Source: Chloroflexota bacterium
GTDB lineage: Bacteria > Chloroflexota > Anaerolineae > CG2-30-64-16
Assembly (NCBI GenBank): GCA_029555885.1
Contig: JAKPQT010000381.1
Location: forward strand, 1-32,319
Reading direction: 5' to 3'
DNA length: 32,319 nt
Shown here: in pieces, positions 1-32,319 of the stretch
How the letters are laid out: each line of letters begins with the position of its first letter
How positions within the stretch are numbered: position 1 is the stretch's first letter
Made by a program: the position numbers and the translations under genes
The notes under the pieces: generated by a model
What the model saw: the letters and a program-made list of their open reading frames with translations, nothing else
Database searches by the model: none
Told to the model about the DNA's origin: nothing

Positions 1-1026
1 TGTCAGAGCCGCAAGCGCAGCCACCCGACGCTCGCCGGTCAGCGCGTTGAGACCCTCTGCAGACTCACCGGCGGGCAAACCGGCAGTCTGCACGCGGACC
101 TCGACGGCATCAGAGCAGCCGCACGACCGCCGGATCACCAGGCGCGCGGGCTGCAGGACCTCAGCCGGAATGTCCTCGCCGTTCAAGCGCGCGAGCAGGA
201 GCTCAAGGGCCTGGCGGCCGCGCTCGCGCATGCGAATCTGGACGGTGGTCAGGGCGGGGGAAAGGAGGCGGGTGGCGGGCTTGTCATCGAAGCCGACCAC
301 GGAGACGTCCTCCGGCACGCGAATCCCGCGTTCCAGGAGTGCGGGCAGCGCGCCCAGCATGAAAGTGTCGCTGGTCGACACTAACGCATCGAACTCGACC
401 CGGCGCTCCTCCACGAACAGGCGCACCGCCTCTGCGCCGTTCGAGGTCACCTCGATGCCGTCGGCTTGAATCCAGAGGTACGGCGGGGAGACCAGCTCGG
501 GGTCGAAGGGCAGGCCGTATTCTGCCAGCGCGTCGCGATATGCGCGGTAGCGCTCGCGCGCCTCGCGGTGGCCTTCCGGGCCGCGAATGAAGGCCAACCG
601 GCGGCGGCTGTGGACTTCGATGAGGTGGGCCATGAGCGCGCGCTCGCCACCGTAGCTGTCCAGGACGACGCCGGGGATGCCCGGCAGCGCGACGCCGATG
701 CTGACGAGCGGCAGGGGCTCAAACTGGCGGCAGAATTCGTAAGTGGCTTCAGGACCGGCGTAGTAACCGAGGGAGGAGCCCCACACCACCAGGCCGTCGA
801 GGCTGGCCCGGTCGACCAGGTCATAGATCGCGTTGGCGCGGCCGGCTGCGCCTTCCGGATGCTTGACCTCGCCGCCGGCAAAACACAGCACATCCGCGCC
901 ATGCAACCGGGCCGTCTCCAGCATCCCGCTCCAGATGGCCAGCCCGTTGTGGTCGCTGATTCTCGGGGTGATGTAACCGACGCGCGGGCGCCTTGCCCGC
1001 GGGCGTTGAGTCTTCAATTGGCTCAT
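1..1026 (-). CDS. LacI-type sugar-binding sensor protein, no N-terminal HTH (partial)
   Basis: This frame is open for 342 codons, from the ATG at 1026 to the window edge, so the C-terminus is missing. Residues about 14-285 read as a periplasmic-binding-protein-like LacI/GalR effector domain. Visible landmarks are the opening RVGYITPRISDHNG, the LDGLVVWGSS strand, the PEDVSVVGFDD segment and the closing RMRERGRQALELLL helix. The roughly 60-residue LacI DNA-binding headpiece is absent: the protein starts only about 14 residues before the sensor domain. After the domain comes RRSCGC, a motif I associate with proteins that fuse this sensor to a C-terminal output module (GGDEF, histidine kinase or AraC-type HTH). 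The output module would lie outside the window. No signal peptide is visible, so it is probably cytoplasmic. The neighbouring kdgF-ogl pair suggests a uronate-type ligand (inference). A start at 1074 in the same frame is possible but would remove the promoter. Confidence 0.8.
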   Translation of the reverse strand, partial: MSQLKTQRPRARRPRVGYITPRISDHNGLAIWSGMLETARLHGADVLCFAGGEVKHPEGAAGRANAIYDLVDRASLDGLVVWGSSLGYYAGPEATYEFCRQFEPLPLVSIGVALPGIPGVVLDSYGGERALMAHLIEVHSRRRLAFIRGPEGHREARERYRAYRDALAEYGLPFDPELVSPPYLWIQADGIEVTSNGAEAVRLFVEERRVEFDALVSTSDTFMLGALPALLERGIRVPEDVSVVGFDDKPATRLLSPALTTVQIRMRERGRQALELLLARLNGEDIPAEVLQPARLVIRRSCGCSDAVEVRVQTAGLPAGESAEGLNALTGERRVAALAALT

Positions 1027-1055
1027 GACCGGCGTTTGTCTCCGCCAGACTTCCA

Positions 1056-1082
1056 GGTGTATGATGACGCACATTATACACC
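1056..1082. promoter_or_regulatory. 27-bp palindromic operator between the sensor gene and kdgF-ogl
   Basis: GGTGTATGATG and CATTATACACC form 11-bp arms around a five-base centre at 1069, with ten of eleven pairs matching. The right arm contains the complement of the TATAAT box used by the leftward gene. The site also lies 23 bases before the kdgF start. A protein bound here would block the leftward promoter and could also affect rightward transcription. The regulator is not identifiable from this window. Confidence 0.6.
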
Positions 1083-1101
1083 AACAGCGCGCGGGAGTCC
1101 A
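1073..1101 (-). promoter_or_regulatory. Sigma-70 type promoter of the leftward sensor gene
   Basis: On the minus strand there is a perfect TATAAT at 1078-1073. A TGGACT -35 element (four of six matches to TTGACA) lies at 1101-1096, with 17 bases between them. The predicted transcript start near 1066 gives a leader of about 40 nt before the ATG at 1026. The -10 box lies inside the 1056-1082 palindrome. Confidence 0.6.
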
Positions 1102-1104
1102 CAC

Positions 1105-1440
1105 ATGAAACTAATCGCCGATGCTGAGCATGAGCCCGCCGTCACCACCCCGGACGGCGCCCAACGCCGCGTGCTGAGCTACGGCGCGGGGTTGATGCTG
1201 GTCGAGTTCAGGTTTGAGGCGGGCAAGGCCTCCTGGGAGCACAGCCATCCGCACGAGCAGGTGGGCTATGTGGTCGAGGGCGAGATCGACTTCTGCATGG
1301 CCGGACACGAACCGGTGCGGCTCAGCAAGGGCGGCAGCTATTACGTGCCGTCCGATGTGAAGCACTACATCAAGACCTATGCACCGACGGTGCTGCTGGA
1401 CGCCTTCACGCCCATGCGCCAGGACTTTGTCGCAGGGTGA
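1105..1440 (+). CDS. kdgF: KdgF-like cupin (unsaturated uronate ring-opening protein)
   Basis: This single-domain cupin has 111 residues, the normal KdgF length. KdgF promotes conversion of the 4,5-unsaturated galacturonate released by pectate and oligogalacturonate lyases into the linear 5-keto-4-deoxyuronate. The metal set is visible: H46 and H48 in WEHSHPHEQ, Q52, and H87 in DVKHY. The family's active-site Asp, Phe and Arg also fit as D99, F101 and R105 in LLDAFTPMRQ. The start at 1105 is chosen for the GGGAG ribosome-binding site about seven bases upstream; the frame is open further upstream, but that region is antisense to the regulator. The stop lies 25 bases before ogl, so the two form an operon. 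Their shared pathway is the main support for KdgF over a generic cupin. Confidence 0.85.
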   Translation: MKLIADAEHEPAVTTPDGAQRRVLSYGAGLMLVEFRFEAGKASWEHSHPHEQVGYVVEGEIDFCMAGHEPVRLSKGGSYYVPSDVKHYIKTYAPTVLLDAFTPMRQDFVAG

Positions 1441-1465
1441 CAACATTACCACGAGGTAATCATCG

Positions 1466-2656
1466 ATGATCGGTCGAACCTGGCCTTCCGAAATCCGCAC
1501 GTTCAACGACCCCAAGACCGGCCGCGAGATCCAACAGCTCACCGCTAGGGGCAACAACTACCACCTCTACTTCACCGAGAACTCATTCGATGCGCAGCGC
1601 GACGAGATCATCTTCCTTTCCGACCGGGCCTCCGGCGAGGATCGCGCGCCGCACGAGCATCCCTGCTACAACCTGTTCCGCATGGACCTGCGCACCGGGG
1701 TGATGACCCAGCTCACCGACGAGCCGGCGGAGGAAAACGGTCGCGGCAGCGGTGTGAGCAGCGTCACCAAGACGCCCGACAGCCGCATCGTGGTCTACCG
1801 GATCGGCAAGGACACGCTCAAGAAGCTGGACACGGAGACGGGGGAGACGACCATCCTCTACGAGGATGGCGGTAATTACACCATCGGTGCGCCCTCCATC
1901 GCGGCCAACCGCCGCTATATCGCGTTCTGCCGCAACGAGGACGTGCAGGTTCTGGATGGGCCGAATTACACGGGGTTCGAGGAACGGTTCTACCGGGTCA
2001 AGGACGGCCGGGTGACGGTCGCGCACCTGGACGGGTCAGGCTGGTACGATGTGTTCAAGGACACGCACCAGGTCGGCCATTTCCAGTTCTGCCCCGATGA
2101 CAGCACGCTCGGCACGTTCTGTCACGAGGGCCCGTGGAATCTCGTCACGCAGCGCATCTGGCTGCTGGACTTCGTGTCGCGCGAGGCCAAGCCCTGCTTC
2201 CGCCAGACTGCGGAGGACTCGGTGGGACACGAATTCTGGACGAATGATGGCTACATCTTCTTCGACAACCGCGGGCCGGGCCACGACGGGACCATCACGT
2301 CGGACCGCACGCAGGCCGTCGTGACCGATGTGCAGGTCAACGAGAACGCGATGACACCTTTCATCGGCTTGGCGGACCGGAACGGCAATGTGGTGCGGCG
2401 CATCGACATGCCCTACTACTGCAACCACTACCACGCCAACCCCGACCACACCTGCCTGGTGGGCGACGACGTGGACGACCTCGTCCTGATCGACATCACG
2501 GGCGACGCCACCCGCCCGGTCGTCCTGTGCAACCATCGGACGTCCTGGCACACGCAGAGCGCGCACTGCCATCCCACCTGGAGCTGGGACGGCTCGCGTA
2601 TCCTCTATGCGTCGGATTTCGGGGGGCGGATCAACCTGTACCTGGTGCGGCCGTAG
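1466..2656 (+). CDS. ogl: Oligogalacturonate lyase (PL22 family)
   Basis: This 396-residue protein has the length and repeat pattern of PL22 oligogalacturonate lyases, seven-bladed beta-propellers that cleave short galacturonides by beta-elimination in the cytoplasm. The metal-binding QxxHxH motif is present as Q364, H367 and H369 in HTQSAHCHPTW. Further family histidines are in CNHYHANPD (H321, H323) and DSVGHEFW (H255, the likely position of the catalytic His). There is no signal peptide, which agrees with action on imported oligomers. Propeller-like FLSDR, LDTETGET and ILYASD strands recur along the protein. A GAGGT ribosome-binding site precedes the ATG. It follows kdgF by 25 bases and its product is the KdgF substrate. 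A strong hairpin ends the unit. Confidence 0.92.
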   Translation: MIGRTWPSEIRTFNDPKTGREIQQLTARGNNYHLYFTENSFDAQRDEIIFLSDRASGEDRAPHEHPCYNLFRMDLRTGVMTQLTDEPAEENGRGSGVSSVTKTPDSRIVVYRIGKDTLKKLDTETGETTILYEDGGNYTIGAPSIAANRRYIAFCRNEDVQVLDGPNYTGFEERFYRVKDGRVTVAHLDGSGWYDVFKDTHQVGHFQFCPDDSTLGTFCHEGPWNLVTQRIWLLDFVSREAKPCFRQTAEDSVGHEFWTNDGYIFFDNRGPGHDGTITSDRTQAVVTDVQVNENAMTPFIGLADRNGNVVRRIDMPYYCNHYHANPDHTCLVGDDVDDLVLIDITGDATRPVVLCNHRTSWHTQSAHCHPTWSWDGSRILYASDFGGRINLYLVRP

Positions 2657-2660
2657 ACGG

Positions 2661-2701
2661 GACCTCACCCCGTGCGGCCTTCGGCCGCACGGGGTGAGGT
2701 C
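2661..2701. terminator. 19-bp perfect hairpin between convergent genes
   Basis: GACCTCACCCCGTGCGGCC pairs perfectly with its complement at 2683-2701 across a three-base TTC loop. It starts four bases after the ogl stop and ends ten bases from the stop of the converging gene, so it can serve both strands. There is no T-run on either side. A related sequence recurs at 5950, so it also belongs to a dispersed repeat family. Confidence 0.65.
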
Positions 2702-2711
2702 AAGCGTCCTC

Positions 2712-3527
2712 TCACCCCCACCCGGCCCGTTCGCGCAGCTCGCGCCAGGTGCGCTGGGGAGCTGCGCTGGGCTGCCGGGGCATCTCCACCAGTTGCTGCA
2801 GCCGCCGGTTAAGCGCCAGCGAGAGGTGCGGCTCGCCTTGGGCCAGCCGCAACAGAAACTCGTCCCGCTCCTCTGCCGGCAGCCGGGCAAGCGCCTGCTC
2901 CAGCGGGAAGCCGCCCGCTGGCTGCTGGGGCGGGCTGGCCTCCGCGGCTACGCGCACGAGCGCCTCATCCAGCACGAAGAAATCGCAGAACTCCACCAAT
3001 GCAGGCGACAGCTCGCCCAGGCCCGCGGGGACGGGCGGCTCGAGCTCACGTTCGCTATGTTCCGAATCTTCCGCAGCGAGCAACCAGGCCAGGTAAAGGC
3101 AGCGGTAATCCCCGCGCAGGATGTCGTCGCGCAGCGGGGTGAGCGCGGCCAGGTCGCCGCGCTGGGCGAAGACATCCTCCGCCGAGCGATGGGGGAAGGC
3201 CATGTGGAGCACGACACAGTCGCCCATGGGGGTCAGCTCGACGCAGCACTCCCGCAGGTACGGCTGCAACTCGGCCTCACGGAGCAGCCCGGCGGGGAAA
3301 CGGAAGGCCAGGCGCTGGTCGCCCCAACCGGCATAATACAAGAAGGCATCGAAATAGCGCGCCAGCACCTCCAGGGGGTCGTGCCGGAAGCCGCCCCAGT
3401 GGTATTCCACCCAGGCCCGCGTCGAAGTGACCGCGATATGGCTGGACAGCGCCTCCGCCTCGGCCTGCTCAGCTGCAGTCAGGGGCCGGTCAATCGTCTG
3501 CCACTCGTAAAACTGGTAATCACTCAT
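2712..3527 (-). CDS. Conserved hypothetical protein, function unknown
   Basis: This 271-residue soluble protein has no signal peptide or membrane segment. The N-terminal part (MSDYQFYEWQTIDRPLT, then WVEYHWGGF and YFDAFLYYAGWG) resembles a conserved uncharacterised bacterial family that I recognise by pattern but cannot name. I know of no function for it. Residues 1-165 are the conserved part. The rest is Leu/Ala/Glu-rich helix ending RTWRELRERAGWG. Members I recall are often longer, with an extended charged coiled-coil tail, so this copy may be short; its stop lies ten bases from the repeat hairpin at 2661-2701. The ATG at 3527 has a GGAG ribosome-binding site eight bases upstream and a good promoter further out. 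It converges with ogl and shows no functional link to it. Confidence 0.82.
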   Translation of the reverse strand: MSDYQFYEWQTIDRPLTAAEQAEAEALSSHIAVTSTRAWVEYHWGGFRHDPLEVLARYFDAFLYYAGWGDQRLAFRFPAGLLREAELQPYLRECCVELTPMGDCVVLHMAFPHRSAEDVFAQRGDLAALTPLRDDILRGDYRCLYLAWLLAAEDSEHSERELEPPVPAGLGELSPALVEFCDFFVLDEALVRVAAEASPPQQPAGGFPLEQALARLPAEERDEFLLRLAQGEPHLSLALNRRLQQLVEMPRQPSAAPQRTWRELRERAGWG

Positions 3528-3567
3528 ACGAAAACTCCATCCTGCGAACGATCATGTTGACATCTGG

Positions 3568-3596
3568 ATGATAACGCATCCTTCCGGTCGCGACAA
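3568..3596 (-). promoter_or_regulatory. Promoter of the leftward hypothetical gene
   Basis: On the minus strand, TTGTCG (3596-3591) and TATCAT (3573-3568) are separated by 17 bases. These match consensus at four and five of six positions. The predicted leader to the ATG at 3527 is about 35 nt and contains the GGAG ribosome-binding site. Confidence 0.5.
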
Positions 3597-3648
3597 ATCA
3601 TCGAGTCGGACGTCCAGGAATCCGAAGCGCAGCCGTCTTGCTGCAGGT

Positions 3649-3720
3649 TGGAGTCGAGGCTTCAGCCGGTTACACAGTGAACGTTCGTACACTCCCAAAC
3701 CGGCTGAAGCCTCGACTCCA
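3649..3720. repeat. Palindromic intergenic element with 23-bp perfect arms
   Basis: The left arm, 3649-3671 (TGGAGTCGAGGCTTCAGCCGG plus TT), is exactly complementary to 3698-3720, around a 26-base interior. The GTCGAGGCTTCAGCCGG type of palindrome is a common non-coding, REP/MITE-like repeat in environmental bacterial genomes. It lies in the 311-base gap between divergent genes, upstream of the DUF4332 promoter. No open frame is inside it. No second copy is in this window. Confidence 0.75.
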
Positions 3721-3762
3721 CTACGTCAGTATTCCTGGTCAGTCGTCACCCATTGCCGGTTA

Positions 3763-3791
3763 TTGGCAGCGCAACATTCATGTGCTAGGAT
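3763..3791 (+). promoter_or_regulatory. Promoter of the DUF4332 gene (extended -10)
   Basis: TTGGCA (3763-3768) and TAGGAT (3786-3791) are separated by exactly 17 bases, with the TGC of an extended -10 at 3783-3785. The transcript would begin near 3798, giving a leader of about 44 nt with a GGAGG ribosome-binding site at 3831-3835. Confidence 0.6.
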
Positions 3792-3841
3792 AGGGCCGGT
3801 AGTACGCAGTTGTCGTTCTAACCATCCACAGGAGGCATATG

Positions 3842-4246
3842 ATGGCAAGCTTGATGAGCGTTGAGGGCATCGGTAAGGTTTACACTGCCAAACTGGCAGA
3901 TGCAGGCCTCAAGACGACGGATGCGTTGCTGGCCGCAGGTGCTACCCCCAAGGATCGCGCTGCGCTGGCCGAAAAAACCGGCATTGACGGGGACCTGATC
4001 CTGCGCTGGGTCAACCTGGTCGACCTGTTCCGCATCCGGGGCATCGGCGAGGAATACTCCGACCTGCTCGAAGCCGCCGGGGTGGATACCGTCCCCGAGC
4101 TCGCGCGGCGCAACCCGGGCAACCTCTATGCGAAGATGGTGGAAGTCAACCAGGAGAAGCGCAAAGTGCGCCGCCTGCCGACCGAGGCCCAGGTCGCCGA
4201 CTGGATCGACCAGGCCAAGCAGCTCGACCGCAAGATCAGCTACTGA
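3842..4246 (+). CDS. DUF4332 helix-hairpin-helix protein
   Basis: This 134-residue protein has two helix-hairpin-helix-like repeats: VEGIGKVYTAKLADAG near the N-terminus and IRGIGEEYSDLLEAAGVDTV in the middle. The tail is basic (NQEKRKVRRLPTEAQVADWI). This is the layout of DUF4332, a family with the GIG hairpins found in DNA-binding or structural HhH proteins; its biological role is not established. Two ATGs are adjacent, at 3839 and 3842. The second is chosen because the GGAGG at 3831-3835 then sits six bases away rather than three. The gene has its own extended -10 promoter and appears to be transcribed alone. A short hairpin overlaps its stop codon. There is no signal peptide, so it is cytoplasmic. 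Confidence 0.85.
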   Translation: MASLMSVEGIGKVYTAKLADAGLKTTDALLAAGATPKDRAALAEKTGIDGDLILRWVNLVDLFRIRGIGEEYSDLLEAAGVDTVPELARRNPGNLYAKMVEVNQEKRKVRRLPTEAQVADWIDQAKQLDRKISY

Positions 4247-4272
4247 GCCGGCACCGTCCCGCCGACCGGCTC
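4245..4272 (+). terminator. Possible weak terminator hairpin after DUF4332
   Basis: GAGCCGG (4245-4251) pairs with CCGGCTC (4266-4272) around a 14-base loop, overlapping the stop codon. No T-run follows, so intrinsic termination is uncertain. Confidence 0.3.
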
Positions 4273-4344
4273 CGGGGCTACCCGACCTGGGTTTACAAGA
4301 GCTAGACGCGGAACCGGCAACACACTTTGAGGAGGACCACCGTG

Positions 4345-5787
4345 ATGAAATCCGGACATCTGCGGCGGCTTGTAACATTTTGCCTGCTGGCGTCCGTGCT
4401 GACCGCCTGCATCGCGGCCCCGATGACGCCCGCACCCGCGCCGTCGGCGCCTACGATCGAGCCTGCGCTGCCGGCACAGACAACCGCCGAACCCGCTACC
4501 CCTGTCCCGGCCGAGCCTGAAGCCGAACCCACCGCCAGCAGTCCGGCGGCCGCCCCGGCTGCGGGCAGCCTCGAGGGCACGTTCTGGATCCTGGCGCTCT
4601 ACCCTGACGCGACCGGGCAGATGGTGAGTGTGCTCCCCGATTCGCGCGCCAACATCGAGTTCAGCGGCGGGCAGGTCACGGGCAATGCCACCTGCAATCT
4701 CTATAACGGAACCTACCAACAGGTTGACGACAGCCTGACGATCGCGCTTGCTGCGCGCACCCTGATGGCGTGTGAAGACCCGCTCATGGCGCAGGAAGAT
4801 GCCTACCTGGCCGCCCTGACGCAGGCCGCGAGCCAGCGCACGACGGGTAACAAGCTCGACATCCTGAACACCGAGGGTGCGGTCATCCTTTCATTCATCG
4901 CCGAGGCGACCCCGGTACTGACCGAGGCCGCTCCCGCACCCGCCGAGACCACCGTTGCGTTGACCGGCACAGAGTGGCAGGTGATCGAATATAACAATGG
5001 CCGGGACGGCCTGGTGTCCGTCATGGCGGGCACGACCATCACCGTGACCTTCGGGGCCGATGGGCACATGGGCGGCACGGCCGGCTGCAACGGCTTCGGC
5101 GCGCCCTACACGCTCGACGGCGCCAAGCTGACCATCGACTCGATCTTCTCCACGATGATGTTCTGCACGGAGCCGGAAGGCATCCTCGACCAGGAGGCGG
5201 ACTTCCTGGCTGCGCTGGCGAAGACCGCCGCCTACGCCATCGAAGATGACCGGCTGACGCTGACCGCGGCAGACGCCAGCCCGGTCCTGACCGCAGTTGG
5301 GGCGGCTGCCGAGGCTGCACCGCCGGCCGAAGCGACGGCTGTGCCAGAGGCAGCACCCCCGCCAGCCGCTACAGAAACCGTTGCTGAAGCACCTGCTGAA
5401 GAGGCGCCGGTCGCACCTGCACCGGTGACCGTGCCGACGGACGCGGCGCTGCTCGGCCAGGTCTGGCAGTGGCAGGAAACGACGCTGGCGGACGGCTCGG
5501 TCGTGAAGGTGGGCGCACCGCAGCGCTACACCGTACAGTTCATGGACGACGGCATCGTGATCGGCCGGGCCGACTGCAACCGCGCCGGGGGCATCTATAG
5601 CGTCGCAGACGGGGCCCTCAAACTCAAGGTCGGTGTGCTTACCCGCGCGGCGTGCCCACCCGGCTCGCTCTCGACGCAGTTCGTCCAGGCGCTGAACAGC
5701 GCGGCAACCTACCGGTTCGACGGCGACAACCTGGTCATAGAGCTGCGCGATGGCGCAGGCGTCATGCTCCTGATCGGCGCGAAGTAA
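4345..5787 (+). CDS. Lipoprotein with three META (HslJ-like) domains
   Basis: This 480-residue secreted lipoprotein begins with a positively charged start, a hydrophobic stretch and the lipobox LTAC at C22. A Pro/Ala/Thr/Glu-rich linker follows, to about residue 75. Three META-type domains come next, at roughly 76-183, 205-318 and 368-478. Each opens with a Trp-containing strand (GTFWIL, GTEWQV, GQVWQW) and has a conserved Cys-Asn in GNATCNLYNG, GTAGCNGFG or GRADCNRAG. A second Cys follows about 30 residues later in each, so each may hold a disulfide. META domains occur in HslJ and in extracytoplasmic proteins, and their molecular role is poorly defined. The ATG at 4345 (or GTG at 4342) follows a strong GAGGAGG site. 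A TTG further upstream would overlap that site. It is probably surface-anchored. Confidence 0.9.
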   Translation: MKSGHLRRLVTFCLLASVLTACIAAPMTPAPAPSAPTIEPALPAQTTAEPATPVPAEPEAEPTASSPAAAPAAGSLEGTFWILALYPDATGQMVSVLPDSRANIEFSGGQVTGNATCNLYNGTYQQVDDSLTIALAARTLMACEDPLMAQEDAYLAALTQAASQRTTGNKLDILNTEGAVILSFIAEATPVLTEAAPAPAETTVALTGTEWQVIEYNNGRDGLVSVMAGTTITVTFGADGHMGGTAGCNGFGAPYTLDGAKLTIDSIFSTMMFCTEPEGILDQEADFLAALAKTAAYAIEDDRLTLTAADASPVLTAVGAAAEAAPPAEATAVPEAAPPPAATETVAEAPAEEAPVAPAPVTVPTDAALLGQVWQWQETTLADGSVVKVGAPQRYTVQFMDDGIVIGRADCNRAGGIYSVADGALKLKVGVLTRAACPPGSLSTQFVQALNSAATYRFDGDNLVIELRDGAGVMLLIGAK

Positions 5788-5796
5788 GTCGCACCA

Positions 5797-5812
5797 ACCG
5801 GCCGGGGCCGGT
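5797..5812 (+). terminator. Possible terminator hairpin after the META lipoprotein gene
   Basis: ACCGGCC and GGCCGGT form a 7-bp GC-rich stem around two bases, nine bases after the stop codon. There is no T-run. The stretch 5813-5949 beyond it holds nothing else I can recognise. Confidence 0.3.
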
Positions 5813-5949
5813 CTCCGACCGAGCCCCTCTCCGCCTGGCGAAGCGCTACTCACCCGGGGACGTTAGCGCAAGGGCTGCCTGCGGAGGCGCCCACCTGAGT
5901 CGTCCCGGTCCACATCGGCCTGCGCCGGTACGCCAGCGCGTCGAGCTGA

Positions 5950-6027
5950 CCTCACCCCCTGCGGCCTTCAGCCGCCTCCCCCTCTTCTGGGCGAACGCAC
6001 CCAGGAGAGGGGGCCGGGGCGGTGAGG
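5950..6027. repeat. REP-like imperfect palindrome between convergent genes
   Basis: CCTCACCCCC at the left pairs with the GGGGCGGTGAGG region at the right, and CCCCTCT pairs with AGAGGGG inside, giving a long imperfect hairpin. The left part (CTCACCCCCTGCGGCCTTC) closely matches the left arm of the 2661-2701 hairpin, so the two are related dispersed repeats. It lies five bases from the stop of the leftward enolase-superfamily gene and may act as its terminator. Confidence 0.55.
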
Positions 6028-6032
6028 ACCCG

Positions 6033-7217
6033 TCACTCGCCCCACCACGTCTCCCCCGCCGCGAGCAGCGGGATCACCACATCCCTGTTCAGCCGCAGGC
6101 CCAGGCCCGGCGCGTCTGGCACGGTGAGATGCCCCTCTCGCACCAATGGCTTGCCGTCACATTCGACCAGGTCCTCGAACCACGGCCACGTATAGCCTGC
6201 GCGCTCCATCATGCGGAAGTCGCGCATCGTCATGGCCGCGTGCGCGCTCGCGACGATGCCCACGATGCTCGACGCGTTGTGTGCGCAGGTCGGGATATAG
6301 TGCAGCTCGGCCAGGTCCGCGATGCGCTTGGATTCGAGCAGCCCGCCCGCCTTGGGGATGTCGATGTGCGCGATGTGCAGCCCGCCCGCCTCGATGAAGG
6401 GCCGGTACTCGTGGCGGGTGTAGAGGTTCTCGCCGGTGCAGATGGGCACCTCGGACGCGCGCGCCAGCTCGACCCACGCGGGTGAGAACTGCGGCGGCAG
6501 CGGGTCCTCCAGCCAGATGGGATGGTATGGCGCGATGCGCCGCGCCAGCGTGAGGGCGTCCGGCAAGTCCAGCGCCCAGTGACAGTGGACCGCGATATCG
6601 AAGTCCTCGCCGAGCGCACGGCGCAGATTTTGCAGCGCCCGCTCTGTGCGTGCGAGGTCCTGCATTGTGAGGTGGCGGCTCATGCGCTCGTGCCCGACCT
6701 CCCGGTAGTCCGGGTCATAGCGCGCGCCGAGGCTCTCCACATCCACCGTCTTGACCGCAGTCCAGCCCTCCGCCTTGACTTCATCCGCCCACGCCTGCAC
6801 AGAGTCGGCGTCGAGGATGTCTGCGGGCATTCCCGTCCGGTACAGCCGCACGCGCTCGCGGAACTGGCCACCCAGCAGCCGGTAGACCGGCAGCCCGGCG
6901 AGCTTGCCGGCCAGGTCCCACAGCGCAATCTCGATGCCGCTCATGGCCGTGACGACCAGCCCGCTGAGCGCGTTGCCGCCCGCCCACTGGTGGCCCATCT
7001 TCGTGTAGAGCCGGTCCACGTCGCGCGGGTCCTGGCCGACGAGCAGCGGCTTGAGGTAGTGGTCGATGACCGGGCGCAACCCCCAGCCCCAGTACGCTTC
7101 GCCCAGGCCCCACACGCCCAGGTTCGTGTCCACGCGCACGAGGTTCCACGGCGGAATGTCGGGCCGGTGCAGGGTTATAACGCGGATATCGGTGATGACA
7201 GGAGATGCCTTCGGCAT
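6033..7217 (-). CDS. Enolase-superfamily (mandelate racemase type) sugar-acid dehydratase
   Basis: This 394-residue cytoplasmic protein has the capping domain (residues 1-130) and barrel domain of the mandelate racemase branch of the enolase superfamily, closest in style to galactonate/mannonate dehydratases. Visible active-site landmarks are K156 in AVKTVDV, the metal glutamates E237 (WLEDPLPP) and E263 (TGENLY), D286 (HIDIPKAGG) and the catalytic-base candidate H313 (CAHN), which pairs with D286. The first metal ligand, normally Asp at the end of the third barrel strand, reads His: AVHCHW has H211 where D is expected, followed by H213. The codon is CAC. The ATG at 7217 has an AGAGGTGA ribosome-binding site. 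The gene stands alone and diverges from glnA. The nearby pectin genes make an aldonate or uronate substrate plausible, but the exact substrate cannot be read from sequence. Confidence 0.87.
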   Translation of the reverse strand: MPKASPVITDIRVITLHRPDIPPWNLVRVDTNLGVWGLGEAYWGWGLRPVIDHYLKPLLVGQDPRDVDRLYTKMGHQWAGGNALSGLVVTAMSGIEIALWDLAGKLAGLPVYRLLGGQFRERVRLYRTGMPADILDADSVQAWADEVKAEGWTAVKTVDVESLGARYDPDYREVGHERMSRHLTMQDLARTERALQNLRRALGEDFDIAVHCHWALDLPDALTLARRIAPYHPIWLEDPLPPQFSPAWVELARASEVPICTGENLYTRHEYRPFIEAGGLHIAHIDIPKAGGLLESKRIADLAELHYIPTCAHNASSIVGIVASAHAAMTMRDFRMMERAGYTWPWFEDLVECDGKPLVREGHLTVPDAPGLGLRLNRDVVIPLLAAGETWWGE

Positions 7218-7261
7218 GGGTCACCTCTTGGAGTCAGTCTTGGACAGCGAAATACCGCTGC

Positions 7262-7267
7262 ATCATA
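7262..7267 (-). promoter_or_regulatory. Possible -10 box of the enolase-superfamily gene
   Basis: TATGAT on the minus strand lies about 45 bases before the ATG at 7217. No good -35 is visible; that position is occupied by the palindrome at 7280-7301. Binding there could therefore also affect this leftward gene. Confidence 0.35.
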
Positions 7268-7279
7268 ACACACCCTCAA

Positions 7280-7301
7280 ATACTACCCATTCGGGTACTA
7301 T
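7280..7301. promoter_or_regulatory. Palindromic activator site upstream of glnA (nitrogen box 1)
   Basis: ATACTACCC-ATTC-GGGTACTAT is an inverted repeat with eight of nine paired positions matching and its centre at 7290.5. The core TACCC-N4-GGGTA recurs upstream of amt at 9945-9958, and both copies share ACCCA and CGGGTACTA. The distance from the first T of TACCC to the -10 hexamer is 39 bases at both genes. This matches an upstream activator site (centre near -44). The half-site and spacer layout resembles CRP/FNR-family operators, but the regulator is unknown. Confidence 0.7.
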
Positions 7302-7322
7302 ACACCTCCGGCGTGTGCCGGA

Positions 7323-7328
7323 TATACT
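7323..7328 (+). promoter_or_regulatory. -10 box of glnA
   Basis: TATACT matches five of six consensus bases. The -35 position holds a poor TATACA-like sequence, which fits an activator-dependent promoter. The transcript would start near 7335, giving a leader of about 87 nt. That leader contains two direct copies of CAATTCGTAA. Confidence 0.55.
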
Positions 7329-7421
7329 CTCAACGGTTCGTTGGGGCGACCGGTTCGCACGGCAACCCGCAATTCGTAATTCTCGATTCCCAATTCGTAA
7401 CTCAACCGAAAGGGCTTTTCC

Positions 7422-8837
7422 ATGTCCAAGACAGTCGCTGACGTGATGGAAATGGCGAAACAAGTGCAGATGGTCGACCTGCGCTTTACCGACCTGCCCG
7501 GCGTCTGGCAGCATTTCACGATTCCTGCGCATGTCCTCTCCGAAGACACCTTCGAGGATGGCGTGCCGTTCGACGGCTCGTCCATCCGTGGCTTCAAGGA
7601 GATCCACGAATCGGATATGCTCCTGCTGCTGGACCCGACGACTGCGTTCATCGACCCGATCTACCAGGTGCCGACGCTCGTCATCATCGGGGACGTCTAC
7701 GACCCCATCACCCGCGAGCCGTACAGCCGTGACCCGCGCTACATCGCGCGCCGCGCCGAGACCTATCTGAAGCAGACCGGCATCGGGGACACGGTGTTCT
7801 TCGGGCCGGAAGCTGAGTTCTTCATCTTCGGGGACGTGCGTTACGCCAGCAACACCAACGAGGCATATTATCACATCGACAGCCGCGAGGGCTGGTGGAA
7901 CAGCGGCAAGGACATCGGCCCCAACTTCGGCGGGCAGATTGCGGCCAAGCGCGGCTACTTCCCCACCCCGCCGGTGGACACGCTCCAGGATGTGCGCAGC
8001 CGGATCGTGCTCGCCATCGAGAGCGCGGGCATCCCGGTGGAGATCCATCATCACGAAGTCGCGTCCGGCGGGCAGGGCGAAATCGGGATGCGCTTCGACA
8101 CGCTGCTGCGCATGGCCGACAACGTGATGGTCTACAAGTACATGGTCAAGAACGTCGCCCGGCAGAACGGCCTGACCGCCACCTTCATGCCCAAGCCGCT
8201 CTACGGCGACAACGGCAGCGGGATGCACTGCCATCAGAGCATCTGGAAGGGCGGCAAGAACGCGTTCTACGACGAGACGGGCTATGCGCAGCTCTCCGAC
8301 ACGGCGAAGTACTACATCGGCGGCCTGTTGAAGCACGCGCCGGCGCTGCTGGCGCTGGTTGCGCCGACGACCAACTCGTACCGCCGGCTCGTGCCCGGCT
8401 TCGAGGCGCCCGTCAATCTGGCCTATTCGCAGCGCAACCGGTCGGCCATCTGCCGCATCCCGGTCGGGTCCAAGAGCGCCAAGTCGAAGCGTGTCGAGTT
8501 CCGCGCGCCGGACCCGTCGTGCAACCCCTATCTGGCCTTCGCCGCGCTGCTGATGGCCGGGCTGGACGGCATCCAGAACCGCATCGACCCGGGCGAGCCG
8601 ATGGACAAAGACCTGTACGGCCTGCCGCCGGAGGAAGCCAAGCTCATCAAGCAGGTGCCGGGCTCGCTCGACGCGGTGCTGAAGGCGCTCGAAGATGACC
8701 ACGAGTTCCTGCTCAAGGGCGACGTGTTCACGACGGACATGCTCAAGACGTACATCGCCTACAAGCGCGAGACCGAGGTCGACCCGATTCGGATGCGCCC
8801 GCACCCGCACGAGTTTACGCTGTATTTCGACGCATAG
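7422..8837 (+). CDS. glnA: Glutamine synthetase type I
   Basis: This 471-residue protein has the standard length of dodecameric type I glutamine synthetase, which makes glutamine from glutamate, ammonia and ATP in the cytoplasm. The N-terminal beta-grasp domain includes FDGSSIRGF (50-58). The catalytic domain carries metal ligands E130 and E132 (GPEAEFF), E212 and E220 ([11 protein letters not shown]), H269 (GSGMHCH) and E359 (RVEFRAPD). The adenylylation loop is present as [10 protein letters not shown] with Y399, so this looks like the GSI-beta subtype that is switched off by adenylylation; no adenylyltransferase gene is in the window. It has its own promoter with the TACCC-N4-GGGTA site and ends in a strong intrinsic terminator. 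Linkage to amt and glnB, and the site shared with amt, place it in a nitrogen regulon. Confidence 0.97.
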
Positions 8838-8864
8838 ACCCGATAGGGAAACCCGATCTCCATC

Positions 8865-8919
8865 ACAAATCCGGTTTCTTGGCGAAGCTGCGCTTCGCCA
8901 AGAAACCGGATTTGTTTTG
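8865..8919 (+). terminator. Strong intrinsic terminator of glnA
   Basis: A 23-bp perfect stem pairs 8865-8887 with 8893-8915 around a five-base loop (CTGCG). The right arm runs into a T-rich TTTGTTTT stretch. The arms contain AAATCCGGTTTCTTGGCG, an unusually long stem that may also be a repeat element. Confidence 0.85.
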
Positions 8920-8956
8920 GCTCGGTTTCTGATGTCCCTGATTGTGGGCTGATTTG

Positions 8957-8985
8957 CTGACAGAAGTCCCGTTTGCGAGTAAAAT
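8957..8985 (+). promoter_or_regulatory. Promoter of hslO
   Basis: CTGACA (8957-8962) and TAAAAT (8980-8985) are exactly 17 bases apart, each with five of six consensus matches. The transcript would start near 8992, about 28 nt before the ATG at 9020. Confidence 0.7.
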
Positions 8986-9019
8986 GCGCCGGAGGATCAG
9001 TCGAAGACGGGAGATGGAT

Positions 9020-9901
9020 ATGAGTGATTATATTCTGCGCGTGATGGCGAAGGACGCCGGGGTGCGCGCATTGGCATGCGTGACGACGGAGCTGGCGCAG
9101 GAGGCCGCGCGGCGCCATGCCGCCTACCCGATTGCGGCGGCCGCACTCGCGCATGGCCTCACGGCCGGCGTGTTATTGGGCGCGCTGCTCAAGGTGCAGG
9201 AGCGCATTGCGCTCAAGGTCGAGGGCGGCGGCCGGCTGCGTAAGCTGGTCGTGGAGGCGGATGCGTATGGCCGGGTGCGCGGCTATGTGGCCGTGCCCGA
9301 TGCCGCGTCGGGTGACGACCTGGGCGCAGAGGCGGTCGGTGAGGCGCTGGGCCACGAGGGCATCCTGACCGTCGTGAAGGACATGCGGCTCAAGGACCTC
9401 TACCGCAGCGTCGTCCTGCTCGATACCGGGCAGCTCGCGCCGGAGCTGGAGAACTACCTCAACACCTCCGAGCAAGTTCCGTCGCTGGTCAGGATCGGCG
9501 TACGCATGGATGAGGGCGGCGCCATCGAAGCGGCCGGCGGGCTGCTCATTCAAGCCCTGCCCGGCCGCGGCCGCGCAGCCGTCGAGCAGCTCGCCGTCAG
9601 CCTGGCCGACCTGCCGCCGCTGGAGACGCTGCTGGCGGATGACTTCGGCCCGCACGAACTGATGGATCGCATCTTCGGCCCGGTGCAGTACGAGGTCCTG
9701 GAGGAACGGCCCGTCCAGTTCCACTGCACGTGCAGTTGGGAGCGGTCGCGGCAGGCGCTCAAGATGCTCGATCCCGAAGACCTGCTCGCGCTGCTGGCCG
9801 AGGGCGAAGCGACAGTGGACTGCCACTTCTGCCACGAGCGCTATCACTTCAGCGCCGAAGACCTCGAAGGCATCCTGCGCGAGCGGGAGGCGGTCGAATG
9901 A
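9020..9901 (+). CDS. hslO: Hsp33 redox-regulated chaperone
   Basis: This 293-residue cytoplasmic holdase is activated by oxidative unfolding. The C-terminal zinc/redox switch is complete: C236-T-C238 and C268-HF-C271, with 29 residues between the pairs, as in the family. The N-terminal domain carries the expected AYPIAAAALAHGLTAG and VEGGGRLRKLVVEADAYGRV segments. The ATG at 9020 is chosen over the one at 9014 because the GGGAG site at 9009-9013 is then six bases away. It has its own promoter and an intrinsic terminator, so it is a single-gene unit between glnA and amt rather than part of a nitrogen operon. Confidence 0.96.
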   Translation: MSDYILRVMAKDAGVRALACVTTELAQEAARRHAAYPIAAAALAHGLTAGVLLGALLKVQERIALKVEGGGRLRKLVVEADAYGRVRGYVAVPDAASGDDLGAEAVGEALGHEGILTVVKDMRLKDLYRSVVLLDTGQLAPELENYLNTSEQVPSLVRIGVRMDEGGAIEAAGGLLIQALPGRGRAAVEQLAVSLADLPPLETLLADDFGPHELMDRIFGPVQYEVLEERPVQFHCTCSWERSRQALKMLDPEDLLALLAEGEATVDCHFCHERYHFSAEDLEGILREREAVE

Positions 9902-9909
9902 CAGCGTTG

Positions 9910-9943
9910 TAGGACGGGTTGACAACCCGTCCTACTGATTTTT
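9910..9943 (+). terminator. Intrinsic terminator of hslO
   Basis: TAGGACGGGTT (9910-9920) and AACCCGTCCTA (9924-9934) form an 11-bp stem with a GAC loop. A run of five T follows at 9939-9943. The same stem recurs at 11290-11314 between amt and glnB. The T-run directly abuts the amt palindrome. Confidence 0.85.
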
Positions 9944-9959
9944 GTACCCAAACGGGTAC
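9944..9959. promoter_or_regulatory. Palindromic activator site upstream of amt (nitrogen box 2)
   Basis: GTACCC-AAAC-GGGTAC is a perfect 6-bp inverted repeat centred at 9951.5. The core matches the site upstream of glnA, and the 39-base distance from the first T of TACCC to the -10 box is identical. The GTA-N10-TAC outline recalls cyanobacterial NtcA boxes (GTA-N8-TAC) but has a different spacer, so NtcA itself is not implied. Confidence 0.72.
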
Positions 9960-9980
9960 TAGCCAACCCCCATCCCGCTC

Positions 9981-9989
9981 TGCTATCCT
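9981..9989 (+). promoter_or_regulatory. Extended -10 promoter of amt-glnB
   Basis: TGC-TATCCT is an extended -10 with four of six hexamer matches. The -35 position (AGCCAA at 9961) is poor, as expected for an activator-dependent promoter. The predicted start near 9996 gives a leader of about 61 nt. Confidence 0.6.
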
Positions 9990-10056
9990 GCCGCATGTGA
10001 CTGGCGGGCCGCGCCCGAACGGCGCACCGCAGCACATGCACGAAAGGAGCAGACCG

Positions 10057-11280
10057 ATGGATAGCATCAATGCGGGCGACACCGCCTGGATCCTCGTCGC
10101 CACGGGGCTGGTGACGCTCATGACCCCGGCGCTGGCCTTCTTCTACGGCGGCATGGTGCGCCGGAAGAACGTTCTCTCCACCCTCAACCTCAGCTTCGTG
10201 ATGATGGGCCTGATCGGCCTGCAGTGGGTCCTGGTCGGCTACACGCTCGCCTTTGGGACCTCCCTCGGCGGGATCATCGGCGGGCTCAACTTTGCCGGGC
10301 TGACGGGTGTCGGTGCGGAGCCGAACGCCGAGTACGCCGGGACCATCCCGCACATGGCCTTTGCCGCCTTCCAGATGACCTTTGCGGTCATCACCCCGGC
10401 GCTCATCACCGGCGCGTTCGTCGAGCGCGTCCGCTTCAAGGCCTTCCTGCTGTTCAGCCTGCTCTGGGCGACCTTCGTCTATGACCCGGTCGCGCACTGG
10501 GTCTGGGGCGTCGGCGGGCTGCTGCGCCAGCTCGGCGCGCTGGACTTCGCAGGCGGGACCGTCGTGCACATCACCGCAGGCTTCTCGGCGCTGGCCTTTG
10601 CGCTGGTCATCCGCAAGCGCGCGGGCTACGGCAACGGGACCATGGAGCCGCACAACATCCCGTACAGCATCCTCGGCGCGGGGCTGCTGTGGTTCGGCTG
10701 GTTCGGCTTCAACGGCGGCAGCGCGCTGGCTGCCAACGGCCTGGCGGTCACCGCCGTGGTGAACACAAACACGGCCGCGGCGGCCGCAGGACTCGTCTGG
10801 ATGTTGCTGAGCTGGCGCGACCATAAGCCGAGCATCCTCGGCATCGTCACCGGCGCGGTCGTCGGGCTGGTCGCGATTACACCCGCCGCCGGGTTCGTCA
10901 CCCCGCTTGCGTCGATCGTCATCGGCGGGCTGGCGGCCCCCATCAGCTACTACGCCATCAAGTTCCGCCAGAAGCGCCACCTCGACGAGTCGCTCGACGT
11001 CTGGGCGTGTCACGGCATGGGCGGCGCGTGGGGTGCGATTGCGACCGGCATCTTCGCCACGAAGACCATCAACTCCGCCGGTGCGGACGGCCTGCTCTAC
11101 GGCAATCCCGGCCAACTGGCCGTGCAACTCCTGACCGTCGTGGCCGTCGCCGCCTTCGCCTTCGCACTCACGACCGTCATCACCCGGCTGCTCAACCGCA
11201 CGGTCGGCTTGAGCGTCACGCCGACCGAGGAGCAGGTCGGCCTGGATATCAGCGAGCACGGCGAGCGCGCGTACGCATAA
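10057..11280 (+). CDS. amt: Ammonium transporter (Amt/AmtB family)
   Basis: This 407-residue inner-membrane protein has the eleven-helix Amt fold. It lacks a cleaved signal peptide and starts near the first helix (AGDTAWILVATGLV). Pore residues align with AmtB: F105 and F218 (phenylalanine gate), W150 and S222 (recruitment site), D163, and the twin histidines H171 and H319 (CHGMGGAWG). The C-terminal tail GLDISEHGERAY is the segment that contacts PII proteins, and glnB follows directly. The ATG at 10057 has an AAAGGAG site seven bases upstream; longer in-frame starts would run back through the promoter. It is expressed from the extended -10 promoter with the shared nitrogen palindrome. Transport is probably blocked by GlnB under nitrogen excess (family knowledge). 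Confidence 0.97.
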   Translation: MDSINAGDTAWILVATGLVTLMTPALAFFYGGMVRRKNVLSTLNLSFVMMGLIGLQWVLVGYTLAFGTSLGGIIGGLNFAGLTGVGAEPNAEYAGTIPHMAFAAFQMTFAVITPALITGAFVERVRFKAFLLFSLLWATFVYDPVAHWVWGVGGLLRQLGALDFAGGTVVHITAGFSALAFALVIRKRAGYGNGTMEPHNIPYSILGAGLLWFGWFGFNGGSALAANGLAVTAVVNTNTAAAAAGLVWMLLSWRDHKPSILGIVTGAVVGLVAITPAAGFVTPLASIVIGGLAAPISYYAIKFRQKRHLDESLDVWACHGMGGAWGAIATGIFATKTINSAGADGLLYGNPGQLAVQLLTVVAVAAFAFALTTVITRLLNRTVGLSVTPTEEQVGLDISEHGERAYA

Positions 11281-11288
11281 GGATTTCA

Positions 11289-11315
11289 GTAGGACGGGTT
11301 GGCAACCCGTCCTAC
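11289..11315 (+). repeat. Palindrome in the amt-glnB intergenic gap
   Basis: GTAGGACGGGTT-GGC-AACCCGTCCTAC is a 12-bp perfect stem with a three-base loop. It is the same repeat as the hslO terminator at 9910-9934. No T-run directly follows (CATCATTTTCG), so read-through to glnB is likely. It may protect the upstream amt mRNA or reduce glnB expression. Confidence 0.7.
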
Positions 11316-11338
11316 ATCATTTTCGGGGGAGAACCACC

Positions 11339-11728
11339 ATGACCAAGAAAATCGAAGCCATCATCCGGGAAGAAAAGCTGAACGATGTGAAGGACGCGCT
11401 GCGCCGTATCGGCATCGTGGGTATGAACGTGACGGAGTGCCGGGGGCACGGGCGGCAGGGCGGCATCACGCTCACCGGGCGCTCCGGCAGCTACCAGGTG
11501 GACCTGCTGCCCCGGCTGCAAGTGAATATCGTGCTGAGCGACCACAACGTCCCCAAGGCCATCGAGACCATCTGCGAGGCCGCAGCGACCGGCGACATCG
11601 GCGACGGGCTCATCTTCGTCTACCCGGTAGACGATGTCATCCGCATCCGCACCGGGGAGCGGGGGCAGCAGGCGCTGCAATACCCCGACGACATCGACGA
11701 GCGGCGCAAGGTCACAGAGGTGCATTGA
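11339..11728 (+). CDS. glnB: PII nitrogen regulatory protein
   Basis: This 129-residue trimeric PII protein senses 2-oxoglutarate and ATP/ADP and controls AmtB and other nitrogen targets. The T-loop (GHGRQGGITLTGRSGSYQVD) has Y52 at the position of the modified Y51 of E. coli GlnB. The C-terminal signature TGDIGDGLIFVYPVDDVIRIR is intact. The protein is slightly longer than the usual 112 residues because of a C-terminal extension (YPDDIDERRKVTEVH). It lies 58 bases after amt, separated by a palindrome, and shares the amt promoter. A GGGGGAGAA ribosome-binding site precedes the ATG. Gene order amt-glnB corresponds to the widespread amtB-glnK pairing, so glnK would be an equally good name. Confidence 0.95.
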   Translation: MTKKIEAIIREEKLNDVKDALRRIGIVGMNVTECRGHGRQGGITLTGRSGSYQVDLLPRLQVNIVLSDHNVPKAIETICEAAATGDIGDGLIFVYPVDDVIRIRTGERGQQALQYPDDIDERRKVTEVH

Positions 11729-11740
11729 AGACGCGGGTTA

Positions 11741-11749
11741 TGGTAAACT
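11741..11749 (+). promoter_or_regulatory. Extended -10 placed for a leaderless histidine kinase mRNA
   Basis: TGG-TAAACT ends six bases before the ATG at 11756, which puts the predicted transcript start on the ATG itself. No Shine-Dalgarno sequence is visible before that ATG. The -35 position (TGCATT) is poor. Read-through from amt-glnB is a second source of transcript. Confidence 0.45.
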
Positions 11750-11755
11750 GGACGC

Positions 11756-13750
11756 ATGACCGTGACGCCTGACGAAGACGACCGCCTGTTGGCAGTCCTG
11801 GCGCAACTGCGCGACGTGGGCCGGCGGGTCAACCAGCTCAACCTGGGCGACCCGGCCGTCCTCGACGCGACGCTGCGCCTCATCGCAGAGAGCGCGGTCA
11901 CCATCATCCCGGGCGCCACCGCCATCCTGTACACCTACGACCCCGCCCGCGGCAGCCTGGACCCCATCTCGCGCACCTCGGCAGGCGACCATCCAGCCCT
12001 GCTCCGCGACGCGACGCCCCGGCCCGACGGCCTGGGGATGCGCGCCATCCGCCGCACGCAGCCCGTGCTCTCATACGATGAGCCGGACCTCGACATCCAT
12101 CCCGACCGCCGGTCTGCCGGGGCATCCGCCGCAGCCTGCCTGCCGCTGCTCGTAGCGGGCCAGCCGCTCGGCGCCCTTTATGTCTATCTGGCAGAAGCGC
12201 GGCGGCTGAGCCAGCTCGAATTGCTCCTGCTGGACAACTTCGTTGCGCAGGCGGCGATGGCCCTCTACCTTGCCGGGCAGGTCACCCACACGCGGCGCAA
12301 CCTCGCGCGCAAGGAGGATGAACTGGCCCTGCTGCGCCATGCGGGCCTGCTGATCTCCTCGCGCACCCGGCTCGAGGACACGCTCGTTGCTATCCTCGAG
12401 ATGGCGCTGGAGGTCACCGGCGCGCGCTACGGCATCTTCCGGCTCGTGGACCGCAGCGGCCAGAACCTCGTCATGCGGGCTATTGCAGGCGAACGGCTGG
12501 GCCGGCCTGCGGTCGAGGCGCTGCCCATCAACACGACGAGCATCATGGGGCTCGTGGCCAAGACGCGCCAGCCCGTCAACATCGCGGACGTGCGCGAGCC
12601 GCCCTGGTCGCGCATCTATTACCCGCTGGACCACTCGCTCCAGATGCGCGCGGAGCTGGCCGTGCCGCTCATCGGCGCGGGCGGTCGGCTGGAAGGCGTG
12701 CTGAACCTCGAAAGCCCCCACGCCGGCGCGTTCAGCGAGGCGGACAGTCACCTGCTGCAGGGACTCGCGACCCAGGCCGTCATTGCCATCCAGGAAGTGC
12801 GCCTGCTCGACGCGCTGCGCGACACTTCCACGCGCGTGCTGACACAGGACCTCGCGGAGGTGCAGGCACACCTCGCCGCGCTGCGCAGCGACCTGGTGAG
12901 CGGCGACACGGAGTGGGACCGCAAGGTCGAGGCCATCCTGGCCGAGTATGAGGCCCTTGCGCGTGCGAACGCGGCGCGGCAGGAGGCGCTGCGCGAGGCG
13001 CAGGAGGCCCGCGCAGTCGCAGAGACGTTCGCTGCGATGGGCGACGTGGCCGCCAACCTGCTCCACCACCTCAACAACAAGGTCGGCACCATCCCGGTCC
13101 GCATCGAGGGCATCCAGGACAAGTGCGCGCCCGCGCTGGCAGAGAATCCTTATCTGGCAGCCAACCTGGCGGAGATCGAGCGGGCCGCGCTGGATGCGAT
13201 GGCAACCGTGCGCGACCGGCTGGCCCTGCTCCACCCCATCGAGGCCGGGCCGGTCAGCGTGGCAGACTGCGTGGCCGATGCGCTGGCCGCGGCGCGGCTG
13301 CCGCCCGGCGTGGCGGTGCAGTCGGCCGGGCTGGCACAACTACCGCCCGTGCTCGCGGGCCGGGAGACGCTGGCCCTGGTCATCGTCAATCTGCTGGACA
13401 ACGCGGCGGAAGCCATGAACGGTCGGGGCGTCGTGCAGATTGGGGGGACCGCAGCGGAAGACTGGGTCGAGCTGGCAATTACCGATGACGGGCCGGGCAT
13501 CCCGCCGGACAACCAGGCGCGCATCTTCGAATTCCGGTTCTCGGAGCGGCGGCGGGCCGACGGTCGGCTGGGCGCCGAAGGTGCCCGGAGCGCACGCTCG
13601 CGGCTGGGGTTCGGGCTGTGGTGGGTCAAGACGATGATGACTCGGCTCGGCGGCGCGGTCTCGGTCGAGAGCGACGGGCACCGCGGTACGACGTTCCGCC
13701 TGCGCCTGCCGCAGGCTGCACGGCAGGCGGATGGGGAGGCGGCCTCTTGA
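11756..13750 (+). CDS. GAF-domain sensor histidine kinase
   Basis: This 664-residue cytoplasmic kinase has no membrane segments. Two GAF-type sensory domains lie at about 30-175 and 200-350, followed by a coiled coil at 355-425. The dimerisation/phosphoacceptor helix contains [10 protein letters not shown] (H437, with H438 where Glu is usual), and the ATPase domain spans about 530-655. ATP-site boxes are clear: NLLDNAAEA (N), DDGPGIP (G1), FEFRFSE (F) and LGFGLWWVK (G2). The HxLNN form resembles NtrB-like and other HisKA kinases with an Asn-Asn pair. The ligand of the GAF domains is not predictable. The gene follows glnB by 27 bases and overlaps the response regulator gene by four, so the pair are partners. 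Its position suggests a nitrogen signal (inference). Confidence 0.92.
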
Positions 13751-14826
13751 CGTCTGTTACACCGCGCGCACTGGTGGTGGAAGACAGCCCCGCCTGGCAG
13801 GAGATTCTGACCGAGCTGCTGACCGACATGGGGTTGGCCGTGGATGTGGCTGCGGACCTGGACGCCGCGGTCGCGCACCTGCGCGTTGCGCCGCACCGGG
13901 TCGCCGTGGTGGACCTCTCGCTGCGGCCCGATGACGAGGGCGATCGGGACGGGCTGCGGGTACTGGAGGCCGTCCGCCGCCAGGACCCCAACTGCGTCGC
14001 GCTGCTGCTGACCGGCTACGCGACGGTCGAGATTGCCGTCAGCGTGTTGACCGGCTACGGCGCCTACACCTGCCTGCGGAAGGAGGCCTTCCGCCGTGCA
14101 GAGTTCCGCCAGGTCATCCGGGAGATGCTGGCGCAGGCCCCGGTTGCTGCGCCCCCCGCTGTCCAGCGCGAGGCTGCCGCGACGAGAGAGGCCACCACGC
14201 CGCCGAGGCCCATCCCTGCATCCGCGCCCGCTCCGGCCATGCACCCTGGCAAGGCCTTGCTGGTCGAAGATGATGCGGGCTGGCGCGCGATCCTGGCGGA
14301 GCTGCTGGCGGATGCCGGCTATTCCGTCCACGCGTGCCTCAGCTATGGCGAAGCGCTCGGCCACCTGCGGCGGGAGAAACATAGCCTCGTTGTCGCAGAC
14401 CTGTCCCTCGCGAGCTCGCTGGCCGCAGGGGCCAACCGTGATGGCTTCGAGGTCTTGCGCGAGGCGAAGGCGACGGGCATCCCGGCCATCGTCGTGAGCG
14501 GACTCGCGACCCCCGCCGACCTGGAGCGGCTCTACAGCGAGTTCGCGGTCTACGCGTGCCTGGAAAAGCAGCGCTTCGAACGCAGCGGCTTTGTCGCCGC
14601 CGTAAAGGAAGCGACCTCCGCCGGCCGCGCGGGCCGCGGCGAAGTCGCCCGGCTGACCCGCCGCGAGCGCGAGGTGCTGGACCTGCTGGTGCAGGGCCTC
14701 ACCAACAAGGGCATCGCCCGCGCGATGGTCATCTCGGAGAACACCGTCAAGCGTTATCTCAAGGCCATCTTCGAGAAGCTCGACGTGGACAGCCGTGCGG
14801 CGGCGGTCGCTAAGGTGCTGAGATAG
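13747..14826 (+). CDS. Response regulator, two receiver domains plus LuxR-type HTH
   Basis: This 359-residue regulator has REC1 (about 7-128; D56 in VVDLSL, T89, K112), a Pro/Ala linker, REC2 (168-288; D218 in VADLSL, S251, K274) and a LuxR/NarL helix-turn-helix at 302-359 ([20 protein letters not shown], then [10 protein letters not shown]). Both receivers retain the phosphorylatable Asp. The start is a TTG at 13747 that overlaps the kinase stop (TTGA), with GGGGAGG seven bases upstream, so translation is coupled. An upstream in-frame GTG at 13618 would extend far into the kinase gene and lacks this site. Two receivers for one kinase suggest integration of two phosphate donors. DNA targets are unknown; the glnA/amt palindrome is one candidate. 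Confidence 0.92.
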
Positions 14827-14834
14827 GGAACGCC

Positions 14835-14858
14835 GCGCACGGCCGTCCGTACGTGCGC
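14835..14858 (+). terminator. Possible terminator after the response regulator
   Basis: GCGCACG and CGTGCGC form a 7-bp stem with a ten-base loop, starting eight bases after the stop codon. There is no T-run. Confidence 0.4.
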
Positions 14859-14971
14859 CGTCAACGAATGGCGCTGCGGCGCTGGGCACGAATAAACGAA
14901 TCCTCGCCCGGCACGGCAATTCGTTCATTCGTTCCCGCCATTCGTTGATGGCCGCAGCGCCATTCGTTGAC
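14857..14971. repeat. Nested palindromic repeat, copy 1
   Basis: GTCAACGAATGGCGCTGCGG plus C (14860-14880) pairs perfectly with 14951-14971. A second, nested inverted repeat lies inside (CGAATAAACGAAT with ATTCGTTCATTCG, one mismatch). Its core at 14895-14917 is identical over 23 bases to 24897-24919, in the same orientation. No coding frame is supported. The rest of the gene-free stretch to 15214 holds only the leader hairpin at 15160. Confidence 0.75.
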
Positions 14972-15159
14972 AGCCCCTCCAACGCAAGCAAGCTTACCGC
15001 ATCAACCCTCCAAACCAGATAAGATGATAGATAGCCCAGCAACGATGCATAATCATTGCGGCCGCGCCCTGATCTCTGCCTTACCCAACGGCAAGCGCCA
15101 CTCTGCGTAGGTTGGCCAGGAAACCTATCAACCTGGCAAGGAGGCACCGTGTTACGGTC

Positions 15160-15191
15160 GGGGTTGCCTGAACACCCAGGCAGAAAACCCC
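15160..15191 (+). promoter_or_regulatory. Bulged hairpin in the leader of the usp-glucan synthase operon
   Basis: GGGGTT-GCCTG pairs with CAGGC-AACCCC, with a six-base loop (AACACC) and a four-base bulge (AGAA). It ends about ten bases before the GAGGAGG ribosome-binding site of the universal stress gene. It does not match any riboswitch consensus I know. Upstream, 14972-15159 shows no convincing promoter. Confidence 0.4.
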
Positions 15192-15214
15192 GAAGCGGAT
15201 GAGGAGGTACTACT

Positions 15215-16183
15215 ATGTTCGATAAAATCCTGGTTCCCCTGGATCGCTCCGCGCTTGCGGAGTGTGTGCTGCCGCATGCGGTGGCACTGGCTCAGGCCTT
15301 CAATGCCGAGTTGATCCTGTTCCACGTCCTGTCAAGCTCGGATGAACCCGACCGACTCCGCGCGGTGGACCCGCTGGAATGGCAGTTGCGCCGAGCCGAA
15401 GCGGAAAGCTATCTGCAGGGCGTGTGCAAGCGCCTGCGCGCATCCGGCGTCGTCTGTGAGGCGCAGGTCAGCGCGGGCGACCCCGCCGAACTGATCGTCA
15501 GCTTCGCGGACGAGCAGGGCCTCAGGCTGATTCTCCTGGCCAGCCACGGCCAGAGTGGCCAGAGCGGCTGGAACGTCAGCAGCGTCGTGCAGAAAGTGGT
15601 CATGCGCAGCCGATCCTCGCTTATGATCGTGCGCGCGCATGCCGCCCCGGTTCCTGAAGGCGAAGCCCTCCAGTACAAACGCATCCTCGTGCCGCTCGAC
15701 GGCTCGGCCCGGGCCGAATCCGTGCTGCCGCTGGCCAACGTCCTGGCCCGCCTCCCGGAGACCCTGGTGCTCGCCGCCCACGTGGTCCAACGACCTGTGA
15801 TGCCCCGCCGCACGCCGCCGAGCCAGGAAGACACCGAACTGGCAGACCGCATCGTCGAGCGGAATCGCGTCGAGGCCGAGAACTATCTCGAATGGGTGCG
15901 CTTGCAGTTGCCTCCGGCCACGGTTGAGACGCGCCTCCTCGTGGCACACCAGGTGGCCAGCACACTCCACGCATTGGTCGAGCAGGAACGCGCAGACCTG
16001 GTGCTGCTCAGCGCGCATGGCCTCTCCGGTGAAACGCGTTGGTCCCACGGCAGTCTGGTTGCCAGCTTCCTGGCCTACGGCTCGTGTCCCTTGTTGATTT
16101 TCCAGGATGCGCCCGATGAACAGTCCATCCTGACGCAGGCGGAAGTCATCGTACGCAACATTGAAAGTCGCCAAGCCGTATGA
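15215..16183 (+). CDS. Universal stress protein, tandem UspA domains
   Basis: This 322-residue cytoplasmic protein has two UspA folds: about 1-145 (MFDKILVPLDRSALAECVLP) and 155-310 (YKRILVPLDGSARAESVLP). The second keeps a nucleotide-loop pattern G-x2-G-x6-G-S (GLSGETRWSHGS), typical of ATP-binding members. The first has GQSGQSGWNVSS, lacking the canonical Gly-Ser, so ATP binding there is doubtful. A strong GAGGAGG site precedes the ATG. The stop overlaps the start of the next gene (ATGA), so it is translationally coupled to a 2905-residue glucan synthase-like protein. This suggests stress- or osmotic-linked control of glucan production (inference). Confidence 0.93.
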   Translation: MFDKILVPLDRSALAECVLPHAVALAQAFNAELILFHVLSSSDEPDRLRAVDPLEWQLRRAEAESYLQGVCKRLRASGVVCEAQVSAGDPAELIVSFADEQGLRLILLASHGQSGQSGWNVSSVVQKVVMRSRSSLMIVRAHAAPVPEGEALQYKRILVPLDGSARAESVLPLANVLARLPETLVLAAHVVQRPVMPRRTPPSQEDTELADRIVERNRVEAENYLEWVRLQLPPATVETRLLVAHQVASTLHALVEQERADLVLLSAHGLSGETRWSHGSLVASFLAYGSCPLLIFQDAPDEQSILTQAEVIVRNIESRQAV

Positions 16184-19100
16184 GCGAGGAAAGACATGAC
16201 ACCGGACCGGGGATCACTCCCGGCTTAGCAGACACACAAGCCTTTGCCTACCTGGCCGCGGCTGAGGGCAGGGCCGAGCCCGGCCGCGGCCGCGAACCCT
16301 GGCTGCTGGAGAGCATCGCGGACCGGGAAACCTTCCTGGCCGCAACGGTCGCCTACCTGCGCGATGGACAGGGCGAACAGACGCTCTCGCACGCAGCCGA
16401 GTGGATGCTGGATAACCTGCACCTGGCACAGCAAGCCCTGCGCCAGGTACGCGAGGACATGCCCCGCAGCTACTACGGGCAGTTGCCCAAGCTGGTGGAC
16501 GGTCCGCTGCGCGGTTACCCGCGCATCTACGACATCGCGCAGCGGCTGGTGATGCAGAGCGATGCGCGGCTCGACATGGAGCGCGTGCGCCGCTTTGTCG
16601 CCCTCTACCAGGAATCTCAGCCGCTGACCATCGGCGAAATATGGGCCTTGCCGGTCATGCTCCGCTGGGGCGTCCTCTCCGTCCTGACGCGCGCGGCCGG
16701 CGATGTGACCGGGCGGGCCCTGGCTGAGGCAGAGATGCGCGCCTCGCGCGGCCCTGCAGCGCCTCCGCTCCTCCATACGCTCGCGGACGACGAGGTCGTA
16801 GGCAACTGCTTCACCAGCCTGCGCACCATGGCCAACTTCGACTGGCGCGACTTCTTCGAAAGCGTCAGCCAGGTGGAACAGATCCTCCGCACCGATCCCG
16901 CTGATGTCTACCGCCATATGGACCGCGCCACCCGGGATCGCTATCGCGGGCACGTCGAAGAGCTCGCGCTAGCGAGCGGGCAGAGCGAGCGAGATGTCGC
17001 GGCGGCCGCAATCGAGCTGGCAGAGCGCGCCGGCGCTGACCTGGCATACGCGCCGGCCACGCGGGCAGCCGATGGAGCTGCGGCGGAAGACGCGGCCTGG
17101 ACGGGCTTCGCTGCACCCCCCGCGGCGCACGTGGGTTACTACCTGGCCGACGAAGGCCGCGCCGAGCTGGAACGCCGCGTCGCCGCGCGCTTTTCGGCCG
17201 GCAGCCGGCTCATGCGCGCCATACTCGCGCATCCCGCCCGCGTCTATATGGGCTCCACCGCGTTTTTGACCGCGTTCCTGGTGCTCGGCGCGGCGCTGTA
17301 CGCCGCGACACAGGGGGGCTCTCCGTGGCTGGTCTTGCTGGCGGTCGGCGTCACATTCATGCCGGCCCTTGCGGCAGCCATCGCGACGGTCGACTGGATT
17401 ATCACCCTGATCGTTCCGCCTCGCACCCTGCCCAAACTCGACCTGGCCGAGCAGTCCGGCGCGGCGGCCATTCCTGATGCGCTGCGCAGCCTGGTGGTCG
17501 TGCCCGCGCTGATCGGGGATGCGGAGGATGTGGCCTCGCTGCTGCGCCAGATCGAACAGCACTACCTGCGCAACCCCGACGCCAACCTGTATTTCGCGCT
17601 GCTGACCGACTTCGTCGATGCCGACGAGCAACATCTGCCGGGCGACGAAGCACTCCTGGAGCAGCAGCGTGCGGGCATCGCGCAGCTGAACGAACGCTAT
17701 GCGGCGCTCTCCGGCGCCGCCGAGGGCCCGTTCTGCATGTTTCACCGCGAGCGCCGCTGGAACCCCAAGGAGGGCCGGTGGATTGGCTGGGAGCGGAAGC
17801 GCGGCAAGCTGCACGAGTTGAACCGCTGGCTGCGCGGCGCGACGGATACGTCCATCGTCTCCTATATCGGCCCGGCCGCCGCGCTACGCGAGGTGAGGTA
17901 CGTCATCACCCTGGACGCCGATACCATCCTGGGCCGCGACGGCGCGCGTGCGCTCATCGCAACCCTGGCCCATCCGCTCAACCGCGCCGCGGCCGATCCC
18001 GAGACGGGCCGGGTGCGCCGCGGGTATGGGCTGCTCCAACCCCGCACCGAGATTGTCCCGGCCAGCGCCAACTACTCGCACTTCAGCCGCATCTTCGCGG
18101 GCGATATCGGCCTGGACCTGTACACCAATGCCGTCTCCAACGTCTATCAGGATTTGTTCGGCAGCGGCATCTATGTGGGCAAGGGCATCTACGACATCGA
18201 TGCCTTCGAGCGCAGCCTGGACGGCCGCGCGCCGGAGAACACCCTGCTCAGCCATGACCTGTTCGAGGGGATCCACGCCCGCGTCGGGCTGGTCACCGAT
18301 ATCGTGGTGTATGAGGAATATCCGGCCACTTACCTGGCGCACGTGCGCCGCCTGCACCGCTGGACCCGCGGCGACTGGCAGCTCCTGCCGTGGCTGCTGC
18401 CGCGCCTGCTGAAGCCCGCCGGGCTGCCGGAGGTCCGGGCCGACTTCGACCGGATCGACACCTGGAAACTGCTCGACAACCTGCGGCGCAGCCTGCTCGC
18501 GCCTGCCCTCCTGCTGATGCTCCTGGCCGGTTGGCTCTTCCTGCCCGGCGCAGCCCTGGTGTGGACGGTCGCCGCGGTCGGCGCGCTCGCCGTGCCGCCG
18601 CTGACCGGCGCGCTGACGCCCATCGTGCGCGGCCGCGGTCCGCTCGCCTGGCGGCAGGCGGCCCGCTCGCTGTGGCCGGGGCTCCGCCGCTGGCTGCTCG
18701 CCGTCGCCTTCCTGCCGTTCGAAGCCGCGCAGATGCTCGACGCCATCGGCGCCAGCCTGGTGCGCGTGCTGCTCACCCGGCGGCGGCTGCTGGAATGGGT
18801 GACGGCTGCACAGTCGGCCCAGATGGTGGCCGCCAGCCGCCTGCCCACCTGGCGGACGATGCTGGCCGCGCCGCTGGCGGCCGCCGCCTCAGCGGTCGTC
18901 TTAGTGCTGCTGCGGCCCGGCAGCCTGCCCGCAGCCCTGCTCCTGCTGCTCTTGTGGGCCATCGCCCCCGAGATCGCCTTTCGCATCAGCCAGCCCGTCC
19001 GGCGCGAACATGCACCGCTCACCGCAACCCAGCGCACCGCGCTGCACAGCCTGGCCCGGCGCACCTGGCTGTTTTTCGAGGATTTCGTCGGACCGGAGGA

Positions 19101-22100
19101 CCACTGGCTGCCCCCGGACCACTACCAGGAAGCGCCGCTCGGCAAAGTCGCGTCCTATACATCGCCCACCAATATCGGCCTGCTCCTGCTCTCCACGCTC
19201 GCCGCGTACGACCTGGGCTATATTGGGGCCATCAACCTCATTTCCCGGCTGCGCGCGACCTTCGAGAGCCTCGCGCGGTTGGAACGCTTTCGCGGCCACT
19301 TCCTGAACTGGTATGACACGCGCAGCCTCGCTCCGCTGGCGCCGGCTTACGTATCTACTGTGGACAGCGGCAACCTGGCCGCCTGCCTGCGGATCCTCGG
19401 CCGTGCCTGCGAGCAGGTGCGCGCGGCACCGGTGCTGCGGTGGGCCCGCTGGGAGGGCATGGCAGACACTTTCAGCCTGCTCGATGATTTCCTGGCTGAC
19501 CTCGCAACCGCGCAGAATATCTCCGGCGCCCGCGACCTGCGGACGCTGCTCGGCGAACTGCGCGACCGCGTGCTGGACGCCGAAGCCGAGCCGGCGAAGT
19601 GGCGCCCGACACTCGACTACGTTGCCGGCGAGGGTTGGCAGCGTCTGGAAACCCTGCTCACGCAGCTCATTGCGGAGAACGCGCCGGTCATCGGCACGGC
19701 GGCCTTGGGCATGCTGCGCATCGCGGTCGGACGCATCAAGAACCAGATATCCACCTTCCACCGTACGGTTGACCTGCTCCTGCCGGGTCTCGCCTGGCTG
19801 AGGGAGCGGCCGGCCCTGCTCCAGGCGGCGGAACTGCCGGACTCGCTGAGGGCCGCGTATGACGAACTGGCGGAGAGCCTCCAGAGCATCCCCCCGTTCG
19901 CGGAGTATCCGGCAGCCATTGCTGCGATGCAGGCGGCAGTCGACCGGCTCCTCGATGCAGTGGCCCAACTGCCTGCGGACCGGTACGATGCGCACCAGGT
20001 GGCCGACGTACATAGCTGGTGTGACGCGCTGTGTGAGAAACTCGCGGCAGCCCGGACGATGGGCGAGGAACTCCTGGCTGGCCTCACCGACATCGAGACG
20101 CAGGCCGAACAGTACTTCCGGGAGATGGACTTTGCCTTCCTGTTCGACCGCCAGCGCGAGGTCTTCCACATCGGCTACAACGTGCCCGCGGGCAAGCTGG
20201 ACCAGAACTATTACGACCTGCTCGCATCCGAGGCCCGCATCGCCAGCCTGGTGGCCCTCGCCAAGCGCGAGGTGCCCCGCAGCCATTGGATGCACCTGGC
20301 CCGGCCGCTCACCCAGGTCAACGGCGCCCGTGCGCTGCTGTCCTGGAGCGCCACCATGTTCGAGTACCTGATGCCCTCGCTGTTCATGCGCTCCTATGCC
20401 GGGACCCTGCTGCACGAGAGCGCGACCGCCGCCGTGGATCACCAGATTGCCTACGGCCGGCGCCGGGGACAGCCCTGGGGCATCTCCGAGTCGGGCTTCT
20501 ACGCGCTGGACGGCAACAACAACTACCGGTATCGCGCGTTCGGCGTGCCCGGGCTGGGCTACAAGCGCGACCTGGCCGAGGACGCCGTCGTCGCACCGTA
20601 CGCTTCGCTGCTGGCCTTGCCGTTCCGCCCGGCCGAGGTCGTGGACAACGTGGCACACCTGGCGCGGCTGGGCGGCCTTGGCATCTACGGGCTCTATGAG
20701 GCGCTGGATTTCACGGCCAGCCGCCTGCCGCTCGGCCGTGACCACGCAGTCGTGCGCGAGTACATGGCGCATCACCAGGGCATGATCCTCCTGGCGCTGA
20801 ACAACTATCTCTACGAGCTGCGCACAGGCGAGGAAGCGCCCATGCTGCAGCGTTTCCACGCCGACCCGCTCCTGCAGAGCGTGGACCTCCTGCTGCAGGA
20901 GCGCGTGCCGACGGACGCGCCGCTCGAGTTCCTGCAGCCCGGCGACGCTGCGCCGGCCCGCAGGTCAGTTGCGCCGGTGGTCTCCGCGCCCTGGCCGGTC
21001 CACGTGCACGCGCCCATGCCCGCTGTCCACAGCCTGTCGAACGGAACCTACAGCGTGTTGATATCCGCAGCCGGCGCCGGCCAAAGCCGCTGGGGCGACA
21101 TCGCGCTGACCCGCTGGCAGCCCGATGCCACGCGCGATAACTGGGGCACGTGGCTCTACGTGCAGGACCGTGCGAGCGGGCGGCTGTGGTCCGCCACGCA
21201 TCAGCCGGCGGGCGTGGCGCCAGCGGCGAGCGAAGTGCGTTTCTATCCGCATAAGGCGGAATTCCAGCGCACCGACGACCAGATTGCGCTGACGCTGGAG
21301 GTCGCGGTGGCCCCGGATGACGATGTCGAAATCCGCCGCGTCACGCTGCACAACCAGGACGAGCAGGCCCGGCGGCTGGCGCTCACAAGCTACGCCGAAG
21401 TGGTCATGACCGACCCGGCGACAGACCAACGTCACCCGGCCTTCAGCAAGCTGTTCGTCGAGAGCGAATATCAGTCCGAAACGGGCGCGCTCCTGTTCAG
21501 GCGGCGCCCACGCGCCGCGAGCGATGCACCGGTCTTCATGGCTCATTTCGTGCTCAGCGAGGGCGCCGACACCGCGCGGGCGACCGGCTATGAGAGCGAC
21601 CGGGCCGCGTTCCTCGGCCGTGGAACGGCGGGCGTGGCCGCGCCGGCCGCGCTGGCCGGCTCACAGGATACAGGTCCCGGCGGCCAGTTGCGCGGCTCGG
21701 TCGGCGCCACGCTGGACCCCATCATGGCGTTGCAGTATGAGGTCGAACTGCCGGGCGGCGCCACGATCCAGCTCGCGTTCATCACCGCTGCGGCCCCCGC
21801 CCGTGAGGCGCTGCAGGCGATCATCGAGCGCTACCGGGCCTGGCCCTCGGTCGAGCACGCCATCGGTCAGTCGCGCGCGCGCGCCGAACTCGAGCTGCGC
21901 CAGTCCGCACTGTCATCCGCCGATCTCGAGCGCTTCCAGACGCTGCTGTCCGCGCTGCTCTACGGGCACCACGGGCTCCGGGCCGAGCCGGAGGTCCTGC
22001 AGGCTAACACACGGGGCCAGCCTGACCTGTGGGCCTACGGCATCTCGGGCGACTATCCGCTGCTCCTCGTGCGCATCGCAGAGGAAGAAGCGCTGGGGTT

Positions 22101-24897
22101 CGTCCGCGATCTGCTGCGCGCCCACGCTTACTGGCGCAAGCGCGGCCTGATGATCGACCTGGTGCTTCTTAACACGCAGTTGGCGGGCTATGACCAGGGG
22201 CTACGCGACCAGATCTACCGGCTGCTCACGCGCATGGACAGCGACGTGTGGCTCAATCAGCGCGGCGGCATCTTCCTGCTCTATGCCCACCAGTTGAACG
22301 AGGCGGCCAGCACCCTCCTGCAGACGACCGCGCGCGTGATCCTGGACGCGGATGCGGGAGACCTGGCCGGCACGCTGGCGCGACTAGGCCAACAGCCCGC
22401 GCCGCTGCCCGCCTTTGCGCCAACCCCTGTGCCGGAGCAGGCCGGGCCTCCGCTCCCGCCGGTCATGCGCCCAACGGATCTCGCCTTCGATAACGGGCTG
22501 GGCGGTTTCAGCCCCGACGGCAGGGAATACGTCATCTACCAGGACCCGGCACACCCGACGCCTGTGCCGTGGGTCAACGTCGTGGCCAACCCCGCGTTTG
22601 GCTTCCTCGTCTCGGAATCGGGCGGCGGCTACACCTGGGCGCTGAACAGCGGCGAGAACCGGCTGACCCCCTGGTCGAACGACCCCGTGACCGATCCGCC
22701 GGGCGAGGCGCTGTACCTGCGCGATGAGGAGACCGCGGAGGTCTGGACGCCCACGCCGCAGCCCGCGGGCGCCGACCAGCCCTACCTCGTGCGTCACGGC
22801 GCGGGCTACACGACCTTCGAGCATCATAGCCACGGGCTGCGCCAGCGCCTGCGTCTCTTCGTGCCGCCTGACGCGGCGGTGAAGATCGTCCATCTGCGCC
22901 TGGAGAATGCCACGGAGCGGCCGCGGCGCATCACCGCCACCTTCTATGCGGAATGGCTGCTCGGCACGAGCCGCGCCGCCACCGCGCAGTTCGTTATCCC
23001 CGACTTCGACGACGACAGCCAGGCGCTGCTGGCCCGCAATCCGTGGTATCCCGAGTTTGGCGAGCGGGTGGCGTTCGCCGCGCCAAGCCGGCGGCTGCAT
23101 GGCCTGACAGCAGATCGCGCGGAGTTTCTCGGCCGGCACGGGACGCTCGGGTGCCCGGCCGCGCTGCAGCGCATCGGCCTGAGCGGCACGATCCGGGCCG
23201 GCCTCGACCCTTGCGCGGCCCTGCAGGTACACATCGACCTGCCGCCGGACGGCAGCGACGAAGTGTGGTTCCTGCTCGGCCAGGGCGCAGACCGCGCCGA
23301 GGCCCTCGCGCTGGCGTGCCGCTACCAGGACGGAGACGCAGTCGAGCAGGCTTGGCAGGCCGTGCATGGTTTCTGGGACGGCCTGCTGGACGCCGTGCAG
23401 GTCCGGACGCCTGAACCGAGCATGGACCTGCTGCTGAACCGCTGGCTGCTGTACCAGAGCCTCGCCTGCCGCATCTGGGGGCGTTCGGGCTTCTATCAGT
23501 CGAGCGGCGCGTTCGGCTTCCGCGACCAGTTGCAGGACGTCATGGCCGCGGTCCATGCCGCGCCCAACCTGGCCCGCGCGCACATCCTCAACGCGGCCGG
23601 CCGCCAGTTCGAGGACGGCGACGTGCTCCATTGGTGGCACCCGCCGTCAGGCCGCGGGGTGCGCACCCGCTGCTCCGATGACCTGCTGTGGCTGCCCTAC
23701 GTCACAGCCCACTACATCGAGGCCACCGGCGACCTGTCCATCCTGGACGAACGAGTGCCCTTCCTGCAGGCACCGCCGCTCGCAGAGGGCGAAGACGACC
23801 GCTACGGGGAGTATGCGTCCACGAACTTCCCGGGGACGCTGTACGACCACTGCCGCCGCGCGCTCGAACGCGGGCACACGGCCGGCCCGCACGGCCTGCC
23901 GCTGATGGGCAGCGGCGACTGGAACGACGGCATGAACCGCGTCGGCGTCGAGGGCCGGGGCGAGAGCATCTGGCTCGGGTGGTTCCTGTCTGCCACGCTC
24001 GTGCGCTTTGCAGCCGTGTGCGAGGCGCGCGGCGATGCGGCCCAGGGCGCGGCATACCGGGAGCGGGCCGCCGCATTGCAGGAGGCGCTGGAGGCGCACG
24101 GCTGGGATGGCGACTGGTACCTGCGGGCCTACTACGATGACGGCACGCCGCTGGGCTCGCACCTAGACAGCGAGTGCCAGATCGACGCCATCGCGCAGTC
24201 GTGGTCCGTGCTGTCCGGGGCCGGCGATCCTGCCCGGACGCGCCGGGCGATGGATGCCGTGCTGGAGCGCCTGGTCCGCGCTGAGGACCGCCTGCTCCTG
24301 CTGTTCACCCCGCCCTTCGACCAGACGCCGCATGACCCAGGCTATATCAAGGGCTACGTGCCCGGCACGCGCGAAAACGGAGGCCAGTACACCCACGCTG
24401 CCATCTGGACGACCTGGGCGTATCTCGAGCTCGGCCGCGCAGCCACTGCCGAAAGGCTCTTCCGGCTGCTCAACCCGGTCCTCCATGCGGACACCGCGGC
24501 CGCCGTGGACCGGTACAAGGTCGAACCTTACGTGATTGCCGCGGATGTCTACAGCGTCGCGCCCCATACGGGCCGGGGCGGTTGGACGTGGTACACCGGC
24601 TCCGCAGCGTGGATGTATCGCCTGGGGATTGAGGGCATCCTCGGTCTCCGCCGCACAGCGGGCGGCCTGCACATCGACCCCTGCATCCCGCCGGATTGGC
24701 CCGGCTTCGAGGCCACCTACCGCCACGGTTCGGCCACCTACCACATCCAGGTGCGCCGCGATGGGAGCTCGGCCGCCCCGACCATCACCGTGGACGGCCG
24801 GCCGGTTGCAGGCAACGCCGTTCCACTGTGCGACGACGGTGCGGAACACCGGGTGGACGTCGTTAGCGCGGCCGTCAACGCATCACGCAACGAATGA
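16180..24897 (+). CDS. Cyclic beta-1,2-glucan synthase-like protein (NdvB/ChvB type, GT84 + GH94)
   Basis: This 2905-residue membrane enzyme matches the usual size (about 2800-2900) and domain order of NdvB/ChvB. In order: a soluble N-terminal region; two helices at about 354-414; a processive glycosyltransferase domain with DAD at 579-581, LLQPRTEI and RRLHRW (723-728); further helices at about 770-940; a glucoamylase-like domain near 1368-1535 (DHQIAYGRRRGQPWGISES, MAHHQGMILLAL); and two supersandwich regions. The last part is a GH94 phosphorylase catalytic barrel with GSGDWNDGMN, where D2583 is the expected general acid. Such enzymes polymerise glucose from UDP-glucose on themselves, trim the chain by phosphorolysis and cyclise it. 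The product here is inferred, not shown. The start overlaps the usp stop (ATGA). The last nine codons and the stop lie in a repeat element, so the C-terminus (AAVNASRNE) is repeat-derived. Confidence 0.88.
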   Translation: MSEERHDTGPGITPGLADTQAFAYLAAAEGRAEPGRGREPWLLESIADRETFLAATVAYLRDGQGEQTLSHAAEWMLDNLHLAQQALRQVREDMPRSYYGQLPKLVDGPLRGYPRIYDIAQRLVMQSDARLDMERVRRFVALYQESQPLTIGEIWALPVMLRWGVLSVLTRAAGDVTGRALAEAEMRASRGPAAPPLLHTLADDEVVGNCFTSLRTMANFDWRDFFESVSQVEQILRTDPADVYRHMDRATRDRYRGHVEELALASGQSERDVAAAAIELAERAGADLAYAPATRAADGAAAEDAAWTGFAAPPAAHVGYYLADEGRAELERRVAARFSAGSRLMRAILAHPARVYMGSTAFLTAFLVLGAALYAATQGGSPWLVLLAVGVTFMPALAAAIATVDWIITLIVPPRTLPKLDLAEQSGAAAIPDALRSLVVVPALIGDAEDVASLLRQIEQHYLRNPDANLYFALLTDFVDADEQHLPGDEALLEQQRAGIAQLNERYAALSGAAEGPFCMFHRERRWNPKEGRWIGWERKRGKLHELNRWLRGATDTSIVSYIGPAAALREVRYVITLDADTILGRDGARALIATLAHPLNRAAADPETGRVRRGYGLLQPRTEIVPASANYSHFSRIFAGDIGLDLYTNAVSNVYQDLFGSGIYVGKGIYDIDAFERSLDGRAPENTLLSHDLFEGIHARVGLVTDIVVYEEYPATYLAHVRRLHRWTRGDWQLLPWLLPRLLKPAGLPEVRADFDRIDTWKLLDNLRRSLLAPALLLMLLAGWLFLPGAALVWTVAAVGALAVPPLTGALTPIVRGRGPLAWRQAARSLWPGLRRWLLAVAFLPFEAAQMLDAIGASLVRVLLTRRRLLEWVTAAQSAQMVAASRLPTWRTMLAAPLAAAASAVVLVLLRPGSLPAALLLLLLWAIAPEIAFRISQPVRREHAPLTATQRTALHSLARRTWLFFEDFVGPEDHWLPPDHYQEAPLGKVASYTSPTNIGLLLLSTLAAYDLGYIGAINLISRLRATFESLARLERFRGHFLNWYDTRSLAPLAPAYVSTVDSGNLAACLRILGRACEQVRAAPVLRWARWEGMADTFSLLDDFLADLATAQNISGARDLRTLLGELRDRVLDAEAEPAKWRPTLDYVAGEGWQRLETLLTQLIAENAPVIGTAALGMLRIAVGRIKNQISTFHRTVDLLLPGLAWLRERPALLQAAELPDSLRAAYDELAESLQSIPPFAEYPAAIAAMQAAVDRLLDAVAQLPADRYDAHQVADVHSWCDALCEKLAAARTMGEELLAGLTDIETQAEQYFREMDFAFLFDRQREVFHIGYNVPAGKLDQNYYDLLASEARIASLVALAKREVPRSHWMHLARPLTQVNGARALLSWSATMFEYLMPSLFMRSYAGTLLHESATAAVDHQIAYGRRRGQPWGISESGFYALDGNNNYRYRAFGVPGLGYKRDLAEDAVVAPYASLLALPFRPAEVVDNVAHLARLGGLGIYGLYEALDFTASRLPLGRDHAVVREYMAHHQGMILLALNNYLYELRTGEEAPMLQRFHADPLLQSVDLLLQERVPTDAPLEFLQPGDAAPARRSVAPVVSAPWPVHVHAPMPAVHSLSNGTYSVLISAAGAGQSRWGDIALTRWQPDATRDNWGTWLYVQDRASGRLWSATHQPAGVAPAASEVRFYPHKAEFQRTDDQIALTLEVAVAPDDDVEIRRVTLHNQDEQARRLALTSYAEVVMTDPATDQRHPAFSKLFVESEYQSETGALLFRRRPRAASDAPVFMAHFVLSEGADTARATGYESDRAAFLGRGTAGVAAPAALAGSQDTGPGGQLRGSVGATLDPIMALQYEVELPGGATIQLAFITAAAPAREALQAIIERYRAWPSVEHAIGQSRARAELELRQSALSSADLERFQTLLSALLYGHHGLRAEPEVLQANTRGQPDLWAYGISGDYPLLLVRIAEEEALGFVRDLLRAHAYWRKRGLMIDLVLLNTQLAGYDQGLRDQIYRLLTRMDSDVWLNQRGGIFLLYAHQLNEAASTLLQTTARVILDADAGDLAGTLARLGQQPAPLPAFAPTPVPEQAGPPLPPVMRPTDLAFDNGLGGFSPDGREYVIYQDPAHPTPVPWVNVVANPAFGFLVSESGGGYTWALNSGENRLTPWSNDPVTDPPGEALYLRDEETAEVWTPTPQPAGADQPYLVRHGAGYTTFEHHSHGLRQRLRLFVPPDAAVKIVHLRLENATERPRRITATFYAEWLLGTSRAATAQFVIPDFDDDSQALLARNPWYPEFGERVAFAAPSRRLHGLTADRAEFLGRHGTLGCPAALQRIGLSGTIRAGLDPCAALQVHIDLPPDGSDEVWFLLGQGADRAEALALACRYQDGDAVEQAWQAVHGFWDGLLDAVQVRTPEPSMDLLLNRWLLYQSLACRIWGRSGFYQSSGAFGFRDQLQDVMAAVHAAPNLARAHILNAAGRQFEDGDVLHWWHPPSGRGVRTRCSDDLLWLPYVTAHYIEATGDLSILDERVPFLQAPPLAEGEDDRYGEYASTNFPGTLYDHCRRALERGHTAGPHGLPLMGSGDWNDGMNRVGVEGRGESIWLGWFLSATLVRFAAVCEARGDAAQGAAYRERAAALQEALEAHGWDGDWYLRAYYDDGTPLGSHLDSECQIDAIAQSWSVLSGAGDPARTRRAMDAVLERLVRAEDRLLLLFTPPFDQTPHDPGYIKGYVPGTRENGGQYTHAAIWTTWAYLELGRAATAERLFRLLNPVLHADTAAAVDRYKVEPYVIAADVYSVAPHTGRGGWTWYTGSAAWMYRLGIEGILGLRRTAGGLHIDPCIPPDWPGFEATYRHGSATYHIQVRRDGSSAAPTITVDGRPVAGNAVPLCDDGAEHRVDVVSAAVNASRNE

Positions 24898-24997
24898 ACG
24901 AATCCTCGCCCGGCACGGCCATTCGTTCCTAGCGCCTTGGCGCCCGCCGCAGCGCCATTCGTTGACGGCGGCCGCGCCGCCCATTCGTTGACGGCCC
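24871..24997. repeat. Nested palindromic repeat, copy 2, covering the glucan synthase stop
   Basis: It shares GCCGTCAACG, the identical 23-base core at 24897-24919 and the 21-base GCCGCAGCGCCATTCGTTGA plus C (24946-24966) with copy 1, in the same orientation. A further ATTCGTTGACGGCCCC is duplicated at 24983-24998. The TGA of the glucan synthase gene (24895-24897) lies in it, and the stop of the leftward hydrolase gene adjoins its right end. Confidence 0.75.
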
Positions 24998-26185
24998 CTA
25001 CTCCCCGCCCGCGTTCTTCACATGCCGGTCGAAGAACGCCACCGACCGCTGCAGGGCCAGGCCGAGGTTGTTCGACAGATTGTGATTGTCGCCTGCATAC
25101 TCATAATACTCGACGGGCATGCTGATGCCCTCGTCCTGCGCCTGCTGATACAGATTGCGCGAGAACTCGACCGGCACCTCGACGTCACCGGTCCCGTGGT
25201 GCAACTGGACGGGGCCGGATAGGTCCGCCAGGAAACTCGCGGGCGAGATGGTTGACCAGAACGCCGGGTTCCCCTCCGGCGTGCCATACGTCTCGGTCAG
25301 CTCTTGCCGCCAGCGCCGCTGCCGCTCCGGGATATTCAGTGGCGGTGCGCTGCTTGGCCGCCGCCAGTTGTTCATCATGTCCGGGTAAGAGGCAATCACG
25401 CCCGCCCAAATGACGCCCGCCTTGATGTCGGACGTCGTCACCATCGCGCGCAGCGTGATATGGCCGCCCATCGAGTGGCCCCACATGCCGATGCGGTCCG
25501 GGTCTGCGTCAACGTACCGCTTCACCGACCCGACCGCATTCAGAACATCGATCGTGTAACCCGGCGAGCCGTAGCCGCCCTCCGCCTCGCCCTCGGAATT
25601 GCCGTGCCCGCGGTAATCGGGCCGGAACACGATGTACCCGCTGCGCGCAAAGGCGTCCACGTACGCGACATAGCGCTCCGTCGTCCGGTACTGCGCGGGC
25701 GGAATATAACCGTGGTTGAAGATGACCGCGGGCCAGCCGGTCGCGGGCTTCTCACCATTAGGAACCGTCAGGAGCGCGTAAATCTTCAGCCCCTCGGACA
25801 GGTACGACGCGAGGTAACGCTGGTAGTTCGCGCCGGGCTGGAGCGCCTGCTCGATCACGATATCGCTGCCGGGGTACTCCGCCTGGCGCATCACTTCGAC
25901 CATCAGCGGGTGCAGCGGCGTAGGCGTCGGGCTGGGCGTCGCGGTGACCGTGGGCGACGCCGTCGCGGTCGGCGTGCTGGTGGGCGTCTCCGTCGGTGCA
26001 GACGTCGCGCTCGCCGCCGCCGTGGCCGTCACCGTGGGCGGCTGCGGTGTCGCGGTGGCCGCCGGCATCGCACTGACGGCCGCGACCGGTGCAGCCGTGG
26101 GCGGCTCCTGCGCCGCGCCGCTGCTGCACGCGGCGGCCAGTATGGCGACCAGCATCAACATTAGGAATATTTCTAACTGCTTCAT
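24998..26185 (-). CDS. Secreted alpha/beta-hydrolase lipoprotein
   Basis: This 395-residue protein has a hydrophobic signal with lipobox LAAAC (C20), a long Pro/Thr/Ala-rich linker (residues 21-93) and an alpha/beta-hydrolase domain at about 120-390. The triad is visible: S238 in MWGHSMGGH, D334 in HHGTGDVEVP and H368 in AGDNHNL. The oxyanion element is FNHGY. It resembles the dipeptidyl peptidase/acylaminoacyl-peptidase-like (S9) and esterase-like hydrolases but lacks a propeller, so the substrate (ester or peptide) is open. The ATG at 26185 is chosen; a TTG seven codons upstream is possible. TAAAAT on the minus strand (26224-26219) could be its -10, without a clear -35. It converges with the glucan synthase gene and probably sits outside the membrane. 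Confidence 0.88.
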   Translation of the reverse strand: MKQLEIFLMLMLVAILAAACSSGAAQEPPTAAPVAAVSAMPAATATPQPPTVTATAAASATSAPTETPTSTPTATASPTVTATPSPTPTPLHPLMVEVMRQAEYPGSDIVIEQALQPGANYQRYLASYLSEGLKIYALLTVPNGEKPATGWPAVIFNHGYIPPAQYRTTERYVAYVDAFARSGYIVFRPDYRGHGNSEGEAEGGYGSPGYTIDVLNAVGSVKRYVDADPDRIGMWGHSMGGHITLRAMVTTSDIKAGVIWAGVIASYPDMMNNWRRPSSAPPLNIPERQRRWRQELTETYGTPEGNPAFWSTISPASFLADLSGPVQLHHGTGDVEVPVEFSRNLYQQAQDEGISMPVEYYEYAGDNHNLSNNLGLALQRSVAFFDRHVKNAGGE

Positions 26186-26293
26186 CCGTCTCTTTACCTT
26201 ATTCAATCAGTGCCGGTGATTTTATCGGATGGAGCCGCGCGCCGCTGTGCCCGCGCTTCCTGTCGTCAGCGTGTCATGACGAATCCGGGTCGC

Positions 26294-26322
26294 TGGACAC
26301 GAACGTGCCCCTATTGTAGAAT
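26294..26322 (+). promoter_or_regulatory. Promoter of the P-type ATPase gene
   Basis: TGGACA (26294-26299) and TAGAAT (26317-26322) are exactly 17 bases apart, each with five of six matches. The leader of about 89 nt contains two small hairpins, CACTC-N4-GAGTG (26336-26349) and CGCTCA-N9-TGAGCG (26355-26375). Confidence 0.7.
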
Positions 26323-26417
26323 ACGGCACATACACCACTCATAAGAGTGCCGAACGCTCACGCTGACCTTGAGCGCGGCTGTGATGGCGACCACCCGGAA
26401 GAGAGCAGGTTAACTTC

Positions 26418-29201
26418 ATGCAGACCTTACTCGGGAAACACTGGCATCACCTACCCGCCGACGAGGTGATCCAACTCCTGGAAACCAATCCCCAGAGCGG
26501 GCTGGATATCTTCGCGGTCAAGCATCGCCAGGAGGATCTGGGCCGCAACGAGTTGACCCCGCGGGCGGGCATGAGCCCGTGGATGCGCTTCTTGCACCAG
26601 TTCAAGAACCCGTTGATCTACATCCTGCTCGTCGCAACGGTGATTACGGCGTTTGTCAAAGACCTCGTCGATGCAGGCATCATCTTCGCAGCCGTGCTGG
26701 TCAACGCGGTCATTGGCTTCATCCAGGAATCGCGGGCCGAGCAGGCCATCGAGGCCTTGGCGCAAGCCATGACCACCGAGGCGACGGTGATTCGCGCGGG
26801 CAAGACGCAGCGCATCTCCGCGACCGAGCTGACGCTGGGCGACGTGGTGACGCTGAAGGCCGGCGACAAGGTGCCGGCTGACCTGCGCTTGATCCGCTCC
26901 CGTGACCTCCAGGTGGCCGAGGCGGCCCTGACCGGTGAATCGGTGCCGGTGCAAAAGGATGGAGGGCTGCTCTTGCCGCTCGATACATCCCTGGCCGACC
27001 GCCGCAACATGGCCTACGCCTCCACGCTCGTTACCTACGGTACTGGCGTGGGCATCGTCACCGCGATCGGCGACTATACCGAGGTCGGTCGCATCTCCCA
27101 GCTGATCTCATCGGCACCCGAGCTGCAGACGCCCCTGACACGCAATATTGCCCAGTTCAGCCGCCTGGTCCTCTACGCAATCCTGGCGTTGGCAGCCGTC
27201 ACCTTCGCCATCGGGCTGCTGCGCGGCCAACCCCTCCCCGATACGTTCATTGCCGCCATCGCGCTGGCAGTCGCCATGATTCCTGAAGGACTGCCCGCGG
27301 CCTTGACCGTCACCCTGGCCATCGGTGTCTCGCGCATGGCGCGGCGACAAGCCATCATCCGCAAGCTGCCCGCAGTCGAAACGTTAGGCAGCGTCACGAT
27401 CATCAGTTCCGACAAGACCGGCACGCTCACCCGGAACCAGATGACCGTCCAGGAGGTCTATGCGGCCGGCGCGCTCTATCGGGTGACGGGCACAGGCTAT
27501 GCGCCGTCCGGTGACATCCAGCACGACGGCACGGCGATAACCCTCGACGCGGCCTCCAGCGCGCTCCGCGAGACCCTGGTCGCCGGGCTGCTCTGCAACG
27601 ACAGCGCGCTGGCCGAAGCCGATGACGGGTGGCGCGCAGAGGGAGACCCCACCGAGGTCGCGCTGATCGTCGCCGCGCGCAAGGCGGGCCTGGCGGTCGC
27701 TGACACGCCGGAGGCGGGCGCTACCGTCATCCACCTGCCCCGGCTGGACGCCATTCCCTTCGAGTCGCAGCACCAATACATGGCGACGCTGCACGACGCC
27801 GGCCCGGACCGCTCGCCGGTGGCCTATATCAAGGGTGCGGTCGAGGTGATCCTCGCCCGCTGCACCGCGGCGCTCGATGCTGCAGGTCAGGCAGGCCCCC
27901 TGGACGCCGAGAGCGTGCACCGCCAGGTAGATGCGATGGCCGGTGAAGGCTTGCGTGTGCTGGCGTTTGCCCGGGCCGAGCTGCCGCCCGCAGCCTCTGC
28001 CATCGGCCACCAGGATATCAAGGCCGGCCTGACCTTCCTGGGCTTGCAGGGCATGATTGACCCGCCGCGGCCTGAGGCCATCGCAGCCATTCGCGCATGC
28101 CAGGAGGCGGGCATCCAGGTCAAGATGATCACGGGCGACCATGCGCTGACCGCTGCAGCCATCGCCAGGGAGTTGGGATTGAACGGCGGCAGCATCGGCC
28201 CCGACGGCCTGCCGGAAACCATGACCGGTGCAGAGCTCGCGGCCTATGGCGATGAAGACTTGATCGCGCGGGTCCAGAATGTGGCAGTCTTCGCCCGCGT
28301 GTCCCCGGAGCAGAAGCTGCGTCTAGTGGATGCGTTCCAGAGCCGCGGCCACGTCGTAGCCATGACCGGCGACGGCGTCAATGACGGCCCGGCGCTTAGG
28401 CAAGCGGACGTCGGCATCGCCATGGGCATCACCGGCACCGATGTCGCCAAAGAAGCCGCGGACATGGTGCTGACCGACGACAACTTTGCCACCATCGAGG
28501 CGGCCGTCGAGGAGGGCCGCGGCGTATTCGACAACCTGACCAAGATCATCACCTGGACGCTGCCCACCAACCTGGGCGAGGGCCTGATCATCCTGCTGGC
28601 AATCATCGCCGGCATCGCCCTGCCCATCCTCCCTGTCCACATCCTCTGGATCAACATGACCACCGTGGCCGTGCTGGGCATCGTGTTGGCGCTGGAAGCG
28701 CGGGAACCCGGCATCATGCGCCGGCCCCCGCGGCAACCCAACGCGCCGATCCTGACACGGACGCTGCTCGCGCGCATCGGGCTGGTCGGCACGCTGATCC
28801 TGGCCGGCGCGTTTGGCCTGTTCGAGTGGGAACTGATAAGTGGGTCCAGCATCGAGGCGGCGCGGACAGTCGCCGTCAACACGGTCATCATGGTCGAGCT
28901 CTTCTACCTGCTCAACTGCCGCTCACTGACCCACTCCATGTTCCGCCTCGGCGTCTTCTCGAACCTCTGGGTGGTGGTGGGCATCGTGGCGATGGTACTG
29001 CTGCAGCTGCTGTTCACCTATGTGCCCTTCATGAATACCGCGCTCGAAAGCGCGCCGATCACCCTCGGCGCCTGGGCCCGGATTGTCGGCGTGGGCTTCA
29101 TCGGCTATCTGTTGGTGGAGCTGGAAAAGTGGCTGCGGCGCTCGCGACAGACCGTACCTGACCCTCAGCCCGTGGCAGCTGGCAGTGACTCAGCGGCTTA
29201 G
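26418..29201 (+). CDS. P2-type cation-transporting ATPase, cation unknown
   Basis: This 927-residue membrane pump has the full P-type set: TGES at 172-175 (actuator dephosphorylation), PEGLP at 289 in helix M4, phosphorylated D332 in DKTGTLT, ITGDH in the nucleotide/P domain, and GDGVND at about 651-656. The layout with about ten helices and an N-terminal cation-ATPase domain is that of P2 pumps (SERCA and Na,K-ATPase-like). In M5, TNLGEG keeps the Asn and Glu of calcium site residues. In M6, however, WINMTTV (744-750) has Val750 where SERCA has the Asp of WVNLVTD, so calcium specificity should not be assumed. Bacterial relatives with this WINMTT motif exist, with poorly defined substrates. 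It has its own promoter; no accessory subunit is nearby. Confidence 0.93.
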   Translation: MQTLLGKHWHHLPADEVIQLLETNPQSGLDIFAVKHRQEDLGRNELTPRAGMSPWMRFLHQFKNPLIYILLVATVITAFVKDLVDAGIIFAAVLVNAVIGFIQESRAEQAIEALAQAMTTEATVIRAGKTQRISATELTLGDVVTLKAGDKVPADLRLIRSRDLQVAEAALTGESVPVQKDGGLLLPLDTSLADRRNMAYASTLVTYGTGVGIVTAIGDYTEVGRISQLISSAPELQTPLTRNIAQFSRLVLYAILALAAVTFAIGLLRGQPLPDTFIAAIALAVAMIPEGLPAALTVTLAIGVSRMARRQAIIRKLPAVETLGSVTIISSDKTGTLTRNQMTVQEVYAAGALYRVTGTGYAPSGDIQHDGTAITLDAASSALRETLVAGLLCNDSALAEADDGWRAEGDPTEVALIVAARKAGLAVADTPEAGATVIHLPRLDAIPFESQHQYMATLHDAGPDRSPVAYIKGAVEVILARCTAALDAAGQAGPLDAESVHRQVDAMAGEGLRVLAFARAELPPAASAIGHQDIKAGLTFLGLQGMIDPPRPEAIAAIRACQEAGIQVKMITGDHALTAAAIARELGLNGGSIGPDGLPETMTGAELAAYGDEDLIARVQNVAVFARVSPEQKLRLVDAFQSRGHVVAMTGDGVNDGPALRQADVGIAMGITGTDVAKEAADMVLTDDNFATIEAAVEEGRGVFDNLTKIITWTLPTNLGEGLIILLAIIAGIALPILPVHILWINMTTVAVLGIVLALEAREPGIMRRPPRQPNAPILTRTLLARIGLVGTLILAGAFGLFEWELISGSSIEAARTVAVNTVIMVELFYLLNCRSLTHSMFRLGVFSNLWVVVGIVAMVLLQLLFTYVPFMNTALESAPITLGAWARIVGVGFIGYLLVELEKWLRRSRQTVPDPQPVAAGSDSAA

Positions 29202-29251
29202 GGACGCCGCGACACGGACTGACAGGATTTCCGAATGTAGGCGTCAGCGGA

Positions 29252-29307
29252 GGCACCCTGAGCGGAGGGTCGGCCAAAAAGCGGGCCGACCCTCCGCTCA
29301 GGGTGCC
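29252..29307 (+). terminator. 24-bp perfect hairpin after the ATPase gene
   Basis: Positions 29252-29275 (GGCACCCTGAGCGGAGGGTC then GGCC) pair perfectly with 29284-29307 around an eight-base AAAAAGCG loop. It is the only structure in the 160-base gap before the STAS gene. No T-run follows. It could be a terminator, an mRNA-stability element or a dispersed repeat. Confidence 0.55.
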
Positions 29308-29361
29308 GGCGCTGCGTGTCACGGTGGAAGATTCGCAGTCTCTGTACGACAGGAGCAGCAG

Positions 29362-29721
29362 ATGGACTCCACATTGACGATCCAGGCTCGCGAGCCCGTG
29401 AGGGGTATTGCGACATTGGCAGTACAGGGACAACTGACCCGGCTGGCCGAGAAGCCGCTGGATGCAGCTGTGGCGGAAGCGGTCGCTGGAGGGGCGCGAG
29501 GGATCATCCTCGATTTCAGCAGCGTGACCTATATGAATAACAAGGGCCTGGGTCTGCTCGTGCGACTGGAGGCGCGGCTGCGGGGCCAGGGCCGTCGCCT
29601 CGGGGCCTTCGCCCTAAACGATCACTACCGCCGCGTCTTCCGCACGACGGGGCTGGACGAGGGCATCCGCATCTTCGAGACCGAGGCGGACGCCATCGAA
29701 GCCATGCAGCGCGCCGCGTGA
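29362..29721 (+). CDS. STAS-domain protein (anti-sigma-factor-antagonist-like)
   Basis: This 119-residue single STAS domain has the length of SpoIIAA-type proteins, which bind anti-sigma kinases. The core strand-loop-helix is LDFSSVTYMNNKGLGLLVRL. In SpoIIAA the loop reads D-S-S-G and the first Ser is phosphorylated; here the aligned residues are N59, N60 and K61. The usual regulatory phosphorylation is therefore not possible at that position. No anti-sigma kinase or sigma factor gene is nearby. The ATG at 29362 is chosen for the AGGAG site six bases upstream; the frame is open upstream but runs into the ATPase gene. The next gene starts 17 bases after the stop, so the two are probably cotranscribed. 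Confidence 0.9.
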   Translation: MDSTLTIQAREPVRGIATLAVQGQLTRLAEKPLDAAVAEAVAGGARGIILDFSSVTYMNNKGLGLLVRLEARLRGQGRRLGAFALNDHYRRVFRTTGLDEGIRIFETEADAIEAMQRAA

Positions 29722-29738
29722 GCCCTGCCGGAGGTCCC

Positions 29739-30488
29739 ATGACTGATTCCCACCCAGCACCAGCGAAAACCACCCATCCCTACTGGGCACAGCGCGTCGA
29801 CGAGCTCAAGGCGCCCGATGCACCCCCGGAAGCGCTCAACCTGAATGTCGCGGGGCGCCGGGCCGTGGGTCCGCTGCAGGGCTTCGGCCAGCTCTGGCAG
29901 AAGACCTTTCGCATCCGGCTGGAGGGCGCCTCTGTCACACCGGCCGAGGTGATCGCCGAGTGGCGGGCCGAGCTGCCGCGCTTCAAGCCGGCCGAGAACC
30001 GCTTCTACCCCTCGCGCGGCGGCATCGCACCGGGCGAGGTCGTGTTGATCAATGCCTGGACGCCGGGCGGGCCGATTGCCACCGGCGTCGTGGTGCTCTA
30101 CGCCGATGATGAATCCTTCAGCCTGATGACGCCCGAAGGGCATCCCGAAGCTGGCTGGGTGACGATGAGTGCATACACCGAGGAGGGTGTCACGGTCGCG
30201 CAGGTGCAGGGCCTGGCGCGCGCCAGCGACCCCATCTATGAGCTGGCCTTCAGAGTCATGGGCTCGCGGCTGCAGGACTACATCTGGGAGCACGTCCTGA
30301 CCGAGCTGGCCGCGCACTTCGGGGTCAGAGGCCAGCCTGTCGAGGTGGACCGGCAGCTGCTGGATGCGAAGGTCCAGTGGCGCCGCGCAGGCAACGTCTG
30401 GCACAATGCTCAGATTTGGACCCTCCTCTATCGGCTGATCGCACCCGTCCGGTGGCTATGGAAACGCTTGCGGCGAGAGCCCCGATGA
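29739..30488 (+). CDS. Conserved hypothetical protein, function unknown
   Basis: This 249-residue protein has the conserved-looking segments LNVAGRRAVGPLQGFGQLWQ, FYPSRGGIAPGEVVLINAW and LMTPEGHPEAGWVT. I recognise these as a recurrent uncharacterised family, possibly an SRPBCC/DUF1990-like fold, but cannot name it with certainty. No catalytic motif is visible. The C-terminus (WTLLYRLIAPVRWLWKRLRR) is amphipathic and strongly basic and may associate with the membrane. The ATG at 29739 is preferred because GGAGG lies four bases upstream; a GTG at 29718 would overlap the STAS stop. It is packed between the STAS gene and a flavoprotein gene in one direction, which suggests an operon. Confidence 0.82.
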   Translation: MTDSHPAPAKTTHPYWAQRVDELKAPDAPPEALNLNVAGRRAVGPLQGFGQLWQKTFRIRLEGASVTPAEVIAEWRAELPRFKPAENRFYPSRGGIAPGEVVLINAWTPGGPIATGVVVLYADDESFSLMTPEGHPEAGWVTMSAYTEEGVTVAQVQGLARASDPIYELAFRVMGSRLQDYIWEHVLTELAAHFGVRGQPVEVDRQLLDAKVQWRRAGNVWHNAQIWTLLYRLIAPVRWLWKRLRREPR

Positions 30489-30560
30489 CGGCAGGTCACG
30501 GCCGCTGCAGTGTCCGCCTGTGCCGGCGAGGCTGGATGCCCGCCCCCCGCGCCGGGAAGG

Positions 30561-32033
30561 ATGCCTGAGGTGCCCCCGTCACCTGCCGATGCCGTCGTTT
30601 ACGACGCCGTCGTCATTGGCGCAGGGCCGAACGGACTGGCTGCGGCCGTCACGCTCGCGCGCGCGGGCCGCTCGGTGCGGGTGCTCGAAGCCTCCGCCAC
30701 GGTCGGCGGGGGCACGCGCACGACCGGGATGACTCTGCCCGGCTTCCGCCACGACGTCTGTTCCGCCGTGCATCCGCTCGGCCTCTCGTCGCCCTTCTTC
30801 CGGGACCTGCCGCTGGACCGCTACGGACTGCGCTGGATCGAGCCGCCCCTCCCCCTGGCACACCCGCTGGACGATGGCACTGCGGTCGTGCTGGAGCGCT
30901 CGGTGGCCGCCACAGCCGCGGGCCTGGGCCGCGATGCCGCCGCCTACCGACGGCTGATGGGCCCGCTGGTGCAGCGCTGGTCCGCAGTGACGGAGGATTT
31001 GCTCGGACCGCTGCCGCTGCTGCCCCGCTCTCCCCTGGCCTTTGTCTGGTTCGGGATCCAGGCCCTGCTGCCGGCCACCGTCCTGGCGCGGCTCTGGTTT
31101 CGCAGCGAACGCGCCCGCGCCCTCTTCGCCGGCATCGCCGCCCACTCGATTCTGCCGCTCGAACAGCCGGGCAGCGCCGCGTACGGCCTCGTCCTGGGCA
31201 TGGCCGGGCACGCGGTCGGTTGGCCCATCGCGCAGGGCGGCTCGCAGGCCATTGCCGATGCCCTGGCCGCGTATCTGCGCGACCTGGGCGGCCAGATCGA
31301 GACGGCGCAGCCCGTCGCCTCGTTCGCGGACCTGCCGCGGGCCAGCGCTTACCTCTTCGACGTCAGTCCTATCAACCTGGTCCGCATCGCGGGCGAGCGC
31401 CTGCCCCATGCGTACCGGCGCAAGCTGGCACGCTATCGCCACGGCCCAGCCGCATTCAAGCTCGACTGGGCGCTGGATGGCCCGATCCCCTGGCGCGCGG
31501 CCGAGTGCCGAGCCGCAGGCACCGTGCACCTCGGCGGCACGCTGGCCGAGATGACACGCTCGGAACGGGCGGCGTGGCACGGCTCGCACCCCGAACAGCC
31601 CTACCTCATCCTGACCCAGCCGAGCCTCTTCGACCCGACCCGCGCACCGGCGGGCAAACATACGGCCTGGGCCTATTGCCATGTGCCGAACCTGCACAGC
31701 GCGCACGATGCCGTGCCGCAGCATGAAATGGTCGAACGCATCGAGGCCCAGGTGGAGCGGTTCGCGCCCGGCTTCAAGGCGCGCATCCTCGCGCGGCACG
31801 TCATGGCGCCGGCGGACTTCGAGGCCTACAACCCCAACTACGTGGGCGGCGACGTGATTGGCGGCGCGCAGGACCTGCCGCAGTTCTTCGCCCGGCCGGT
31901 GCTCAGCCGCAACCCATACGCCACCCCTGCGGCCGGCATCTACCTGTGTTCGGCCTCCACCCCACCCGGTGGCGGTGTCCATGGCATGTGCGGCTATCAT
32001 GCGGCCCGGTCGGTCCTGAGAATGAGGAAGTGA
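30561..32033 (+). CDS. FAD-dependent oxidoreductase, PYROXD2/CrtI-like
   Basis: This 490-residue flavoprotein has an N-terminal Rossmann FAD/NAD motif, [20 protein letters not shown], with the acidic ribose ligand in VLEAS (residues 15-45), then GGGTRT. The C-terminal flavin-binding motif [15 protein letters not shown] is near residues 468-482, preceded by [13 protein letters not shown]. This pattern is that of the phytoene-desaturase-like NAD(P)/FAD-dependent oxidoreductases called PYROXD2-like; no carotenoid gene is nearby, so carotenoid desaturation should not be assumed. The ATG at 30561 follows GGGAAGG very closely; GTG at 30570 has better spacing, and GTG at 30510 would add 17 low-complexity residues. 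Its stop overlaps the next possible start (TGATG). Confidence 0.9.
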
Positions 32034-32188
32034 TGACCCAGAACACCAGACGCTATCTCCAGGGCATCCTCTGGATTGCCTTCTATCTCCTGCTGACCCT
32101 GGGGCGGGTGTTCCTTTGGCGTCCATCGATTCTTCGTGTAGAATGGCGCACATGCACGACCCGTGGCTTTTTCTCCCCCTCATACTGA
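32033..32188 (+). CDS. Possible short membrane peptide (51 residues)
   Basis: The ATG at 32033 overlaps the flavoprotein stop (TGATG) and a GAGGAAG site is just upstream. The first 25 residues form a plausible transmembrane helix (LQGILWIAFYLLLTLG). After that the sequence turns into unconvincing Arg/Cys-rich residues, and the frame runs through the promoter and start of the next gene. It may be a real coupled peptide, the remnant of a longer membrane protein that lost its frame, or chance. Confidence 0.35.
   Translation: MTQNTRRYLQGILWIAFYLLLTLGRVFLWRPSILRVEWRTCTTRGFFSPSY
32116..32144 (+). promoter_or_regulatory. Promoter for a leaderless mRNA of the last gene
   Basis: TTGGCG (32116-32121) and TAGAAT (32139-32144) are 17 bases apart. 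TAGAAT ends seven bases before the ATG at 32152, placing the transcript start within a base of the start codon. No Shine-Dalgarno sequence precedes that ATG. Confidence 0.6.
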
Positions 32189-32319
32189 CCCTGGCCGGCG
32201 CACTGCTGGCCGCGGGTTACAGCCATCCCGCGTTCAACCGCCGCCTGAGCATCACCCGGACTGCCTGGCCGCTGGCGAGCTTGCCCCTGGCCGCCTTCAT
32301 CTTCTTTCTCAACCGCCTG
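32152..32319 (+). CDS. Membrane protein, N-terminal fragment
   Basis: The frame is open for 56 codons from the ATG to the window edge. The start reads MHDPWLFLPLILTLAGALLA, one transmembrane helix. A short Arg-rich loop (NRRLSITRT) follows, then a second helix (WPLASLPLAAFIFFL). This is the start of a polytopic inner-membrane protein or membrane-anchored sensor; no family can be assigned from so little. The adjacent promoter geometry supports this start over earlier ones. Confidence 0.6.
   Translation, partial: MHDPWLFLPLILTLAGALLAAGYSHPAFNRRLSITRTAWPLASLPLAAFIFFLNRL

Follow-up and report, generated by a model that had tools for sequence, protein, structure and literature searches.

A 14-bp palindrome, TACCC-N4-GGGTA, recurs across Anaerolineae in front of genes of ammonium uptake and assimilation, and is predicted from its letters and placement to be a conserved operator. 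Its binder is most likely, as judged from domains and linkage, a linked response regulator of REC-REC-LuxR type, which the first-pass annotation of this DNA did not name. At a probability of roughly 0.7, the box would serve Anaerolineae as the operator in two-component control of nitrogen genes: a linked kinase would phosphorylate the linked regulator, whose dimer would bind the box and activate glnA and amt-PII. The box is conserved in relatives at a fixed promoter geometry, genes of the kinase and the regulator are linked to its targets, box and regulator co-occur, and the recognition helix is changed where the box is missing.

Box and promoters in the window

The window is the whole stretch of DNA that was analyzed, 32,319 nt of a Chloroflexota bacterium. 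Its features are collected in Table 1. The two copies of the palindrome, at glnA and amt, were confirmed by direct sequence reading where the first-pass annotation had placed them, and no other perfect copy occurs in the 32 kb. Each is followed directly on its 3′ side by CTA. With a weight matrix (see below), the glnA box scores 41.1 and the amt box 15.0. When up to two mismatches are allowed, 7 matches are found in the window against 5.86 expected, so the relaxed pattern carries no meaning in a single window. Two boxes in the window alone are a weak claim, and it is the relatives that decide.

Table 1 Features of the window around glnA and amt
Feature	Position	Strand	Basis
Operator box TACCC-N4-GGGTA upstream of glnA, TACCCATTCGGGTA (predicted)	7284..7297	+	Sequence; conserved in relatives
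Weak -35-like TATACA adjoining the glnA box (TAGAC in relatives)	7299..7304	+	Sequence; alignment of 36 sites
glnA -10 hexamer TATACT; predicted start near 7335	7323..7328	+	Sequence; fixed offset in relatives
glnA, type I glutamine synthetase, 471 aa	7422..8837	+	NCBIfam TIGR00653 above cut-off
hslO (Hsp33 chaperone), between glnA and amt; start codon uncertain	8942..9901	+	NCBIfam NF001033 above cut-off
Hairpin TAGGACGGGTT-N3-AACCCGTCCTA then CTGATTTTTG; possible hslO terminator just before the amt promoter	9910..9934	+	Read from sequence
Operator box upstream of amt, TACCCAAACGGGTA (predicted)	9945..9958	+	Sequence; box in 8/8 close amt orthologs
Weak -35-like TAGCCA of amt	9960..9965	+	Sequence, by position against the alignment of relatives
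amt -10 hexamer TATCCT; predicted start near 9996	9984..9989	+	Sequence
amt, ammonium transporter, 407 aa	10057..11280	+	NCBIfam TIGR00836 above cut-off
PII-family protein	11339..11728	+	Pfam PF00543
Histidine kinase, GAF-GAF-HATPase	11756..13750	+	Pfam
Response regulator REC-REC-LuxR/GerE HTH, proposed binder; start uncertain, open frame from 13618	13756..14826	+	Pfam PF00072 (two stretches), PF00196

Among the best 80 of 572 matches, the glnA of the window is closest to Anaerolineae/Chloroflexi records, with 91% identity to L001 and 92% over 385 residues to the incomplete L028. A long perfect hairpin followed by GTTTTG, possibly a terminator, lies 3′ of glnA at 8867-8913; three plant-miRNA Rfam matches on this hairpin were far under the gathering score, and an RNA element was rejected. 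Downstream of the cluster, an open reading frame of 2905 aa extends over 16180-24897.

Conservation of the box and its targets

Conservation was examined at the glnA loci of the same best 80 of 572 matches, 76 of which have at least 200 bp upstream. The box was searched within 300 bp upstream of glnA, either exactly or in the relaxed form [TG]ACCC[AG][AT][AT][CT]GGGT[AC]. The exact form was found at 18/76 loci and the relaxed form at 22/76; the remaining 777,632 bases of these loci contain 6 exact and 4 relaxed sites. The enrichment upstream of glnA over the rest of these loci is about 100-fold (exact) and 190-fold (relaxed). The earlier claim that box and geometry exceed chance is thus upheld by a conservation far over chance. 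The box is conserved in relatives at both glnA and amt, yet in L028, the relative with the most similar glnA, the box has two mismatches and a matrix score of just 0.9; a search of L028 for the regulator found none.

The promoter was resolved by aligning 36 sites, 34 from relatives and two from the window, with L035 misplaced and L028 poor. An A-rich stretch at -5 to -2 is followed by [TG]ACCC, ATTT or GTTT, GGGTA, a TAGAC-like element at offsets 15-19, and TATAAT from offset 38. No offset from 20 to 37 exceeds 0.3 bit, in contrast to the conserved box, TAGAC and TATAAT; that the flanks have drifted and the elements have not is a sign of selection. Among 48 sites (the two of the window included), TANNNT starts at offset 38 in 34, 39 in 12, 40 in 6, and 37 in 4; one site may count twice in this tally, and counts at the remaining offsets between 22 and 65 range from 0 to 5. 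The distance of 39 bases from the first T of the box to the first T of the -10, noted in the first-pass annotation, therefore holds for both window promoters, but relatives usually have 38. Its description of the -35 elements as poor likewise fits the weak hexamers of the window, TATACA and TAGCCA, both followed by 18-bp spacers, although a -35 does exist, relatives showing TAGAC with a usual -35 to -10 spacing of 17 bp. The box is centred at about -43.5 in relatives and about -44.5 in the window, and a single base pair separates it from the -35 position. In abutting a poor -35 and keeping a constant spacing to the -10, it has the placement of a class II activator site.

A weight matrix trained on 32 glnA sites was applied to glnA, amt, and gltB loci. 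Scores of at least 20 were obtained upstream of glnA in 47/75 loci. In 2,903 random 300-bp windows of the glnA loci, the 99th percentile was 9.3, and the two highest scores, 23.3 and 25.2, are those of amt boxes within the same loci. Close amt orthologs (72-83% identity) have the box in 8/8 cases with scores of 22-35, two amt relatives near 50% identity have none by matrix scoring, and a second amt type (near 40% identity) has it in 4/7 with scores of 18-29, one at only 18.0. Only 5/25 gltB loci have the box, and gltB was rejected as a general target.

Several further sites were observed. The amt of L134 has three tandem boxes (4624-4750), 63 and 44 bases apart, a possible cooperative array. 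Box-like sites precede genes of ArsB/MamN-like permeases (L029:2610-3985, L011:2607, L145:4554-6038, L142:6950, L136, L138:9155-10456, and L122), called with NCBIfam models below cut-off on three (L029, L145, and L138) and judged from translations in the rest. In L029, L011, L145, and L142, this permease, possibly a nitrogen-linked transporter, is followed by an amt of the second type that has a site of its own. Another box-like site, L138:10828-10841, lies between the permease gene and a glnE-like gene (a fragment, matched by models below cut-off), faces glnE, and has a good -10. Besides this glnE site, single cases were seen at the kinase gene (L098), an amino-acid permease (L127), and CPA2 antiporters (L015, and L113 with only 14.8).

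Per genome and strand, 0-5 copies of the strict 14-mer were counted. In 32 genomes, many of which were chosen for their glnA box, KACCCRWWYGGGTA gave 91 strand hits against 47 of the backwards control. In the held-out set (next section), the strict 14-mer gave 36 strand hits against 61 of the control in the 25 genomes whose regulator match was strong, 2 hits in the 9 with a weaker match, and 28 in the 34 without the regulator. Genome-wide, the strict 14-mer is thus not over-represented in held-out genomes that bear the regulator, which indicates a small target set, and the wide nitrogen regulon suggested earlier was rejected by this count. Because the strict pattern separates genomes poorly, upstream scoring was used instead. 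The boxes among the sites examined belong chiefly to glnA, amt, a permease gene, and some of the gltB genes.

Linked kinase and response regulator

In the window, the kinase and regulator genes follow amt-PII. Matches to both lie downstream of glnA on the same strand in 28/80 loci, and in L002 they stand behind glnA-hslO-amt-PII as in the window, the regulator being cut by the locus end. By its two PF00072 stretches and PF00196 (Pfam), the regulator falls in the NarL/FixJ family. The best PDB match of its HTH is NarL 1je8 (E 5e-10), with GerE 1fse practically tied (5.4e-10), and FixJ, DosR, and VraR are matched too. The phosphorylatable Asp and the switch Lys are kept in both receivers in 47/47 aligned rows with letters there, two further rows being gapped. 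Receiver 1 resembles NtrX, below cut-off. As for the kinase, HATPase_c is present, no HisKA was called by Pfam at E 0.001, and the candidate phosphorylated His in LLHHLNNK is conserved in 70/70 aligned matches from partly redundant loci.

Co-occurrence was counted in 75 genomes, with a regulator threshold of E 1e-25 and a matrix score of at least 20 at glnA taken as a box. At this threshold, the regulator was found in 43/50 and 7/25 genomes, once in each save fragments, and two of the 7 are partial. Both were present in 43 genomes, neither in 21, the regulator only in 7, and the box only in 4 (Fisher p 4e-9), a co-occurrence that is inflated by both training loci and kinship. The regulator-only genomes are L007, where an exact-arm box scores 17.6, L043, L060 with a partial match, and four Thermoflexus. 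The box-only genomes are L001, L013, L016, and L050, and the contigs of L001 and L013 end before the expected gene. Without the 32 training loci, the box was present in 14/21 genomes with the regulator vs 1/22 without. On the glnA tree with a box threshold of 15, 1-3 of 7 independent pairs change together, none change in opposite directions, and the rest show no box difference; this kinship-aware test of co-loss points in the right direction and is not significant.

A held-out test was made in the class of G019, where 298 genomes were sampled and, with six candidates per genome scored, 65 matched the regulator at E 1e-40. The set comprised 34 genomes with a regulator match and 34 without, and glnA was found at E 1e-120 in 39/68. 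Before upstream sequence was fetched, the matches were divided by E value, 25 at 1e-84 or better (strong) and 9 at 1e-82 or worse (weaker). Forty stretches were obtained, 37 upstream of main glnA matches, two of second glnA matches, and one other site. Left out of the 25 strong were three genomes without glnA (G333, G244, and G253), two without upstream sequence (G173, probably the same genome as L002, and G103), and two with <100 bp (G308 and G316). With a strong match, the box was present at 13/18 glnA genes with scores of 27-44; the genomes without it are G131, G174, G093, G169, and G124, and G131 and G093 have a perfect box elsewhere. With a weaker match, it was present at 0/9 (upstream sequence of about 135 bp in G183 and 245 bp in G164). 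In the absence of the regulator, it was found at none of 9 glnA genes from 8 genomes; most of these genes are more distant, at 46-74% identity. The second glnA of G327 likewise has no box.

The recognition helix varies with the box. In the first alignment, 46 regulators were readable, and the helix of 40 starts with NTVKR[HY] (KR). The source genomes of 39 of these, counting the window, have a box at glnA; the KR exception without one is L043. The regulator of L049 reads NTVKH, and its box is GGCCC-N4-GGGCC. NT[VI]KK (KK) is found without a glnA box in the partial match of L060 and in the four Thermoflexus regulators. Of 20 held-out regulators read, 10 are KR, 6 of them with a box and 4 without (G131, G093, G169, and G124), and 10 are KK, none with a box (G132, G156, G192, G104, G164, G115, G083, G096, G183, and G174). 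The helix was read in only 6/13 held-out box-bearing genomes. In total, 14 KK regulators (4 and 10 in the two alignments) have no box at glnA. We take the residues at this position to be ones that contact DNA in NarL.

Another palindrome, TTGTGC-N5-GCACAA, was observed about 200-265 bp upstream of glnA in L067, L068, L076, L077, L052, and L055, which have no TACCC box there. It occurs once in each of these six genomes, its letters matching those at glnA, and the backwards control gave 0; a search of two further genomes found none. It was also seen in L288, L289, L291, L293, and L294 (exact), and in L295, L297, and L298 (one mismatch). Because some carriers lack the regulator (L052 and L055, exact; G102 and G099, one mismatch), and L056 has a one-mismatch copy beside a good TACCC box, it is at most a candidate site of KK-type regulators. 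We hold at somewhat less than even odds a broader scheme, in which Anaerolineae would have their own NarL-type two-component nitrogen control and 14-bp operator in place of NtrC, GlnR, or NtcA, and the specificity would have changed from KR to KK with loss of the TACCC box, glnA often having TTGTGC-N5-GCACAA.

Proposed mechanism and comparison with known systems

The scheme that follows is inferred in its binding and phosphorylation steps, in its signal, and in its choice of activation over repression. The GAF-GAF kinase would sense nitrogen status via its GAF domains or PII and phosphorylate the linked regulator. The regulator dimer would bind the 14-bp palindrome, centred about -43.5 to -44.5 beside the poor -35, and recruit polymerase with a sigma-70-type -10 to glnA and amt-PII, with kinase and regulator behind. 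Activation would probably occur under nitrogen shortage. The single activator near -44 that the first-pass annotation supposed is consistent with the box centre and the fixed distance to the -10, while the activation itself is presumed.

The box could be a true nitrogen operator bound by some other, unlinked transcription factor, the kinase-regulator pair being merely co-inherited. This is rather improbable, although four genomes have a box and no detected regulator, five have a KR-type regulator and no glnA box, and the kinship test is not significant; the linkage of the pair in 28/80 loci, the NarL-like HTH, and the helix change where the box is missing argue against it, as does the half-site TACCC, whose letters resemble the NarL heptamer TACYYMT. 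The main rival for the direction of control is repression by the linked regulator from the same place, which we regard as slightly less probable still. With its edge at offset 13 and the -35 at 15-20, the bound box would block polymerase in high nitrogen. A poor -35 and a centre at -43.5/-44.5, the usual place of a class II activator, speak for activation instead. According to PMC7419079, a single inverted repeat immediately 5′ of the -35 is enough for NarL alone to activate yeaR. In the same paper, an ogt derivative in E. coli with a single improved NarL site at -44.5 has promoter activity that needs NarL or NarP, which speaks against repression, and that is uncoupled from nitrate, a point in favour of repression.

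A CRP/FNR/NtcA-type operator with another spacer, the likeness hinted at earlier, is very unlikely. NtcA promoters likewise have a palindrome near -41 to -44 plus a -10 box; however, the box reads TAC-N8-GTA, the reverse of the NtcA box GTA-N8-TAC, and both its half-site and the LuxR/NarL-type regulator linked to it suggest the NarL/FixJ family instead. A chance origin of the palindromes, or a hairpin in transcribed RNA, would account for a relaxed pattern as frequent in the window as by chance, and deserves the least credence of all. Chance is excluded by the alignment, the locus-control counts, the matrix scores, and the held-out test; the elements are conserved while the spacer drifts, the box lies upstream of the predicted start, and no Rfam family comes near its gathering score in 7150-10100.

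The linked regulator shares with NarL (NarX/NarL of E. coli) a LuxR/FixJ-type HTH, and its proposed operator is likewise an inverted repeat next to the -35. The NarL operator consists of two 7-base elements with a 2-bp spacer (7-2-7) according to PMC7419079, whereas the box is 14 bp long, its half-sites being 2 bp closer (N4 vs N6). Two receiver domains, a GAF kinase, and sites at glnA and amt rather than at nitrate respiration genes further set the present system apart from NarX/NarL. NreBC of Staphylococcus belongs to the FixJ family, and its site is TAGGG-N4-CCCTA. PMC8139620 and PMC5694512 describe its response regulator as acting on a GC-rich palindrome at nitrate/nitrite genes. NreBC differs by oxygen and nitrate sensing, an iron-sulphur kinase, and other operator letters.

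NtrBC and NtrYX are likewise two-component controls of nitrogen genes. The linked regulator is not an NtrC-type AAA+ activator of sigma-54, as it has no AAA+ or Fis domain (Pfam), and the promoter has, at constant spacing from the box, a -10 of sigma-70 type. Actinobacteria (GlnR), bacilli (GlnR/TnrA), and cyanobacteria (NtcA) also have regulators dedicated to glnA and amt. Their DNA-binding domains are of OmpR type in actinobacterial GlnR, MerR type in GlnR/TnrA of bacilli, and CRP type in NtcA, in contrast to the GerE domain here (Pfam). The operator letters of GlnR, TnrA, and NtcA also differ from the box, in agreement with the earlier view that it is unlike known nitrogen boxes.

Among the best-ranked literature matches (open-access full text only), we found no report of this operator or of the control of nitrogen assimilation in Anaerolineae. 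What is known is the NarL/FixJ family of the regulator, by its domains; what is new is the predicted operator, 2 bp shorter than 7-2-7. Anaerolineae are common in sediments, sludge, and the subsurface. The outcome for them is a candidate regulator, a likely operator with its promoter geometry, and a specificity change that is testable in vitro, and the box offers a way of marking nitrogen promoters in many uncultured genomes.
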